DNA of 64,000 bases, from the NCBI RefSeq assembly GCF_000588875.1, contig NZ_JEMV01000001.1, positions 103,310 to 167,309 on the forward strand, read 5' to 3'. Source of the DNA: Sphingobium sp. Ant17. GTDB lineage: Bacteria > Pseudomonadota > Alphaproteobacteria > Sphingomonadales > Sphingomonadaceae. Of this stretch, positions 1 through 64,000 are shown one piece after another. The position numbers were made by a program, and so were the translations under genes. How positions within the stretch are numbered: position 1 is the first letter of the stretch; the number at the start of each line of letters is the position of its first letter. The notes under the pieces are model-generated. The model saw only the letters and a program-made list of their open reading frames with translations, searched no databases and was not told the DNA's origin.

Positions 1-8
1 TGGGACTG

Positions 9-30
9 GACCCCGGCCTTCGCCGGGGAA
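9..30. repeat. short palindromic repeat (CCCCGGC hairpin family)
   Basis: The arms CCCCGGC (11-17) and GCCGGGG (22-28) form a hairpin with a four-base loop and the flanks TGGA and AACG. The same core with the same flanks recurs at 32548-32573, so this is a dispersed intergenic repeat rather than a gene-specific terminator. Confidence 0.6.
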
Positions 31-71
31 CGCTTCTATCCCTGTCCTTCCTTTTTCAGGAAAGACCGCCT

Positions 72-96
72 CTTCGACCTAGCTCAGGGCGAACGG
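72..96. repeat. partial copy of the GTTCG-CTGAGC repeat
   Basis: Read on the minus strand this begins CCGTTCGCCCTGAGC and ends GTCGAAG. It is one arm of the dispersed repeat seen in full at 4198-4294 and 39277-39382. Only one arm is recognisable here, just downstream of the lipoprotein gene. Confidence 0.5.
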
Positions 97-112
97 CATA
101 CTGCGTTCGCTC

Positions 113-763
113 TTAACGGGTCGCGTTATATCGCAACTGATCCTGGGTCAGGTTGAACCCCACCAGCAGTTCGAAACTGGTTCGCGCCAGTGCCGCCTTG
201 ACGTCCGGCTGGGCGAAGGGGTCGATCGCGGCATCGGCGTCGCCCGCCTTGCGCTTCTGGACAATCTTCGCCTGAATGTCGGCGGGCAGCGTGGCCGAGG
301 ATTTCTCGACATAGGATGCGGCCTTCGCCTGCGCGCTGGCGCGATAATCGCCGGGCGCGAAATTGAGCGTAACCTGGCCCACCCGCTTGGCGACCACGGC
401 AGTGCCGCCACGCACAACGGCGGAATAATAGGGCAGTGTCACCTGCCGCGCGGCACTTGCGTCGCTGCGCCGGGCATTCACGGTGAAGGTCGCTTCGGTA
501 TAGAATTGCGCGCCGTCGGTGCAGGTCGATCGCAGGTCGGTGATGTTCGCCACCACATCGATCGCCGAGGCATCCGTGCTATTGGCCGGGTTGAACAGCG
601 TGATGTCCCCGGTATAGGCCGGCACCGCCGCCACCGGGCAGGCCGAACGCACCGCAACGATGCCGCCGGACGCATCGATTTCCCCCCGGCGCGAACAGCC
701 CGCCAGAGTAACAGCCAGCATTGCAGTCAGGGCGATACGAGACAGACAGACGTTCCTTGGCAC
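113..763 (-). CDS. predicted lipoprotein, unknown function
   Basis: Encodes about 216 residues with a lipoprotein signal: a short basic start, a hydrophobic stretch and the lipobox LAGC followed by SRRGE. The protein is therefore probably anchored in the outer or inner membrane facing the periplasm. I chose the GTG at 763 because AAGGA lies about ten bases upstream and it gives a normal-length signal; in-frame ATGs at 790 and 838 give unusually long N-termini. The mature part is rich in Ala, Thr and Val and has no catalytic motif I recognise. It is divergent from ispH. Function is not known to me. Confidence 0.7.
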
Positions 764-889
764 AGGCAGATAATCCTTGGCATGGCCCATCGGCCGAAAG
801 CATCGCGCTTCCTTATCCATCCGCCGCCGCCCACGCAACCGGAAGGAAGCGGCTTTCCTCGTGGCCTACATTCGCCTAAGCGCGAAGAC

Positions 890-1849
890 ATGACCGAGCC
901 CACCGCCGCCCGCCCGCCAATGACCCTGCTGATCGCCGCCCCGCGCGGCTTTTGCGCCGGGGTCGACCGCGCCATCATCATCGTGGAAAAGGCGATCGAA
1001 GCCTATGGCGCGCCGGTCTATGTCCGCCATGAAATCGTCCACAACAAATATGTGGTGGACAGCCTGAAGGCGAAGGGCGCGATCTTTGTCGAGGAACTGG
1101 ACCAGGTGCCCGATGGCGTACCGGTCGTCTTTTCCGCCCATGGCGTGCCCAAGGCGGTCCCGGCCAAGGCCGAGGAACGCGGCCTGTCCTATCTCGACGC
1201 CACATGCCCCCTGGTCAGCAAGGTGCATCGCCAGGCCGAACGGCAGGTGGAGCTGGGCCGCCACATCCTCTTCATCGGGCATAAGGGCCATCCCGAAGTT
1301 ATCGGCACGTTCGGCCAGGTGCCCGACGGATCGATGACGCTCATCGAAGCGGTGGAGGACGCAGAAGCCTTCGCGCCGACCGATCCCGACAATCTGGCGT
1401 TCCTGACGCAAACGACGCTGTCGGTGGACGATACCGCCGCGATCGTCGCCGTCCTGCAGCGCCGCTTCCCCGACATCGCCGCGCCCAAGGGCGAGGATAT
1501 CTGCTACGCCACCTCCAACCGCCAGACATCGGTCAAGGCGATCGCCCCCCGCTGCGATGCGCTTTATGTGATCGGCGCGCCCAATAGCTCCAACTCGCTG
1601 CGCCTGGTGGAGGTCGCCGAGCGTGAAGGCACCCGCGCCCGCCTGATCCAGCGCGCCGACGACATTGACTTCGCCTGGCTCGACGGGGTGACGACATTGG
1701 GCCTGACCGCAGGCGCGTCCGCGCCGGAAATATTGGTACGCGAAGTCGTGGATGGCCTCGCGGCGCGCTATACCGTGACCGAGGAAATCGTGGAAACCGC
1801 GCGCGAGAGCATCGCCTTCAAATTGCCGCGCGGGTTGGAGGCCGTCTGA
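890..1849 (+). CDS. ispH: 4-hydroxy-3-methylbut-2-enyl diphosphate reductase
   Basis: IspH catalyses the last step of the MEP isoprenoid pathway, reducing HMBPP to IPP and DMAPP with a [4Fe-4S] cluster in the cytoplasm. The three cluster cysteines are visible in [21 protein letters not shown] and [11 protein letters not shown], and the substrate-binding motifs SSNSLRL and TAGASAPE are intact. The 319-residue length from ATG 890 is normal for the family. The frame is open upstream to 506, but that part overlaps the divergent lipoprotein gene and resembles no IspH, so it is excluded. thrB follows after three bases, implying co-transcription. Confidence 0.96.
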
Positions 1850-1852
1850 TCC

Positions 1853-2830
1853 ATGGCCGTCTATACCCAGGTGCCCGCCGAAGAGATCGACGCCTTTCTC
1901 ACCCGCTATGACGCCGGTCGCCTCGTCTCCGCCAAGGGGATCGCCGAAGGGGTGGAGAATAGCAATTATCTGCTCGAAACCACCGGCGCGGACGGGTCGG
2001 GCCATCGCTACATTCTGACCCTCTATGAAAAGCGGGTGGATGAGGCCGATCTGCCCTTCTTCATGGACCTGCTCGACCATCTGGGCGCGCGCGGCTGCCT
2101 TGTCCCCCGCTTCATCGCTGATCATAGCGGCCAGCGGTTGCAGCAACTGGCCGGACGCCCCGCCTGCCTGATCGAGTTTCTGACCGGCATTTCCGTGACC
2201 GAGCCAACCCCGGCGCAAGCCCGCGCCGCAGGCGCAGCGCTGGGCGAGTTGCACCGGGCGGCCGACGGCTTTGCAAGCGAGCGCCCCAACGCACTCGACA
2301 AGGCGGGCTGGCATGATCTGGCGCGCAAATGCGGCGCGGATTTCGACCAGATCGCTCCCGGCCTTGCCGCACGGGTCGCCGACGAACTGGCGTATCTGGA
2401 CGCCCATTGGCGCGCCGATCTGCCACGCAGCGTCATTCATGCCGACCTGTTCCCCGACAATGTGCTGATGCTGGGCGACCGGGTGACTGGCCTCATCGAC
2501 TTTTATTTCAGCTGCACCGATGTCCGCGCCTATGATCTGGCCATCACCCACAGCGCCTGGACGTTCAGCCATGACGGCGCGACCTTCTTTGGCGACCGGG
2601 CGAAGGCGTTGGGTGCGGGCTACACGCAGACGCACGGTCTGACCGATGCGGAACGAGCAGCCTTCCCGGTCCTGTGCCGGGGTGCGGCGCTGCGTTTCCT
2701 GCTGACCCGTGCCTATGACTGGATCAACACGCCCGCCGATGCGCTGGTGACGCGCAAGGATCCGTTGGCCTATCTGCGGCGGCTCGACTTCTACGCCAAC
2801 GCCGACGCAGCCGACCTGCTCGGCGCATAA
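1853..2830 (+). CDS. thrB: homoserine kinase (ThrB, APH-like type)
   Basis: This is the alphaproteobacterial aminoglycoside-phosphotransferase-fold homoserine kinase, which phosphorylates homoserine for threonine synthesis. It is not the GHMP-type ThrB of enterobacteria. It has 325 residues, the family norm. The catalytic loop [12 protein letters not shown] and the metal-binding GLIDFYFSC are present, as is the N-terminal ATP-site segment GVENSNYLL. It sits between ispH and rnhA in a tight same-strand group; ispH-thrB-rnhA is a familiar order in sphingomonads. Confidence 0.93.
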
Positions 2831-2874
2831 CCCATGATCCGATCGCCTCTTTCGACGCGATCGGAGGAGACAGC

Positions 2875-3321
2875 ATGACCGACCTGCCCACCGTAGAGAT
2901 TTTCACCGATGGCGCGTGCAAGGGCAATCCCGGCCCCGGCGGCTGGGGCGCGGTGCTGCGCTTTGGCGCGAAGGAAAAGGAAATATCCGGCGGCGAGGCG
3001 CAGACCACCAATAACCGGATGGAGATGATGGCCGCTGTCGAAGCGCTCAATGCGCTGAGCAAACCGTGCCGCGTGACGCTCTATACCGACAGCAAATATG
3101 TGATGGACGGCATCACCAAATGGATTTTCGGCTGGCAGAAAAATGGCTGGAAAACCGCCGACCGCAAACCGGTGAAGAATGCCGAAGTCTGGCAGCTATT
3201 GGTGCAGGCTACCGCCCGGCATCAGGTGACCTGGCAATGGGTCAAGGGCCATGCCGGCCACCCGGAAAATGAGCGCGCCGACCAACTCGCCTGCGCCGCG
3301 GCGGAGAGCTTCCGCCGCTGA
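2875..3321 (+). CDS. rnhA: ribonuclease HI
   Basis: Cleaves the RNA strand of RNA-DNA hybrids during replication and repair in the cytoplasm. At 148 residues it is a plain single-domain RNase HI. The catalytic acidic residues lie in [16 protein letters not shown] (first Asp), the Glu of NNRMEMMAA, the Asp of [11 protein letters not shown] and the Asp of NERADQLA. A basic protrusion, [17 protein letters not shown], is present. The start is preceded by GGAGG at 2864-2868. It is probably the last gene of the ispH-thrB-rnhA group, and converges with aguB 13 bases downstream. Confidence 0.96.
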
Positions 3322-3334
3322 CGCCTGCCTCGCG

Positions 3335-4183
3335 TCAGATGTCCTGCGCGATCCGCCCATATAGCTCCGGCCGCCGATCGCGGAAGAAGCCCATGCCTGC
3401 GCGATGGGTGCGCGCCTGCGCCAGATCCAGCGTCGCCACCAGCGCACCGAAATCCTTGGCATCGCCATCGGCGATCAGGTCGCCCCATTCGTCGCTGATG
3501 AAACTGTGGCCGTAAAAACGCTGGCCATCCTCCTCGCCGATCCGGTTGGCGGCAATCACCGGCATGCAATTGCTGACCGCATGGCCGATCATCGCCCGCC
3601 GCCACATGCGGCTGGTGTCGAGGTCCGCATCATAGGGTTCCGATCCGATGGCCGTGGGATAAAACAGCATCTCCGCGCCCATCAGCGCCATCACCCGCGC
3701 GCATTCGGGATACCATTGGTCCCAGCAGATGCCGACACCGATCGTGCCATATTTGGTCGGCCAAACCTTGAAGCCGGTATTGCCGGGGCGGAAATAATAT
3801 TTTTCCTCATAGCCCGGCCCGTCAGGAATATGGCTCTTGCGATAGACACCCATAATCTCGCCCTGATCATCGATCATCGCGAGCGAGTTGTAATGATGCT
3901 GGCCGTCGCGCTCGAAATAGCTGGTCGGGATATAGACGCCCAGATCCTTGGCCAGTTTGCGCATTTCCTGCACCGCCGGATGGCTGTCGGTCGGCTGCGC
4001 CAGCGCGAACAGCGCCTCGTCCTCGACACGGCAGAAATACGGCCCCTCAAATAGTTCAGGCGGCAAGATGATCTTCGCGCCGCGCGCGGCGGCCTTGGTC
4101 ACATGCTCGGCCACCTTGGCGATATTCTCGCCCATATCATCCGAAAAGCTGAGCTGGAGCGCTGCAACGGTTACTTTGGTCAT
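3335..4183 (-). CDS. aguB: N-carbamoylputrescine amidase
   Basis: A nitrilase-superfamily amidohydrolase of 282 residues that converts N-carbamoylputrescine to putrescine, CO2 and ammonia, completing the agmatine deiminase route. The Glu-Lys-Cys triad lies in PPELFEG, YRKSHIPDGPGY and GVGICWDQWYPE. The start at 4183 gives MTKVTVAALQ, the normal N-terminus; the open frame upstream reads into a repeat (4198-4294) and is not coding. It follows aguA on the same strand, with the repeat between them, which supports the substrate assignment. Confidence 0.93.
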   Translation of the reverse strand: MTKVTVAALQLSFSDDMGENIAKVAEHVTKAAARGAKIILPPELFEGPYFCRVEDEALFALAQPTDSHPAVQEMRKLAKDLGVYIPTSYFERDGQHHYNSLAMIDDQGEIMGVYRKSHIPDGPGYEEKYYFRPGNTGFKVWPTKYGTIGVGICWDQWYPECARVMALMGAEMLFYPTAIGSEPYDADLDTSRMWRRAMIGHAVSNCMPVIAANRIGEEDGQRFYGHSFISDEWGDLIADGDAKDFGALVATLDLAQARTHRAGMGFFRDRRPELYGRIAQDI

Positions 4184-4197
4184 ATCGTCTGTTTCTC

Positions 4198-4294
4198 CGT
4201 TCGCCCTGAGCCTGTCGAAGGGCTCCACCGAGCGATAGCGAGGTGCCTTCGCTTGCGCTCAGGCGCGGGCTTCGACTTCGCTCAGCCCGAACGG
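4198..4294. repeat. dispersed inverted repeat of the CCGTTCG-CTGAGC-GTCGAAG family
   Basis: The left arm begins CCGTTCGCCCTGAGCC. The right arm is the reverse complement of a closely related sequence ending CAGCCCGAACGG. The arms flank a short variable centre. A second full copy lies at 39277-39382 and one arm at 72-96. It sits between aguA and aguB; the transcript would fold into a long hairpin there, so it may affect mRNA stability between the two genes (inference). Confidence 0.7.
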
Positions 4295-4300
4295 TTGATG

Positions 4301-5284
4301 TTAAACACTTGGCATTTGCTGGCTGCAGCAATGAAAACTGCCGCCGCCTGACAATATGGCATCGCTGCGCAGCCCGACAATATCCCGCCCCGGAAAGAAA
4401 GGCGCGAGCGTATCGAGCGCCGCCTGATCCTTGGGCTGGCCATAGATGGGCACGATGACGGCTGCATTGCCGACATAGAAATTCATGTAGCTGGCCGGAA
4501 TGGCCTCGCCATCGACGATCACCCGCCCCGGCGAAGGCATGTCCACCACGCGCACGCCATGGGCGCTCGCCCGCGCGCGCGCATCGGCATAGATTGCCGC
4601 GTTGGGATCATCCTCCGTCGTTGCGATCGGCAGCGCCAGCAGTCCTTCGCCCACGAAGCGCGCCAGATTGTCGACATGGCCGTCGGTATGGTCGTTCAGC
4701 AATCCATCACCCAGCCACAGCATGTCAGAGAGGCCCAGGCTCCCGGCCAGCAGCGTCTCGATCTTGCCCCGGTCGAGGTCCGGGTTGCGATTGGGATGGA
4801 GCAGACATTGTTCGGTCGTCACAAACAGGCCAGTGCCATCGGTATCGACCGCCCCGCCTTCGAACACCCACTGCTGCGTCGATGTAGGCAAGCCAGTCAT
4901 CGCCGCCAGCCGTGCGCCGATATCCTCGTCGCCCGCCATCTGATATTTGCCGCCCCAGCCATTGAAGCCGAAATCGACCAAAGCCCGCGCATTGCCGTCC
5001 AGCACCGCGATCGGCGCGGTATCGCGCAGCCACACGTCGCCCAGCGCCTGCACAACGATCGACACGCCGGGCGCGACCAAGGCGCGCGCGGCGTCGGCAT
5101 CACCGTCGTTCGCTGCGACCAGCCGCACCTCTTCGCCGCGTCCCTCAGCGTGAAGCGCGCTGGCGAAGGCGGCGATCTGCGCCCGCGCTTCGTCAAATGC
5201 GCCGGGCCATTCCTGCGGGTTGGTCGGAAAGCCGATCCAGGTCCAGTCGTGCGGTGCCCATTCGGCAGGCATACGGAAAGTCAT
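4301..5284 (-). CDS. aguA: agmatine deiminase
   Basis: Hydrolyses agmatine to N-carbamoylputrescine and ammonia. It is a 327-residue member of the guanidino-modifying (Porph-ag-PAD) superfamily. Family signatures are the N-terminal MPAEWAPHDWTWIGFPTN, GDVWLRDTAPI, FNGWGGKY, EGGAVDTDG, NDHTDGHVDN and the C-terminal catalytic Cys in GGGSFHCCSQQ. It is upstream of aguB on the same strand, giving a complete agmatine-to-putrescine pathway. Together with the ureohydrolases at 50.7-55.0 kb the genome may have more than one route for guanidino compounds. Confidence 0.95.
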   Translation of the reverse strand: MTFRMPAEWAPHDWTWIGFPTNPQEWPGAFDEARAQIAAFASALHAEGRGEEVRLVAANDGDADAARALVAPGVSIVVQALGDVWLRDTAPIAVLDGNARALVDFGFNGWGGKYQMAGDEDIGARLAAMTGLPTSTQQWVFEGGAVDTDGTGLFVTTEQCLLHPNRNPDLDRGKIETLLAGSLGLSDMLWLGDGLLNDHTDGHVDNLARFVGEGLLALPIATTEDDPNAAIYADARARASAHGVRVVDMPSPGRVIVDGEAIPASYMNFYVGNAAVIVPIYGQPKDQAALDTLAPFFPGRDIVGLRSDAILSGGGSFHCCSQQMPSV

Positions 5285-5384
5285 GCAATGTCGTCCTTAC
5301 TCGGCGGAAAGGCCGATCCGTGATAGCGGGCGTTATGCGCGCTCCATAGCGCGCCGGATCGGGTCTGGACAGAGGGCGGAAGCC

Positions 5385-5837
5385 ATGAAGAGAAGAGTTT
5401 CGACGGTCATAGCGGCGCTGTTGCTGGCGCTGCCTGTCCACGGCAACGCGGGCGAATTGCCCGATTGGCTGACCGGGGAATGGGTGCAGAAACGCGACGA
5501 TCGCTGGAGCGAGGAAGTGTGGACGCTGCCGCGCGGCGGCGTGATGATCGGCGTGGGGCGCACCGGGCGCGGGGAAAAGCTGCAATCCTGGGAAGTGATG
5601 CGCATCGTTCGCGCGGCGGACGGATCGCTCGCCTTTCACGGCGCGCCCGAAGGCGGACCGGCGACCATTTTCCCCGCGATAGCCGAAGGGGTGCGGGACA
5701 TCAGCTTCGCCAATCCTACCCATGATTATCCGCAACGCATCCGCTACTGGCGGGAGGGTCGCCTGCTCATGGCCGAAACGGCGAATATGGATGGCAGCCG
5801 GGCGCAGAACTGGACCTATGCCCCGGCCGGGGAATAG
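5385..5837 (+). CDS. exported DUF6265-type protein
   Basis: A 150-residue protein with a Sec signal peptide (MKRRVSTVIAALLLALP... cleavage near HGNAG) followed by one small beta-rich domain: LPDWLTGEWVQ, EEVWTLPRGGVMIGVGRT and FANPTHDYPQRIRYWREG. These motifs match the DUF6265 family as I remember it; no biochemical function is established. ATG 5385 is chosen because GAGGGCGG precedes it and it gives a clean signal peptide. It is divergent from aguA and convergent with the M28 peptidase. Confidence 0.8.
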   Translation: MKRRVSTVIAALLLALPVHGNAGELPDWLTGEWVQKRDDRWSEEVWTLPRGGVMIGVGRTGRGEKLQSWEVMRIVRAADGSLAFHGAPEGGPATIFPAIAEGVRDISFANPTHDYPQRIRYWREGRLLMAETANMDGSRAQNWTYAPAGE

Positions 5838-5849
5838 GTCCGCCGCCCC

Positions 5850-7528
5850 CTACTTGCCTGCCCGATCCCTATCGCGGATGGCGCGAAATTCGTCGCCCTC
5901 CACCCAGTTGGGCCAGTCGGTCGTATTCGCCAGATCGCGGCCGACCGTATAATAGAGTTTCAGGTCAGCCAGCACCCCGGTCCAGTCCCAATTGGGATCA
6001 TATTCATCCTTCGGCCCATGATAGCGGTTCTTGGTATAATCCTCCGCCGCAGCCATGCCCGCCGCCGTGCCGCCATTGACCAGATCTTCGCCGCCTTCGA
6101 AATAGAGCATCGGCAGGCCGTGCTTGGCGAAGCTGAAATGGTCGGAGCGATAATAATAGCCCTTCTCCGGCGTCGGCTCCACCGTCGCGACCCGGTCCTG
6201 CGCCGCCAAAGCGCGGTCTAGATAGGCATCGAGCTGCGACTTGCCCTTGCCGATCACCACCACATTTTTGGCGCGACCCGCGACCGACAGCGCGTCCATG
6301 TTCACGCCGCCAACGGTCTGGTTGAACGGGAAGACTGGATTGCTGCCATAATAGGCCGATCCCAGCAGTCCCGATTCCTCCGCCGTCACTGCCAGGAAAA
6401 CCTGGCTGCGATCGGTCGGTCCCGCCTTCACATTGGCCTCCGCCAGCGCCACCAGCGCCGCCGTCCCGGTCGCATTATCGACCGCACCGTTACAGATATC
6501 GTCGCCATCGGGCGCGGCCTGGCACCGGCCCAGATGGTCCCAATGCGCGCTGTAGAGGACATAGTCGTCCGGCCGCGTCTTGCCGGGCAGCAGCGCAACA
6601 ACATTCTTCGAACTATGTTTGCGCAGGTCATTGTCGAACGACACCGACGCTTTCATCCCGGCCAGCGGCACGGCCTTGAATCCGGCCCGCTTGGCGGCTG
6701 CCATCTGCACGGTCAGGTCCAGCCCGGCGCTGGCGAACAAGGCTGCCGCCTTGTCCTTCTGAATCCAGCCGATCGCCGAAGACTGTTTGGCATTGCCGTC
6801 CGCGCTGTCGGCGACATGCTGCGCGCCGGTCCAACTCGATTGCACGACGTTCCAGCCATAGGCAGCGGGCACCGTATCATGCACGATGATCGCGGCGGCC
6901 GCGCCCTGCCGCGCCGCTTCTTCATATTTATAGGTCCAGCGGCCATAATAGGTCATCGCCCGGCCGTTGAACGGCCCAGTCAGGCCCGTCGCTTCATAAT
7001 CGGGATCATTGACCAGGATGATGACCGTCTTGCCCTTCACATCCACGTCGCATAGTCGTTCCATCCCTTTTCGGGCGCGTTGATACCATAGCCGACGAAC
7101 ACCACCGGGCTGTCCTTGACCGCGATCTTCGGCTGGGTCGTGCGATAAGTGCCGACCACCATTTCGGGGCCATAGCTGGCGCTGACCGCACTCTTGCCGC
7201 CCGTGAAAGTCAGCGGCGACACATTCTTGGCATTGATCTCGACCAGGGGTACGTCCTGGAACCAGCTACCCTTATTGCCCGGCTTCAGCCCCAGTTTGCT
7301 GAACTCCGATACCAGCAGCGCCAGCGTCTTCTCCTCGCCCGCCGAGCCGGGCGCGCGGCCTTCGTAGGCATCGGACGACATTTCCTGCACCAGCCGCTTC
7401 ATCGTATCGATCGATGGCTCGGCGGCATTGGGCGCAGCAGCGACCGACGCGGGCGGCGCATCCATGCCATCGGTGGCACAGGCGGAAAGAGTTAGAACGG
7501 CGGTGAGGGCCGCAATGGAGCTACGCAT
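5850..7528 (-). pseudogene. M28 metallopeptidase with PA domain, frameshifted
   Basis: An exported lipoprotein peptidase: a signal with lipobox LSAC, an N-terminal region, a PA insert domain (VKGKTVIILVNDPD onwards) and an M28 zinc aminopeptidase domain with SAHWDHLG, DNATGTAALVALAEA, TAEESGLLGS and the C-terminal YYRSDHFSFAKHG. Two overlapping frames (5850-7064 and 7037-7528) join near 7049. One missing base there would restore WNDYA-DVDVKGKT and a protein of about 559 residues, a normal length. The lost base fits GCGGAC read as GCGAC. The start at 7528 has AAAGGG upstream. Likely functional if the deletion is a consensus error. Confidence 0.85.
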
Positions 7529-7652
7529 GAAAGGCACCCTTTATTCTTGTGATAGCAGGGTGATGCCACTGTGCGGGACACAGGGCAAGCAAGGCCGTTG
7601 CCAAGTCTGCAGCGCTCGCATAGCCATTTGTTACTGGGGCAATGGGGGTTGA

Positions 7653-9637
7653 ATGGACATGATCGGATATCGCAGAGCAATGATCATGGCGGTGCTGGCC
7701 ACCGGAACCGCGCCGGTCGCGCTGGCGCAAACGCCACCTGATGCCCTCGCCAAGGCCTTCGGCGCGCGCGAAACCGTGATTTCCGCCAGCATTTCTCCCG
7801 ATGGCCAGAAAATCGCACTGATTTCGGCGGGGCCAGGACGAACGAGCCGCGCTTATGTGCTGGAGGCCAAGGAAGGTGCGGAGTTGACGGTGGCGGCGAC
7901 CACCACCGGCAAACCGGAATATCTCTCCCGCTGCGACTGGGTCGCGGCCGATCGCCTGGCTTGCCAGATTTATGGCGAAAGCCGTTACGCCGACGACGTC
8001 TATGGCTTCAGCAACATCTTCGCGATCGATGCTTCGGGTGGCAACGCCAAACTGCTGAGTCAGCGACGGGGCCCGAATGCGTTGAATGTCGATTTTCGCG
8101 GCGGTGACATTGTCGACTTGCTGCCCGGCGAAGACGGCGCGATATTGATGACCCGATCCTATGTCCCTGAAGCCAAGATCGGCAGCCTTGTAGAGAAGCG
8201 GCTGGAGGGGCTCGGCGTCGATCGCATCGATACCCGCAGTGGCAGCGGGAAGCGGGTTGAAACACCGACCAAATTGGCAGTCGATTATATTTCGGATGGC
8301 ACCGGCACAGTTCGGATCATGGGACTCCAGGAGATCAAGGGAACCGGCTATTCGAAGGGAATCTATAAATTCCTCTATCGCCCTCAAGGCAAGTCCGACT
8401 GGGATCAGCTTTCCACCTATGACGTGCGCGACAATAGCGGCTTCTATCCCCTCGCCGTCGATCCGCAGCAGAATATCGCCTATGGCTTTGAAAAGACAAA
8501 CGGGCGCGACGCGCTGGTCTCGATCGCGCTCGATCCTGGCCAGGAAAAGAAAGTCGTCTTCGCCCATCCGCAAGTCGATGTAACCGGATTGATCCGGGTC
8601 GGCCGCGACCGCCGCGTCGTGGGCGTAAGCTATGCGCTGGAGCATCGCGAAGCGGTCTATTTCGACAAAACAGCCGCCGCGCTCGTCACGTCGCTGGGCA
8701 AGGCGCTCCGCGGGAAAGCCGTTCACATCGGCGACATGAGCAGCGATGGACAACGGGTGCTGGTATGGGCCGGCAGCGACATCGATCCGGGCCAATATTA
8801 TCTGTTCGACCGGACGGCGCGCAAATTGTCTCCCCTGATGCCGGATCGTCCTGAACTAGCGGGCCGCCAACTGGCCACGATGCAATCGACGAGCTTCAAG
8901 GCGAGTGATGGGGTGACGATCCCAGCCTATCTGACGCTGCCGCCCGGCAAGGAAAGCGCCAAGGGTCTGCCCGCGATCGTCCTGCCCCATGGCGGCCCGG
9001 AGTCGCGGGACGAATGGGGTTTCGACTGGCTGGTGCAATATTATGCCGCACGCGGCTTCGCCGTCATCCAGCCACAGTTTCGCGGGTCGACGGGTTTTGG
9101 CGAACAATGGCTGATGCAAAATGGCTATCGATCCTGGCGCAAGGCGATCGGCGACGTCGTGGACGCCGGACGCTGGCTAGTGACACAGGGCATTGCCGAT
9201 CCGGCAAAGCTGACCATCGCGGGCTGGTCCTATGGCGGCTATGCGGCGCTGCAGGCGCAGGTCATCGACCCCGACCTTTTCAAGGCGGTGGTCGCCATCG
9301 CGCCCGTCACGGATTTCGGCGATCGGTTGCGCCGCGCGCAATATGACAGCAGTTACCTCGTTCAGCAGCAGCGCATGGGCACTGGCCCGGAGGCCGAAGA
9401 CGCTTCGCCATCCAGCCATGCCGCACAATTTCGCGCCCCAGTCCTGATGTTTCACGGCACGAACGACGGCAATGTCGACATCAGCCAAGCAAAAATCATG
9501 CAAGGCAAACTTGAAGGCGCAGGCAAGCGCAGCCGCCTGGTCATCTATGATGGGCTAGCGCACAGCCTGAACGACAGCGACGCGCGTGCGACATGCTGCA
9601 GCAAAGCGCTGACTTCCTGCTCGCGGCGGGAAAGTAG
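7653..9637 (+). CDS. S9 family prolyl oligopeptidase/acylaminoacyl peptidase, frameshift near C-terminus
   Basis: An exported serine peptidase with a signal peptide (cleavage near VALAQ), a beta-propeller half and a C-terminal alpha/beta-hydrolase domain. The catalytic Ser is in GWSYGGYAALQ, the Asp in HGTNDGNVD and the His in YDGLAHSLND. The raw frame runs on to 9686 through the terminator and has a nonsense tail. Adding one G at 9590/9591 (GCGAC to GCGGAC) gives ARADMLQQSADFLLAAGK and a stop at 9637, just before the terminator, so I end the gene there (about 661 residues). It is divergent from the M28 peptidase; substrate unknown. Confidence 0.88.
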
Positions 9638-9646
9638 CGCCCCACA

Positions 9647-9682
9647 GAAAAAGGGCGGCTCCTTGCGGAACCGCCCTTTTTC
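9647..9682. terminator. bidirectional rho-independent terminator
   Basis: A perfect 12-base stem GAAAAAGGGCGG / CCGCCCTTTTTC (9647-9658 and 9671-9682) with a 12-base loop. The A-tract on one side and T-tract on the other serve both converging genes, the S9 peptidase and rpsD. Confidence 0.9.
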
Positions 9683-9703
9683 GTAAGTCTGTCGGAAAAC
9701 CGA

Positions 9704-10318
9704 TTAGCGCGAATAGAATTCGACGACCAGGTTCGGTTCCATCTTCACCGGATAGGGCACTTCGTCCAGCGTCGGTACGCGGACATAGCTGACCTTCGCG
9801 GCACCGTCGGGGGCGACATAGTCGGGGATGTCGCGCTCGGCCAGGGCCTGTGCTTCCATCACCAGCGCCATTTCCTGCGCCTTCTTGCCCAGCGTGATCT
9901 CATCGCCCGGCTTTACCAGACGCGACGCGATGTTGCACTTCACGCCGTTCACATAGATGTGGCCGTGCGAAACGATCTGGCGGGCCGAAAAGATGGTCGG
10001 CGCGAACTTAGCACGATAGACGACGGCGTCCAGACGGCGCTCCAGCAGACCGATGAGGTTCTGGCCGGTGTCGCCCTTCATGCGGCTCGCTTCGAAATAG
10101 TTCTTCTTGAACTGCTTCTCGGTGATGTCGCCATAATAGCCCTTGAGCTTCTGCTTGGCGCGCAGCTGGATGCCGTAATCGGACACCTTGCCCTTGCGGC
10201 GCTGGCCGTGCTGTCCGGGACCATATTCGCGCTTGTTAACAGGCGACTTGGGACGGCCCCAGATGTTCTCGCCCATGCGACGGTCGAGTTTATACTTGGC
10301 GCTTGTGCGCTTCGTCAT
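9704..10318 (-). CDS. rpsD: 30S ribosomal protein S4
   Basis: S4 is a primary 16S rRNA-binding protein and assembly initiator of the small subunit. It has 204 residues, beginning [26 protein letters not shown], with the S4 RNA-binding domain [32 protein letters not shown] in the middle and a conserved C-terminus ending [10 protein letters not shown]. It stands alone here rather than in a ribosomal operon, which is usual for alphaproteobacteria. It is transcribed toward the strong terminator at 9647-9682. Confidence 0.98.
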
Positions 10319-10508
10319 AGATATTTCCTAACAACTGCTAACAACGATATTCCCGGTATCGCCTACGTCCGTGTTGCGTCGAAACACTCAGGGGCAGGGC
10401 CACCGCTTCACCGGGATGCGGGACCAATCGCGAAGGCGCGCCTATGGAGAGAAGGGTCGGGCATGTCAACCCTCGACAGGGCTGGACGCGCGGCTTAGTC
10501 CGGCGGTC

Positions 10509-10805
10509 ATGAACCCTGACGACTATATCAGCATGGCGCAGGTGCGCGCGGGCGTCGATACGCTGGACCGCCAGCTCGTCACCCTGCTCGCCCAGCGCTT
10601 CGCGCATATGCGCGCCGCCGCCCGCATCAAGCCCGACCGCAGCGCCGTGCGCGATGAGGCCCGCAAGGCGCAGGTCATCGCCAATGCCTGCGCCGAGGCC
10701 GAACGGCTGGGCGCGCCCGCCGACATCGTGGCTGAATTATGGGAACAGCTTGTCGAAGCGTCGATCGCCTATGAGATGGCAGAGTTCGACCGGACGCGCG
10801 ACTAA
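10509..10805 (+). CDS. AroQ-class chorismate mutase-like protein
   Basis: A 98-residue, all-helical protein: RAGVDTLDRQLVTLLAQRFAHMRAAARIK in helix 1 and a C-terminal helix WEQLVEASIAYEMAEFDRTR. This is the AroQ/PchB chorismate mutase fold, which converts chorismate to prephenate, or in PchB isochorismate to salicylate and pyruvate. The start ATG 10509 gives MNPDDYISMAQ; the open frame upstream has no RBS and is not mutase-like. The neighbouring convergent aminotransferase, with which it overlaps by four bases, would suit aromatic amino-acid metabolism, but that link is inference. Confidence 0.85.
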   Translation: MNPDDYISMAQVRAGVDTLDRQLVTLLAQRFAHMRAAARIKPDRSAVRDEARKAQVIANACAEAERLGAPADIVAELWEQLVEASIAYEMAEFDRTRD

Positions 10806-11938
10806 GCCCCGCCCTGCCCCGCGAACCAGGGGATCATCCGCGCAATCGCATCCTCGACCCGGTCGGTCGACACGGCAAAGCTGAAGCGGATGAAGCGGTG
10901 CCCGTCGACCGGATCGAAATCGATCCCAGGCGCGGTCGCGACCCCCGTCTCGCGGAGCAGCCGCTGGCAAAAGCCCAGACTGTCCTGCGTCAGATGCCCG
11001 ACATCGGCATAGATATAGAAAGCGCCATCGGGCGGCGCGATGCTGGCCAATCCCAGCGCAGGCAGCGCATCGAGCAGCAATTGCCGGTTGCGGCGATAGG
11101 TTTCGACATGCGCCTCCAACTCTTGGGCGCAATCGAATGCCGACAGCCCCGCCTGCTGCGCCAGCACCGGCGGCGTCAGGAACAAATTGCCCATCCGCGC
11201 CCGCGCCGCGTCGATCAGGGCGGGCGGGACCACGATCCACCCCAGCCGCCACCCTGCCATGCTGAAATATTTGGAAAAACTGTTCACGATCACGGCGTCG
11301 GACGCATATTCCAGCATCGAATGCGCCGGCTCGCCAAAGCTCAGCCCATGATAAATCTCGTCCGACACGATGCGGATGCCGCGATCGGCACAGACCTGCG
11401 CGATCCGCGCGAGTTCGTCGGCGGGAATGATGGTGCCGGTGGGATTGGCCGGACTGGCCAGGATCAGTCCCTCAGGCGCGGGATAGATCGCCGCCAGCGC
11501 CTTGGCGCTGATCTGATAGCGTTCGGCCGGACCGCATCCGACCTCCACCGGCTCCAGATAGAGCGCCTTCAACGTATTGCGATAGGCGACATAACCCGGC
11601 CGCGCCGTCGCCACCCGCGCGCCGGGCGCAAACAGGCTGGTCAGCGCCAGCACCAGCCCCGGCGACGCGCCACAGGTCAGCAGCACCTGCTCAGCCTCGA
11701 CTGCCACGCCATGCCGGTCAGCATATAGCTGCGCGATACGGTCCTTGAGCGCTGGGCTTTCCCAATAGCCCATCGGATCGGTGTCGAGCACATGATGGGC
11801 CTTCGCAATGGCGGCGGCGGGCGCGCCGGTCGATGGCTGGCCAAATTCCATATGCAGGATGGAGCGGCCCTGCGCTTCGAGGGCATGGGCTTCGCGGCTG
11901 ATGGCGATGGCGTGGAACGGGTCGATGCTGGCAATCAT
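10802..11938 (-). CDS. class I/II pyridoxal-phosphate aminotransferase
   Basis: A fold-type I PLP aminotransferase of 378 residues. The PLP lysine is in NSFSKYFSMAGWRLGW, with the typical SPANPTGTIIP (Asn contacting PLP), VSDEIYHGLSF (Asp-x-x-Tyr) and a C-terminal Arg in HRFIRFSFA. The family transfers amino groups between amino acids and 2-oxo acids; aspartate or aromatic specificity cannot be set from sequence alone. It overlaps the convergent chorismate mutase gene by four bases. Confidence 0.9.
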   Translation of the reverse strand: MIASIDPFHAIAISREAHALEAQGRSILHMEFGQPSTGAPAAAIAKAHHVLDTDPMGYWESPALKDRIAQLYADRHGVAVEAEQVLLTCGASPGLVLALTSLFAPGARVATARPGYVAYRNTLKALYLEPVEVGCGPAERYQISAKALAAIYPAPEGLILASPANPTGTIIPADELARIAQVCADRGIRIVSDEIYHGLSFGEPAHSMLEYASDAVIVNSFSKYFSMAGWRLGWIVVPPALIDAARARMGNLFLTPPVLAQQAGLSAFDCAQELEAHVETYRRNRQLLLDALPALGLASIAPPDGAFYIYADVGHLTQDSLGFCQRLLRETGVATAPGIDFDPVDGHRFIRFSFAVSTDRVEDAIARMIPWFAGQGGA

Positions 11939-12004
11939 GCGCGCCTGACTAGGGTGCTGCCTGCCTCACCGCAACCATGCCGCTGGCCCGGCGTTCAGAG
12001 ATTC

Positions 12005-12268
12005 ATGTCCGACACGATACTCACCGCTTTGCAATATTATGGTGCGGGTGCCGCCACGCTGGCGGCGCTGGTCGTATCCTTGAACCTTGGCCGGCGGATC
12101 ACCGGCTGGGCGTTCATCCTGTTCGTCACCAGTTCGATCGCGCTGATCGCCTGGGGTTTTCTGGCGGAGGATAGCGAAGGGATTGGCTGGCAGAATGTCG
12201 CCCTGCTCGTCATCAACGCCGTCGGCGTGTGGCGCTATCTTATCTCAAAGCATGAGCCGGGCGATTGA
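12005..12268 (+). CDS. small inner-membrane protein
   Basis: 87 residues with three likely membrane segments: around ALQYYGAGAATLAALVVSLNL, ITGWAFILFVTSSIALIAWGFL and WQNVALLVINAVGVWRYL. ATG 12005 begins MSDTILTALQ. The three-helix layout and a final basic tail resemble small PnuC-like or hypothetical membrane proteins of sphingomonads, but I do not recognise a function. Its last 24 bases overlap the end of the convergent FAD oxidoreductase gene. Confidence 0.65.
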   Translation: MSDTILTALQYYGAGAATLAALVVSLNLGRRITGWAFILFVTSSIALIAWGFLAEDSEGIGWQNVALLVINAVGVWRYLISKHEPGD

Positions 12269-13372
12269 AGATCGAAACCGGGCCGGATCATAGGTGACAG
12301 CATCGATCGCCGCGAGATGGTCTGGTGGTGCAACGCCCCGGATCAGGCTGGCCGCCAGCAGCGCCGCAGCAGGCGCGGTCTGAATGCCGAAACCGCCCTG
12401 CCCGGCGAACCAGAAAAAGCCCGGCACTTCCGCATCGAAGCCATAGACCGGTGCGCGATCCGGTGCGAAGCTGCGCAGCCCGGCCCAGCGATGCTCGATC
12501 CCCGCCACCGGCCAGTCCACAACCGCTTCGAACCGCGCCACCGCCTGCGCCACCGCGATTTCCTCCGGCGCGGCATCGCAGGGCGGCGAGGGCACTTCGT
12601 CATGCGGGGTCAGCCACACCCGGTCGCGCCCCTCCGGCTTGAAATAAAAGCCGCCACCCAGGTCCATCACCAACGGCAGGTCGGGTGAAGGCAGGGACGG
12701 CACCCGCAATTGCACCACCGTCCGCCGCAGCGGCCTGATCCCGACCGGCGCGACGCCACAGGCCCGCGCGACATCATCCGCCCAGGCACCCGCCGCATTG
12801 ACGATCAATCCGCAGGATAGCGGGCCGTCCGGCGTTTCGATCCGCCAGCCATGCCCCTCGCGCCGTGCGCTCGTCAGCCGCGCGCCCAGTTGCATCGTCC
12901 CGCCACGCCGACGCAACTGCCGCAACCAGGCCTGATGCAGCCCCGCGACATCGATATCGCGGCAGCTCGCCTCCATCACGCCCAGCGTCCAGTCGGGCCG
13001 CAATCCGGGCACATAGTCGGCCGGATCGACCGGCTGCAGATCCACCTTGCCCGCAAAATCCGCGATCAACGCGTCGCGCGCATCCACGTCCGCAGCCCGC
13101 CCGACATGCAATGTCCCGCGCGGCGACAGGAAGCTACCGTCATGAAAGTCCGGGTCAGGCGCGGCCAGCATCGGCCCCGACGCCGTGGTCAGCGGCTGGA
13201 CCGCCGGGCCGCCATAGGTTTCTTCCCAGAAAGCCACCGATCGCCCCGTCGCATGATAGCCCGCCTGCTGTTCCATCTCCAGAACCAGCACGCGGCCATG
13301 CGCCGCCAGTTCCGCGCCCAGGCTGGCACCCGCCATACCGCCGCCGACAATGACGATGTCGGGCAGGCTCAA
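12245..13372 (-). CDS. FAD-dependent amino-acid oxidoreductase (DAO family)
   Basis: 375 residues of the D-amino-acid oxidase/dehydrogenase family. The N-terminal dinucleotide motif is IVIVGGGMAGASLGAEL, followed by GYHATGRSVAFWEETYGG, which resembles catabolic D-arginine dehydrogenase. The C-terminal FAD region ends WFAGQGGFGIQTAPAAALLAA. Likely role: oxidative deamination of an amino acid, perhaps a D-basic one; substrate is uncertain. The start overlaps the end of the upstream alpha/beta hydrolase gene by four bases, so the two are translationally coupled. Confidence 0.87.
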   Translation of the reverse strand: MSLPDIVIVGGGMAGASLGAELAAHGRVLVLEMEQQAGYHATGRSVAFWEETYGGPAVQPLTTASGPMLAAPDPDFHDGSFLSPRGTLHVGRAADVDARDALIADFAGKVDLQPVDPADYVPGLRPDWTLGVMEASCRDIDVAGLHQAWLRQLRRRGGTMQLGARLTSARREGHGWRIETPDGPLSCGLIVNAAGAWADDVARACGVAPVGIRPLRRTVVQLRVPSLPSPDLPLVMDLGGGFYFKPEGRDRVWLTPHDEVPSPPCDAAPEEIAVAQAVARFEAVVDWPVAGIEHRWAGLRSFAPDRAPVYGFDAEVPGFFWFAGQGGFGIQTAPAAALLAASLIRGVAPPDHLAAIDAVTYDPARFRSSIARLML

Positions 13373-14366
13373 CGCGCCGCCTCGTCGAGAAACGCATCGA
13401 TCCGCGCCAGCGCGTCCAGACGCACGGCATCCAGCTCGCGCAAAATCTCATGCGCGGCTTCGCGTCCATAGACGTGCAGGCGCGCGCCTGGAATCCGGGT
13501 GGCCGCCGCGCGAATGGCGGGCGTGGACACCAATTGGTCGGCGCACGTCGCCAACATGAGCAACGGCACCGTGATCCGCGCCAGCCTGTCCTCCTCGCTC
13601 AGCGTCCGCGTCGATTCGAGCGCCTGTGCGACCCAGTTCCAACTTGGCGGCCCCAAGGCAATCTCGCGACTATGGTCGCGCCACCATAATTCGTCGGCAT
13701 AGCGTTCGGGATCATGCGTCAGTCGCTTCTGACGCATGCGCCGTTGCCGCTCCGACTCCTCCTTCTGCGTCCAGGCCCGCAGCCGTCCCTTGCCGCGCCG
13801 GATCATTCCCTGTGCGATGATCACCGCCAGCCAGCGCGGCAGCGGCGCGCTGTGCAGGCCCAGCATCGGCGCGATCGCGACAGCCGCATCGGGCGGCGTC
13901 ATTCCCTCGGCCAGCGCCCGCAGCAACATATGCCCGCCCATACTATGCGCAACCATCACGCGCGGCCCGCTGGCCCGCGCGCGCCAATCGTCGGCCAAGG
14001 CGCGCAGGTCGCGATATAGTCGCCAAAATCATCGATATGGCCACAAAGCGGATCGTCCGTCAGCCGACCCGATCCGCCCTGCCCGCGCCAATCGAAGCTG
14101 GTGACGGCCCAACCGCGCGCCGCCCAATGGGCGATCACCTCCAGATATTTCTCGATCATGTCGCCGCGCCCGCCCATCACGAGCATATGCCCGCGCGCGC
14201 CGCTGCCCAGTTGATAACGGCGAATCGCCCAGCCGTCGGGCGCGGTCCAATAGTCCAGCCGCCCGCCCATCGGCCAGGCGCGCCGGTCAAGTACCAGGGT
14301 GTCGAAGGCGGGGGCAGAAGAAAGGGGCGAATCCATGAACCGCATGGTTACGGTTTGGTAAGCCAT
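13369..14366 (-). pseudogene. alpha/beta hydrolase (lysophospholipase-like), frameshifted
   Basis: Two overlapping frames (13956-14366 and 13369-13998) form one serine hydrolase of about 332 residues. The first holds the strand-turn FDWRGQGGSGRL and the second the nucleophile elbow VAHSMGGHMLL, a lid region, and the C-terminal acid and His (ATCADQLVS, YGREAAHEIL). They join at 14010/14011: one extra base in the coding strand (GCGAC to GCGGAC) gives GDYIADLRALADDW. The start could be 14366, 14345 or 14336; no strong RBS decides. It is coupled to the downstream FAD oxidoreductase. Confidence 0.82.
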
Positions 14367-14387
14367 CGGGTCTAGGGAATAGTGCCA

Positions 14388-14852
14388 ATGTTAGGGGAAT
14401 ATTTCCGGCTGGCGCTGATCGTCGCCTTGAGCGCGCTGTTGATTGCGGCGGCGATCACCGACTTGCGCGCGCGGATCATCTCCAACCGGCTGAATATCGC
14501 CATTGCCGCGCTGGCGCCGCTTTGGTGGATCGCCTGCGGCCTGGACCTATGGCCTGGCGTCGCGGTTCAACTGCTGGTCTGCGGCGTGGTCTTCCTTCTC
14601 TTTGCCGCCCTGTTCTCTATGGGCATGATGGGCGGCGGCGACGTCAAGCTGCTCGCCGCGCTGGCGCTTTGGTTCCCGTGGCAGGCGGTCATTTCGCTGC
14701 TGGTGCTGATGGCGTTGCTGGGCGGCCTGGTGACGCTCGTGACGGTAATCCACCATCGCATGACCCGGCGGCTGGGCCAGCCCGAGATACCCTATGGCGT
14801 AGCGATCTCACTGGCCGCTCTGTGGCTGCTACCGTGGCCAACAATATATTAA
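14388..14852 (+). CDS. cpaA: prepilin peptidase CpaA/TadV
   Basis: An inner-membrane aspartyl protease (about 154 residues) that trims Flp-type prepilins and pseudopilins. Five to six hydrophobic segments are visible. The catalytic aspartates are in AAITDLRARIISN and GMMGGGDVKLLAALALW (the GxGD motif). ATG 14388 is chosen with AGGG upstream; a GTG at 14382 is possible. It opens the Tad operon, 63 bases before cpaB. Confidence 0.9.
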   Translation: MLGEYFRLALIVALSALLIAAAITDLRARIISNRLNIAIAALAPLWWIACGLDLWPGVAVQLLVCGVVFLLFAALFSMGMMGGGDVKLLAALALWFPWQAVISLLVLMALLGGLVTLVTVIHHRMTRRLGQPEIPYGVAISLAALWLLPWPTIY

Positions 14853-14915
14853 CCAATTTGCATGATGAGTGGGCACTGGGGCCAGTGTAGCCGCTTAAGG
14901 GAGGCGAATTTCGTC

Positions 14916-15929
14916 ATGGATGCCAAGAAGATCGTGCTGCTGGTGGGGGCGCTTATCATAGCAGTCACCACGGCCTTGCTTGCACGCAACATGTTGAGTT
15001 CGTCCAGCACGCCACAGGCCACCGCCTCGGCGATGCCGACCGAAGCGGATCAACCCCATGTGCTGGTCGCCACCAAGGCGTTGCCGGTCGGCACCATCCT
15101 CGACGCGGAAAGCTTCCGCTTCCAGCCCTGGCCCAAAGATTTGATCGAGCAGGCCTATTATCTCAAGGGGCAGGCCGACCCCGTGAAGCTGGCGGGCAGC
15201 GTCGTGCGCACCGCCATCTCCGCCGGTCAGCCCTTGACCCAGGGCGGCCTTGTCAAGCCGGGCGACCGTGGTTTCCTGGCCGCCGCGCTTGGCGCTGGGA
15301 TGCGCGCCGTCACCGTGCCCGTGTCGGCGCAAAGCTCGGTCGCAGGCTTCGTCTTCCCTGGCGATCGCATCGACCTCGTCCTGACCCAGAGCGTCACGGG
15401 CGGCGGCGATGGCGAACCGCTCCGCGTATCGGAAACCATCCTGCGCAACATCCGCGTGCTCGCCACCGACCAGCGCATGGATGCGATGGGCGAAGACGGC
15501 AAGCCCGTGGTCCAGACCTATTCGAACGTCACCATCGAAGTGACGCCAAAGATCGCGGAAAAGATCGCCGTGGCGCAGACGGTCGGCTCGCTGTCGCTAT
15601 CGCTGCGCTCGCTCGCTGACAGTTCCTCGGACCTCGATGCCGCGATCGCCGGCACGGATGTCGAGCTACCCGATGGCACCAGCCCGAGCGCTGAAAAGGC
15701 GCTGCTGGCCAAGCTGGCCTCGCGTCCGGTCGATCGGGGTGCCACCTATTCCACAGGTGCCGACGTCTCGCGCTACCAGCGCAGCTCCGTTCCCGCCAAG
15801 GCCGAAGCGCCGATATCGCCAATGGCGGCTGCGAACGGCGCGCCGATGGGCACTGTCCCGTTCAAAGGCCCGGTCGTCCGCGTGGCCCGCGGCACCAATG
15901 TGACCGAAGTTCCGGTCGGGGGGAAGTAA
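14916..15929 (+). CDS. cpaB: Flp pilus assembly protein CpaB (RcpC)
   Basis: 337 residues: an N-terminal membrane anchor (MDAKKIVLLVGALIIAVTTALL), a SAF-like domain (HVLVATKALPVGTILDAESF, FRFQPWPKDLIEQ) and an RcpC/CpaB domain (GMRAVTVPVSAQSSVAGFVFPGDRIDLVLTQ). CpaB is a periplasmic partner of the secretin in Tad pilus assembly. ATG 14916 follows AAGGGAGG. cpaC starts two bases after its stop. Confidence 0.93.
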   Translation: MDAKKIVLLVGALIIAVTTALLARNMLSSSSTPQATASAMPTEADQPHVLVATKALPVGTILDAESFRFQPWPKDLIEQAYYLKGQADPVKLAGSVVRTAISAGQPLTQGGLVKPGDRGFLAAALGAGMRAVTVPVSAQSSVAGFVFPGDRIDLVLTQSVTGGGDGEPLRVSETILRNIRVLATDQRMDAMGEDGKPVVQTYSNVTIEVTPKIAEKIAVAQTVGSLSLSLRSLADSSSDLDAAIAGTDVELPDGTSPSAEKALLAKLASRPVDRGATYSTGADVSRYQRSSVPAKAEAPISPMAAANGAPMGTVPFKGPVVRVARGTNVTEVPVGGK

Positions 15930-15930
15930 G

Positions 15931-17457
15931 ATGAAGACCATGCACAGCTTCGCACGGCGCATCGCGGTCAAGCCGCTGGCCGCCCCGGCCATCGCCATCG
16001 GCCTTGCCATCGCGGCAACCGCCGTCCCCGGCACGGCCGTCAACGCGGCGCCTTCCAGCAAACAGGATAATGCCATCCTGATGTCGGTCGGCGGCAGCCG
16101 GGTCGTCAATCTGGGTGCCAAAATGTCCGACGTCGTGATCGGCGACCCCGGCGTGGTCGATGTCCATATCCGCTCGCAGAACCAGCTTTATCTGATCGCC
16201 AAGAAGCCGGGCGAAACCACAGTTTTTGCAACCGCGACCAACGGCAAGGTGCTGTTTTCCGGCACGGTGCGCGTCGGCAACAACCTCACCAGTATCGACG
16301 ACATGCTTCGCCTCGCGATGCCGGGCGCGATCATCGCGGTCAACAAGATGAACGGCATGGTCCTTTTGACCGGCACGATCCAGGCACCCGAGGATGCCGC
16401 CGAAGCCGAACGGCTGACGCAGGCCTTCGTCGGCAAGGATGTGACCGTGGTCAGCCGCCTGCGCATGGCGACGCCGTTGCAGGTCATGCTTCAGGTCAGG
16501 ATTTCCGAAGTTTCCAAGGATGTCGGCCACAAGATCGGGACAAACTTTGCCACCGTCGATAGCAGTGTAGGGCCAGGCAACAGCGTCAGCGGCATGAGTG
16601 GTGGGGGCACCCGCGCTTTTGCTGAATATAACCGCGATGAAGGTTTCTGGAACTTCAATTACCCAACGGACGGTGGATACAGCCTCGGCGGCGTCGCTCG
16701 CATCCTGGGTATGGATATTGCCGGTGCGCTGGACCTTGCTGAATCGAGCGGCCTCGCCAGCACGCTGGCGCAGCCCAACCTGACCGCGCTGTCGGGTGAA
16801 ACCGCCAGTTTCCTGGCCGGCGGCGAATATCCCTATACGATCAATAATGGCCAGCAGGGCAACAGCATCGAATTCAAACAATATGGGGTGCAACTGGCGT
16901 TCACTCCGACCGTGCTGGCCGACGGCCGTATTTCGTTGCGGGTTCGCCCGACCGTATCGACGCTCGACTTCACGCTGAACGCCGATGTCCCCGCGCTCAA
17001 GAGCCGCACTGCGGAGACAACGGTGGAACTCGGGTCGGGCCAGGCTTTCATGATCGCTGGCCTGCTCAACAATGAAACCAGCAACGGCATCAACAAGGTG
17101 CCCGGCATCGGCAACATCCCGATCCTGGGCAGCCTGTTCAAGTCGCGCCAGTTCCAGCGGAGCGAGACCGAACTGGTCATCGTCGTCACCCCCTATCTGG
17201 TGAAGCCGATGAACGCATCGGACGTGCGCCTGCCGACCGATGGCTTCCGCAACGCCGATGTCGGCCAGGGTCTGCTGCTGCAACAGAGCCATGACAGCAT
17301 CAGCGGCGCCCGCGCGCCCATGCCGACCCGCGCACCCGGTGGCAACATTCCGACCCCCGGCCCGCAGGCCATGGCAACGCCGGCCCCGGTCGTGGCCAAT
17401 GCCGATAGCCGCAAGGCCGGGAAATCCGGCGTAGCCGCTCCCGGTTTCAGCTTCTGA
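15931..17457 (+). CDS. cpaC: Tad pilus secretin CpaC (RcpA)
   Basis: The outer-membrane secretin channel, 508 residues. It has a signal peptide (cleavage near VNAAP), an N-terminal pilus-and-BON-type domain (SVGGSRVVNLGAKMSDVVIGDPGVVDV), and a C-terminal secretin domain with TALSGETASFLAGGEYPY, SRTAETTVELGSGQAFMIAGLL and the family motif VPGIGNIPILGSLFKS. A Pro/Ala-rich tail (THAP-like, about 50 residues) follows. It sits in cpaBCD order with very short gaps. Confidence 0.95.
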   Translation: MKTMHSFARRIAVKPLAAPAIAIGLAIAATAVPGTAVNAAPSSKQDNAILMSVGGSRVVNLGAKMSDVVIGDPGVVDVHIRSQNQLYLIAKKPGETTVFATATNGKVLFSGTVRVGNNLTSIDDMLRLAMPGAIIAVNKMNGMVLLTGTIQAPEDAAEAERLTQAFVGKDVTVVSRLRMATPLQVMLQVRISEVSKDVGHKIGTNFATVDSSVGPGNSVSGMSGGGTRAFAEYNRDEGFWNFNYPTDGGYSLGGVARILGMDIAGALDLAESSGLASTLAQPNLTALSGETASFLAGGEYPYTINNGQQGNSIEFKQYGVQLAFTPTVLADGRISLRVRPTVSTLDFTLNADVPALKSRTAETTVELGSGQAFMIAGLLNNETSNGINKVPGIGNIPILGSLFKSRQFQRSETELVIVVTPYLVKPMNASDVRLPTDGFRNADVGQGLLLQQSHDSISGARAPMPTRAPGGNIPTPGPQAMATPAPVVANADSRKAGKSGVAAPGFSF

Positions 17458-17473
17458 CGGAAGGACCAAAGAC

Positions 17474-18133
17474 ATGACTTCCCCTCTCCCGCCCCGTCTG
17501 TCGCTCAAGACCCTTGGCGCGCTGGCTCTGCTTGCGCTCCCGCTCACCGCCTGTGTGACCGACAGCCAGAACCGCAGCGTGGATTCGGTGCATCAGCCGG
17601 TCGTCAGCTATGCGGCCTATACCTATGACGTGCAGGCTGGCGTGGGCGACACGCTGACGCCAGCCGAATCGCGGCGTCTGGACGACTGGTTCACCTCCAT
17701 CGCCCTCAGCTATGGCGACCAGGTCGCAATCGTGTCGGACGGCTATTATGGCCCCGCACTGCACGACGGCATCGCCGATATCGCCGCGCGCCGTGGACTG
17801 CTGGTCGGTAGCGACAGTTCGGCCGCCGCAGGCGTCGCGCCGCAGGGCATGATCCGCCTCGTCGTGCGTCGCGCGACGGCCAGCGTACCGGGCTGTCCCG
17901 ACTGGTCGGCCAAGCAGGAAAGCGAAATGAACCTGGGCGCGTCCAGCAATTACGGCTGCGGCGTGAACAGCAATCTCGCCGCGATGGTCGCCAATCCCGA
18001 AGATCTGGTCCGGGGCCAGGGCACCGACAGCAATTTGCGCACCGCGACGTCCAACCGGGCCATCACGACCTACCGCGAAAAGCCGCCAACCGGCGCGGGT
18101 GAACTCAAGCAAATGACGCCGGGAGGCGAATAA
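17474..18133 (+). CDS. cpaD: Tad pilus assembly lipoprotein CpaD
   Basis: 219 residues with a lipoprotein signal (LPLTACVTD). CpaD is thought to help target or stabilise the secretin. Family features include LTPAESRRLDDWFTSI, the Cys-containing CPDWSAKQESEMNLGASSNYGCGVNSNLAAMVANPEDLVRG region, and the C-terminal KPPTGAG. AAGGACCAAAGAC precedes the start. cpaE follows after one base. Confidence 0.92.
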   Translation: MTSPLPPRLSLKTLGALALLALPLTACVTDSQNRSVDSVHQPVVSYAAYTYDVQAGVGDTLTPAESRRLDDWFTSIALSYGDQVAIVSDGYYGPALHDGIADIAARRGLLVGSDSSAAAGVAPQGMIRLVVRRATASVPGCPDWSAKQESEMNLGASSNYGCGVNSNLAAMVANPEDLVRGQGTDSNLRTATSNRAITTYREKPPTGAGELKQMTPGGE

Positions 18134-18134
18134 G

Positions 18135-19424
18135 ATGAACGCACCCTGGAAACCCGGCGCGGCCGGTCCGCGTGATCCGTTTCACGCTTTCGTCTGCGAC
18201 GATCACAGTTTCGACATGATCCGCGCGGTCGCCAATGAAATGGGCTGGGCGCCTGAAAAGGTCAGCAAGGGCGGGATGCGCAATGCGGTCCAAAGCCTGT
18301 CGATCACCGCCTCGCCGCAAATCCTGTTCGTCGATATGTCCGAAAGCGGCGATCCGCTCAACGACATCAACAGCCTTGCCGAAGTATGCGAACCCGGCAC
18401 CGTCGTGATCGCGTCGGGCCAGGTCAACGATGTACGCTTGTATCGGGATCTCGTCGCCAGCGGCATTCAGGATTATCTCTTGAAGCCCTTTGGCGCGGAT
18501 CAGTTACGCGATGCGCTGGCCAATGCGCAGGCGGTCTTCATGGCCCCGCGCGACGCTGCGCCTGAACGGCCGCATATGGCGGTTGCCGTCATCGGCACGC
18601 GCGGCGGCGTCGGCGCATCCAGCCTCGCCACCTCGCTGGCCTGGCTGCTGTCGGACAAGAAGAAGCACACGACCGCGCTGCTCGACCTGGACGTGCATTT
18701 CGGCACCGATGCGCTGGCGCTGGATCTGGAACCAGGCCGCGGCCTGACCGACGCGATCGAAAATCCCAGCCGTATCGACGGGCTGTTCATCGAACGTGCC
18801 ATGGTCCGTGCGAGCGACACGCTGGCGATCCTGTCGGCCGAAGCGCCGATCAGCCAGCCGATGCTGACAGACGGCGGCGCTTTCTACCAGTTGCTGGAGG
18901 AGTTCCGATCGGTCTTCGAATGCAGCGTGGTCGATCTGCCGCGCGCCATGTTGATCCAGCATCCGCATCTGATCAGCGACGTGCAGGTCACGATGCTCGT
19001 CACGGAGCTGACGTTGGCATCGGCACGCGACACGATCCGCATTCTCTCCTGGCTCAAGACCAATGCACCCAACAGCCGCGTCGTCGTCGTCGCCAACCGC
19101 GTCCATCCCGGCTCCCCGGAAATCAGCCGCAAGGATTTCGAACAGTCGATCGAACGCAAGGTCGATGTCCTCATTCCCTTTGACCTGCGGGTCGCGTCCC
19201 AGGCGGCAAAGCTCGGCAAGACGCTGGCCGAAACCGCCAAGGGCAGCAAGGTGGGTGCGGCCTGCAACAGCCTGCTCGAAGAGATAGTGGGCGCAGCGCA
19301 GGCAGACTATGCCCCATCCGGTGGCAAAGCGGCCGCGAAAAAGAGCGACTCCCTGCTCGGCAAGATCGACTTCAGAGCCCTGATGTCACGACGCAAGGAC
19401 AAGGCGAGCGCGCTGGAAGATTGA
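18135..19424 (+). CDS. cpaE: Tad pilus localisation ATPase-like protein CpaE (TadZ)
   Basis: 429 residues: an N-terminal receiver-like domain (about 15-130; ILFVDMSESGDPLND, YLLKPFGADQLRDAL) and a MinD/ParA-type P-loop domain starting VAVIGTRGGVGASSLATSLAWLL. The Walker A here ends GASS where MinD has GKTT, the usual TadZ deviation. CpaE marks the polar assembly site. In most Tad loci cpaF comes next; here the gap to tadB is only 50 bases and contains a small GC-rich hairpin. Confidence 0.93.
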   Translation: MNAPWKPGAAGPRDPFHAFVCDDHSFDMIRAVANEMGWAPEKVSKGGMRNAVQSLSITASPQILFVDMSESGDPLNDINSLAEVCEPGTVVIASGQVNDVRLYRDLVASGIQDYLLKPFGADQLRDALANAQAVFMAPRDAAPERPHMAVAVIGTRGGVGASSLATSLAWLLSDKKKHTTALLDLDVHFGTDALALDLEPGRGLTDAIENPSRIDGLFIERAMVRASDTLAILSAEAPISQPMLTDGGAFYQLLEEFRSVFECSVVDLPRAMLIQHPHLISDVQVTMLVTELTLASARDTIRILSWLKTNAPNSRVVVVANRVHPGSPEISRKDFEQSIERKVDVLIPFDLRVASQAAKLGKTLAETAKGSKVGAACNSLLEEIVGAAQADYAPSGGKAAAKKSDSLLGKIDFRALMSRRKDKASALED

Positions 19425-19474
19425 CGACGCACGCCGCCCGGTGGCGGCGTCGGCCCACGAAGGACAGGTAGGTA

Positions 19475-20473
19475 ATGGACGGCAATTTCATCCTGATCAT
19501 GGTGCTGATGGCGACCCTCATGGGCCTAGCCGTCGTCGCCTTTGCCGGTCCTTCACCGGAAAAGGCACGCAAGCGCCGCGTCGCGATGATCCGCGGCCGT
19601 CACAGCGATTCGGCCGAAGCCCTGCTGGAAGCGCGCATGCGCAAGGCGATCTCCAATCGCTCCACCACGGTCGAAGCCAAGATGCTGGTGTCGCTCATTC
19701 CCAACCCGGAAAACTTGACCAAACGGATCAAGATGACTGGCAAGAAATGGACGCTCAGCCAATATATGACGGCCAGCGCCTTCCTGTTCCTGGGCATCAC
19801 CGCCTTGCTGATGCTGCGCGGCTTTCCGCCGCTGATGGCGCTGATGGTCGGTCTTGCCGCCGGGCTTTTCCTACCCCATTGGTGGATCGGTCGCCTGATC
19901 AACAAACGGATCGCTCAGTTCAACGCCAAATTCCCCGACGCGCTGGAATTGCTGACACGCGGCCTGCGTTCGGGCCTGCCGATCGCCGAGACGCTGGGCA
20001 TCGTGTCGAGCGAAGTGCCCGGCCCGGTAGGCGAAGAGTTCAAGCTCATCACCGAACGGATCAAGATTGGCCGGTCGATGGAACAGGCGTTGCAGGAAAC
20101 GGCCGATCGCCTGGGCACGCCCGAGTTTCAATTCTTCGTCATCACGCTGTCGATCCAGCGGGAAACCGGCGGCAATCTTGCCGAGACTCTTTCGAACCTG
20201 GCGACGGTCCTGCGGCAACGCGCGCAGATGAAGCTCAAGATCCGCGCCATGTCGTCTGAATCGAAGGCGTCGGCTTATATCATCGGGTCGCTGCCGTTCC
20301 TGGTGTTCGCGATGATCTGCTACATCAACTTCGACTATATGAGCCCCTTTTTCACGCCGGACCCTGCCGGCCTCTTCGGACTGTCGCTGATGCAGGTCGT
20401 GGGTATCGGGGGCTTTTGCTGGATGGGCATCGGCGCGTTCATCATGGCCCAGATGGTCAGTTTCGAAATCTGA
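19475..20473 (+). CDS. tadB: Tad secretion platform protein TadB
   Basis: An inner-membrane GspF-type platform subunit, 332 residues. It has an N-terminal TM (FILIMVLMATLMGLAVVAFAG), a second near 105-145, a cytoplasmic T2SSF domain (FPDALELLTRGLRSGLPIAETL, FFVITLSIQRETGGNLAETLSNL) and two C-terminal TMs. Its partner TadC follows after 19 bases. It would normally work with the CpaF ATPase, which is not encoded here. Confidence 0.93.
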   Translation: MDGNFILIMVLMATLMGLAVVAFAGPSPEKARKRRVAMIRGRHSDSAEALLEARMRKAISNRSTTVEAKMLVSLIPNPENLTKRIKMTGKKWTLSQYMTASAFLFLGITALLMLRGFPPLMALMVGLAAGLFLPHWWIGRLINKRIAQFNAKFPDALELLTRGLRSGLPIAETLGIVSSEVPGPVGEEFKLITERIKIGRSMEQALQETADRLGTPEFQFFVITLSIQRETGGNLAETLSNLATVLRQRAQMKLKIRAMSSESKASAYIIGSLPFLVFAMICYINFDYMSPFFTPDPAGLFGLSLMQVVGIGGFCWMGIGAFIMAQMVSFEI

Positions 20474-20492
20474 TAGGGAAGGGAGAAAAGAT

Positions 20493-21482
20493 ATGGATGC
20501 CCCTGCCCCCGCCGGCACTTTGTTTGGCCTGACCGCCACCGACGTCGGCACGTTGCTCGCCGCGCTGGCGACGCTCGCCATGCTCTTTGCCTTATATGCC
20601 GTGATGACGGTGCGCGACCCGATGGCCAAGCGGGTCAAGGCGCTTAATGAACGGCGCGAACAGTTGAAAGCCGGCATCACGGCCTCGACCGGCAAACGCC
20701 GCGCCAGCCTGGTCAAGAAGAACCAGACGACCGACAATATGCGATCCTTCCTGTCGAGCCTGAAGGTCTTGCAGGATGATCAGCTCAAGGATGCGCAGAT
20801 CCGTCTGGCCCAGGCAGGCATCCGGTCCAAGGATCTGGCCGTCGCGGTGATTTTCGGCCGGATGTTCATGCCGATCATCATCGGCGGGCTGGCCGTGGTC
20901 CTGCTCTATGTCGTGGGTATTCAGCCCGAATGGGGGCCGATGAAGCGCTTCTTCGCCTTCGCCATCACCCTTATCCTCGCTTATAAGGCGCCTGACCTCT
21001 ACATCGACAACAAGGTTACCAAGCGCTCCGCCGCGATCCGCAAAGGACTGCCCGATGCGCTCGATCTGCTGGTGATCTGCGCCGAGGCCGGGTTGACCGT
21101 CGACGCCGCCTTCAACCGGGTGGCGCGCGAACTGGGCAAGGCCTATCCCGAACTGGGCGACGAATTTCAGCTCACCGCCATCGAACTGTCCTTCCTCACC
21201 GAACGGCGCATGGCGTTTGAAAATCTTGCCAACCGGGTCAAGCTGGACGCCGTCAAGGGCGTGGTCACCACCATGGTCCAGACCGAAAAATATGGCACCC
21301 CGCTTGCGTCGGCGTTGCGCGTCCTGTCGGCCGAATTCCGGCACGAACGCATGATGCGCGCGGAGGAAAAGGCCGCGCGTCTGCCCGCGATCATGACGGT
21401 GCCGCTCATCCTCTTCATCCTGCCGACCCTGTTCGTCGTCATCCTCGGCCCGGCGGCCTGCTCGATCAGCGAGGCCTTCTAA
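20493..21482 (+). CDS. tadC: Tad secretion platform protein TadC
   Basis: The second T2SSF platform subunit, 329 residues. An N-terminal TM (TLLAALATLAMLFALYAVMTV) and a basic cytoplasmic stretch are followed by a TM pair and the T2SSF domain (LPDALDLLVICAEAGLTVDAAFNRVA, GTPLASALRVLSAEFRHERMMRAEEKAARLP). A C-terminal TM, LFILPTLFVVILGPAA, closes the protein. AAGGGAGAAAAG precedes the start. It is the last Tad gene in this operon. Confidence 0.93.
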   Translation: MDAPAPAGTLFGLTATDVGTLLAALATLAMLFALYAVMTVRDPMAKRVKALNERREQLKAGITASTGKRRASLVKKNQTTDNMRSFLSSLKVLQDDQLKDAQIRLAQAGIRSKDLAVAVIFGRMFMPIIIGGLAVVLLYVVGIQPEWGPMKRFFAFAITLILAYKAPDLYIDNKVTKRSAAIRKGLPDALDLLVICAEAGLTVDAAFNRVARELGKAYPELGDEFQLTAIELSFLTERRMAFENLANRVKLDAVKGVVTTMVQTEKYGTPLASALRVLSAEFRHERMMRAEEKAARLPAIMTVPLILFILPTLFVVILGPAACSISEAF

Positions 21483-21612
21483 AAAAATCGCGATAGCGTG
21501 CGGCCCGATGCCGTAGCGTTTCCTGCCAATGCGCCCGCTTCCGCCGTAAAAGGCGGTGGCGGGTGCCGTGCATCCCGCTTATCTCTCGTTTCAAGACAAG
21601 AGAGAGGATCGC

Positions 21613-22029
21613 ATGAAGAGCATCGCATTCGCCATCGCTACGTTGGCCGCCGTCACGACCCTGCCCGCCCAGGCCGCCCAGCCGGTGACCGGCCGCTGGA
21701 CCACCGTCGATGGCAAGGCCATCGTCCACATCGCCCCTTGCGGCAAAAGCCTGTGCGGCAAGATCGAGAAAATCCTCAAGCCCACGCCTGGCCGCCCACT
21801 TACCGACGTGGAAAATAGCGATCCTGCGCTACGCTCGCGCTCGTTGGTGGGCCTGCCCCTGCTGACCGGCTTTTCCGATGCGGGCGACATTTGGAAAGGG
21901 ACGATCTACGATCCCGAAAGCGGCAAAAGCTACAAGTCCAAGATCAATCGCAACCCCAATGGCACCTTGAAGGTGCAAGGCTGTATCGCGTTCCTGTGCA
22001 AGACGCAGACCTGGACACCGACGCGCTAG
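21613..22029 (+). CDS. exported DUF2147 protein
   Basis: 138 residues with a Sec signal (cleavage near AQAAQP) and a single DUF2147 domain: VTGRWTTVDGKAIVHIAPCGKSLCGKI, GTIYDPESGKSYKSKI and LKVQGCIAFLCKTQTWTPTR. Two conserved Cys pairs (CGKSLCG, GCIAFLC) suggest disulfides in the periplasm. The family is a small beta-barrel of unknown function common in proteobacteria. ATG 21613 follows AGAGAGGATCGC. Confidence 0.88.
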   Translation: MKSIAFAIATLAAVTTLPAQAAQPVTGRWTTVDGKAIVHIAPCGKSLCGKIEKILKPTPGRPLTDVENSDPALRSRSLVGLPLLTGFSDAGDIWKGTIYDPESGKSYKSKINRNPNGTLKVQGCIAFLCKTQTWTPTR

Positions 22030-22096
22030 CGACATGGCGGCGAGGTCGAGGATAGCCTGTCTTGTAAGCGTCATGCCTGCGGGATAGGCTTTGCAC

Positions 22097-23239
22097 ATGA
22101 GAACCCTGCTTATCTGCCTCGGCACCGCCGCGCTTCTCGTCTCGGGCCGGGGGCAAGCCCTGGCATCTTCGCCACCACCACCGCCCCCACCCGTCGTCAC
22201 GGATCATCGGGCGAATGCGCAACGGCATTTAGTGACGTGGACGGCGGGGGACGTCCGGTGTGGCGGACAGGCCGTTACCGCCCTCGTCATACGTCAGCCA
22301 TTGTCCACACTGGCGTTTTCGTCCCGGCACGAGGCGCCAGCGCGCCGCTATCGTTTTCGGATCGACGCGGAGGGACGCCCCTTGTCGATCGTTCAGGATG
22401 GTGCGGCCGCCTTGGGCCAGGCCGCTTATGACGATGTCGCCGCGTCACTTGCCGCGTCACGCTTCCCCCCTCAATCGTCGCGATCCGATTGCGCCATCGC
22501 ATTCACCGCGCAGGCCACGCCGATCGATGAAGCGGCCGCGGCCGACCTGATGGCCTACAGCATCTCGCCTTTGTCGGGTCGCCTGCCGCCCGAGGCTTGG
22601 AAGCAGATGGCTCCCGCCCCGTCGACCTGTTTCGACAGGCCGCGTCCGGCTGTACGCAACCGGGCTTTCCCCGATTTCAATGCGCTGCCCGCAACGCCTG
22701 GCGTACGGGACTGGTCGATGATTGGCTATGACCTCAATGCCAAGGGGCAACCCGTGAACCTGCGCGTGGCCGAAAGCACGGGGAATAATGCGCTGGATGC
22801 CGCTTCGATGAAAGCCATAAAGGCTTCGCGCTTTACCCCGGGAGAGCGCAAAAGCTGCCTTTATCCCTATTGGCGCACGCCCGGGACGATAGCGGCACCG
22901 GCGCGTCCCGACCCGGCCAGCCTCAAGCCCATCGGAAGCAATTGTCCTGCGGACCTGGCCTGGGCAACCAAGCCCAGACTCGTCTATCCGTCAGCCTATC
23001 GGCGGCGCGCGATCGAGGGATGGGCGGCGATCGCCTATGATGTCGCACCATGGGGAGAGCCGGGCAATGTGCGCGTCCTGCTTAGCGAACCAGCCGCCGC
23101 GTTCGGGCAACAGGCCGTCCAGATCGTCCGGTCCGCGCGCAAATCGCCATCGCAAAATGGCACGACAGGGTGCGTCGATATGATCCGATTTTCGATTGAC
23201 CAGGATGATGGATCAGCCGACCCGACATTGGAAGACTGA
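22097..23239 (+). CDS. periplasmic protein with repeated TonB-C-like segments
   Basis: 380 residues with a signal peptide (cleavage near QALASSP) and a short proline run. Three segments repeat a TonB C-terminal-like pattern: YRFRIDAEGRPLSIV...AALGQAAYDDVAASLAASRF, WSMIGYDLNAKGQPVNLRVAEST...ALDAASMKAIKASRFTPG and WAAIAYDVAPWGEPGNVRVLLSEPAAAFGQQAVQIVRSARK. Cysteines are regularly placed between them. It probably interacts with peptidoglycan or energy-transducing machinery, but the role is not established. ATG 22097 is preferred over the TTG upstream. Confidence 0.75.
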   Translation: MRTLLICLGTAALLVSGRGQALASSPPPPPPPVVTDHRANAQRHLVTWTAGDVRCGGQAVTALVIRQPLSTLAFSSRHEAPARRYRFRIDAEGRPLSIVQDGAAALGQAAYDDVAASLAASRFPPQSSRSDCAIAFTAQATPIDEAAAADLMAYSISPLSGRLPPEAWKQMAPAPSTCFDRPRPAVRNRAFPDFNALPATPGVRDWSMIGYDLNAKGQPVNLRVAESTGNNALDAASMKAIKASRFTPGERKSCLYPYWRTPGTIAAPARPDPASLKPIGSNCPADLAWATKPRLVYPSAYRRRAIEGWAAIAYDVAPWGEPGNVRVLLSEPAAAFGQQAVQIVRSARKSPSQNGTTGCVDMIRFSIDQDDGSADPTLED

Positions 23240-23282
23240 TATAGATGCAGCCTATCGTCTGCCGTGCGCTCCGTTTCCTATG

Positions 23283-23972
23283 TCACCCCAGGATGAAATC
23301 CACCCCCGCCATCGCATGAATGCTGGTGCAGTCGTAGATCGGCAGCACATTGGCCTTCACGTCGACGATCATTTCCAGCTCGGTACAGGCCAGCGCCACC
23401 GCCTGTACATCCTGCTTGGCGATGTCGGTCAGCGCGCTCTTCATGAAGCGCTGCGACTCCTTGTTGATCCGTCCCGCCGACAATTCCTCATACATGATGT
23501 GATTGATCCGGTCGGCGAGCGCAGGATCAGGCGGCAACAATGACATGCCATAGCCCACCAGCCGCTGGCGGTAGAATTTCTCCATCATCACATTACGCGT
23601 GCCCAGTAGCGCCGCGGCGGTAATGCCGTCGCGCTGCATCGCCTGCCCCACGACATCGGCGATGTGGATGACGGGAATAGATACCGCCGCCTGCACCCGG
23701 TCATAAACGCGATGCATGGAATTGGCGCAGATCAGCAACGCCTGGGCATCGGCCGCCTCCAGCCGCCGCGCCGCCGACACCAGGGGTACGGACGCGCAAT
23801 CCCAGTCGTCGTCCGACACGCATTGCGCCACCCCTGCAAAGTCCAGGCTCTCGATGGCGAGTGGTGCGCTGTGCAGCCCACCTTGGGACCGTTGCACCGC
23901 TTCGTTGATGATCTGATAATAGCGGGCCGTCGATGCCCAGCTCATTCCCCCGATCAGGCCGATCTTGCGCAT
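23283..23972 (-). CDS. aspartate/glutamate racemase family protein
   Basis: 229 residues of the Asp/Glu racemase superfamily. The start MRKIGLIGGMSWAST is the classic aspartate racemase N-terminus, and the two catalytic cysteines lie in LLICANSMHRVYD and VALACTELEMIV. It could interconvert L- and D-aspartate or a related amino acid in the cytoplasm. ATG 23972 is chosen because the open frame further upstream runs through the pnt terminator. No operon partner is obvious. Confidence 0.88.
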   Translation of the reverse strand: MRKIGLIGGMSWASTARYYQIINEAVQRSQGGLHSAPLAIESLDFAGVAQCVSDDDWDCASVPLVSAARRLEAADAQALLICANSMHRVYDRVQAAVSIPVIHIADVVGQAMQRDGITAAALLGTRNVMMEKFYRQRLVGYGMSLLPPDPALADRINHIMYEELSAGRINKESQRFMKSALTDIAKQDVQAVALACTELEMIVDVKANVLPIYDCTSIHAMAGVDFILG

Positions 23973-23993
23973 CTGATATCCTTGCCCCGCAAT

Positions 23994-24028
23994 AAAAAAG
24001 GGACGGCCGAGCGGTCGCCCAGCCGTCC
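23994..24028 (-). terminator. rho-independent terminator of the pnt operon
   Basis: On the minus strand a GGACGGC / GCCGTCC stem (24028-24022 and 24007-24001) is followed by CTTTTTT. It lies 25 bases after the pntB stop. Confidence 0.85.
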
Positions 24029-24053
24029 TCACACTGGTTAGGGGAAGCCTGGC

Positions 24054-25475
24054 TTAATCGGCAAGCCCCTTGACGATATCCTCCACCATCTTCTTGGCAT
24101 CGGCCAGCAACATCATGGTATTGTCCATGTAGAAGACTTCATTGTCGACACCGGCATAACCGGCCCCACCCATGGAGCGTTTGATGAACAGCACCGACTT
24201 GGCGTTGGCGACGTCCAAAATCGGCATGCCGTAAATGGGCGACGTCTTATCGGTCTTGGCCGCCGGGTTGGTGACGTCGTTCGCGCCGATGACGAAGGCG
24301 ACGTCGCACTGGCCGAACTCGCTGTTGATGTCCTCCAACTCGAACACGTCATCATAGCCGACATTGGCTTCGGCCAGCAGCACGTTCATATGCCCCGGCA
24401 TGCGTCCCGCGACCGGATGGATCGCATATTTGACGCTGATGCCTTCCTTCTTGAGCAGGTCACCCATTTCACGCAGCGCATGCTGCGCCTGGCTCACCGC
24501 CATGCCATAACCCGGCACGATGATCACGCTTTCCGCTTGCTTGAGCAGGAAGGCGGCGTCTTCGGCCGACCCGCGCTTGTAGGGACGGTCGATCACTGCC
24601 CCACCCGCGCCCGACGGCCCGGCATCGGCACCAAAACCACCGGCGATCACGCTGATGAAGCTGCGGTTCATCGCCTTGCACATGATGTAGGACAGGATCG
24701 CGCCCGACGACCCGACCAGCGCGCCGGTGATGATCATCGCGCTGTTGCCCAGCGTAAAGCCCATCGCAGCTGCGGCCCAGCCTGAATAGCTGTTGAGCAT
24801 CGACACCACGACCGGCATGTCCGCCCCGCCGATCGGGATGATCAGCAGGAAGCCGATGATGAAGCTCAAGATGGTTACCGTCCAGAAGACCCATGGGCTC
24901 TGGTCGGTCACGAAATAGCCGATCAGCCCCAGGATCGCTGCCAGCGTGCCCAGGTTGATGACATGGCGCCCCGGCAGCATGATCGGCTTGCCAGACATAG
25001 TGCCGTTGAGTTTCAGGAAAGCGATGACCGAGCCGGAGAAGGTGATCGCGCCGATCGCGACGCCCAGCCCCATTTCGATGCGGCTCGCGCCGTGGATTTC
25101 GCCGGTTACGGCATCCACAATCCCGAACGCGCCCGGATTGAGATAGGCGGCAGCTCCCACCAGCACGGCGGCCATGCCAACGAGGCTATGAAAGGCCGCG
25201 ACAAGCTGCGGCATGTCCGTCATTGCGATCCGCCGCGCGATGATGAAGCCGATGCCGCCACCGATGGCGATGGCTGCGATGATTTCGGGCAGGCTCACCA
25301 CATCATGGGTGTAGAGCGTGGTGGCGACGGCGATCGCCATGCCGATCATACCCATGCGGTTGCCGCGACGGCTGGTGGCCGGGCTGGACAGCCCACGCAG
25401 CGCCAGGATGAACAGGACGCCCGCGACCAGATAGGCCAGGCTCACGCCCCATGGGATCTGTGCGATCTCATGCAT
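24054..25475 (-). CDS. pntB: NAD(P) transhydrogenase subunit beta
   Basis: The beta subunit (473 residues) of the proton-translocating transhydrogenase, which makes NADPH from NADH using the proton gradient. It has about eight N-terminal membrane helices, then the NADP-binding domain III (VIIVPGYGMAVSQAQHALREM, HPVAGRMPGHMNVLLAEANV, VIGANDVTNPAAK, KRSMGGAGYAGVDN). ATG 25475 shares one base with the pntAB stop codon, so the genes are coupled. Confidence 0.97.
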   Translation of the reverse strand: MHEIAQIPWGVSLAYLVAGVLFILALRGLSSPATSRRGNRMGMIGMAIAVATTLYTHDVVSLPEIIAAIAIGGGIGFIIARRIAMTDMPQLVAAFHSLVGMAAVLVGAAAYLNPGAFGIVDAVTGEIHGASRIEMGLGVAIGAITFSGSVIAFLKLNGTMSGKPIMLPGRHVINLGTLAAILGLIGYFVTDQSPWVFWTVTILSFIIGFLLIIPIGGADMPVVVSMLNSYSGWAAAAMGFTLGNSAMIITGALVGSSGAILSYIMCKAMNRSFISVIAGGFGADAGPSGAGGAVIDRPYKRGSAEDAAFLLKQAESVIIVPGYGMAVSQAQHALREMGDLLKKEGISVKYAIHPVAGRMPGHMNVLLAEANVGYDDVFELEDINSEFGQCDVAFVIGANDVTNPAAKTDKTSPIYGMPILDVANAKSVLFIKRSMGGAGYAGVDNEVFYMDNTMMLLADAKKMVEDIVKGLAD

Positions 25476-25762
25476 CACTTGCGCTCCTTCTTCTTGTACA
25501 TCGCCAGCATCCGCTCGGTGACCGCAAAGCCACCGAAGATGTTGACCGATGCAAAGACGACCGCGAGCAGCCCCAGATATTTGGCCGCCGCACTCCCCGC
25601 CTCCGCCGACGCGACCAGCGCGCCGACGATGATGACGGACGAAATGGCGTTGGTGACCGCCATCAAGGGCGTATGCAGCGCAGGCGTCACCGACCACACC
25701 ACATAATAGCCGACGAAACACGCCAGCACGAAAACCGACAGGATGGAAATAAAGTCCATCAT
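25475..25762 (-). CDS. pntAB: NAD(P) transhydrogenase subunit alpha, membrane part
   Basis: A 95-residue membrane protein corresponding to the C-terminal helices of PntA in species where alpha is split. Three TM segments are visible: MMDFISILSVFVLACFVGYY, the VTNAISSVIIVGAL region and LGLLAVVFASVNIFGGF. GGFAVTERMLAMYKKK is the family C-terminus. It lies between pntAA and pntB on the same strand. Confidence 0.95.
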   Translation of the reverse strand: MMDFISILSVFVLACFVGYYVVWSVTPALHTPLMAVTNAISSVIIVGALVASAEAGSAAAKYLGLLAVVFASVNIFGGFAVTERMLAMYKKKERK

Positions 25763-25836
25763 CCTACTCCCCGTTCGTCCCGATTTGGCTGCGGGACGTT
25801 TGGCCTAAACGCGCAGGGCGCGAAAAAGCGATTCCC

Positions 25837-26958
25837 CTAGCCGAGCAGCCGCTCGTTCACGACCTTGCCGCCCTGCGTCAGGCGGATGGCGTTGCCGATT
25901 TCCTCGTCCAGCACCGGCGCGTTCTTGTCCTTGTCCCAGAAGGCGGACAGGAAGTTGAACAGGTTGCGCGAGAACAAAGCCGACGTGTCCGCCGCCAGTC
26001 GCGATGGCACGTTGCGATGCCCCACGATCTTGACGCCATGACGCACGACCACCTCGCCCGGCATAGCGCCCTCGACATTGCCACCCTGCTCGACCGCGAG
26101 GTCGACGATCACGCTGCCCGGCTTCATCGTCGCGATCTGCGCGTCGCTGATCAGGCGCGGCGCGGGCCGCCCGGGAATGAGCGCGGTCGTGATGACGATG
26201 TCCTGCTTGGCGATATGCGCCGACACGAGTTCGGCCTGCGCAGCCTTATATTCGTCGGACATTTCGGTGGCATAGCCGCCAGAGCCTTCGCCCTCGATCC
26301 CCGCGACCTTCTCGACGAAGATTGCCTTGGCCCCCAGCGATTCGATCTGCTCCTTGGTCGCGGCGCGCACATCGGTCGCGCTGACCTGCGCCCCCAGCCG
26401 CCGCGCGGTGGCGATCGCCTGCAAGCCTGCCACGCCGACGCCCATGATGAAGACACGCGCGGCCGACACCGTGCCCGCCGCCGTCATCATCATCGGAAAG
26501 GCTCGGCCATATTCGGCGGCGGCATCCAGCACCGCCTTATAGCCTGACAGGTTGGACTGGGACGATAGGATATCCATCGATTGCGCGCGGGTGATGCGCG
26601 GCATGAACTCCATGGCCAGCGCCTCATAGCCGGCAGCCGCATAGGCATCGACCCGCGCCCGCTCACCGAACGGATTGAGCCCGGCCACGATCCAGGCACC
26701 TGGATTCGCGCCGGACAGGCTGGCGACGTCCGGTCCCTGCACGCCCAGCACGATATCCGCGCCTGCGACCGTCGCGGCCCGATCGGCCACGTTCGCGCCC
26801 GCCGCTGCATAGTCTGCGTCGGCGATCGACGCCGTCAGCCCGGCCCCCGCCTCGACCGCAACCTGCGCGCCAAGGCCGATAAACTTCTTCACCGTCTCCG
26901 GCGTCGCGGCAACACGGGCTTCACCCGCTGCCTGTTCTTTCACCACTGCTATTTTCAT
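25837..26958 (-). CDS. pntAA: NAD(P) transhydrogenase subunit alpha, NAD-binding part
   Basis: 373 residues covering the soluble NAD(H)-binding domain I. It is related to alanine dehydrogenase: KIAVVKEQAAGEARVAATPETVKKFIGLGAQV, RAQSMDILSSQSNLSGYKAVL, the Rossmann motif VFIMGVGVAGLQAIATARRLGA and VIVDLAVEQGGNVEG. First gene of the split pntAA-pntAB-pntB operon typical of alphaproteobacteria. Confidence 0.96.
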   Translation of the reverse strand: MKIAVVKEQAAGEARVAATPETVKKFIGLGAQVAVEAGAGLTASIADADYAAAGANVADRAATVAGADIVLGVQGPDVASLSGANPGAWIVAGLNPFGERARVDAYAAAGYEALAMEFMPRITRAQSMDILSSQSNLSGYKAVLDAAAEYGRAFPMMMTAAGTVSAARVFIMGVGVAGLQAIATARRLGAQVSATDVRAATKEQIESLGAKAIFVEKVAGIEGEGSGGYATEMSDEYKAAQAELVSAHIAKQDIVITTALIPGRPAPRLISDAQIATMKPGSVIVDLAVEQGGNVEGAMPGEVVVRHGVKIVGHRNVPSRLAADTSALFSRNLFNFLSAFWDKDKNAPVLDEEIGNAIRLTQGGKVVNERLLG

Positions 26959-26992
26959 TATTATGGCATCCCCTCCTGTTCGTCGCTGCGAC

Positions 26993-27118
26993 CTAGCTGG
27001 AGATCAGCAGCACCACGATCGCGGCAACGGCGACCGATGCGATCGTGCCCCACTTCATCAGGCCGACAAATCCCGAATATGTTTGCGTCGCGTCCTTAAT
27101 ATTGCCGTCTTTGGTCAT
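26993..27118 (-). CDS. aa3-type cytochrome c oxidase subunit IV (small membrane protein)
   Basis: A 41-residue reading frame, MTKDGNIKDATQTYSGFVGL then MKWGTIASVAVAAIVVLLISS. The polar start with Thr-Tyr-x-Gly-Phe, and the basic MKWG just before one TM helix, match the short subunit IV (PF07835-type) of alphaproteobacterial aa3 oxidases. AAGGGG precedes the ATG at 27118. It lies 34 bases upstream of pntAA on the same strand, an arrangement I have often seen in sphingomonads. It is easily missed because of its size. Confidence 0.8.
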   Translation of the reverse strand: MTKDGNIKDATQTYSGFVGLMKWGTIASVAVAAIVVLLISS

Positions 27119-27273
27119 GACTGGTCCCCTTCTTGCGGTAAAATCAGGCCAACCTCTTATCCCTAACCTGCCCCCCTCTCAACCCGCCGGGCTGTAAGAA
27201 AATCTTTCGCGGTTAAGCGCGTCTTTACTCTGTGCCTTTACCATCGGTCTCCTGTTGCAATTGAGGGGTGTTA

Positions 27274-28719
27274 ATGGCGCGCGACGGCATACCTATGCTG
27301 ATGCTGATCGACGACGAACCGGCGCAAAGGCGGCTGGTATCGGCGCTGGCGGCGCGTGCGGGCTGGCGCACCATCTTCGCTGGAGACGGCGAAACCGCCA
27401 TCGCGATGCTTGGCACGCAGGACGGCATGCAACTCGACGCGATCATCCTCGACCAATGGAGCCCGGACTATGAGCCCGCCGGTCTCGTGGGCGAAATTCG
27501 TGCGCGGCGACCGGCTTTACCGATCCTGATCCTGACCGCTCATAATAATGTCGCGGTCGCGGTCGATGCCATGCGGGCCGGGGCCACCGATTATCTCTCC
27601 AAGCCGATCGCACCCGAACGCCTGCTCGCCGCGCTTAATGCCACGCTGACCGATGGCAGCGACGGCGAACTGCGCCCGCTCACCGAAAAAATCACCGCCC
27701 CCCTCTCCTTCGAGGATGTCGTCGGCTCCGCGCCGCAATTCCGCGCCGCGCTCGCCATCGCGGCCAAGGCAGCGCGCGCCCGCGTGCCCGTCTTGATCGA
27801 GGGGGAAAGCGGCGTCGGCAAGGATGTGATCGCGCGCGCGATCCACGCCGCTTCGCCCCGCCACAAACAGGCGATGGTCACCGTCAACTGCGGTGCCATA
27901 CCCGCCAACCTTGTCGAATCAGAACTGTTCGGTCATGAGCGCGGCGCCTTCACCGGTGCGTTCGACCGGCATGTCGGCAAGTTCGCCAGCGCCGACATGG
28001 GCACCATCTTCCTCGACGAAGTGAGCGAGATGCCGCTCGATGCGCAGGTCAAGCTACTGCGCGTGCTGCAGGATGGCGAAGTCCAGCCGATCGGCGCTCG
28101 CCGCCCGATCCATGTCGATGTGCGCGTCATCGCGGCCACCAACAAAAGACTGGTCGAAGAGATCGAGGCCGGACGCTTCCGGGAAGATCTTTATTATCGC
28201 CTCAACGTCGTGCAGCTCACCATCCCGCCGTTACGCGAACGGATGGGCGACATTCCGGCACTGTGCCGTCACCTGTTGACGCGGATCGCTACCCAGCCGG
28301 GCTTGCGTGGCCTCGGCCTCACCGACGATGCGCTCGCGCTGCTGATGCAGCATGGCTGGCCCGGCAATGTCCGCCAGCTGCAGAATGCGCTCTTCCGCGC
28401 CGCTGTGCTGTGCGACGGCGACGCCCTGACGCCGCAGGATTTTCCGCAGATAGCAGCCCAGATCAAGGCCGGCGATCCGCTCGATCGCTTGTCCGTCCGC
28501 TCGCGGGCCGCCAATCAACCGCATCGCGATGGCGCAGGCATCACCCTGTTCGAAGGCGACGGTCATGTCCGCCAGCTCGCCGACATCGAAGCCGATGTCA
28601 TCCGCCTCGCCATCGGCCATTATCGCGGCCGCATGACGGAGGTCGCTCGACGCCTGGGGATCGGTCGATCGACTCTCTATCGTAAACTGGCCGAACTGGG
28701 CATCGACAGCGCCGCCTGA
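27274..28719 (+). CDS. NtrC-family sigma-54-dependent response regulator
   Basis: 481 residues: an N-terminal receiver (LMLIDDEP acidic pair, phospho-Asp in [22 protein letters not shown]), a central AAA+ domain with Walker [13 protein letters not shown], the sigma-54 contact loop GAFTGA and [21 protein letters not shown], and a C-terminal Fis-type helix-turn-helix ([23 protein letters not shown]). It activates sigma-54 promoters when phosphorylated. No histidine kinase is adjacent, so its signal and targets are unknown. ATG 27274 has GAGGGG five bases upstream. Confidence 0.92.
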
Positions 28720-28797
28720 CCGGCGAACATGGCGTCCTGTCGCCTCCTTTTGGGCAATGTCGTTGAATTATCGCCGCGCCTATGCTTTGGAACGGGT

Positions 28798-29433
28798 ATG
28801 AACCGTTTTCCCATCGCCGCTTGCCTGCCCTTCCTCTTGCTCGCCGCCTGCGGGCGCACTGAGCCGGTCGCTGATATGCCGAGCCAGGAGGAGTTGGCGG
28901 CCGCCGCCAATGCCGCCGCTGCCGAAGCGCTTGCCGCGCAGCAGAGCGACGAAGGTCTGGACTCGCTCAATTATGTGAATGCGGCGCGCGGCTTTGCCGT
29001 TACGCTGCCCGAAGGCTGGGTGAAGGATGAAGGTGCCAGCAACGCCGATGGCATCGTCTATGAAGATCCGGGTGCAGGCGCGGATGTGCGCGTCTTCTGG
29101 CAGAAGAATGACGGCGACCAGACGCTGCAACAGATTGTCGAGACCGTCAGCGATGGCGCCGAAGGGGTCGATGGCGATTTCATCGGCGACAATGAATATC
29201 GCGGCACCGCCAATGATGGCGAAGGCAATAATGTCGCCGTCCGCCTGCTGCGCCAGCCCGACGGATCGATCGTAACCGCCACCTTCGTCTATCCCGAAAT
29301 GCTGAGCGAACAATATCAGAGCATATCGGACGCGCTGTTGCGCAGCCTGCGCTTATTGCCGACTGCGGGCGCTGCAACTCCGGACGCCGCCCCAGCAGCC
29401 GCCGCCAATGCAGCGACGGCGGAACAGCCCTAA
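28798..29433 (+). CDS. predicted lipoprotein, unknown function
   Basis: 211 residues with the lipobox LLAACGRT. The mature protein has an Ala/Glu-rich linker, then a compact domain (LNYVNAARGFAVTLPEGWVKDEG...VRVFWQKNDGDQTLQQIVE...VAVRLLRQPDGSIVTATFVYPE). That pattern resembles PsbP/MOG1-like folds in secreted stress proteins, though I cannot name a family with confidence. An Ala/Pro-rich tail ends the chain. It converges with ctaA. Confidence 0.7.
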   Translation: MNRFPIAACLPFLLLAACGRTEPVADMPSQEELAAAANAAAAEALAAQQSDEGLDSLNYVNAARGFAVTLPEGWVKDEGASNADGIVYEDPGAGADVRVFWQKNDGDQTLQQIVETVSDGAEGVDGDFIGDNEYRGTANDGEGNNVAVRLLRQPDGSIVTATFVYPEMLSEQYQSISDALLRSLRLLPTAGAATPDAAPAAAANAATAEQP

Positions 29434-29444
29434 AGCCTCTCGCC

Positions 29445-30485
29445 TTACCCCCTGCGCCGCCCAATGCTATGCGCGCCCCAGGCCATGGCGGCGACGACGA
29501 TCGCGCCGACCGCCTGGTGCAGAACCGCAAGCGGCAGCGCGATGCTGCTCATCACCGTGGCTATGCCCAGCAGGACTTGCGTGCCGACGCTCGCGTTGAT
29601 CGCGATCGACGCTCCGCGCTGGCCCGCCCGCTTCGCCCGCCGCGCCAGCAGGATCGCCAATGCCGCGACACCCCACGCCCACCAGCGATGGATGAAATGG
29701 ACCAGATAGGGGTCGCTCGACACTGTCGCCCATAGCGAACCCATCCAGGCAATGCCGACGGGCACGAAGCGATCGTTCATCAGCGGCCATGTGTTGGCGA
29801 CATAGCCCGCATCCAGCCCGGCAGTGAATGCGCCGAACAGCAATTGCACGAACAGCGCGATCAGTACGACCAGCGCAAAGGGCCGCAACGTTGCCGGGCG
29901 CGCATTGCGGTCCCGCGCGAGCATCAACAGGTCAAGCGCCGTCCACACCAGCCCGCCGATGATGAACAACGCCGTCAACAAATGCACGGCCAGCCGATAA
30001 TGGCTGACGTCGGTGCGTTCCGACAGGCCCGATTGCACCATCCACCAGCCAATCGCTCCTTGCAACCCGCCCAGCGCCAGCAGCGCCACCAGCCGCCAGC
30101 CATAGCCCTGCGGAATGGCGCGCTTCCACGCGAACCACAGCAGAGGCAGCGCGAAGGCAACGCCGATCAGCCGCCCCAACAATCGGTGCGCCCATTCCCA
30201 GAAGAAGATGAACTGGAAATCATTGAGGCTCATGCCCCGGTTGATCTGCTGATATTCGGGGATCTGCTGATAGAGGCGAAACGCCTCATTCCATTGTTCC
30301 TGGGTCAGCGGCGGGATGGCCCCGGTAATCGGCTTCCACTGCGTAATCGACAGGCCGGATTCGGTCAGGCGGGTGATGCCGCCGACCACGACCATGATGA
30401 AAACGAGCGTCGCTACCGATAGCAGCCAGCGGGCGATGGCGCGCGGCGCGGGCGCGGCGGACGATCGGGGAAAGGTCGCGGTCAT
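29445..30485 (-). CDS. ctaA: heme A synthase
   Basis: Inserted in the inner membrane, it oxidises the heme O methyl group to form heme A for aa3 oxidases. 346 residues with eight TM segments in two pseudo-symmetric halves. The heme-ligand histidines lie in FFWEWAHRLLGR, DVSHYRLAVHLLTA, YLVHFIHRWWAWG and AVLHQAVGA. VGGITRLTESGLSITQWKP is the N-terminal signature. A much longer open frame exists upstream to 31739, but that lies antisense to the dehydratase gene and is not coding. Confidence 0.96.
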   Translation of the reverse strand: MTATFPRSSAAPAPRAIARWLLSVATLVFIMVVVGGITRLTESGLSITQWKPITGAIPPLTQEQWNEAFRLYQQIPEYQQINRGMSLNDFQFIFFWEWAHRLLGRLIGVAFALPLLWFAWKRAIPQGYGWRLVALLALGGLQGAIGWWMVQSGLSERTDVSHYRLAVHLLTALFIIGGLVWTALDLLMLARDRNARPATLRPFALVVLIALFVQLLFGAFTAGLDAGYVANTWPLMNDRFVPVGIAWMGSLWATVSSDPYLVHFIHRWWAWGVAALAILLARRAKRAGQRGASIAINASVGTQVLLGIATVMSSIALPLAVLHQAVGAIVVAAMAWGAHSIGRRRG

Positions 30486-30622
30486 GGCCGGTCCATGCGC
30501 CGATGCCTGGCGCGTTTCAAGAGCGCATCGAGTGGACAAATGGGCAGGCCCGCCGATGATCCGCCAGATGACATCTTTCCCCCAAACCACCGCCAAATTT
30601 GCGCTGCCGATCGCATGTACGC

Positions 30623-30649
30623 TTGAAACTGTATTTGTATGAGTATATC
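30623..30649 (+). promoter_or_regulatory. candidate sigma-70 promoter of the sugar-acid operon
   Basis: TTGAAA (30623-30628) and TATATC (30644-30649) with a 15-base spacer, in an AT-rich patch 50 bases before the dehydratase start. The repeated GTAT/ATAT steps across the -10 region could hold the GntR operator. This rests on sequence inspection only. Confidence 0.4.
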
Positions 30650-30701
30650 GACATGATGAGCGCGCAAAAAGCGCCATGCCTTTTCTCGTCAGGATGCCCC
30701 A

Positions 30702-32504
30702 ATGAGCGATTCGTCCAAGCCCGCCCCCAAATTGCGCAGCCGCGCATGGTTCGACAACCCCGACAATATCGACATGACCGCGCTCTATCTGGAGCGTTAT
30801 CTGAACTTCGGCCTCAGCCTGGACGAACTGCGCAGCGGCAAGCCGATCATCGGCATCGCCCAGACCGGCAGCGATCTGTCGCCCTGCAACCGCCATCATA
30901 TGGTCCTGGCCGAGCGCATGCGCGATGGCATCCGCGAAATGGGCGGCATCGCGCTCGAATTTCCGGTCCATCCCATCCAGGAAACGGGCAAGCGCCCGAC
31001 CGCCGGCCTTGACCGCAACCTCGCCTATCTCGGCCTTGTCGAAGCAATCTACGGCTATCCGCTCGACGGCGTGATCCTGACCACCGGCTGCGACAAGACC
31101 ACGCCGGCGCTGCTGATGGCGGCTGCAACCGTCAACATCCCCGCCATCGCGCTGTCGGTCGGCCCGATGCTCAATGGCTGGTTCAAGGGCGAGCGCACCG
31201 GTTCGGGCACGATCGTCTGGAAGGCGCGCCAACTGCTCGCGGCGGGCAAGATCGACGATGAGGGCTTCATCAAGCTGGTCGCCTCGTCCGCCCCGTCCAC
31301 CGGCTATTGCAATACCATGGGCACGGCATCGACCATGAACTCGCTCGCCGAAGCGCTGGGCATGATGCTGCCGGGTTCGGCCGCGATCCCGGCCCCCTAT
31401 CGCGATCGCCAGGAAGTCGCTTACCTGACCGGCAAGCGCATCGTCGAAATGGTCGCCGAGGATCTGAAGCCCTCCGACATCTTGACCCGCGACGCCTTCC
31501 ATAATGCGATCATGGTCAACAGCGCCATCGGCGGGTCGACCAACGCGCCGATCCATCTCGCCGCGATCGCCCGCCATGTCGGCGTCGACCTGCCGCTCAA
31601 GGATTGGGAAACGGTTGGTCACAAAATCCCGTTGCTGGTCAACCTCCAGCCTGCGGGCGAATATCTGGGCGAGGATTATTATCGTGCCGGTGGCGTCCCC
31701 GCCGTGGTCGCACAGCTGATCGCGCAAGGGCTGATCCACGAGGGCGTCATGACCGTCAATGGCAAGACCATGGGCGACAATTGCCGCGGCGTGGAGATTG
31801 AAGACGAAAGGGTCATCCGCCCCTTCGATCAGCCATTAGTTGAAGATGCCGGCTTCTTGGTCCTGTCGGGCAATTTGTTCGACGCCGCCGTCATGAAGAC
31901 CAGCGTCATCAGCCCGGAATTCCGCGATCGCTACCTGTCCAACCCCGAAGATCCCAATGCCTTTGAAGGCCCGGCGGTCGTGTTCGACGGGCCAGAGGAT
32001 TATCATCACCGCATCGATGATCCCTCGGTCGGCATCACTGACCAGACCTTGCTCTTCATGCGTGGCGCGGGGCCGATCGGTTATCCGGGCGCGGCCGAAG
32101 TTGTAAACATGCGCCCCCCTGCCTATCTTATCACCGAAGGCGTTTCTGCCCTGCCCTGCATCGGCGATGGTCGCCAATCAGGCACGTCGGGCAGCCCGTC
32201 GATCCTCAACGCCTCGCCCGAAGCGGCGGCCATGGGCGGCCTCGCGCTGCTCGAAACCGGCGACCGGGTGCGCATGGATCTCAACACCGGCACGGTCAAC
32301 GTGCTGATTTCGGACGAGGAATTGGCTGAGCGGCGCGCAAAGCTGGAGGCCGCTGGCGGCTTCAAATATCCCGCTTCGCAAACGCCCTGGCAGGAAATCC
32401 AGCGATCGGTCGTTGGCCAGATGGATACCGGCGCGATCCTTGAAGGCGCGGAAAAATATCAGCGCATTGCCCAGACCATGGGCCTGCCGCGCGACAATCA
32501 TTAA
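30702..32504 (+). CDS. IlvD/Edd-family sugar-acid dehydratase (xylonate/arabinonate type)
   Basis: 600 residues, an [Fe-S] dehydratase that removes water from an aldonate to give a 2-keto-3-deoxy acid. It closely follows the Caulobacter XylD pattern: [52 protein letters not shown] (cluster Cys), [18 protein letters not shown] (cluster Cys) and [18 protein letters not shown]-xylonate, L-arabinonate or D-galactonate is the likely substrate; the next genes leave all three open. First gene of a four-gene group ending in its GntR regulator. Confidence 0.92.
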
Positions 32505-32538
32505 CTGGCCCCCGGCGCAAGTCGGTGTCCAGCCCCAC

Positions 32539-32582
32539 GGTCAGCATTGGACCCCGGCTTATGCCGGGGAACGATGCTGACC
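32539..32582. repeat. perfect inverted repeat, CCCCGGC hairpin family
   Basis: The outer arms GGTCAGCAT (32539-32547) and ATGCTGACC (32574-32582) enclose the inner arms CCCCGGC and GCCGGGG (32552-32558, 32563-32569). The inner part matches the repeat at 9-30. It lies between the dehydratase and aldehyde dehydrogenase genes, where the transcript would form a strong hairpin that could lower downstream expression (inference). Confidence 0.7.
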
Positions 32583-32610
32583 TTATCTGACTGAATTTCA
32601 GGAGAATCCC

Positions 32611-34188
32611 ATGTTCAACGGAGCCATCCTCATCGGCGCAAACGAGCGTCAGGGCGGAGAGACTTTCTACGCCATCAACCCGGCGACCGGCGAAAAAGGC
32701 GACATCGCCTTCTCCAGCGCCATGCCCGCCGAAGTCGAAGAAGCCAGCAAGCTGGCCGACGCCGCGTTCGACAGCTTCTCGACCCTGGCACCCGATGCCC
32801 GCGCTACCTTCCTGGAGACCGTTGCGGACAATATCGTCGCCATCGGCGACCTGCTGATCGAAACCGCCATGGCCGAATCCGGCCTGCCGCGCGCCCGTCT
32901 GGAAGGCGAGCGTGGCCGCACCGTCGGCCAGCTGCGTTTGTTCGCCAGCTATGTCCGACTCGGTGACTGGTTTGACGCCACGATCGACCCCGCCATGCCC
33001 GACCGCGCACCCCTTCCCCGTGCAGATCTGCGCCGCGTCAACCATTCGGTCGGCCCGGTTGCGGTGTTCGGCGCATCCAACTTCCCGCTCGCCTTCTCGG
33101 TTGCCGGTGGTGACACCGCATCGGCCTTCGCTGCCGGTTCGCCCGTCATCGTCAAGGGCCATAGCGCCCATCCCGGCACCGGCGAACTGGTCGCCCGCGC
33201 CATCCAGGCGGCGGTCAAGGCCTGCGGCCTGCATGAAGGCACCTTCTCCTACCTCCCCGGCGCAAACCGCGCTTTGGGTGGCGCACTGGTTGCTGATCCC
33301 CGTATCAAGGCGGTCGGCTTCACCGGATCGCGTGGCGGTGGCGTTGCGCTGATGAAGATCGCGGCGGACCGCAATGAACCGATCCCGGTCTATGCCGAAA
33401 TGTCGAGCATCAACCCTGTCGTCCTGCTCCCCGGCGCTCTGGCGGATCGCGCCGAAGCCATGGGCACGGCGTTCGTCGGCTCGCTGACCATGGGGTCGGG
33501 CCAGTTCTGCACCAACCCTGGCCTCGTCATCGCCCTCGATGGCCCGGACCTCGACAAGTTCGTCGCCGCCGCCGCCCAAGCCATGTCCGGCGCCCAGCCG
33601 CAGGTCATGCTGACGCCCGGCATCCACGAAGCCTATGAAAAGGGCGTCGCTGCCCTGTCCGGCGCAGATGGCGTCACGACCGTTGCTCGTGGCACCGAAG
33701 CGGACGGCTGCAACCGTGGCCAGGCCGCCTTCTTCGCGACCGATTCGGCGACCTTCGGGGCCAATCCGCTTCTGGCCGAAGAAGTGTTCGGTTCGTCGTC
33801 CGTTTTGATCAAATGCAGCAGCATCGAGGAAGTCATCGCGACCATCGCCGGTCTCGAAGGCCAGCTGACCGCGACGCTCCAACTGACCGAAGCCGACAAT
33901 GCGGATGCCGCCAAGCTGCTCCCCGTGCTGTCGCGCAAGGTCGGCCGCATCCTGACCAACGGCTGGCCAACCGGCGTCGAGGTGACCCATGCCATGGTGC
34001 ATGGCGGTCCCTTCCCGTCGACCGCCGATGGTCGCTCGACCTCGGTCGGCACGCTGGCGATGATGCGCTTCCTGCGCCCTGTCTGCTATCAGGACGTGCC
34101 CGACGCGCTGTTGCCAGCCGCCTTGCAGGACGCCAACCCGCTCAGCCTGACGCGCCGCGTCGATGGTAAGCTGGTCGCTGCTGCATGA
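32611..34188 (+). CDS. NADP-dependent aldehyde dehydrogenase, 2-ketoglutaric semialdehyde type
   Basis: 525 residues, of the KGSADH branch that oxidises 2,5-dioxopentanoate (alpha-ketoglutaric semialdehyde) to 2-oxoglutarate, the last step of Weimberg-type pentose oxidation. FGASNFPLAFSVAGGDTASAFAAGSPVIVKGHS holds the cofactor lysine; the catalytic Cys is in TMGSGQFCTNPGLV and the Glu in VYAEMSSINPVVLLPG. AGGAGAATCCC precedes the start. The next gene begins inside its last codons (4-base overlap). Confidence 0.92.
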   Translation: MFNGAILIGANERQGGETFYAINPATGEKGDIAFSSAMPAEVEEASKLADAAFDSFSTLAPDARATFLETVADNIVAIGDLLIETAMAESGLPRARLEGERGRTVGQLRLFASYVRLGDWFDATIDPAMPDRAPLPRADLRRVNHSVGPVAVFGASNFPLAFSVAGGDTASAFAAGSPVIVKGHSAHPGTGELVARAIQAAVKACGLHEGTFSYLPGANRALGGALVADPRIKAVGFTGSRGGGVALMKIAADRNEPIPVYAEMSSINPVVLLPGALADRAEAMGTAFVGSLTMGSGQFCTNPGLVIALDGPDLDKFVAAAAQAMSGAQPQVMLTPGIHEAYEKGVAALSGADGVTTVARGTEADGCNRGQAAFFATDSATFGANPLLAEEVFGSSSVLIKCSSIEEVIATIAGLEGQLTATLQLTEADNADAAKLLPVLSRKVGRILTNGWPTGVEVTHAMVHGGPFPSTADGRSTSVGTLAMMRFLRPVCYQDVPDALLPAALQDANPLSLTRRVDGKLVAAA

Positions 34189-35108
34189 GCATCCGGGCAG
34201 GTCTGGTAGGGCTGGGTAAAATCGCGCGCGACCAGCACCTGCCCGCGATGGCAAAGACCGACGGCATCGATCTAGTGGCCGTCGCCAGCCGCAACGCGCA
34301 GGGGGAAGGGGTGAATAATTACCCCGACCTCGGCGCGATGCTGGCGGGCGAACCTGATCTGGACGCCGTGATCTTGTGCCAGCCGCCGCAGGCCCGCTAT
34401 CATGCGGCGCGGCAGGCGTTGCTGGCGGGCAAACATGTTTTCCTCGAAAAGCCGCCCGGCGCGACCGTCTCTGAAGTAGAGGCGTTGATCGCGCTGGCGC
34501 AGCATCAGAATGTCACCCTCTATGCCAGCTGGCATAGCCGCTATGCCGCCGCCGTGGCGCAGGCCAAGGCCTGGATCGCGCAGCGCAAGATCGAACGCAT
34601 TTCGATCCAATGGCGCGAGGATGTTCGCCACTGGCACCCTGGCCAGCCCTGGATCTGGGAAGCAGGCGGCTTTGGCGTGTTCGATCCGGGCATCAACGCC
34701 CTGTCGATCCTGACCGAAATCGTCCCCGAACCCGTCACCGTCCTGTCCGCCAGTCTCGAAGTGCCGTCGAACAAGGACGCCCCGATCGGCGCGACGCTCG
34801 CCATGGCGACCGCGTCGGGCGCACCGATCGACACTGTGTTTGATTGGCGTCAGACCGGGCCGCAGACCTGGGACATCGCCGTCGACACCGACAATGGTAG
34901 TCTGTTGCTGTCCGAAGGCGGCAACACGCTGCGGCTGGACGGTGAAGTGCAGTTGAAAGCTCCCGACGAAGAATATCCCGCCATGTATCGCCGTTTCGTC
35001 GATCTGGTCGCATCCCGCGCGATCGACGCCGACACCGCGCCGCTCCGTCTTGTGGCCGACGCCTTCCTTTGCGGGCGGCATTGCCCTACGGCTGTATTCG
35101 AGGATTAG
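34185..35108 (+). CDS. Gfo/Idh/MocA-type sugar 1-dehydrogenase
   Basis: 307 residues, resembling L-arabinose 1-dehydrogenase and D-galactose 1-dehydrogenase, which oxidise the sugar to its lactone with NAD(P). The Rossmann motif is AGLVGLGKIARDQHLPAM, with the catalytic Lys in FLEKPPGATV and WHPGQPWIWEAGGFGVFDPGINALSIL typical of this branch. It supplies step one of the pathway whose dehydratase and semialdehyde dehydrogenase lie upstream. Overlaps the preceding gene by four bases. Confidence 0.88.
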   Translation: MSIRAGLVGLGKIARDQHLPAMAKTDGIDLVAVASRNAQGEGVNNYPDLGAMLAGEPDLDAVILCQPPQARYHAARQALLAGKHVFLEKPPGATVSEVEALIALAQHQNVTLYASWHSRYAAAVAQAKAWIAQRKIERISIQWREDVRHWHPGQPWIWEAGGFGVFDPGINALSILTEIVPEPVTVLSASLEVPSNKDAPIGATLAMATASGAPIDTVFDWRQTGPQTWDIAVDTDNGSLLLSEGGNTLRLDGEVQLKAPDEEYPAMYRRFVDLVASRAIDADTAPLRLVADAFLCGRHCPTAVFED

Positions 35109-35125
35109 AAACGGGAGCGGGAATT

Positions 35126-35860
35126 GTGAACAGTGGGCGCAAGGTCGGGTCGGAAGAGAGCGGGCTGCGCATCCACCAAACAATTGCCCGCGACCTGGGC
35201 ACCGCCATACTCACCGGCCGCCACCAGCCCGGTGAATTGTTCGAAGGTGAGATCGAGGCGTCCGACCGCCTCGGTGTTTCCCGCACCGCCTATCGCGAGG
35301 CTGTCCGCATCCTCATCGCCAAGGGGATGCTGGAAAGCCGGCCCAAGGCAGGCACCCGCGTCCTGCCGCGCAATCGCTGGAACGTGCTCGATCCCGAAAT
35401 GCTCGCCTGGATGTTTGCCGGCGAGCCGGACGCCAACTTCATCCGTGACCTGTTCGAACTACGCGGCGTCATAGAACCGGCGGCAGCGGAGTTCGCGGCA
35501 CGACGCCGCACCGACGATCAGCTCGCGGTGATGGAGGCCGCGCTTGCGGAGATGGGCCGCTATGGTCTCTCCACGCCCGAAGGCCGCGCCGCCGATCAGC
35601 GCTTTCACAATATGATCCTGGCCGCGACGCATAATGATGCCCTCGAAGCCTTGGCCAGTTCGGTCGGCGCGGCGGTAAGCTGGACCACCACCTTCAAGCA
35701 CCGCAAGAAATTGCTGCCCCGCGACCCCCTGCCCGACCATCGCGCCGTCTACCAGGCGATCGCTGCGCGCGACACGGCAGCCGCCCGGGCGGGCATGGCG
35801 GAACTGCTGCGCCTGGCGCTCGCCGACATGGACATCGCGTTGGCGGAACCGGGCGGCTGA
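35126..35860 (+). CDS. GntR/FadR-family transcriptional regulator
   Basis: 244 residues: an N-terminal winged helix (LGTAILTGRHQPGELFEGEIEASDRLGVSRTAYREAVRILIAKGMLESRPKAGTRV) and a C-terminal FCD ligand domain with metal-type residues (DLFELRGVIEPAAAEFAA, DQRFHNMILAATHN, DHRAVYQAI). The GTG at 35126 follows CGGGAGCGGG; upstream codons overlap the dehydrogenase gene. As the last gene of the sugar operon it is the probable local repressor, with a sugar acid or keto-deoxy acid as ligand (inference). Confidence 0.9.
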   Translation: MNSGRKVGSEESGLRIHQTIARDLGTAILTGRHQPGELFEGEIEASDRLGVSRTAYREAVRILIAKGMLESRPKAGTRVLPRNRWNVLDPEMLAWMFAGEPDANFIRDLFELRGVIEPAAAEFAARRRTDDQLAVMEAALAEMGRYGLSTPEGRAADQRFHNMILAATHNDALEALASSVGAAVSWTTTFKHRKKLLPRDPLPDHRAVYQAIAARDTAAARAGMAELLRLALADMDIALAEPGG

Positions 35861-35862
35861 TT

Positions 35863-35885
35863 ATCCTCCCCGTGCCGGGGAGGAT
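35863..35885. terminator. bidirectional hairpin terminator
   Basis: A perfect stem ATCCTCCCC / GGGGAGGAT with a five-base loop lies between the converging GntR and urtE genes. The T-tract is poor, so termination strength is uncertain. Confidence 0.6.
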
Positions 35886-36598
35886 TAAATCTGCACCAAA
35901 TGCGCGACGTCCTTCGCGCTCTCGTCGGCGATCGCGCCCTGCCGGATGATCCGCCCATTCTGCATCGCGCAATAGCGGTCGGCAAAGCGCCACACGAAAT
36001 CCAGATATTGTTCGACCACCAGCACCGTCATGCCCAGTTCGTCGCGCACATGGACCAGCGCGGCTTCGATCTGCTGGACGACATTAGGCTGGATACCCTC
36101 GGTCGGTTCGTCGAGCAGCAACAGGCTCGGCTCCCCCGCCAACGCCCGGCCGATCGCCAATTGCTGCTGCTCGCCGCCCGACAGGAAGCCTGCTGCCCGA
36201 CCGCGGATATCCCACAGCTTGGGGAAAAGGTCGAAAATATGCTGCGGCACCTTGGCGCCGCGCTTGCCGCGCCCGGCCAGCGCCGACAGGCCGGTTTCGA
36301 GATTTTCCATGACGGTGAGTTGCGGAAACACATGCCGTCCCTGCGGCACGAAGCCGATCCCCGCCCGCGCGCGGCCATGCGCGGGCATCGCGGTCATGTC
36401 GCGCCCGTCGAAATGCAGCGTTCCGCCCGTCACCGGCCGGGTGCCCATGATCGTATGCAGCAAGGTGGTCTTGCCCACGCCGTTGCGCCCGATCAACGCC
36501 ATTACCTGCCCGCGTTCCAACGCCAGGTCGACGTCCCACAAGACGCGGCTCTGGCCATAAGCGCTCGATAGGCCCGCAATCTCCAGCAGCGCGCTCAT
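35885..36598 (-). CDS. urtE: urea/amide ABC transporter ATPase UrtE
   Basis: 237-residue LivF-type ATPase. Walker A is ALIGRNGVGKTTLLHTIMG; the Q-loop lies in GIGFVPQGRHVFPQLTVMENL, with signature LSGGEQQQLAIGRAL and Walker B LLLLDEPTEGIQPNVVQQIE. With UrtD it powers uptake of urea or short-chain amides. Its start overlaps the urtD end by four bases. Last gene of urtABCDE. Confidence 0.93.
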   Translation of the reverse strand: MSALLEIAGLSSAYGQSRVLWDVDLALERGQVMALIGRNGVGKTTLLHTIMGTRPVTGGTLHFDGRDMTAMPAHGRARAGIGFVPQGRHVFPQLTVMENLETGLSALAGRGKRGAKVPQHIFDLFPKLWDIRGRAAGFLSGGEQQQLAIGRALAGEPSLLLLDEPTEGIQPNVVQQIEAALVHVRDELGMTVLVVEQYLDFVWRFADRYCAMQNGRIIRQGAIADESAKDVAHLVQI

Positions 36599-37353
36599 GC
36601 CGTATGGCCCAGATAGACGGCCGCCACTTCCGGGTCGGCGCGCACTTCGGCCACGCTGCCTTGCTTGAGGAACTTACCCTGATGCATCACCGTGACCGGC
36701 GCGGCCAATTGCTCGACGAAGCTCATATCATGGTCGATTACCAGCACGGTGCGGCTATCCCCCAGCCCCAAGATCAGTTGCGCGGTGCGGCTCGTTTCGG
36801 CCGGTCCCATGCCCGCCGTCGGCTCATCGAGCAGCAGCAGTTCCGCGCCCGTCGCCATCACCATCGCGATTTCCAGCCATTGCTTCTCACCATGGGCCAG
36901 CGTGCCTGCCTCCACATCGGCGCGATGCGTGAGCGCGACTGCCTCCAGCGCCTCTTCCACCGCCGCCCGCTCTTCCACCGGAATGCCGGTGCCCAGGCTT
37001 TTCCACCAGCGCCGGTCGCGCCGCGCCGCCAGCGCCAGATTGTCGCGCACGCTCAAGGTCGGCAACACGCCGGGTGCCTGGAACTTGCGGCAAATCCCCC
37101 GCCCGACGATCGCCTGTTCGGGCAGGGTCTGGATCTCCTCGCCCTTGAAGACAACCCGCCCCTCGCTTGGCCGCACCCGGCCGATGATCGTATCGCACAG
37201 CGTCGATTTGCCCGCGCCATTGGGACCGATCACGACCCGCGTCTCGCCCCGGTTCAGCGTCATCGAAAAACCGTCGAGCGCCTTGAACCCGCTATAGTCG
37301 ATGGTGACGCCATCGACGCTAAGCAGAAGCTCGGAAACCGCCGAACCGCTCAT
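36595..37353 (-). CDS. urtD: urea/amide ABC transporter ATPase UrtD
   Basis: 252-residue LivG-type ATPase. Walker A is VIGPNGAGKSTLCDTIIG, with Walker B LLLLDEPTAGMGPAETSRTAQL and H-loop VIDHDMSFVEQLA. The family signature region before Walker B reads LAHGEKQWLEIAMVMA, as in UrtD, rather than the usual LSGGQ. GRGICRKFQAPGVLPTLSVRDNL is characteristic. ATG 37353 gives MSGSAVSELLLSVDG; the longer frame lies over urtC. Overlaps urtC and urtE by four bases each. Confidence 0.94.
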   Translation of the reverse strand: MSGSAVSELLLSVDGVTIDYSGFKALDGFSMTLNRGETRVVIGPNGAGKSTLCDTIIGRVRPSEGRVVFKGEEIQTLPEQAIVGRGICRKFQAPGVLPTLSVRDNLALAARRDRRWWKSLGTGIPVEERAAVEEALEAVALTHRADVEAGTLAHGEKQWLEIAMVMATGAELLLLDEPTAGMGPAETSRTAQLILGLGDSRTVLVIDHDMSFVEQLAAPVTVMHQGKFLKQGSVAEVRADPEVAAVYLGHTA

Positions 37354-38390
37354 GCCGCCTTCCCCTTCGCCAGGCCCGCCAGCCCGCGCGGCAACAAGGT
37401 CACGACGAAGATGAACAGCGCCCCCATCAGATAGAGCCACAATTCGGGGAAAGCGCTCGAAACCGCATCGCGCGCCAGGTTGACCAGCAGCGCGCCGACG
37501 ATTGCGCCCGCCAGGCTGTAGCGCCCGCCGATCGCGACCCACACCACCATCTCGATCGAGGGGACGACGCCGATCAGCGCGGGCGACACGACGCCCGCAT
37601 GCAGCGTGAACAGCGCGCCGCCGATCCCCGCCAGCATCGCGGCGATGGCGAAGGCCGCCACCTTGAAGGGCGTCGGGTTATAGCCCAGGAACCGCACCCT
37701 GTTCTCGCCATCGCGCGACGCCCGCAACAATATGCCAAAGCGCGATGCCAGCAGCCAGCGCAGCGCGATGAACGCGACGCACAGTACCGCCAGCGTGACC
37801 CAGTAGAGCGCCGATCCCGTGCCGGGACTAGCCAACCCCACACCGAAGATCGAATAGAAGTCGGTGAGGCCATTAAAGCCCCCCGTCACATCCTGCCGAC
37901 TGATGATCAGCGTTGCGAAGGCGAGGCTCAGCGCTTGCGTGATCAGCGCGAAATAAGTGCCGCCCACGCGGCGATGAAACACCGCCCAGGAAAACAGCGC
38001 GCCCGCCAAAGTCGGGATGATGACGATCGCGGCCAGCGTGAAGAGCGGGCTGGTGAACGGCTCCCACCAGAGGGGCAGGCTTTCGCGTCCGCTCCACACC
38101 ATGAAGTCCGGGATCTCGCCGTCGGGCAGATCGGCCAGTTTCATGTGGATGGCGATGGCATAGCCGCCAAGGCCGAAAAACACTCCCTGCCCCAGGCTCA
38201 ATATGCCGCCATGGCCCCAGATGAGGACCAGGCCCAGCGCCAATATCCCCATCGCCATGAAGCGGGCGAGCAGGTTGAGGTCATAGCTCGACAGCGCGAA
38301 CGGCGCGACGAAGGCGAGCGCCAGCAGGAGCCACGGCAAGACTGGCTTGATCGGCGCGAAGCGCGTGGTGAGGGCGGAAAGATCAGGCAT
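37350..38390 (-). CDS. urtC: urea/amide ABC transporter permease UrtC
   Basis: 346-residue LivM-type permease with about nine TM helices. LVLIWGHGGILSLGQGVFFGLGGYAIAIHMKL is the family's first signature; RRVGGTYFALITQALSLAF and FLGYNPTPFKVAAFAIAAMLAGIGGALF are others. Overlaps urtB by eight bases and urtD by four, so the whole set is translationally coupled. Confidence 0.95.
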   Translation of the reverse strand: MPDLSALTTRFAPIKPVLPWLLLALAFVAPFALSSYDLNLLARFMAMGILALGLVLIWGHGGILSLGQGVFFGLGGYAIAIHMKLADLPDGEIPDFMVWSGRESLPLWWEPFTSPLFTLAAIVIIPTLAGALFSWAVFHRRVGGTYFALITQALSLAFATLIISRQDVTGGFNGLTDFYSIFGVGLASPGTGSALYWVTLAVLCVAFIALRWLLASRFGILLRASRDGENRVRFLGYNPTPFKVAAFAIAAMLAGIGGALFTLHAGVVSPALIGVVPSIEMVVWVAIGGRYSLAGAIVGALLVNLARDAVSSAFPELWLYLMGALFIFVVTLLPRGLAGLAKGKAA

Positions 38391-39269
38391 CGAGTTGGCG
38401 GGTCTTTACGGCGACGACGCCTTGCGGGCGCACCTGGATGAAAAGGATGACGAAGACGAGCAGCAACATCTGCGCGACGCTGACATCGACGAAAATCTGC
38501 GCCAGCGCGGCGAACAGCCCCAGGATGATCGCGACGCGGTCGTGCCGACAATGCTGCCCAGCCCGCCCATCACGACGACCAGGAAGGCAGGGATGATATA
38601 GCTTTGCCCGACATTGGGCGTCACCGGGCCAAGCAGCGCGAGCATCACACCCGCAAGACCCGCTACGCCTGAACCCAGGCAGAAGACGGTCAGGTCCACC
38701 CGCCGCACATCGATGCCGGTCGCCGACGCCATCATCCGGTCCTGATTGACCGCCCGCACCAGCAGCCCGATCCGGGTCTTGAGCAGCACGAGCGCCAGCG
38801 CACCCAGCACCAGCGCGGCGATCGCGATGATGAACAATCGTGCTGATGGCAGGGTGACGCCGAACGCCACGAAGCTGCCCGTCAGCCATTCGGGCGCGCG
38901 CACTTCGACGCCGACTGCGCCGAACAGGTCGCGCGCGCCCTGTTGCAGGATCAGGCTGACCCCCCAGGTGGCGAGCAGCGTGTCGAGCGGCCGTGCCGAC
39001 AGGCGGCGGATCAGCGTCGACTGGATCAACCCGCCCATCGCCGCCGCGCCGATGAAGGCGACCGGAATGGCCAGGATGATCCCAATCGCTCCAGGCACCA
39101 CCAGCAATGTCATCCAGGCGAGATACCCGCCCAGCATCAACATTTCGCCATGCGCCATGTTGATCACGCGCATCAGCCCGAAGGAGAGGGCCAGGCCAAG
39201 CGCCGCGAGCAGATACAGCGACGCGAGCGACGCGCCGTTGAACAACTGGTTGAGGAAGAGGGCGTCCAT
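38383..39269 (-). pseudogene. urtB: urea/amide ABC transporter permease UrtB, frameshifted
   Basis: LivH-type permease, about 295 residues when repaired. The N-terminal frame (to about 38535) reads LNQLFNGASLASLYLLAALGLALSFGLMRVINMAHGEMLMLGGYLAW, the UrtB signature, and the second frame reads ILGLFAALAQIFVDVSVAQMLLLVFVILFIQVRPQG, its normal C-terminus. One missing G in coding GCGGTCGCG near 38535 restores GSIVGTTAVAIILGLF. ATG 39269 begins MDALFLNQ; the upstream frame is repeat DNA. Other urt genes are intact, so a sequencing error is more likely than decay. Confidence 0.88.
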
Positions 39270-39276
39270 AGGTCTA

Positions 39277-39382
39277 TAGATCCGTTCGTCCTGAGCGAAG
39301 TCGAAGGACTTGCCTGAGCGGAGCGAAGGCATCTCGTTTCGCTCGATAGAAGGCTTCGACAAGCTCAGCCCGAACGGTGTTC
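39277..39382. repeat. dispersed inverted repeat, second full copy
   Basis: The left arm starts CCGTTCGTCCTGAGCGAAGTC and the right arm ends AGCTCAGCCCGAACGG. The same family as 4198-4294. It lies between urtA and urtB, so the urt transcript carries a large hairpin after the binding-protein gene. Such a hairpin often leaves the first cistron's mRNA more abundant (general knowledge, not shown here). Confidence 0.7.
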
Positions 39383-39392
39383 CTGACCATCT

Positions 39393-40607
39393 TTACAGCT
39401 TGCAAGTCTTGCCGGGGAAGGCGAACGCATCATAGGGTTCCGGCGCGATGTCCTTACCGCTGTCGGCGATGATCTCGAACTGGCCATCGGCCTTCAGCTT
39501 GCCAATATAGGCCTTCTGCACCAGGCTCTGGTTCGCTGCGAAGCTGACCGTGCCCATGGGGGTCGCAAAGCCGCCCAGCGATGCCGCCGCCTTGCGCACA
39601 GCGTCCGGCTCGAAGCTCTTGGCCTTCTCGACCGCCGCCTTCCACGCATAGACGTCCAGATAGCCATGGACCATCGGATCGGTGATCGCCGCGTCCTTGC
39701 CGAACTTCGCCTTATAGGCAGCGATGAACTTGGCGTTCGCGTCGCTGGGCAGGCTCTGGAAGTAGTTCCAAGCGGCATAGCTGCCCTCGACCAGGCCCGC
39801 GCCCATCGCCTGGGCCTCCTGCTCGCCGATCGAGAAGGACATGACCGGCATCGTCTTGGGGCTGATCCCGGCGGCCTGCATCTGCTTGAAGAAAGCGACA
39901 TTGCTATCGCCATTCAGCGTGTTGATGATGATCGCCGGTTTGGCCTGCGCGATCTTGGCGATCACGCCTGAAAAATCGGTGCCGCCCAAGGGCACATAGG
40001 CTTCACCCAGCACCTGCATCCCGCCCTTTTCGATATGTTTCTTCAGGATCAGGTTGGCGGTGCGGGGATAGACATAGTCGGACCCGACCAGAAAGAAGCT
40101 CTTATAGCCCTGCGCCACCGCCCATTCGAGCGCGGGCAGCGCCTGCTGATTGGGCTGTGCGCCCGAATACATGATGTTGGGCGAACATTCATTCCCCTCG
40201 AACTGCACCGGATACCAGAGCAGGTTCTTGGTCCGCTCGAACACCGGCAGCATCGCCTTACGGCTGGCCGAGGTCCAGCCGCCGAACACGGTCGACACGC
40301 CATCGCTTTCGATCAGCTTCGACGCCTTCTGTGCGAAGGTGGACGGGTCCGACGCGCCATCCTCGACCAGGGCGTTGATCTGCTTGCCCAGTACGCCGCC
40401 GGTCGCGTTGATCTCCTCGATCGCCAGCATCTCGGCATTTTTCACCGTGATCTCGCTGATCGCCATCGTGCCGGTCAGCGACTGGAGCACGCCCACCGAC
40501 ACGCTGTCGCCCGCAGGCGCGCTCGCATTTTCGCTGCCGCCGGAACAGGAGGCCAGCGCCAGCGCGCAGGCGGAAGTGGCAAGCATAAGCAGCCTGGAAC
40601 GGATCAT
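39393..40607 (-). CDS. urtA: urea/amide ABC transporter substrate-binding protein UrtA
   Basis: 404 residues with a lipoprotein signal (LALASCSGG), so tethered in the periplasm. It is a Peripla_BP_5 type receptor: VGVLQSLTGTMAISEITVKNAEMLAIEEINATGGVLG, FGGWTSASRKAMLPVFE, NLLWYPVQFEGNECSPNIMYSGAQPNQQ and TLNGDSNVAFFKQM, all as in cyanobacterial UrtA. Urea or short-chain amides are the expected ligands. It heads urtABCDE; its promoter carries the shared motif described at 40667-40713. Confidence 0.93.
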   Translation of the reverse strand: MIRSRLLMLATSACALALASCSGGSENASAPAGDSVSVGVLQSLTGTMAISEITVKNAEMLAIEEINATGGVLGKQINALVEDGASDPSTFAQKASKLIESDGVSTVFGGWTSASRKAMLPVFERTKNLLWYPVQFEGNECSPNIMYSGAQPNQQALPALEWAVAQGYKSFFLVGSDYVYPRTANLILKKHIEKGGMQVLGEAYVPLGGTDFSGVIAKIAQAKPAIIINTLNGDSNVAFFKQMQAAGISPKTMPVMSFSIGEQEAQAMGAGLVEGSYAAWNYFQSLPSDANAKFIAAYKAKFGKDAAITDPMVHGYLDVYAWKAAVEKAKSFEPDAVRKAAASLGGFATPMGTVSFAANQSLVQKAYIGKLKADGQFEIIADSGKDIAPEPYDAFAFPGKTCKL

Positions 40608-40666
40608 GATGTGTAGGTCTCCCCCTGGCAGGCCGGTGGTGGCGCTGCGGCACTCTGGATGGGATC

Positions 40667-40713
40667 AAGGCTATGGAATGCGGGCTATCCCCCGTATGCG
40701 TCATTTGACGTAG
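40667..40713 (-). promoter_or_regulatory. urtA promoter with shared operator and N25-spaced box
   Basis: On the minus strand CTACGTCAAATG (40713-40702) is followed after exactly 25 bases by CCATAGCCTT (40676-40667), 60 bases before the urtA ATG. The same two elements at the same spacing occur before qhpA and the TonB receptor gene. The upstream element is likely an activator site and the second a -10-like box (inference). Confidence 0.7.
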
Positions 40714-40741
40714 GCAGGGCGAAGCGCTTGCGCCTAGAGTT
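40696..40741 (+). promoter_or_regulatory. parvulin-hupE promoter sharing the same operator, opposite direction
   Basis: ATGCGTCATTTG (40696-40707) differs from the shared motif by one core base and overlaps the urtA site, making the imperfect palindrome TGCGTCATTTGACGTA. After 25 bases comes CCTAGAGTT (40733-40741), close to the CCTAGGCTT of qhpA. So a single dyad appears to serve both divergent transcripts. Confidence 0.6.
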
Positions 40742-40747
40742 GGGACC

Positions 40748-41611
40748 ATGGCGGGCAGGGCAGAGATTATGGGGATCGACAGCAACGGCGCGGGGGCGAC
40801 GCCCGGCCACGCATTGCGCGCTATGCGCAGCCGGATCGGCAAAGCCCTGGGCGATCCGCTATTTGCCTTTCTGGTCGCGGGCGTGGCTCTGTTCGGCGGC
40901 TATCAGATCATTGAACGCGCGCAAAAACCGCCGGTCGTCTTCACGCCCCAGGTCGAACAAGCGATGGTCGAGGACTATGAATTGCTCGTCGGCCGCCCTG
41001 CAACCGCCCCGGACAAGGCGCGGATCAAGCGCGACTATCTGGCCGAGGAACTGCTGTTCCGCGAAGCGATCGACCGCAATATGCATCTGACCGACGGGGA
41101 AACCCGCAAGCGGCTTGTCGACAAGGTCCGCTACCTGATCGCGGGCGCTCCGCCCGAACCGACCGACGAACAATTGGTCAACCATTATGCCGACAATCTG
41201 GCACAGTATCGCGCAGAACCGCGCACCAGTTTCACTCAGGTCTATCGGGCACAAAAGCCCGCCGACGCGGCATTGCTGCTGGCGCAGCTCAATGCTGGGG
41301 AGAGGATTCCCAGCGACGATTTCTGGCTGGGTCGCACCTTCCCCCGCTATGGCGATTCGATGGTGCGCGGCATTTTCGGCCAGCCCTTCGTCGCCACGCT
41401 CAAGACCGCCCCGGACGGACGCTGGTTCGGCCCGGTCCAGTCGCCACGCGGCTGGCATTTCGTGCGCAAGAGCGAGAGCATCCCCGCCGCCATGATCCCC
41501 TTCCCCGCGATCAAGGATCAGGTGCGGCAGGATTATATGATTGCCCATAGCGAAGCCGCCATCGACAAGGCGCTGTCGGGCCTCAAGGAGAAATATGATG
41601 TGGAAGAATAG
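40748..41611 (+). CDS. membrane-anchored parvulin-type peptidyl-prolyl isomerase
   Basis: 287 residues: a TM anchor near 35-52 (DPLFAFLVAGVALFGGYQII), a helical SurA/PpiC-like N-domain (LAEELLFREAIDRNMHLTDGETRKRLVDKVRYLI) and a PpiC-like domain (PRTSFTQVYRAQKPADAALLLAQL, WFGPVQSPRGWHFVRKSES). It probably folds or inserts envelope proteins. If the promoter box at 40733 is real, ATG 40769 (MGIDSNGAG) is the better start. It overlaps the hupE-like gene by 14 bases; this pair recurs in other proteobacteria, function unknown. Confidence 0.83.
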   Translation: MAGRAEIMGIDSNGAGATPGHALRAMRSRIGKALGDPLFAFLVAGVALFGGYQIIERAQKPPVVFTPQVEQAMVEDYELLVGRPATAPDKARIKRDYLAEELLFREAIDRNMHLTDGETRKRLVDKVRYLIAGAPPEPTDEQLVNHYADNLAQYRAEPRTSFTQVYRAQKPADAALLLAQLNAGERIPSDDFWLGRTFPRYGDSMVRGIFGQPFVATLKTAPDGRWFGPVQSPRGWHFVRKSESIPAAMIPFPAIKDQVRQDYMIAHSEAAIDKALSGLKEKYDVEE

Positions 41612-42593
41612 TCTGGCCGCCCTCCTGCTCGCGCTGGCGGCCTTGCTGCCGGGCACGGCGATGGCCGACATCTTCCTGTCCGCCGATTTCGCGCTGACGC
41701 GTGGCGAGGATGCGAACAGCTATGAATTCACCGCCGCCGTGCCCGAAACAGTGGGTCATCCCGCGCCGGTCCTCTGGCCGCAGGGCTGTCGCCAGACCGC
41801 GATGACGCGCCAGACGAGCGGCGGCCGCGCGCAATATGCCTATGAATTCGCCTGCGAGCGTCCTTTCAGCGCGGGCGACGTCATCCAGACGCCGTGGAAG
41901 GCCGATGGCGGCCGCTTCGTCACGAATGTCATGGGCAGCCAGGTCGATCGCAGCCTGACGGGCGGCACGAAAGGCATTGCCGTTCCGGTGGGCGAAACCG
42001 CGGTAGGCGAACGCGCCCTGACCCAGATCGCGCCTGAATTTCTGGCCCAGGGCGTCTGGCATATCTGGCTTGGCTGGGACCATCTGGCGTTCGTTCTCTG
42101 CCTTGCCCTGCTGGCGCGCGGGCGGGACCTGCTCTGGCTGGTCAGCGCCTTTACCGCTGGCCATTCCATTTCGCTGGCCGTCGCCTTTTGCGAATTGGTC
42201 CATGTCCCCGTTCCCCCGGTCGAAGCCGCCATCGCCCTGTCGATCGCCTTCATGGCGCGTGAGGCTTTGCTGGTCGGGAAAGGCGAACAGGCCTTCGCCT
42301 TCCGCCGTCAGTTGACCGTGGTGTCGCTGTTCGGCCTGCTCCACGGCTTGGGCTTTGCCACCGCGCTGGGTGAGCTGGGCGTGCAGGCGGGCGAGAAACT
42401 GCCAGCGCTCATCTTCTTCAACATCGGCGTCGAAGCAGGACAATTGCTGTTCGTCGGGGCTATCATGGCGACGCTGGCGGGCCTGCGCGCTATCTCGCTC
42501 GCCGCGCCGGTGCGGGTCGCGGCGCTCTATGCCGTCGGCGCGATCGGCTGCTTCTGGATGGTGGAGCGGGTGGCGGGGTTTGGCATCGCCTGA
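41598..42593 (+). CDS. HupE/UreJ_2-family membrane protein
   Basis: 331 residues: a signal peptide (cleavage near TAMADI), a periplasmic beta-rich domain of about 140 residues, then about six TM helices with the family motifs GVWHIWLGWDHLAFVLCLALLA, FTAGHSISLAVAF and LLHGLGFATALGELG. The histidines in WHxWxGxDH, GHS and HG resemble metal sites; HupE and UreJ relatives are linked to nickel uptake, though this subgroup is untested. AAGGAG precedes ATG 41598. Its 3' end overlaps qhpE by 67 bases in convergent orientation. Confidence 0.87.
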   Translation: MWKNSLAALLLALAALLPGTAMADIFLSADFALTRGEDANSYEFTAAVPETVGHPAPVLWPQGCRQTAMTRQTSGGRAQYAYEFACERPFSAGDVIQTPWKADGGRFVTNVMGSQVDRSLTGGTKGIAVPVGETAVGERALTQIAPEFLAQGVWHIWLGWDHLAFVLCLALLARGRDLLWLVSAFTAGHSISLAVAFCELVHVPVPPVEAAIALSIAFMAREALLVGKGEQAFAFRRQLTVVSLFGLLHGLGFATALGELGVQAGEKLPALIFFNIGVEAGQLLFVGAIMATLAGLRAISLAAPVRVAALYAVGAIGCFWMVERVAGFGIA

Positions 42594-43210
42594 TCGTCCA
42601 GACGGTCCCGCGCGACGATCCCGCTGACATTGGCTACCGCGAAACTTACGCCATAGAGGTTGCGCCGTTGCTCGACGCCGGGGATCGGACGGGGATGGCC
42701 GGACGCATGGGCGATCCCGTCCCGCACATCATAGGTGTCGCGCGAGCAGTTCCAGTCCAGGGCGACACCCAACACCCCGTCCAGACTGCCCGGATAGCAG
42801 GGCTGCCCATCGACATCATGCGCGGCCACGATCAGTACGCCTGCCTCCACGGCCCGTTCCACCGCCGCCGCAAAGGCCGGGGCGTGCGCCGGGTTGACGG
42901 TGCCAAGGCTGAGGTTGATCATATCGACCGGCACCTCGACCGCCAGGTCGATAGCGCGCACCAGCGCCCGCGCGCTAGTCCGCAGCCCATCGTGAAACAC
43001 CCGGATCGGCAGGCACAGCGCAGCGGGGGCCTGCTCCATGATCGCGGCCGTCACCGCCGTTCCATGCCCCAGCCGGTCGAGCGTATCGTTCTCCGTTACC
43101 GCCCCATCGCGCGCCACGGCGAAGCCGGGCAGCAGCCGCGCCGCGTCGATATGCGGATGGTCAGGATGGACGCCGCTGTCGATGACGGCGATGCGTACCG
43201 GGTCAGGCAT
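42527..43210 (-). CDS. qhpE: subtilisin-like maturation protease QhpE
   Basis: 227-residue S8 serine protease without a signal peptide. Catalytic Asp11 (AVIDSGVHPDHP), His49 (LGHGTAV) and Ser189 (GVSFAVANVSG) are present; the usual oxyanion Asn of AAGN is replaced by Asp132 (AAHD). In Paracoccus, QhpE cleaves the leader of the cross-linked gamma subunit. Position after qhpF (8-base overlap) supports that role. ATG 43210 begins MPDPVRIAVID. Confidence 0.88.
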   Translation of the reverse strand: MPDPVRIAVIDSGVHPDHPHIDAARLLPGFAVARDGAVTENDTLDRLGHGTAVTAAIMEQAPAALCLPIRVFHDGLRTSARALVRAIDLAVEVPVDMINLSLGTVNPAHAPAFAAAVERAVEAGVLIVAAHDVDGQPCYPGSLDGVLGVALDWNCSRDTYDVRDGIAHASGHPRPIPGVEQRRNLYGVSFAVANVSGIVARDRLDDQAMPNPATRSTIQKQPIAPTA

Positions 43211-44882
43211 CGACCATTTCGCTGCGCTGCTCGACCCGCGCATGCCCATCGGCCAGGGTGACGACCATATCCGCCATCCGCGCCATGGCAGGCTTGTGGG
43301 TGATGATGATGATCGTCGCATCGGGCAGCGCGCCGCGTAGTCGCCCAGCGATCAGTTGCTCGGTCTCGCCATCCAGCGCCGAGGTTGGCTCGTCCAATAT
43401 CAAGATGCTGGGCGAGCGCAACAACGCCCGCGCCAGCACGATCCGCTGCCGTTCACCGGCCGACAGCGCCATGCCCCGTTCCCCGGCGCGCGTCGCATAG
43501 CCGAGCGGCAGCTTGGCGATGAAGCCATCCAGCCCCGCCGCATGGGCCGCCGCTTCGATCTGTTCGCGCCTCACGTCTGGCAGGGCAAAGCCGATATTCG
43601 CCGCAATCGTATCGTTGAACAAATAGGGCGACTGATCGACCAATATGATCTCCCGCCGCACATCATCGAGCCGATAGGCGCGCAGGTCGCGGCCATTGAC
43701 CAGCACGTGCCCCGCATCGGGATCGAGATAGCGCACCATCAGGTCCGCCATGGTCGACTTGCCCACACCGCTGGGGCCGAGAATGGCGCACAAGCTGCCA
43801 GCGGGGATCGTCAGGTCGATGTCGCGCAACACCGCATCGCGATCATAGCGCATCGCCACCTGTTCGAACCGCATCGTGCCCGCCCGGTCCAGCGCGACCG
43901 CATCGTCTCGTTCGACCACCTCCGCCTTCGTATCGAACAGTTCGAAAATCCGCCCCAGCGACACGCGCGCCGATGCGAGGCCCGACGTCAGCCCCATCAG
44001 CGTCTGGATCGGCGAGAGCAGCCGCATATGATAGGTCATGAAGGCGACCAGCGTGCCGATGCTCATCCCATCCTCGATGATGCGCCAGCCGCCATAGAGG
44101 ATCACCGCCGATGTCGCCGCCGTCATCAACGTGCCCGGCAGTGCGCCGGTCATGAAGGAGGCGACCTGCATTTTGAGCATAGCACCGACGAAGGCATCAT
44201 TGCGTCCCTTGAACCGGTCCACTTCATGCTCGCCCGCGCGCAGGGACGCGACGACACGCATCCCCATCACCGTATCGACCAGCAGGCTACCAAGGTCCGC
44301 GCCCTTTTCGCGCATGTCGCGGGTCAGCGCGGTCAGGCGGCGCTGATAATAAGCGAAGGTCGCAAGGCTGGCCGGCACCAGCACGACGCTGACCAGAAAG
44401 AGTTTCCAGTCGAGCCACAGCATCATCGCGACGCAACCGACAAAGAACAGCAAATTGCTGACCACCGAGAGCAAGGTGTCGGACGCGATCCGCTGCACGT
44501 CACTCACGTCGCTGTTCATTCGCGACACCAGATCACCCAGCCGGAAGCTGCCATAAAAGCGCGGCGACAGCGTCTGGAGATGGCGCAGCAGCGCCGCACG
44601 AATGTCGTAGAGCATCGCCGCCGACAGCGCGACATAGCGATAGCTGGCCAGGATATTGACCGCGAACCCGGCGATGGTGACCGCGATCATGATCGCCGCG
44701 ATCTTCACCAGCGCACCCATGTCCCGGCGCAGCAACGCCTCGTCGATCATGAGTTTCGAGAGGTAGGGCTGGGCGAGGCCCAGCATGGTCGACACAAGGC
44801 TGATCGCCAGCACAACGACCAGCGCCGCGCGATAGGGTTTCAGGAAGGGGGTCAGCCGCTTGTAAGCGCCCCAGTCCGCCAC
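43203..44882 (-). CDS. qhpF: ABC exporter QhpF (fused TM and ATPase)
   Basis: About 559 residues: a six-helix exporter domain and an ATPase with Walker A ILGPSGVGKSTMADLMV, signature LSAGERQRIVLARALL and Walker B ILILDEPTSALDGE. In the qhp system it moves the processed gamma subunit to the periplasm. No in-frame ATG fits near the expected start. The GTG at 44882 (VADWGAYKRLTPFLKPY), 19 bases after the qhpG stop, is my choice. The open frame further upstream overlaps qhpG and is not exporter-like. Confidence 0.87.
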   Translation of the reverse strand: MADWGAYKRLTPFLKPYRAALVVVLAISLVSTMLGLAQPYLSKLMIDEALLRRDMGALVKIAAIMIAVTIAGFAVNILASYRYVALSAAMLYDIRAALLRHLQTLSPRFYGSFRLGDLVSRMNSDVSDVQRIASDTLLSVVSNLLFFVGCVAMMLWLDWKLFLVSVVLVPASLATFAYYQRRLTALTRDMREKGADLGSLLVDTVMGMRVVASLRAGEHEVDRFKGRNDAFVGAMLKMQVASFMTGALPGTLMTAATSAVILYGGWRIIEDGMSIGTLVAFMTYHMRLLSPIQTLMGLTSGLASARVSLGRIFELFDTKAEVVERDDAVALDRAGTMRFEQVAMRYDRDAVLRDIDLTIPAGSLCAILGPSGVGKSTMADLMVRYLDPDAGHVLVNGRDLRAYRLDDVRREIILVDQSPYLFNDTIAANIGFALPDVRREQIEAAAHAAGLDGFIAKLPLGYATRAGERGMALSAGERQRIVLARALLRSPSILILDEPTSALDGETEQLIAGRLRGALPDATIIIITHKPAMARMADMVVTLADGHARVEQRSEMVDA

Positions 44883-44901
44883 CGGCGCACGCGTCCCGTC
44901 G

Positions 44902-45911
44902 CTATGCCGCCTGCCGCCGGGGCACCAACCGAGCCCCTTCCAGTATGAAGCCCGGCTCCGGCATCTTCGCGAGAAGCCCGGTACACCAGCGATGTCCCTC
45001 CAGCAGAGCCTCCTGCTGCGACCGCCACCAGTCGCCCGTGCCGCCGGTCGTGTAGAATTGGGCGCACAGCAACAGGTGCCGTCGCATCGCCGCAATCAGC
45101 ATAGATTGATAATGGGTCAGAAGCGCGGTGGCGTCTTGACCCTCGGCGATGCCGGTCACCACCGCTGCGGCAAGGATAGCCTCGCGCACCGACTGCGCCG
45201 TTCCATCCCCGCAGATCGGGTCGAAGCCCAGCGCCGCCGTGCCGCAGGCGAGCCAGTCCTCCCCGCACAAGGCATATGCAGGCGCGGCGCGGCAAGGAAC
45301 GGGGTCGATGCGGCCCCCACCGCATCGACCACCGGCGCGATCAGGCGACTTTGCGCCAGCAGATCGTCCAGTGATCCGCCAACCCCCAGCAACCAGCCTT
45401 GCCCTGCTCCGGCCGGCACCAGGAACAGCCAACCGCTCGCGACCGCTTCGACCCGGCCTTCCTCGTTGCAGGCCGGATCGCGCAGCGCGACCTTGGCCGC
45501 GACAGCCCTGCGGTCCCCGAAGACATGCATCTCCCCACACGGCATTGGCGGGGCGGCGTGGATGGTGAAATCCACCGCCCCGTCGCGCGGCGCTGGCTTG
45601 CCCCCTGCCAGCACAGCCTGCACCTCGTCCTCCGACGCCAGTGCCGCGCCATGCGGCACCATGACCGGTGCGCCGCCCCCCCAGGCGACCACACGGCGTT
45701 TGATACGGGGACTGTCGGCGAACAGATCGGGCCGGTCGAACACGCTTCGGACCAGCGCCAGTGCTGCATCACTGAGCAATATAGAAGGTACGGGTGGACG
45801 ATGAGCGGCTTCGCTTGCGACCCGAAGGCCCGCCTCATTCAATATATGCGCACATGTCGTAGCGGCAATCCCGCTTCCTTTTATGCCGACGATCATGCGC
45901 TTATCCGTCAT
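44902..45911 (-). pseudogene. qhpG: FAD-dependent monooxygenase QhpG, frameshifted
   Basis: The N-terminal frame carries the FAD motif MIVGIKGSGIAATTCAHIL; the C-terminal frame has LCGEDWLACGTAALGFDPICGDGTA, the second FAD signature of tryptophan-halogenase-like flavoproteins. They join near 45275. Total length plus one base is divisible by three (about 336 residues). In Paracoccus QhpG hydroxylates the gamma-subunit Trp that becomes the CTQ cofactor, so a truly dead copy would leave an inactive dehydrogenase. Loss of one C from a CCC run is a plausible error. Overlaps qhpB by four bases. Confidence 0.85.
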
Positions 45912-47008
45912 TCCACCGCGACCATGCCCGCACCGGTGGTGTCATAGCCCAGGTCCAGTGTCGTCTCATGCTTGAGCGTCTTGGCGTCGTAAATCTCTAG
46001 ATCATAGCTCGCGCCGTAGATGTAAAGCTTCGCCCCATCGGTGGACATGCCCAAGCGGAAGCGCGAACGGCAGGGGAATTCCGCCTTGTCGACCACGGCA
46101 TTGGTGGCCATGTCCATGTGCCAGAATTCGCAGCGCTTATTGCCCAGTTTCCCGTCAGTGACGACCGTATAGGCATGTTTGCCATCGGGGGTGACCTGCA
46201 ATCCCGCCATCGCTTCGGGTGCGGGGCCGATGGGGGTAAAATCAAACTGTCGGGTGGACAGGTCGAACCGCGCCATGCCGAACATCTTGTTATGGACATA
46301 GGGATCGGCGGCATTGAACAGCGAGACATATTGGCCTGGCGTGCGGATCGCGTCGAGCGTACCGCCAAAGCCGACATTCTCCATACCGGTGCCCTCCGGC
46401 TTGGCGAGGTCGATCCGGTCGGTGACTTTCAATGTCGCCACGTCAATGATCGCAACCTTCTCACCGAAGGCATAAAGATATTTACCGTCGGGCGACACTT
46501 TATAGCCCGAACGCCAGCCGCCGGATCGCTCATCCTCCTTCTCGATTTCGGCAGTGCGGACGACCTTTTGCAGTTTCAGGTCGATCACGCCATACATAGG
46601 CTTGCTGACGGTATAGCGGTCGATGCCTTTCTCGAACTTCGAGATGACGGTGTAGAAGAAGCGCCCGGTCGGATCGGGCACCCCGCCCCAGAAGCGATAA
46701 CGGGTGGTGCCGTCGTTCAGGCTGAACTTGTTGATCACCTTGCGCGTCGCGGTATCGATCACTTCGATGCCGCTGGTGGTGATGGTCGTCACATAGATGC
46801 GCTTGCCATCGTCGGACAATTGCATCGATGTGGGCAGGCCCGTGTCCAGCTTGATGGTGCTCGTGACAGCACCCTTGCCCTCTTCGAAGACCAGCAGACG
46901 GTCGGGATAGGAGCCCATGAACAACGTCGCGGCGGACGCGGGGATGGCGCTCAACAGGGCCAGGCCAGCGCCCAGCATCAGACGATATTTCTGCATCGCG
47001 CGCCTCAT
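45908..47008 (-). CDS. qhpB: quinohemoprotein amine dehydrogenase beta subunit
   Basis: 366 residues with a signal peptide (MLGAGLALLSAIPASAATL) and a seven-bladed YVTN-type beta propeller: repeated units such as MQLSDDGKRIYVTT, GYKVSPDGKYLYAFGEK and LQVTPDGKHAYTVVTDG. In QHNDH this periplasmic subunit packs against alpha and gamma. ATG 47008 overlaps the qhpC stop (ATGA); ATG 46996 is a possible alternative. Gene order and fold agree. Confidence 0.93.
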   Translation of the reverse strand: MRRAMQKYRLMLGAGLALLSAIPASAATLFMGSYPDRLLVFEEGKGAVTSTIKLDTGLPTSMQLSDDGKRIYVTTITTSGIEVIDTATRKVINKFSLNDGTTRYRFWGGVPDPTGRFFYTVISKFEKGIDRYTVSKPMYGVIDLKLQKVVRTAEIEKEDERSGGWRSGYKVSPDGKYLYAFGEKVAIIDVATLKVTDRIDLAKPEGTGMENVGFGGTLDAIRTPGQYVSLFNAADPYVHNKMFGMARFDLSTRQFDFTPIGPAPEAMAGLQVTPDGKHAYTVVTDGKLGNKRCEFWHMDMATNAVVDKAEFPCRSRFRLGMSTDGAKLYIYGASYDLEIYDAKTLKHETTLDLGYDTTGAGMVAVE

Positions 47009-47364
47009 GGAAAAACGAGATCGAGACTGCGCCAGTCCTTCGTGGCGGTGGCGCAGTTGCTGGCCCAATCGGGCGAATAATTGACATGGTCGGGCACCTG
47101 CACTGGCCAGAAGCAGGTGACATAGCAGTCGTAAATGTCGCGCTCGACCGGCTGGCACAGCCCCGCCGTACCGCCGCCCGCATCGACCTCCCAGCCGGGT
47201 GAGAAGGACAGCGAACAGCCCATCGGCACATGCGGGCGCGGTGCCTGTTGGAGGGCGACGACATCTTCCTCCATATCGGCGTCGGGTGATACCGCCGCCT
47301 CCATCTGCGTCACGGCCTCATCGATCCGCTGCGCCTTTTTATTGATGGCACGAAGATGCTTCAT
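47005..47364 (-). CDS. qhpC: quinohemoprotein amine dehydrogenase gamma subunit (CTQ-bearing)
   Basis: 119 residues, no Sec signal. The catalytic subunit is cross-linked after translation. By spacing to the Paracoccus protein, the thioether pairs are Cys50-Glu59, Cys70-Asp76 and Cys84-Asp92, and the cysteine tryptophylquinone forms from Cys80 and Trp86 (CYVTCFW). All six cross-link residues and both CTQ residues are present. If Cys50 equals mature Cys7, the leader is about 43 residues, longer than the 28 I recall for Paracoccus. One extra Cys (104) is present. Overlaps qhpD and qhpB by four bases. Confidence 0.95.
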   Translation of the reverse strand: MKHLRAINKKAQRIDEAVTQMEAAVSPDADMEEDVVALQQAPRPHVPMGCSLSFSPGWEVDAGGGTAGLCQPVERDIYDCYVTCFWPVQVPDHVNYSPDWASNCATATKDWRSLDLVFP

Positions 47365-48815
47365 GACAGCCCCTTTCTTTCGGCAAAGCGTTCGAGGAAG
47401 CCCGGATTACGCACCGACAGCACACCGTAAATGCGCAGGCACGTGTCGGTCCACTGGCGTATCCAGTCGCAATAATGGAGGTTGGCATGGCCCGTGTCGC
47501 CATAGCGCACGAACGCCTCATGGTGGCACCCGCCAGCGCAGAGCGGCCGCGCCCAGCAGCTTTGGCAATCATATTTCGCCTCGACATGTCCCTTGGCCAG
47601 GAACGCGCCCTGCTTGGCCCGATCGATGCCGCTGGAGACATGGCCCATGCTGTGCGTGTCGGCATCGGTGAAGCGGTGGCAGGGGGACAGGTCGCCCGAT
47701 GGGCTGACCCCCATAAGGCCCAAGCCTGCGCCGCAGGGATGGGATTTGTTGACGCCTGAAATCAGTTCGCTGATCGTTTCGCTGACATTGGTGAAGCCGT
47801 GGGACTCACCGCGCAGGGCATATTCGAGCCACTCTTCGGCCAGCAGGTTGAACTGCGCCAGCACGCTGTCCATGCCATTGCCGTCGAGCGAATAGGCGCG
47901 TTCCTCCCCCGTCGTCACCGGCGCGAAACCGACTTCGTGGAAGCCCAGATCATCCTTCAGATGGCGGAAGATGCGGACCACATCGGTCACACCCTCGGTC
48001 AGCGTGACCCGCGCGGTGATGGCGCGGGTCTTGTGATGGGCGATCAGTGTGCGCAGCCGCGGTTCGATCACCGCATAGCTGCCCTTGCCATTTTTATAGA
48101 CGCGATGCTTGTCCTGCAATTCCGGCGGGCCGTCCATGCTGACGGTCACGCCGACCCGGTTGTCCGACAGAAAGGTGACGATGTCCGGCGTCAGCAGTGT
48201 CGCATTGGTGGTCAGGCTGTAGGTGATGCCCTTGCCTGCTGCTGCCGTTGCTGCATTGGCATAGTCCACCACATCGCGCAGCAGCTTGAAGTTCATCAGC
48301 GTTTCGCCGCCGAAGAAGGTGATATGCACCGCCTTGCGCCCGACCGCCTCGGCGATCAGCAGGTCGACCGACGCCTTGGCGGTGTCCAGCGTCATATATT
48401 TGGGCTTGCCCGCCGGTGTCGCGATCTTGTCCGCGCCGAACTCATAGCAATAGGTGCAGGCGAGGTTGCACTGGTTGGTGACGTTGAGGACCAGCGCCTG
48501 CAGCGGGAAGTCGGCGGGCGGCGCTTGGGGCACTTCCGCCACCGGCATGCCATGGCCAAGATGAATGAGCCGCGCCTGCCGCAATTCGCGCACCAGCCCG
48601 TCGGCGTCCTCCTGCGCCCGCCCTTCGCTCACCAGTTCGCGCACCAACATGGCGTGGGTCAGTTCCTGCCCATCCAGCCGGTCGAGCACCGCGCGGACAT
48701 CCGCGTCGATCTCGAAGATCGCGCCGGCGCTGACCACATACACGAAGTCGCTGCCGCCCGCATCAAAGCCATGATATTCCGCCCGGCGATAGGTGGGTGC
48801 CTGCATCACGGTCAT
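47361..48815 (-). CDS. qhpD: radical SAM/SPASM peptide-modifying enzyme QhpD
   Basis: 484 residues. It has an N-terminal peptide-recognition-like region, then the radical SAM motif CNLACTYC (Cys116, 120, 123) and FFGGETLMNF. A SPASM domain with auxiliary cluster cysteines follows (HPCGAGLGLMGVSPSGDLSPCHRF, YDCQSCWARPLCAGGCHHEAF). It forms the Cys-to-Asp/Glu thioether bonds in the gamma subunit before export. ATG 48815 overlaps the qhpA stop by four bases. Confidence 0.95.
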   Translation of the reverse strand: MTVMQAPTYRRAEYHGFDAGGSDFVYVVSAGAIFEIDADVRAVLDRLDGQELTHAMLVRELVSEGRAQEDADGLVRELRQARLIHLGHGMPVAEVPQAPPADFPLQALVLNVTNQCNLACTYCYEFGADKIATPAGKPKYMTLDTAKASVDLLIAEAVGRKAVHITFFGGETLMNFKLLRDVVDYANAATAAAGKGITYSLTTNATLLTPDIVTFLSDNRVGVTVSMDGPPELQDKHRVYKNGKGSYAVIEPRLRTLIAHHKTRAITARVTLTEGVTDVVRIFRHLKDDLGFHEVGFAPVTTGEERAYSLDGNGMDSVLAQFNLLAEEWLEYALRGESHGFTNVSETISELISGVNKSHPCGAGLGLMGVSPSGDLSPCHRFTDADTHSMGHVSSGIDRAKQGAFLAKGHVEAKYDCQSCWARPLCAGGCHHEAFVRYGDTGHANLHYCDWIRQWTDTCLRIYGVLSVRNPGFLERFAERKGLS

Positions 48816-50542
48816 TGCGACACCTCCGGCTGATCCCATTTCTGATAGGCGGGCACGGTGACCACCATATAGGCGCGCGCGCTGAGCGGCTTGCCGAACC
48901 TGTCCTTCTCATTCTTGGCCGTCGCCACGACCCAGACATCGCCATAATTGTTGCGGCCAAAGCGGCGGGCCGGGTTCGGCCCTTCGACATTGGGGGTGAA
49001 CAGCGCCGCAGGGCTGAGCGCGCCGACATATTTGGCGTCGTCGTCATAATAGACGGCCAGGAACTCCTGCATCGACCAGGTGACATCGACCGGCCCGACC
49101 GCGATATCGTCCGGCGTCCCCTGCTTCCCATCCATGCCGTTTTCGAAGCCAATCGCCTCGAACTGGGCATAGCCCTTGGGAAATTTGATCCCGCCCAGGC
49201 GCGATACGGCGGTTTCGGGTGTCACCTTTATATAATCGATCTTGTTATAGACCGGATAGGCCTTTTCCAGCACCGCGCCGCCGATCGCAACATCGCGCTG
49301 CCCCGATGGTGCGCTTGCCGCGACATCGGCGGTCACGACCAGTTCCTGCGGACTGGCAGACACGATCTTCGTCGCGGTTACGCCAGCGCCCAGGTCAATG
49401 TCGGAAGCGGACAGCGAAGCGGACATGTTATGGCCTATTATGCGGAACTGCGCGCCCTTGGTTCCAGCCTTGACCGGCCCCGGCACGACGGCCAGTACGG
49501 CGGGCGCAGCGGTGGCGCGGATCAGTTTCACGTCGAGGCCGAATTCCTGATAATCGCCCCAGTACCAGCGACCTTGTGCGTTTTGCTGATCGGGAGCGAA
49601 CCACATTGTTTCGCGCGCGGCGGTGGCGAGGTCGTCGGGCTTGCCAGCCGCTGCCGCCCCCTTGGACGAGCCGCGCCAGCTATAGCCGGCATAGACGATA
49701 CCGGTGCCGCTGCGGCTGACGGTGCCGCCATTGTTCAGCGACTTGAGCGTGCTGCTGGTTACGAACTCGTCGGCGCTCTTGCCGGGCTTGACACTGAACG
49801 CCCCCACGAAGCGCCCCTGCCCCGGCGCGGAGGCCACGACCAGCCATTCGCCCGCCAGGCGCGGCACGCTCTGGCGCGATCGCCAGGCCGCCCATTCGGG
49901 CGTGTGCAGCGGCGCGGCCTTGGCCATGTAGCCCAGCGCATATTCGCCGCGCAGCATCTTGTCCTTGGGGTCGCGGCCCGCAGGCTGCTCGCTATCCTCG
50001 GCCGGTCGGCGATATTGCGCATCGGCCTGCGAATACATGGCGACGTGCAGATCCTGCAGCGACTTCCATTCCGTCTTGGACCGACGCCAGGACAGGGGCT
50101 GGGCGAAGCTGTGGCAGACGGCACAGGCACCGCGCATCGTTTCATTGGGGATGTTGGTTTCGTCGATTGTACGCTTTTCAGCGAGATACATGACCGGCAA
50201 CGCCTCTTGCGGTGCCAGGCCGTGCGAGGCGGACAGCGACTTGACCACGGCGCGCGATTCTTCGGGTGTGATCGGCAGGCCGTTCAGCCGCACCATCCGC
50301 TTGATCACCTGCGCCCAGCCTTCGGGCGTTGTCCGTACCCAGCTGATCCGCGACAAATTGCCCTTCGCATCAGGCGCATGACATGTGCCGCATTTTTCCT
50401 GGACCAGCGGGTCAGTGACCGGAATGCCGGGATCGCTTTCCTTCATCGCCACGCCGTCCGGCCCGCCATCCGCCTGCGCGAACACCACCGACGCGGAAAA
50501 GAGGGCCAGCAATCCGAATTTCGAGACAGTTGTCCGCTTCAC
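48812..50542 (-). CDS. qhpA: quinohemoprotein amine dehydrogenase alpha subunit (dihaem c)
   Basis: 576 residues with a Sec signal (cleavage near VVFAQAD). Two c-type haem motifs, CGTCH (Cys51, Cys54, His55) and CAVCH (Cys140, Cys143, His144), lie in an N-terminal cytochrome region; beta-rich domains follow. It passes electrons from the CTQ of gamma to an external acceptor during oxidative deamination of primary amines in the periplasm. First gene of the qhpADCBGFE operon; its promoter at 50583-50629 has the shared motif. Confidence 0.95.
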   Translation of the reverse strand: MKRTTVSKFGLLALFSASVVFAQADGGPDGVAMKESDPGIPVTDPLVQEKCGTCHAPDAKGNLSRISWVRTTPEGWAQVIKRMVRLNGLPITPEESRAVVKSLSASHGLAPQEALPVMYLAEKRTIDETNIPNETMRGACAVCHSFAQPLSWRRSKTEWKSLQDLHVAMYSQADAQYRRPAEDSEQPAGRDPKDKMLRGEYALGYMAKAAPLHTPEWAAWRSRQSVPRLAGEWLVVASAPGQGRFVGAFSVKPGKSADEFVTSSTLKSLNNGGTVSRSGTGIVYAGYSWRGSSKGAAAAGKPDDLATAARETMWFAPDQQNAQGRWYWGDYQEFGLDVKLIRATAAPAVLAVVPGPVKAGTKGAQFRIIGHNMSASLSASDIDLGAGVTATKIVSASPQELVVTADVAASAPSGQRDVAIGGAVLEKAYPVYNKIDYIKVTPETAVSRLGGIKFPKGYAQFEAIGFENGMDGKQGTPDDIAVGPVDVTWSMQEFLAVYYDDDAKYVGALSPAALFTPNVEGPNPARRFGRNNYGDVWVVATAKNEKDRFGKPLSARAYMVVTVPAYQKWDQPEVSQ

Positions 50543-50582
50543 CCTATGTCCCCCTTTACGCGAACCCTGCCCGCGTGAACCC

Positions 50583-50629
50583 GAAGCCTAGGCAGGTGCC
50601 CCCGCAGCACCATTGCCCAAATGACGTAT
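50583..50629 (-). promoter_or_regulatory. qhpA promoter with shared operator and N25-spaced box
   Basis: On the minus strand ATACGTCATTTG (50629-50618) is followed after exactly 25 bases by CCTAGGCTTC (50592-50583), about 40 bases before the qhpA ATG. Same two-part layout as the urtA and TonB-receptor promoters. The promoter means qhpA need not depend on read-through from the ureohydrolases upstream. Confidence 0.7.
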
Positions 50630-50677
50630 GGCCCAATGACAATCCGCCATGCCAAACTGGACGACCGTCAAGATTTT

Positions 50678-52149
50678 TCAGCTTTTCTTTTTCGGACCGT
50701 AATATTCGTCCTGGCCATGTTCGACCGACACCGGGTTGAAATAGCCAGGCGGCAGGCCCTTCTTGCGCATCGCAATGCCCGCCAGACAGGCGTTCAGCAG
50801 ATAATTGCTGTTGAGCGCGGTCTTGTAGCTGGTGTCGAGATAGGGCGCGACTTCGACGATATCGATGCCGGCAATGTCGTTTTCGGCGCATAGCCGCCGC
50901 ATGATCGGCTGCGCCTCCCGCATGGTGAGGCCACCGGGAACCGGCGTCCCGGTGCCAGGCATGAAGGCCGGGTCCAGCACGTCGACATCGAACGATATCC
51001 ACAGCTTCTTGGTGTTGGTCCGCGCTTCCTTGAGCGCGCGTTCCATCACCTTTTCCCAGCCCCACTTCTCGACTTCGACCATCGTGTGGTATTTCATGCC
51101 CTTGTTGCGCATCCACCCGAATGTTTCGAGGTCCGGCCCGCGCGCACGCAGCCCTACCTGGACATAATCCTGCGGGCGGACATGGCCTTCATGCAGGACG
51201 CGATAGACGGGCGATCCGTGCGTGATCCAATGGACGCCGTTGCGGCCCACATCATAATGGCTGTCGAAATGGACGACGCGACATTACCCTTGCCATGCAC
51301 GTCGGCGGCGGCGGCGACATTGGGATATTCCAGGCTGTGGTCGCCGCCGATGACGATCGGGATCGCGCCCGTCTGTGCGATTTCGCGCACCATCTCGCGG
51401 ACATGGGCGACCGATCGTTCGGTACTATTCTGGTCGATCGCGATATCGCCATAATCGACGATCTCCAGCACCGAACTGGGGTTGATCATCGAATACATAT
51501 CGTTGCCGCCCGCGCCACCGGTCATGCGCAGCGCGCGCGGACCGTCGATCGCGTTGCGCCAGCCCGACCCCATGTCGAGCGGTGCGCCGACGATCGCGAC
51601 ATCGACCTTGCCCGCGCGCAGATCTTCGGGCGTCATCGCCACCGGCGCACCCGCAAAGGTCGCAAAGCCGCCACGCCGCCCGCCAATATAGCGGCCCAGG
51701 TCCATCGGCCCGGCATCGCGCTTGGGGTCCATCACCAGTGGACGCTTGGCCTTCCACGCATTGAACCAGGCCGATCGCGTATCGAGCGGAATGGTCTTGG
51801 CGTCGCGCCCTTCCTTATATTCGACCTGCTCGTGCAGGGCCGCGATCGCATCGATATAGGTGACCAGCTCAGCTGCGGGCAGCGTGCGGATGCGATCGAA
51901 CAGCACATCCTTTTCGACATAGCGGCCGGTTTGCCCCTGTTTGATCAGCGCGACCTTTTCAGGCGCGATACCGCTCAGCTTGGCCGCGACATCATCGGGG
52001 AGCGTCACTGGCTTGGGCTTGCCCATGATGTCTTCTTGCGGAATGGGCGGTGGCGGGTTGGGCGTTTCGAACGCATCCCCCGCCAATACGGAGGTCGCCG
52101 CAGCGGCCGCCGCCATGCTCCATCCGGTTATGGCGTTGATCGACGGCAT
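50678..52149 (-). pseudogene. arginase-family ureohydrolase 1 (long form), frameshifted
   Basis: About 490 residues when repaired. It is nearly identical in large parts to the third copy (53512-54990), including N-terminus MPSINAITGWSMA, GGDHSLEYP, SFDVDVLDPAFMPGTGTP and EVAPYLDTSYKTALNSN. The manganese-site residues are all present. The frame breaks at 51280/51281, where copy 3 has GACGCCGAC and this copy has GACGCGAC; one base restores GNVGVVHFDSHYDVGRNG. ATG 52149 has a GGGAGAAG RBS. Substrate is a guanidino compound, identity unknown. Confidence 0.87.
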
Positions 52150-52162
52150 CGCTTCTTCTCCC

Positions 52163-53512
52163 TCAACGCTTGGCGGTCTTGACCGACATGCCCGTCTTGC
52201 GCATCGCGATGCCCGACAGGCAGGCATGCAAGATATAATTGGCGCTCATCCGGCTGACATAGGTCGGGTCCAGGATCGGCGCGGCGTCGAGCAGGTCGAA
52301 GCCCACCACCTTGGTCTGCGCGCAGAGTTGCCGCACCATCGGGATGGCCTCCCGCATGGAGATACCGCCCGGCACCGGTCGCCCGGACGCGGGCGCATCG
52401 CCCGGATCAAGCACGCTCATGTCGAACGAGACGAAGATATTCTCCGGCCCTTTCTTGAGGCCCGAGAGGATGTCATTGGTCACCGCCTGCCAGCCGCGCT
52501 CCGTCACCGCAGCGGTCGACAGGATGCGCACGCCACTGTCGGTCAGCCGCTTCTGCGTGGCGACATCGGCCCCGCGCCCGCGCAGGCCCACCAGCGTCAC
52601 GTCGCTGCCGCGCAGCAGATTCTGCTCCATCAACCGGGTCAGCGTCTGGGTATCGGAAATCATATGCGCATCATTCAGGTCGGCATCGGCATGGGCATCG
52701 AACTGCACCAGCGCGACCTTGCCCGCGCCATAGGTATCGACCATCGCCGCGACATCGGGGAACATGATCGTATGATCGCCGCCGACGATGAAGGGGATCG
52801 TGCCCACGCTCGCCATTTCGGCGATCATCGCGCGGATATGATCGAGCCCCCGGTCAGGTGCCATATAGTCGGGGGCCAGATCGCCATAGTCCGCGATCGA
52901 CAGGACGAGGCCCGGATCGATCCCGCCATCGGCATCCGCCCCGACCAGCCCATCCATGCCACGCAGCGCCATCGGCGCATGTTTGGCATCGCGCCAGCCC
53001 GACGAGAAATCAAGCGGCACGCCAACGAAGGCGACCTCGACCTTGCCCGCGACCAAATCCTCCTTACGGATAGCGACGGGCGCGTCGGCGAAGGTTGGGA
53101 TCGCCCCCTTCTGGAATTGATAGCGTTTCAGGCTGAATGGCCCATCGTCGCGCTTCAATTTGTCGAACATCTTGGGGCGGACGGTGGTGCCTGCATTCCA
53201 TCCGCGCGCCTGCGGATTAAGCGCGATCTCCGAGGGGTCGCGCCCGGCTTTGAACTTGCTGTCCTCGACCACTGCCATCAGCGCGGTGGCATAGGCATCG
53301 ACATCGGCGGCGCTGCGTCCAGCGAGCGCGACCTGGAGTTTCTCCGCCGTCAGGCCAAAGCGCGTCAACATCACGGGGTCGGACAGAAACGCCTTCTTTT
53401 CCGGCGACAGAGTGGCGAGCGGATCGCTGGCCTGTGCATGGGCCGGGCCGCACAGGGTTGCGATCGCCAGGGCAGCGGCGGCGCACCGCGCCAGCAGGGG
53501 GGTGCGTGCCAT
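52163..53512 (-). CDS. exported arginase-family protein 2 with altered metal site
   Basis: 449 residues with a clear Sec signal (MARTPLLARCAAAALAIATL, cleavage near AHAQA), so predicted periplasmic, which is rare for ureohydrolases. The fold is kept: GGDHT (His247), FDAHAD (Asp272, His274, Asp276). The usual SFDVD motif is SFDMS (Asp364, Ser366), and the downstream Glu of VEVAP is Asp409. Two active-site positions thus differ. It may be a non-catalytic partner or have a changed reaction. One-base overlap with copy 3 and 13 bases from copy 1: one operon. Confidence 0.87.
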   Translation of the reverse strand: MARTPLLARCAAAALAIATLCGPAHAQASDPLATLSPEKKAFLSDPVMLTRFGLTAEKLQVALAGRSAADVDAYATALMAVVEDSKFKAGRDPSEIALNPQARGWNAGTTVRPKMFDKLKRDDGPFSLKRYQFQKGAIPTFADAPVAIRKEDLVAGKVEVAFVGVPLDFSSGWRDAKHAPMALRGMDGLVGADADGGIDPGLVLSIADYGDLAPDYMAPDRGLDHIRAMIAEMASVGTIPFIVGGDHTIMFPDVAAMVDTYGAGKVALVQFDAHADADLNDAHMISDTQTLTRLMEQNLLRGSDVTLVGLRGRGADVATQKRLTDSGVRILSTAAVTERGWQAVTNDILSGLKKGPENIFVSFDMSVLDPGDAPASGRPVPGGISMREAIPMVRQLCAQTKVVGFDLLDAAPILDPTYVSRMSANYILHACLSGIAMRKTGMSVKTAKR

Positions 53513-54990
53513 CAGTTCTTCTTCCCATAATAGCTGTCGAGGCCGTGATCGACCGAGACGGGGTTGAGATAGCCGGGCTTCAAGCCCTTCTTGCGCATGG
53601 CGATCCCCGCCAGGCAGGCGTTCAGCAGGAAATTGCTGTTGAGCGCGGTCTTGTAGCTGGTGTCGAGATAGGGCGCGACTTCGACGATATCGATGCCGGC
53701 AATGTCATTTTCCGCGCACAGGTTGCGCATGATCGGCTGCGCCTCCCGCATCGTGAGGCCGCCGGGGACTGGTGTGCCGGTGCCGGGCATGAAGGCCGGG
53801 TCCAGCACGTCGACGTCGAAGCTGATCCACAATTTCTTGGTGCTGCCCCGCGCTTCCTTCAGCGCGCGCGCCATCACCTTGTCCCAGCCCCATTTTTCGA
53901 CCTCGACCATCGTGTGATAGCGCATCCCCTTGTTGCGCATCCATCCGAACGTCTCCAGGTCCGGCCCGCGCGCGCGCAGCCCCACCTGGATATAGTCGCT
54001 GGCGCGGACATGGCCTTCGTTGATGACGCGATAGACTGGCTGGCCATGGTCGAGCAGATGGACGCGGCCGCGACCGATGTCATAATGGCTGTCGAAATGG
54101 ATGACGCCGACATTGCCCTTGCCATGCACATCGGCGGCGGCGGCGACATTGGGATATTCCAGGCTATGGTCGCCGCCGATCACGATCGGGATCGCCCCGG
54201 TGCGCGCAATTTCGGCGACCATCGCCCGCACATGATCGACGCTGCGCTCGGTGCTGTTCTGGTCGATGGCGATATCGCCATAATCCACGATCTTGAGCGC
54301 GGCGTTGGGGTTGATCATCGAATACATGTCGTTGCCGCCCGCGCCGCCGGTCATGCGCATGGCGCGCGGCCCGTCGATCGCGTTGCGCCAGCCTGATCCC
54401 ATGTCGAGCGGTGCGCCGACTATCGCGACATCGACCTTGCCCGCCTTCAAATCTTCCGGCGTCATCGCTACCGGCGCACCTGCAAAAGTCGCAAAGCCGC
54501 CGCCCCAACCGCCGACATAGCGCGTCAGTTCGATCGGCCCGACGTCCCGTTTGGGGTCCATGCTGTTCGGCCGCCTGGCCTTCCAGGCGTTGAACCAGGG
54601 TGAGCGGGTGTCGAGCGGGATCGCCGCGACATCGCGCCCGGCCTTGAACTCGACCTGGGCATGCAGCGCCTGCATCGCGTCGATATAGGCGCTGATCTCT
54701 TCGGGCTTGCCGGTGCGGATGCGGGCGAAGAGCGCGTCCTTTTCGACATAGCGCCCGGTAACGCCGCTTTTGAGGAAATCGACCTTCGCCTTGTCGATGC
54801 CTGCGAGCTTGGCTTCGACATCCTTGGGCAGTTCGAGCGGCTTGGGCCGTCCCATATCATCCTCGGCCGGCATTTGCGGCGCAGGGGTTCCTGCATTGGG
54901 CAGCTGCGACGGCAAATCGCCCGCGACCGCAGCCCCGATGGCCGCGATCCCGGCCATGCTCCATCCCGTGACGGCGCTCAAAGACGGCAT
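53512..54990 (-). CDS. arginase-family ureohydrolase 3 (long form)
   Basis: 492 residues, much longer than agmatinases (about 300). Hydrolyses a guanidino compound to urea and an amine. Metal ligands: His275 (IGGDHSLEYP), Asp300/His302/Asp304 (HFDSHYD), Asp392/Asp394 (SFDVDVLDP), with Glu437 near. Residues 50-160 form an N-terminal extension shared by all three copies (YVEKDALFARI, EFKAGRD, WFNAWKARRP). The extreme N-terminus has a hydrophobic helix (GWSMAGIAAIGAAVAGD) without basic residues, so export is doubtful. A GGAG RBS precedes ATG 54990. Longer forms recall nickel-dependent guanidine hydrolases, but that is inference. Confidence 0.88.
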   Translation of the reverse strand: MPSLSAVTGWSMAGIAAIGAAVAGDLPSQLPNAGTPAPQMPAEDDMGRPKPLELPKDVEAKLAGIDKAKVDFLKSGVTGRYVEKDALFARIRTGKPEEISAYIDAMQALHAQVEFKAGRDVAAIPLDTRSPWFNAWKARRPNSMDPKRDVGPIELTRYVGGWGGGFATFAGAPVAMTPEDLKAGKVDVAIVGAPLDMGSGWRNAIDGPRAMRMTGGAGGNDMYSMINPNAALKIVDYGDIAIDQNSTERSVDHVRAMVAEIARTGAIPIVIGGDHSLEYPNVAAAADVHGKGNVGVIHFDSHYDIGRGRVHLLDHGQPVYRVINEGHVRASDYIQVGLRARGPDLETFGWMRNKGMRYHTMVEVEKWGWDKVMARALKEARGSTKKLWISFDVDVLDPAFMPGTGTPVPGGLTMREAQPIMRNLCAENDIAGIDIVEVAPYLDTSYKTALNSNFLLNACLAGIAMRKKGLKPGYLNPVSVDHGLDSYYGKKN

Positions 54991-55104
54991 GTCATTCTCC
55001 GGCCCGGTCCACCGCGATCATGCGATGCGGGCATAGGCAACAGATATGGAACAGGTTTTCCCGCCCCTCTCCCAACGGGTAGGCGGGGACGCCCCCCAAC
55101 CCCA

Positions 55105-55170
55105 ATGGGGCATTTGACGTAGAATAGGCCCATGGTGACCTGGACGAACAGGCTACGTCAAATGCCCCAT
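55105..55170. promoter_or_regulatory. perfect 18-base inverted repeat between ureohydrolase and TonB-receptor genes
   Basis: ATGGGGCATTTGACGTAG (55105-55122) and its exact reverse complement (55153-55170) flank a 30-base spacer. Each arm contains the TACGTCAAATG motif, one pointing to each divergent operon. Leftward, a CCTACCCGTT box lies 27 rather than 25 bases away, a weaker match. The rest of 54991-55311 contains no gene that I can see. Confidence 0.7.
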
Positions 55171-55199
55171 GTCTGACTGCCTGCGCACTCCATAGCCTT
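55153..55199 (+). promoter_or_regulatory. TonB-receptor promoter with shared operator and N25-spaced box
   Basis: CTACGTCAAATG (55153-55164), 25 bases, then CCATAGCCTT (55190-55199). Both elements are identical, base for base, to those of the urtA promoter. The gene starts about 110 bases further, leaving a long leader. Confidence 0.7.
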
Positions 55200-55311
55200 T
55201 GCCCCAGATCAGAAGAACAGGAGGCGGCAGCCCATGCCGTCCAAAGCAGGTCGTTGCCGCTGCACAAGCACGGAACGACGGATCCGGGAGGGGTCAAGGG
55301 CAGGGAAGACA

Positions 55312-57773
55312 ATGGACAAAAAGGGGAAGACCATGTCGTATCGCGCAAAAATCAAAATGGGGCTGTTGTCCGCGACGATCATATCGGGCGCAGCGTTCGC
55401 AACGCCCGTCCTGGCGCAGGAACCGCAAGCCGCCGCCGAAGCGGACAGCGACGTCATCGTCGTCACCGGCACGCGCCGCTCCACCACGCTGATGGAAACG
55501 CCTATCAATATTTCGGCGATCGGCGCGGCGGAACTCGCCAGCGAGCGGCTGGACGACGTGCGCGACCTGGGCGCGTTCACGCCGGGTATCACCGTTACCG
55601 ACACCGGCCCGCGCGGCGCGGCCACCATCGTCATGCGCGGCCTGTCCGCCGATGACAGCGGCGCGACCGGGGCCAATTATGACAATGCGATCGGTACTTA
55701 TCTGGGTGAAATCCCGCTCTATCTCGACTTCAAGTTCATCGATATCGAACGGATCGAGACATTGCTGGGGCCGCAGGGCACGCTTTATGGGCTGGGAACG
55801 CTGGCTGGCGCGATCCGCTACATTCCCAACCGGCCTGACCCAACGAAGTTCAGCGTCGAAGCGCATGGTCGCGTCTATGATGTCGCGCACAGCAAGGGCG
55901 TCGGCTATGTTGGGGACGCCGCGATCAACATCCCGCTGATCAAGGACGTCATCGCCTTCCGCACCGCAACCGGCTATTATTACGACCCCGGCTTCATCGA
56001 CTATCCCTATCTGGTCAAGACGCCCGGCGTATCGATCGCCCAGCCGGGCGGGCTCGACAATCCGACCGGGACGCAGGCGCAGCAGGACGCCAATTTCGCG
56101 GGCCGCAAGGATCTGAACTTCGAAAAGACGTTCACGACCCGCAACCAGCTCGGCCTCTCGGTGCCCGACTTCAACGCTTATCTGACCTATGCCTATCAAA
56201 AGACCAAGACGGATGGGGCGCAGGCCACCACCGACGGCATTGTCGGCGAAGGCAAATATGAGTCCGCCAAGCGTTTTGCCGAACCATCCACCCGCCGGTC
56301 GACCCTGATCAGTCTGGAAATGGAAGCGCAGTTGGGCGACGTGTTCCAGGCGGTCTGGGCGTCGGCCTACACCAAGACCAAGAACAACACGGTCGGCGAC
56401 GTCACCGACCTGCTGCTCGACCTGGACTATGATTATGAGCTGTTCCCGGCCTTTGCTGGCTTTACCACCAACGACAACAGCCGCACGCAGTTCAACCAGG
56501 AAATCCGGCTTGTTTCGACCCATGGCGGGCCGTTCAGCTGGGTCGTCGGCGGCTTTTACAACAGCATGAAGTTCAAGTCGGACAGCGTCGAACGCCTGCC
56601 CGGTTTCGCCGAATTCGCCGCATCGCCGACCGGCAGCGACATCTATGGCGGCTTCTACGATGGCCTAATCCGTCCCGACGGCGCGGAATATGTGTCCTTC
56701 ACCCGGTCCAAGACCGAGGAGCAGGCTGTATTCGGCGAACTGAGCTTCAAGCCGATCGAGCAGTGGCAGATCACCGCGGGCGGCCGCTATTTCAAATATG
56801 ATACGTCGATCACCGGCGGTTCCGATACGCCGATGACCCGCGCTGGCCGTCGTCGGATGCCCTATCCCAGCCTTACCGTCGATCCGTCCCGTGTGCGCAG
56901 CGGGCAGGCCAGCGACGATGGCTTTGTCTGGAAGTTCAACACCTCGTTCAACTTCACCCCCGACCTGATGGCCTATGCGACCTACAGCAAGGGCTATCGG
57001 ATCGGCGGCGTGAACCGTGTCGTCCCTTGTATCCAGCCGCTGCCGCCCGGTCAGAATCTGTGTGCGCTGCCTAACGAACTGACTTTTGGGCCAGACAAGG
57101 TCAAGAATTTGGAACTGGGCGTGCGTGCGCAGCTGTTCGATCGCCGACTCAGCACCAGCGTTTCCGTATTCCAGGTCAAATGGGATGGCATTCAATTGGC
57201 CAGCCAGACGGTCAATGGTGCGATCGGCATCACGGCGAATGGCGGCAAGGCCAAATCGCAGGGCGTCGATTTCAGCTTCAATGCCCGCGTCACGGACCAG
57301 TTCACCATTCGCGGCAACTATTCCTACCTCGATGCCAAGCTGACGCAGGGCGTGCCTGACCTGCTATCGACTGCAGACGGCTTTGCGAGCCTGGAGTCGG
57401 GCGATCGTTTGCCGGGTTCGGCCAAGCATTCGGGCGCGGCGTCGGCGGTCTATACCATCCCGATGGGGGAGAATGATCTGCGCCTGAACTGGACCGCGAC
57501 CTATACGGGCAGCATCCTGACCCGGTCCGGGCGCACGGGGCGGCGGCGAAGCTGCCTGACTATATGATGCACCGCGCAGCGGCGACCTATAGCACGGACG
57601 TCTGGGAAGTCAGCCTGTTCGCCAACAACATCTTCGACAAATATGCGATCACCGGCGTTTCCAACGACCTGACCCGCCGTGGCCAGATCAATGACGGGAT
57701 CATCTATCGCGGCTATGCCCAGTCGGTCGCGCAACCGCGCACGATCGGCATCGAAAGCCGCATACGGTTCTGA
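55312..57773 (+). pseudogene. TonB-dependent outer-membrane receptor, frameshifted near C-terminus
   Basis: About 820 residues when repaired. Signal peptide (AFATPVLAQEP), TonB box-like DVIVVTGTRR, plug domain (ETPINISAIGAAELASERLDDVRDLGAFTPGI, RIETLLGPQGTLYGLGTLAGAIRYIPNRP) and a 22-strand barrel ending RTIGIESRIRF. The frame is lost near 57533; one base there joins GSILTRSG to the proper AAAKLPDYMMHRAAATYSTDVWEVSLFANNIFDKYAI. ATG 55333 is an equally good start. Divergent from the ureohydrolases with a shared palindrome, so it may import their substrate or a needed metal complex. Confidence 0.87.
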
Positions 57774-57830
57774 TAGGTCCGCCCTCCCCGCGCCCAAAGC
57801 GTGGGGAGGAGAGCGCCGCTGAAAAATGAC

Positions 57831-57866
57831 GGAGGGAGGGAAGCGCATGAACCGCGCTTTCCTCCC
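57831..57866. terminator. hairpin terminator between TonB receptor and SBF gene
   Basis: GGGAGGGAAGCGC (57834-57846) pairs with GCGCTTTCCTCCC (57854-57866) with one bulge. On the minus strand a T-run (57821-57825) follows after a few bases, fitting termination of the SBF gene. A weaker CTCCCC/GGGGAG hairpin at 57783-57809 follows the receptor stop. Confidence 0.55.
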
Positions 57867-57870
57867 TTCA

Positions 57871-58832
57871 TCATTGATCCACCTGCGCCCCGTAGCGCCG
57901 CGCCAGCACGGCGCAGACCATCAGCTGGATCTGGTGGAACAGCATCAGCGGCAGCAGGATCGGCCCGACCGCCGCCGCCGGGAACAGCACGCCGGCGATC
58001 GGCACGCCGGTTGCCAGGCTCTTCTTCGACCCGCAAAATTGCAACACGATCGCATCCTCGCGGGTCAGCCCGATCAGCCGCCCCAGCCCCAATGTCAGCA
58101 CCAGCACGATCACCAGCATGACGCAGGAGACGCCCGCCAGCAGCGCCAACTCGCCAGCTGACACGCTCTGCCACAGCCCCTCCACCACGGCGGCCGAGAA
58201 GGCGGCATAGACGACGAGCAGGATCGAGCCGCGATCCACCCATCCGATCTTCGCCTTGTGCCGTGCCACGAACTTGCCGATCCATGGCCGCGCCAGATGG
58301 CCGACGAGAAAGGGCAGCAGCAATTGCAGCACGATCCCCTCGATCGACGCCAGCGATACGCTCGTCCCGCCCTGCCGCATCAGCAGCGCGACCAGCAGCG
58401 GCGTCGCGACGATGCCCAGCAGGTTGGAGAAGGACGCGCTGACCACCGCAGCGGCCACATTGCCCCGCGCGATGGCGGTAAAGGCGATCGACGACTGCAC
58501 GGTCGAGGGTAGCAGCGTCAGGAATAGCAGCCCCGCACGCATGTCATCGGGAATGACGCCGATCTGCTGCGTCGCGAGGCCAATCAGCGGGAACAGAAGG
58601 AAACTCGTTCCCAGCACCGCCAGATGCAGCTTCCACGCCCGCATCCCGTCCCAGATCGCCGCGCGCGACAATTTCGCCCCATGCAGAAAAAAAAGCAGCA
58701 CGATGCCAGCGTCCGCCACCATCCCCGCAATCAGCGCACCATCCCCCCGCGCAGGCAGGATCGACGCTAGGGCACGGTCGCCAGCAGCAGCAAGAGGAAA
58801 GGGTCGAGGGCGTGGCGCAGTCGGTTCATCAT
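57871..58832 (-). pseudogene. SBF/bile-acid:sodium symporter-like transporter, frameshifted
   Basis: About 320 residues, ten TM helices, of the YfeH/RCH1-like SBF group: IVLLFFLHGAKLSRAAIWDGMRAWKLH, PSTVQSSIAFTAIARGN, FCGSKKSLATGVPIAG and LPLMLFHQIQLMVCAVLA. Transported ion unknown. The first 20 or so residues (MMNRLRHALDPFLLLLLATV) are in another frame, which stops at once. One base at 58773/58774 (coding GTGCCC to GTGGCCC) gives ATVALASILPARGDGALIAGMVADAG. Start at 58832 is the first of two ATGs. Confidence 0.84.
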
Positions 58833-59019
58833 GGGGCTAGGCCTTGGGCTGACAGACGGCGGGGGGATAGACGCGGCCCGCCGCTTGCGCCAACAGTTTC
58901 GCCAGAGACATGCAGGCGTGGGTCGTGATCTGGATGGTAGCTGTTCCCCGGCGAACAATAGTTCCAACCGCCCGATCAATGCCCATCGGTAGTGACAGAG
59001 ACATAAGGGAGAGCGCATC

Positions 59020-59781
59020 GTGAGCGAGTCCATCGCGATCATCGAAAATATCGCTGGCGTCATCGAAATCCATATCGACCGCCCCGACAAGAAGAACGCC
59101 CTTACTGCCCCCATGTATCATGCGATGATCGCCGCACTTGCCGATGCCTCGGCGCGCGCCGACATCGGCGTGGTCCTGTTCACGGCCAATGGCGATGCCT
59201 TTTGTGCGGGCAATGACCTGAAAGATTTCATCGCCGGGCCGGAAGGCGCTGCCGCCGCCTTCGCCTTCATTTGCGCCATCGCCGCCTTCGACAAGCCGAT
59301 CGTCGCCGCCGTGCAGGGGCTGGCGGTGGGCGTCGGCACGACCATGCTGCTCCATTGCGACCTTATCTACGCCGCGCCCGATGCCCGTTTCATCATGCCC
59401 TTCGTCAATCTGGGGCTGGTGCCGGAAGCCGGGTCGAGCCTGCTCGCGCCTGCGACGCTGGGCCATGCCAAGGCGGCGGCGATGCTGATGCTGGGCGAAC
59501 CGATGGACGCGGAGACGGCCGATCGGGCGGGCCTGGTCACGGCGGTCGTGCCTGCCGCAACGCTGCGCGACCATGCGCGCGCCAAGGCGACGGCCTTGAT
59601 GGCGAAGCCGCCCCAGGCGCTCGCCACCACTCGCCGCCTGATGAAGGGCGATCCGGCCATTCTAACTGCCCGGATCGAGGAAGAAGCGCAGTTGTTCCGC
59701 GCGACGCTGCAATCGGCCGAAGCGCAGGAGGCGTTTGCCGCCTTCTTCGAAAAGCGCGCGCCGGAGTTTCGGCGGGGTTAG
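59020..59781 (+). CDS. enoyl-CoA hydratase/isomerase family protein
   Basis: 253-residue crotonase-fold enzyme. IDRPDKKNALTAPMYHAM is the N-terminal signature; the oxyanion-hole segments are FCAGNDLKDF and AVQGLAVGVGTTMLLHCDLIYA, and FVNLGLVPEAGSSLL holds the region of the catalytic acids. It acts on acyl-CoA in fatty-acid or related catabolism; exact substrate not determinable. GTG 59020 follows AAGGGAGAG. It overlaps the convergent EamA gene by four bases. Confidence 0.9.
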   Translation: MSESIAIIENIAGVIEIHIDRPDKKNALTAPMYHAMIAALADASARADIGVVLFTANGDAFCAGNDLKDFIAGPEGAAAAFAFICAIAAFDKPIVAAVQGLAVGVGTTMLLHCDLIYAAPDARFIMPFVNLGLVPEAGSSLLAPATLGHAKAAAMLMLGEPMDAETADRAGLVTAVVPAATLRDHARAKATALMAKPPQALATTRRLMKGDPAILTARIEEEAQLFRATLQSAEAQEAFAAFFEKRAPEFRRG

Positions 59782-60683
59782 GTCAAGGCGCGGTCGCGTT
59801 TCCCGAACCGCATTTCGCTCACGATCATGGAGGCGACGATCAGCAGGCCACCGGCGAGCGCCAGCGGCGGCAGGCGATCGCCCGCGATCCGCCCGATGAT
59901 CCCCGCCCAGACCGGCTCGCCCGCATAGATGAGCGTGGCGCGGGTCGGCGACACGCTGCGCTGCGCCCAGTTCATCACGAACTGGATGAGCGCCGTGATC
60001 AGCCCCAACCCGCAGGCCGACAGGATGACCGTCCACGACAAGGGCGGCACCGCTTCGCCCGCCGGGACCATGCAAGCGAAGGCCAGCAGCGCGGTTACCG
60101 CCAGTTGGACGAGCGTCACCCGCGCGACATTGACGCGTCCCGCCCATAGGCTGATGAAGATGATCTCCAGCGCGATGGCGAGCGTGCTGATCAGGGTCAG
60201 CAATTCACCTGTCCCCGGCTCCACGCCATCCTGCGGCGCGGCGATCAGCATGAGGCCGACGAACGCCAGCGCGACCCCGGCCCAGCTGGCGATTCGCGGC
60301 CGCCTGTGCAGGATGATCCATTGGAGGATCGGCACCAGCGGCACATAGGCGGCGGTGATGAAGGCCGATGTGCTGCTCGATATCGTCTGAAGCCCCCAGC
60401 TTTGGAGCGAATAGCCCGCAAAGATGCCGAGGCCGATCACCAGACCAGCGCCGAGTTCCTGCCGCGTGATGCCGCGCAACAATGGCCAGGCGAGCGGCAA
60501 AGTGACGAGGGTCGCCGTCCCGAAGCGCAACCCGACGAAGAAGAACGGCCCGGATTCGCGCATGGCGTGATGCACAATCAGGAAAGTCCCGCCCCACAGG
60601 ATCGTGATGCCGATCAGCGCGAGTTCGGGGCGGCCGATGATCAGGCGGCTGGTGGGGGGTGGGGCGGGAGTAGCGGACGACAT
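59778..60683 (-). CDS. EamA/DMT-family membrane transporter
   Basis: 301 residues, ten TM helices in two EamA repeats (LALIGITILWGGTFLIVHHAM... and ALEIIFISLWAGRVN...). SSSTSAFITAAYVPLVPILQWIIL and SPTRATLIYAGEPVWAGIIGRIAG are the paired family motifs. Such carriers export amino acids or metabolites; the substrate is unknown. ATG 60683 (MSSATPAPPP) is preferred to the longer frame. Confidence 0.9.
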   Translation of the reverse strand: MSSATPAPPPTSRLIIGRPELALIGITILWGGTFLIVHHAMRESGPFFFVGLRFGTATLVTLPLAWPLLRGITRQELGAGLVIGLGIFAGYSLQSWGLQTISSSTSAFITAAYVPLVPILQWIILHRRPRIASWAGVALAFVGLMLIAAPQDGVEPGTGELLTLISTLAIALEIIFISLWAGRVNVARVTLVQLAVTALLAFACMVPAGEAVPPLSWTVILSACGLGLITALIQFVMNWAQRSVSPTRATLIYAGEPVWAGIIGRIAGDRLPPLALAGGLLIVASMIVSEMRFGKRDRALT

Positions 60684-60769
60684 AGTGCCGCGCTGTCCGC
60701 AATGCAGCGCGCCGTCAAGCGCGCGAATGGGCCACACATAACCCCATGGTCATGCATGGCCCATTTCGA

Positions 60770-61084
60770 TCAGTCGTTCTTGAGGTCGCTGCCCGCTTCC
60801 TGCAGCGTATCGCCGACATCGCGCTTGGCTTCATCTGCTGTGCGATCGGCATCGTCAGCCGCTTCGTCGGTCGCAGCACCGATCCGCGCTGCGCCATTGT
60901 CGATCGCACGGCCCGCATCATCGAGCCCGTTGTCGATCGTGTCGCCCGCACGGTCCATCGCGCTGCTCATGTCATTGCCGATCGCCGATCCGGTATTTTC
61001 AATGCTGTCTTCGGTCTTTTCCGAACAGGCCGACAGGCTGACCGCCGAGACAACCGCCAGCGCGGCTAGAAATGTGTGTCGCAT
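60770..61084 (-). CDS. small lipoprotein, Asp/Ala-rich
   Basis: 104 residues with the lipobox LSACSEK. The mature chain is almost entirely a low-complexity acidic helix with heptad-like AxDxA repeats (MDRAGDTIDNGLDDAGRAID, ATDEAADDADRTADEAKRD). This suggests an extended coiled coil in the envelope. No catalytic motif. ATG 61084 starts MRHTFLAAL; the upstream codons lack an RBS. Downstream of the MarR gene on the same strand, 69 bases away. Confidence 0.72.
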   Translation of the reverse strand: MRHTFLAALAVVSAVSLSACSEKTEDSIENTGSAIGNDMSSAMDRAGDTIDNGLDDAGRAIDNGAARIGAATDEAADDADRTADEAKRDVGDTLQEAGSDLKND

Positions 61085-61153
61085 GATGGCTCCTTTTGCC
61101 AATGAAGGGAGTGAGGTAAGCGCAGGAAGGCCGATTAGGTTGCGTTGCGTAGG

Positions 61154-61666
61154 TCAGCGCCCCCGCAGCCCGAACACCATCGATCGATCCGATTCGGGGA
61201 TAAGCCCTTCCAATACGCGCCAGAATCCGGTGACCGACCCCTGCCCCGCCTGCGCATAGGCCGCCGCCATTTTTTCCCGCAACGCCCGGAACAATTCGGC
61301 CTCCAGCGCCGCGCCTTCTGCGCTCAGCCGCAGCAATTTCTGCCGCCGGTCGCTGGCACCAGGCCGCGTCTCGATATAGCCGCGCTCGATCAGGTCGTTG
61401 AGCACCCGGCCCAGCGATTGCTTGGTGATCGACAGCAGCCGCAGCAAGTCTTTGACGGTCAGGTCCGGCTGGCGCGAGATGAAATAGAGCGCGCGATGAT
61501 GCGCCCGCCCCAGCCCTTGCGCCGCCAGCCCCTCGTCGATCGAGCGGGTGAGCGCGGAATAGCCGAAATAGAGCATCTCGATGCCGCGCCGGATTTCATC
61601 CTCACGCAGGAAGAGTGGCGATGCGGGCGCCATCTGCGCGGAGGTGGGGGAAGAGGAAGCGGACAT
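61154..61666 (-). CDS. MarR-family transcriptional regulator
   Basis: 170 residues with a winged-helix domain: LGRAHHRALYFISRQPDLTVKDLLRLLSITKQSLGRVLNDLIERGYIETRPGASDRRQKLLRLSAEG. The wing Asp-Arg-Arg is the typical MarR DNA contact. N-terminal 20 residues are Ser/Ala-rich. ATG 61666 is chosen as the plausible start (MSASSSPTSAQ). No obvious divergent target; it may control itself and the lipoprotein downstream. Confidence 0.9.
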   Translation of the reverse strand: MSASSSPTSAQMAPASPLFLREDEIRRGIEMLYFGYSALTRSIDEGLAAQGLGRAHHRALYFISRQPDLTVKDLLRLLSITKQSLGRVLNDLIERGYIETRPGASDRRQKLLRLSAEGAALEAELFRALREKMAAAYAQAGQGSVTGFWRVLEGLIPESDRSMVFGLRGR

Positions 61667-61790
61667 GGGTGTGGTGATCCGGTACGAAGCCAAGAAGCGT
61701 CATAGTGCCGTCGCGAAACTGTGATGACTAGGCTTTCCTTTCGCGCCCGACGCGCTATATGGCGACCCGCGCCGACGATGGTCGGCCTGC

Positions 61791-61865
61791 TGGGGCGTCG
61801 CCAAGCGGTAAGGCAGCGGCTTTTGATGCCGCCATGCGCAGGTTCGAATCCTGCCGCCCCAGCCA
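61791..61865 (+). tRNA. tRNA-Gln (anticodon UUG)
   Basis: Acceptor arm TGGGGCG pairs with CGCCCCA; the D arm contains AAGCGGTAAGG. Anticodon stem GCGGC/GCCGC holds the loop TTTTGAT with TTG as anticodon. T arm GGTTCGAATCC and encoded CCA (61863-61865) complete the cloverleaf. Confidence 0.96.
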
Positions 61866-62235
61866 GTCACATCCATCACGGTCGGCTTTTAATTTCATCG
61901 TCATGAACCTCCGTCTGGAGGGGACGTTGAACGGAGAGCGGTGCGGTTCGCTTAAGTCCTATACCGATCGTGCCAACAGTTCCGGGGCGAGATGGGATTT
62001 CCGGTAGCGCCCCACACACCGCATCCATAATAGGTGGCAAGCGGGGTGACATAGGCCTTTCGCGGCCGATGCATTACGCTAGAACTGAATCGAATCAGCA
62101 ACGACCCAGCGGCTCGGATAGGGCTGTTGTATCGTGCAATGCGATGGGCAGTGCCAAAGCGGAAAGGTTGTCGAATATGTCTGAACTCGACCGAGGTCGC
62201 AAAGGGGTCATCTCCCACCGATTCGAGGCTTGGAC
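61866..62235. other. 370-base non-coding stretch
   Basis: No frame here has coding character, RBS or recognisable motif. It probably contains the tRNA terminator region and the promoter of the pssD-pssE-like genes. I see no repeat or structured RNA that I can name. Confidence 0.5.
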
Positions 62236-62706
62236 ATGGGTGCGTTGACGCAAGGCAAGAAATCCCGGCTACTTGCCGTCGCCTCCGGCGGTGGTCACTG
62301 GGTCCAACTCATGCGCATGCGCCCGGCCTTTGCCGACTTCGACATCGTCTATGTTTCGACATTGGCGGGGTATGAGCATATGGTGGCGGGCGCGCCGCTC
62401 TATCTCGTGGCGGACTCGTCTCGCTTCGATCCCCGACCGCTGGCGCCGACCTTCTTGAAGGCGTTTCGCATTTTCCTGAAACATCGCCCATCCGTCGTGG
62501 TGACGACCGGATCGGCCCCTGCCCTGCCCTTCATGATGCTGGGGCGCCTTTTTGGCTGTCGCACGCTGTGGGTGGACAGTATCGCAAATTCGGAGCGGCT
62601 GTCGGGATCGGGACGGATAGCCCGCAAGCTCGCAACCAAAGTCATCAGCCAATGGCCCGACGTCGCGCAGAGCGAAGGGGTCGAATGTTGGGGCAGAGTG
62701 ATATGA
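62236..62706 (+). CDS. Alg14/PssD-like glycosyltransferase subunit
   Basis: 156 residues. LLAVASGGGHWVQLMRMRPAF near the N-terminus and VVTTGSAPALPFMMLGRLFGCRTLWVDSIANSERLSGSGRIARKLATKVISQWP are the Alg14/PssD signatures. This half usually holds the membrane-associated acceptor-binding domain and recruits the PssE/Alg13 half; together they add a sugar (often GlcA or GlcNAc) to a lipid-linked carrier for exopolysaccharide. ATG 62236 has GAGG upstream. Overlaps the next gene (ATGA). Confidence 0.88.
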   Translation: MGALTQGKKSRLLAVASGGGHWVQLMRMRPAFADFDIVYVSTLAGYEHMVAGAPLYLVADSSRFDPRPLAPTFLKAFRIFLKHRPSVVVTTGSAPALPFMMLGRLFGCRTLWVDSIANSERLSGSGRIARKLATKVISQWPDVAQSEGVECWGRVI

Positions 62707-63203
62707 TTTTCGCTTCCGTCGGATCGATGCTGCCGTTTGACCGGCTTACCCAGGGGGTGGACGAATGGGCCGCCGCCCATCCCGATGTGCCGGTGTTCCT
62801 GCAGATCGGCGAAGGCGAATATGAACCGCGCCATTGTGAATGGGCACGGATCGTGCCGCATAGTGATTATCAAAAACGCCTTGAAGGCTGCACCTTGTTC
62901 GTCGCGCATGTCGGCATGGGATCGATCCTGCAGGCGCTGGAAATCGGCAAGCAAATGCTGATGCTGCCGCGCCGTGCAGCGTTGAAGGAACATACGACCG
63001 ACCATCAGTTGCACACGGCCGCCAGGTTCCGGGACACGCCGGGACTTAAGATCGTCGATGACGTTGCTGCGCTGCAGCAGGAAATGGGCCGTCTGGTTCA
63101 TGCGCCGATGACTGGATCCGACCGAATCGCCAATGTCGCGCCCGAGGCGTTTACATCACGGCTTCGTGCCTATCTGACAGAAGGAATGAAATTCGCAGAT
63201 TGA
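62703..63203 (+). CDS. Alg13/PssE-like glycosyltransferase subunit
   Basis: 166 residues matching the C-terminal half of a GT28/MurG-type enzyme: MIFASVGSMLPFDRLTQGVDEW, ARIVPHSDYQKRLEGCTLFVAHVGMGSILQALEIGKQMLMLPR (the nucleotide-sugar site with HxGxGS pattern) and EHTTDHQLHTAARF. It needs the PssD-like partner encoded just upstream (4-base overlap) for activity. No other exopolysaccharide genes are visible in the window. Confidence 0.88.
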   Translation: MIFASVGSMLPFDRLTQGVDEWAAAHPDVPVFLQIGEGEYEPRHCEWARIVPHSDYQKRLEGCTLFVAHVGMGSILQALEIGKQMLMLPRRAALKEHTTDHQLHTAARFRDTPGLKIVDDVAALQQEMGRLVHAPMTGSDRIANVAPEAFTSRLRAYLTEGMKFAD

Positions 63204-63323
63204 TGCCCTGCGACATCGCGTCGGCCTGCCCATGATGGTGATAGCGGCGTTAACCGTCGCTGGTAATCGAAGCGCTATCTCCATCTGACAGAAGAGGATC
63301 GCCTACACAAAGGATGGCGGTCC

Positions 63324-64000
63324 ATGAAGTTGCTCGGTTCGATTTTAGCCATAATGGTGACTGGTGTCGCTGTGAGCCCAGCGCCCGCGGCCTTGCGCCA
63401 GCCTGCCTATATCAGTTTTGGCGATAGCGCCGATGCGCCTGTCGGCTATCTGGAAATGTGCGAACGCGACCGGGCAGCCTGCGGTCTGGCGGCAGACGAC
63501 TCGCCGCTCGCGGCCGCCGCGCCGTGCATCACGCCGGAACCATCGCCGCGCGGACGCCGCGCAATCCGCGACTGGACCTGTCTGAACGGACGGGATGGCG
63601 CGTTCAGCACCGCTGCGATCGACCGGCGGAGTCGTCGGTCATCAAACATCGGATCTAACTCGACGCCTGACCGACCCCTGACCGCCAAAAAGATCATCGG
63701 CAAGATCAACACGCGGATCAATAATGACGTGCTGCAGCAATCGGACAACGCGATCTTCGGCGTTGACGAATATTGGAAGCCCAGCGGCAATAGCCAGGCG
63801 CGACCGGCGATTGCGAAGACATAGCGCTGCAAAAGCAGGCGGATTTGGTTGCAGCCGGTATTCCTACCGACCGGTTGTTCCTGGCCGTCGTGTACAAATC
63901 CGGGGTTGGGCTGCACACTGTCCTTCTGGTGCGGACGGACGAGGGGGACATGGTCCTCGACAGCCTGACGTCCCGCATACGGCATTGGCATCAGACCGGT
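63324..64000 (+). pseudogene. transglutaminase-like cysteine peptidase (BTLCP), frameshifted and cut by window end
   Basis: Signal peptide (cleavage near APAAL), then the BTLCP pattern: YLEMCERDRAACG, KIIGKINTRINNDV, DEYWKPSG. The raw frame stops at 63824. One base at about 63801 (GCGACC to GCGGACC) restores RTGDCEDIALQKQADLV with the catalytic Cys, then AVVYKSGVGLHTVLLVRTDEGDMVLDSL with the catalytic His and Asp, open to the end of the window. Periplasmic; the family often partners LapD-type biofilm control, not seen here. Confidence 0.85.

Follow-up and report, generated by a model that had tools for sequence, protein, structure and literature searches.

The closest described systems to the one proposed here are two kinase-regulator pairs in which the kinase is fused to a transporter. 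CrbS/CrbR consists of an SLC5-STAC hybrid kinase and a LuxR-type regulator involved in acetate use, and CrbR depends on an imperfect inverted repeat located from -52 to -36 (PMC5715377). RpuS/RpuR of Sinorhizobium fredii has an SLC5/STAC kinase and a direct-repeat operator and is connected to pyruvate (PMC9100948). Two further papers describe the qhp operon of Paracoccus denitrificans as inducible by n-butylamine (PMC7876137) and MetT as an NCS1 importer of metformin, a plain transporter without a kinase (PMC13390362).

The present system resembles CrbS/CrbR in its transporter-fused hybrid kinase, its LuxR-type regulator, an inverted repeat just before the promoter, and a nutrient regulon. It differs in that the kinase has a predicted NCS1 fold, the operator has other letters, and the genes are for urea, guanidino compounds, and amines. 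It is also like RpuS/RpuR, being an alphaproteobacterial transporter-fused hybrid kinase with a LuxR-type regulator over a nutrient gene set, but with an NCS1 fold and an inverted repeat in place of SLC5/STAC, a direct repeat, and pyruvate. Because its transporter part has the NCS1 fold, the kinase does not belong to the SLC5/STAC group (CbrA, CrbS, RpuS). The amine dehydrogenase operon is the same as that described in Paracoccus denitrificans, and here it would be under the box of a urea/guanidino regulon. MetT, as described, would share with the present sensor an NCS1 protein and a guanidine-type ligand, if the sensor binds one, although only the sensor has a fused kinase. The layout of transporter-kinase and LuxR-type regulator is already known from CrbS/CrbR; the NCS1 fold and the urea-nitrogen regulon appear to be the new part. 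No NCS1-fused kinase controlling urease, urt, or qhp was found in the open-licence papers searched.

The window, a 64-kb stretch of DNA, comes from a 5.24-Mb draft genome in 199 contigs (G000). It contains urtEDCBA (35885..40607, minus strand) for a urea ABC transporter, identified through NCBIfam with four genes above their cut-offs and urtD at 302.1 vs. 304.1. A parvulin-type isomerase (Rotamase_2) and a HupE/UreJ_2 protein were identified through Pfam at 40748..42593 (plus). The qhp operon (42527..50542, minus; NCBIfam) has genes for the QhpE protease, an ABC exporter, one further protein, a beta-like subunit below its NCBIfam cut-off, the radical SAM protein QhpD, and the alpha subunit QhpA, and its stretch 45156-45911 has no NCBIfam match. 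Three arginase-family (ureohydrolase) genes lie at 50680..54990 (minus), the third of which, ending at about 50680, reads in two frames. The closest solved proteins to the first are guanidinobutyrase and "agmatinase 2," and metformin hydrolase subunits rank lower. Signal-like N-terminal stretches were read by eye on two ureohydrolases, P0002 and the one on contig C77. A TonB-dependent receptor is encoded at 55234..57567 (plus; NCBIfam matches below cut-off). The qhp operon of Paracoccus denitrificans is controlled by an AraC-type regulator. An NCBIfam scan of 30 window ORFs turned up no AraC-type gene.

The repeated element

The preliminary description reported a 12-base box at four promoters and a second box exactly 25 bases downstream. 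The shared element is real, but the box belongs to a longer 7-2-7 inverted repeat of 16 bp, T(A/G)CGTCA-WW-TGnnnCA, and five promoters face its sites. Four sites serve these five, as urtA (minus) and parvulin-hupE (plus) use one near-perfect palindrome. This predicted common operator, TGCGTCA-TT-TGACGTA (40697..40712), has a half-site agreement of 6/7; its plus-strand reading, TGCGTCATTTG at 40697(+), has one mismatch to the 11-mer TACGTCAWWTG and is the opposite strand of the 40712 site. The predicted operator of the qhp operon is TACGTCA-TT-TGGGCAA (50613..50628, minus), with a degenerate right half (3/7). The ureohydrolase operon, whose promoter had been overlooked, has the predicted operator TACGTCA-AA-TGCCCCA (55106..55121, minus). 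An identical 16-mer in the opposite orientation is the predicted operator of the TonB-dependent receptor gene (55154..55169, plus); half-site agreement is 4/7 in both.

TACGTCAWWTG occurs without mismatch at 40712(-), 50628(-), 55121(-), and 55154(+), where a first-order Markov model expects 0.03 copies per 64 kb. Allowing up to one mismatch, there are six matches in the window against 1.33 expected, a number reached by none of 100 shuffles; one of the six, 5189(+), is unrelated. The box followed by N25-CCWWRG was found three times exactly in the window against 4.8e-5 expected under the same type of model, with one further copy at one mismatch. For exact pairs, the spacings are as improbable by chance as had been supposed. 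The loose pair (up to three mismatches) is not above chance, with four found, 2.8 expected, and as many in 33 of 100 shuffles, so the strength of the evidence lies in the exact copies.

Across the whole genome, the 11-mer was found six times against 2.6 expected, and the reversed control three times. Besides the four copies in the window, one is on contig C72, where it precedes a second parvulin-hupE pair, and one is on C119. The latter sits inside an open reading frame and was dropped as a chance match. The ureohydrolase-urease cluster on contig C77 carries the same sites. The labels for lon/HU beside the C72 site and for the C119 reading frame come from reading the sequence, without a family search, as do those for ureA, ureB, the MauD-like protein, the molybdenum-hydroxylase pair, and NiCoT.

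Candidate regulator and its distribution

It is very likely that the 16-base inverted repeat binds a response regulator (RR) governed by a transporter-based sensor kinase. Quite probably, a two-component activator with an NCS1-fold kinase owns the repeated element as its operator and switches urea, guanidino, and amine genes. The controller had been expected outside the block, and this agrees with the genome, where none of the 21 GerE-domain genes is on the window's contig. The best candidate, and likely the controller of the sites, is a kinase-regulator pair on contig C77, downstream of the ureohydrolase-urease cluster, with the regulator gene at L128 7760-6837 and the kinase gene at L128 11115-7771, both on the minus strand. 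The regulator matches Response_reg at 96.4 bits and GerE at 58.9 bits, each above cut-off, and by these domains it is a NarL/FixJ (LuxR)-type RR. The kinase carries HisKA, HATPase_c, and an attached receiver, as expected of a hybrid histidine kinase. Its N-terminal half is predicted to have the NCS1 fold (CodB/Mhp1) and does not qualify as an SLC5 (SSS) transporter domain. Between the transporter and kinase parts, where SLC5/STAC kinases have the STAC domain, there is no Pfam match, and a cysteine-rich stretch is present instead. A further GerE gene on C77 (L128 3864-4316) has no receiver match.

The occurrence of the site in other genomes was followed with R1, a promoter profile model made from 44 promoters. 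As these include the window's own, R1 E-values are circular, whereas the counts in other genera are not. In the own assembly, the R1 matches fall on contigs C1 and C72, separate from C77, which carries the regulator gene. Five weaker R1 matches are present at C1:51506 (E 0.039) and on C2, C18, C60, and C17 (E 0.7-2.2); the stretch around C1:51506 (L129) has no match to any query gene. The NiCoT-like gene of G002 had no match in the own genome in a search run without a positive control.

Eight of 61 genomes have an R1 match at E<=1e-4, and all eight possess a full-length regulator orthologue, compared with three of the remaining 53. These three are G019, with an exact site before ureD, and G027 and G033 (61%), where the kinase match is confined to the C-terminal part, at a contig end in the case of G033. 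Among 30 genomes reached through QhpA loci, the regulator is present at 77% identity or more in 12/12 site-positive genomes and at 75% or more in 0/18 site-negative ones; a relative at any identity was found in eight of the 18, including L032 and L065. In 298 family genomes from 96 genera, R1 (E<=1e-3) was found in five and the regulator (E<=1e-60) in 31, and all five are within the 31 (p 9e-6). The four besides the own genome have a regulator of 50-67% identity about 4-28 kb from R1 matches, which lie before urease, urt, ureohydrolase, TonB, or parvulin genes. Most of the 26 regulator genomes that have no R1 match at this threshold have a kinase match without the NCS1 part. In 385 class genomes, R1 (E<=3e-4) was found in the own genome and two others: G659, from another family, where a site precedes urtA and a 53% regulator lies 4.7 kb from that site, and G435, with a site beside urtA and no regulator match within the 18 kb retrieved.

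A total of 51 RR loci were compared; they are not independent, as L183 and L204 share a contig and many come from one genus. The site is present in 22/23 loci where the kinase match extends into the NCS1 part (the sole miss is an 8.3-kb stretch) and in 5/28 of the rest. Sorted by urease linkage, it is present in 20/21 linked loci vs. 7/30 others, and in 1/280 simulated loci as a control. A missing NCS1 part or site in L181, L183/L204, L237, and L238 says little because these are short stretches or contig ends, and five retrieved stretches without an RR (L182, L206, L208, L211, and L212) are outside the 51. The letters of the recognition helix were rejected as a predictor of the site, since they separate the loci only weakly to modestly: the site is present in 22/32 loci with VNKHLEQ and 5/19 with other letters, eight loci without a helix-pattern match being counted among the latter. 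In a recount restricted to the 43 loci whose helix could be read, it is present in 23/33 with V(N/D)KHLEQ and 0/10 with other letters.

The site could instead belong to an unlinked DNA-binding protein, for example a one-component regulator of the TetR, GntR, or MarR type, with the kinase-regulator pair merely accompanying the pathway. Many families bind 16-bp inverted repeats, and the only DNA-binding regulators among the scanned window ORFs are GntR/FCD and MarR genes. A few sites also occur without an RR, in G032 (an exact site at qhpA, with only parts of ureohydrolase genes within the 15 kb retrieved), G006 (E 0.003), and G435. Co-occurrence cannot fully separate regulator from pathway because ancestry is shared and the regulator travels with the pathway. 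However, the site accompanies the RR even where RR identity falls to 45-50%, among RR loci it goes with the kinases whose match includes an NCS1 part, and its position fits LuxR-type activators such as CrbR. An unlinked factor is considered unlikely.

Promoter geometry and conservation

The second box is a -10 element (TANNNT) beginning 38-41 bases from the site start. An exact spacing of 25 bases was rejected as a rule, and of the earlier proposal of one activator at a fixed distance, comparative evidence favours the activator, while the distance varies by about 4 bp. At urtA, TAGCCT (40668..40673, minus) lies within CCATAGCCTT, 39 bases from the site start, with a predicted transcription start near 40661. 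The putative -10 of parvulin-hupE is TAGAGT (40735..40740, plus), at 38 bases; a transcript starting near 40747 would directly adjoin the first ATG (40748), and a downstream start codon may be used instead. For qhpA, TAGGCT (50585..50590, minus) is the putative -10 at 38 bases, and transcription is predicted to start near 50578. The TonB receptor gene has a putative TAGCCT (55193..55198, plus) at 39 bases and a predicted start near 55205. The ureohydrolase promoter has no TANNNT at the usual distance in the window, and L016 has TAGCCT there. The C72 copy has CATAAC two bases further on, and a -10 at the usual distance is missing from the ureD sites.

Over 86 non-redundant sites, TANNNT begins at 38, 39, 40, and 41 bases in 14, 15, 8, and 2 cases (39/86), near-palindromic sites being entered once per strand, where one orientation may face no promoter; eight neighboring 4-bp windows have 0-2 each. 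With a start about seven bases after the -10, the site would span about -51 to -36. By inspection, none of the five window promoters has a good -35 after the site. These predicted positions give the layout of an activator that sits next to RNA polymerase. Repressor operators, whether of the same regulator or of another factor, can also be symmetric and lie near promoters. Repression is nevertheless highly improbable, as the sites are upstream of the -10 and end where a -35 would begin, and the distance to the -10 is held within 4 bp, as expected of an activator.

The element is also conserved in relatives. QhpA shares 97% identity with its Sphingobium sp. D43FB counterpart, and a QhpA search of genome contigs gave 60 named loci, of which 30 were used for the regulator comparison above. 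Ureohydrolase, TonB-receptor, and urt genes adjoin qhpA in 12 loci (L007-L009, L011-L016, L022, L025, and L047). The site precedes qhpA in all 12 (with one mismatch in L012 and L025), and other promoters there carry sites as well. In S. terrigena (L047, G008), everything from urtA to the regulator is on one contig within about 34 kb. In qhp loci without those neighbors, such as L010 (87% QhpA identity), L018, L020, L021, and L055, the site is gone and the sequence upstream of qhpA still aligns around its position. A site-like 11-mer lies about 250-400 bases upstream of qhpA, on the opposite strand, in L032 (0 mismatches) and L065 (1 mismatch); these were not counted as qhpA sites. For the site-less L010, L017-L021, and L055, the sequence upstream of each qhpA was used to search the same locus, with up to 5/19 mismatches allowed, and no repeated substitute box stood out at other promoters. 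It is scarcely credible that the boxes are duplicated copies of one promoter without a common regulator, for which the identical TonB and ureohydrolase 16-mers might speak, or arose by chance, since spacers vary between promoters and species while site and -10 persist, exact copies are far above the number expected per window, and the site is absent from qhpA promoters that still align in genomes lacking the linked genes.

Proposed regulon and its signal

With the two-component activator as the preferred reading, the hybrid kinase would sense its ligand through the NCS1-fold N-terminal half, most likely urea or a urea-yielding guanidino compound, and pass phosphate to the regulator. A dimer of this NarL/FixJ (LuxR)-type RR would bind the 7-2-7 repeat, at the point where a -35 box normally starts, and recruit RNA polymerase to the -10. 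The active kinase would turn on uptake by the TonB receptor, the ureohydrolases (yielding urea and an amine), and the quinohemoprotein amine dehydrogenase, together with the urea ABC transporter, the HupE/UreJ-like proteins, and urease. Guanidino compounds could then be taken up and hydrolysed to urea and an amine. The amine would be oxidised by the quinohemoprotein dehydrogenase, and urea would be taken up by Urt for urease. The gene block is predicted to let the cell exploit, outside the cytoplasm, guanidino compounds and amines, in a scheme tied to the uptake of urea and to urease.

Among the urease-linked members, the most diverged (L210, L235, and L236; regulator 45-50%) possess urease and urt genes and have no ureohydrolase match beside their sites. 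Urea is therefore the favoured signal, and the genes for the ureohydrolases, the TonB receptor, and qhp would have been recruited later. That urea is the inducer is a guess.

A predicted operator, promoter geometry, and regulon can now be assigned to a large uncharacterised set of transporter-kinases and regulators, with at least 8000 kinase and at least 7993 regulator homologues among 8000 scored candidates each. A broader view, which has about an even chance of being right, is that NCS1-fold kinases with LuxR-type regulators form a large undescribed class of nutrient "transceptors," whose urease-linked branch senses urea or a guanidino compound. Sphingomonads would have captured secreted ureohydrolases, a TonB receptor, and qhp through one box, giving a regulon that mines extracytoplasmic guanidino compounds for nitrogen and reducing power.

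In relatives, a MauD-like gene and a molybdenum-hydroxylase pair were seen beside the C77-type ureohydrolase.

Nickel transport and other genes associated with the predicted operator

There are further genes in relatives that lie behind the predicted operator, a 16-bp inverted repeat; gene labels here are read from sequence. In two of these genomes, G002 and G028, a site precedes a gene that is followed by a NiCoT-like nickel transporter gene (loci L138 7274 and L136 7381, minus strand). This arrangement suggests that nickel uptake may belong to the proposed regulon. The gene between the site and the NiCoT-like gene in G002 resembles a TonB receptor. No homologue of the NiCoT-like transporter was found in the Sphingobium sp. 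Ant17 genome. A site (L174 13174-16632; L128 18449, plus strand) also faces genes that adjoin the fourth ureohydrolase gene. One of them looks MauD-like, and two others resemble a [2Fe-2S]/molybdenum-hydroxylase pair.

The candidate kinase and paralogous regulators

The candidate hybrid histidine kinase (L128 7771-11115, minus strand) contains eight cysteines, at about residues 498-535, that are invariant across 50 homologues. The stretch that holds them links the NCS1 part to the kinase part and is possibly a metal or redox module. Paralogous regulators with an altered recognition helix (QKHLE) are encoded at six loci, L200, L202, L214, L219, L220, and L222, where the kinases match without the NCS1 part. 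No strong site was found near the regulators at these loci, the top score being 18.6 (L222).

Interrupted reading frames and neighboring features

Comparison with intact relatives indicated that the third ureohydrolase gene (window about 50680-52227, minus strand) is split over two frames, and that ureC on C77 (L128 13108-15118, minus strand) is split over three. These may be assembly errors, since the assembly consists of 199 contigs and has 6% contamination. The window also possesses a cluster (30702-35860) encoding dihydroxy-acid dehydratase, aldehyde dehydrogenase-like, and Gfo/Idh-type proteins with a GntR/FCD regulator, which is distinct from the remaining gene block.

Other palindromes were observed at qhp loci. 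The site before qhpA is lost in S. xenophagum, and its position is occupied by another palindrome, ACGTTTCCGAAACG (L010 9917, plus strand), of which no second copy was found within that locus. The qhp locus of Acetobacter malorum carries a similar palindrome, TACGTCATTCGACGCA (L042 2908, plus strand).
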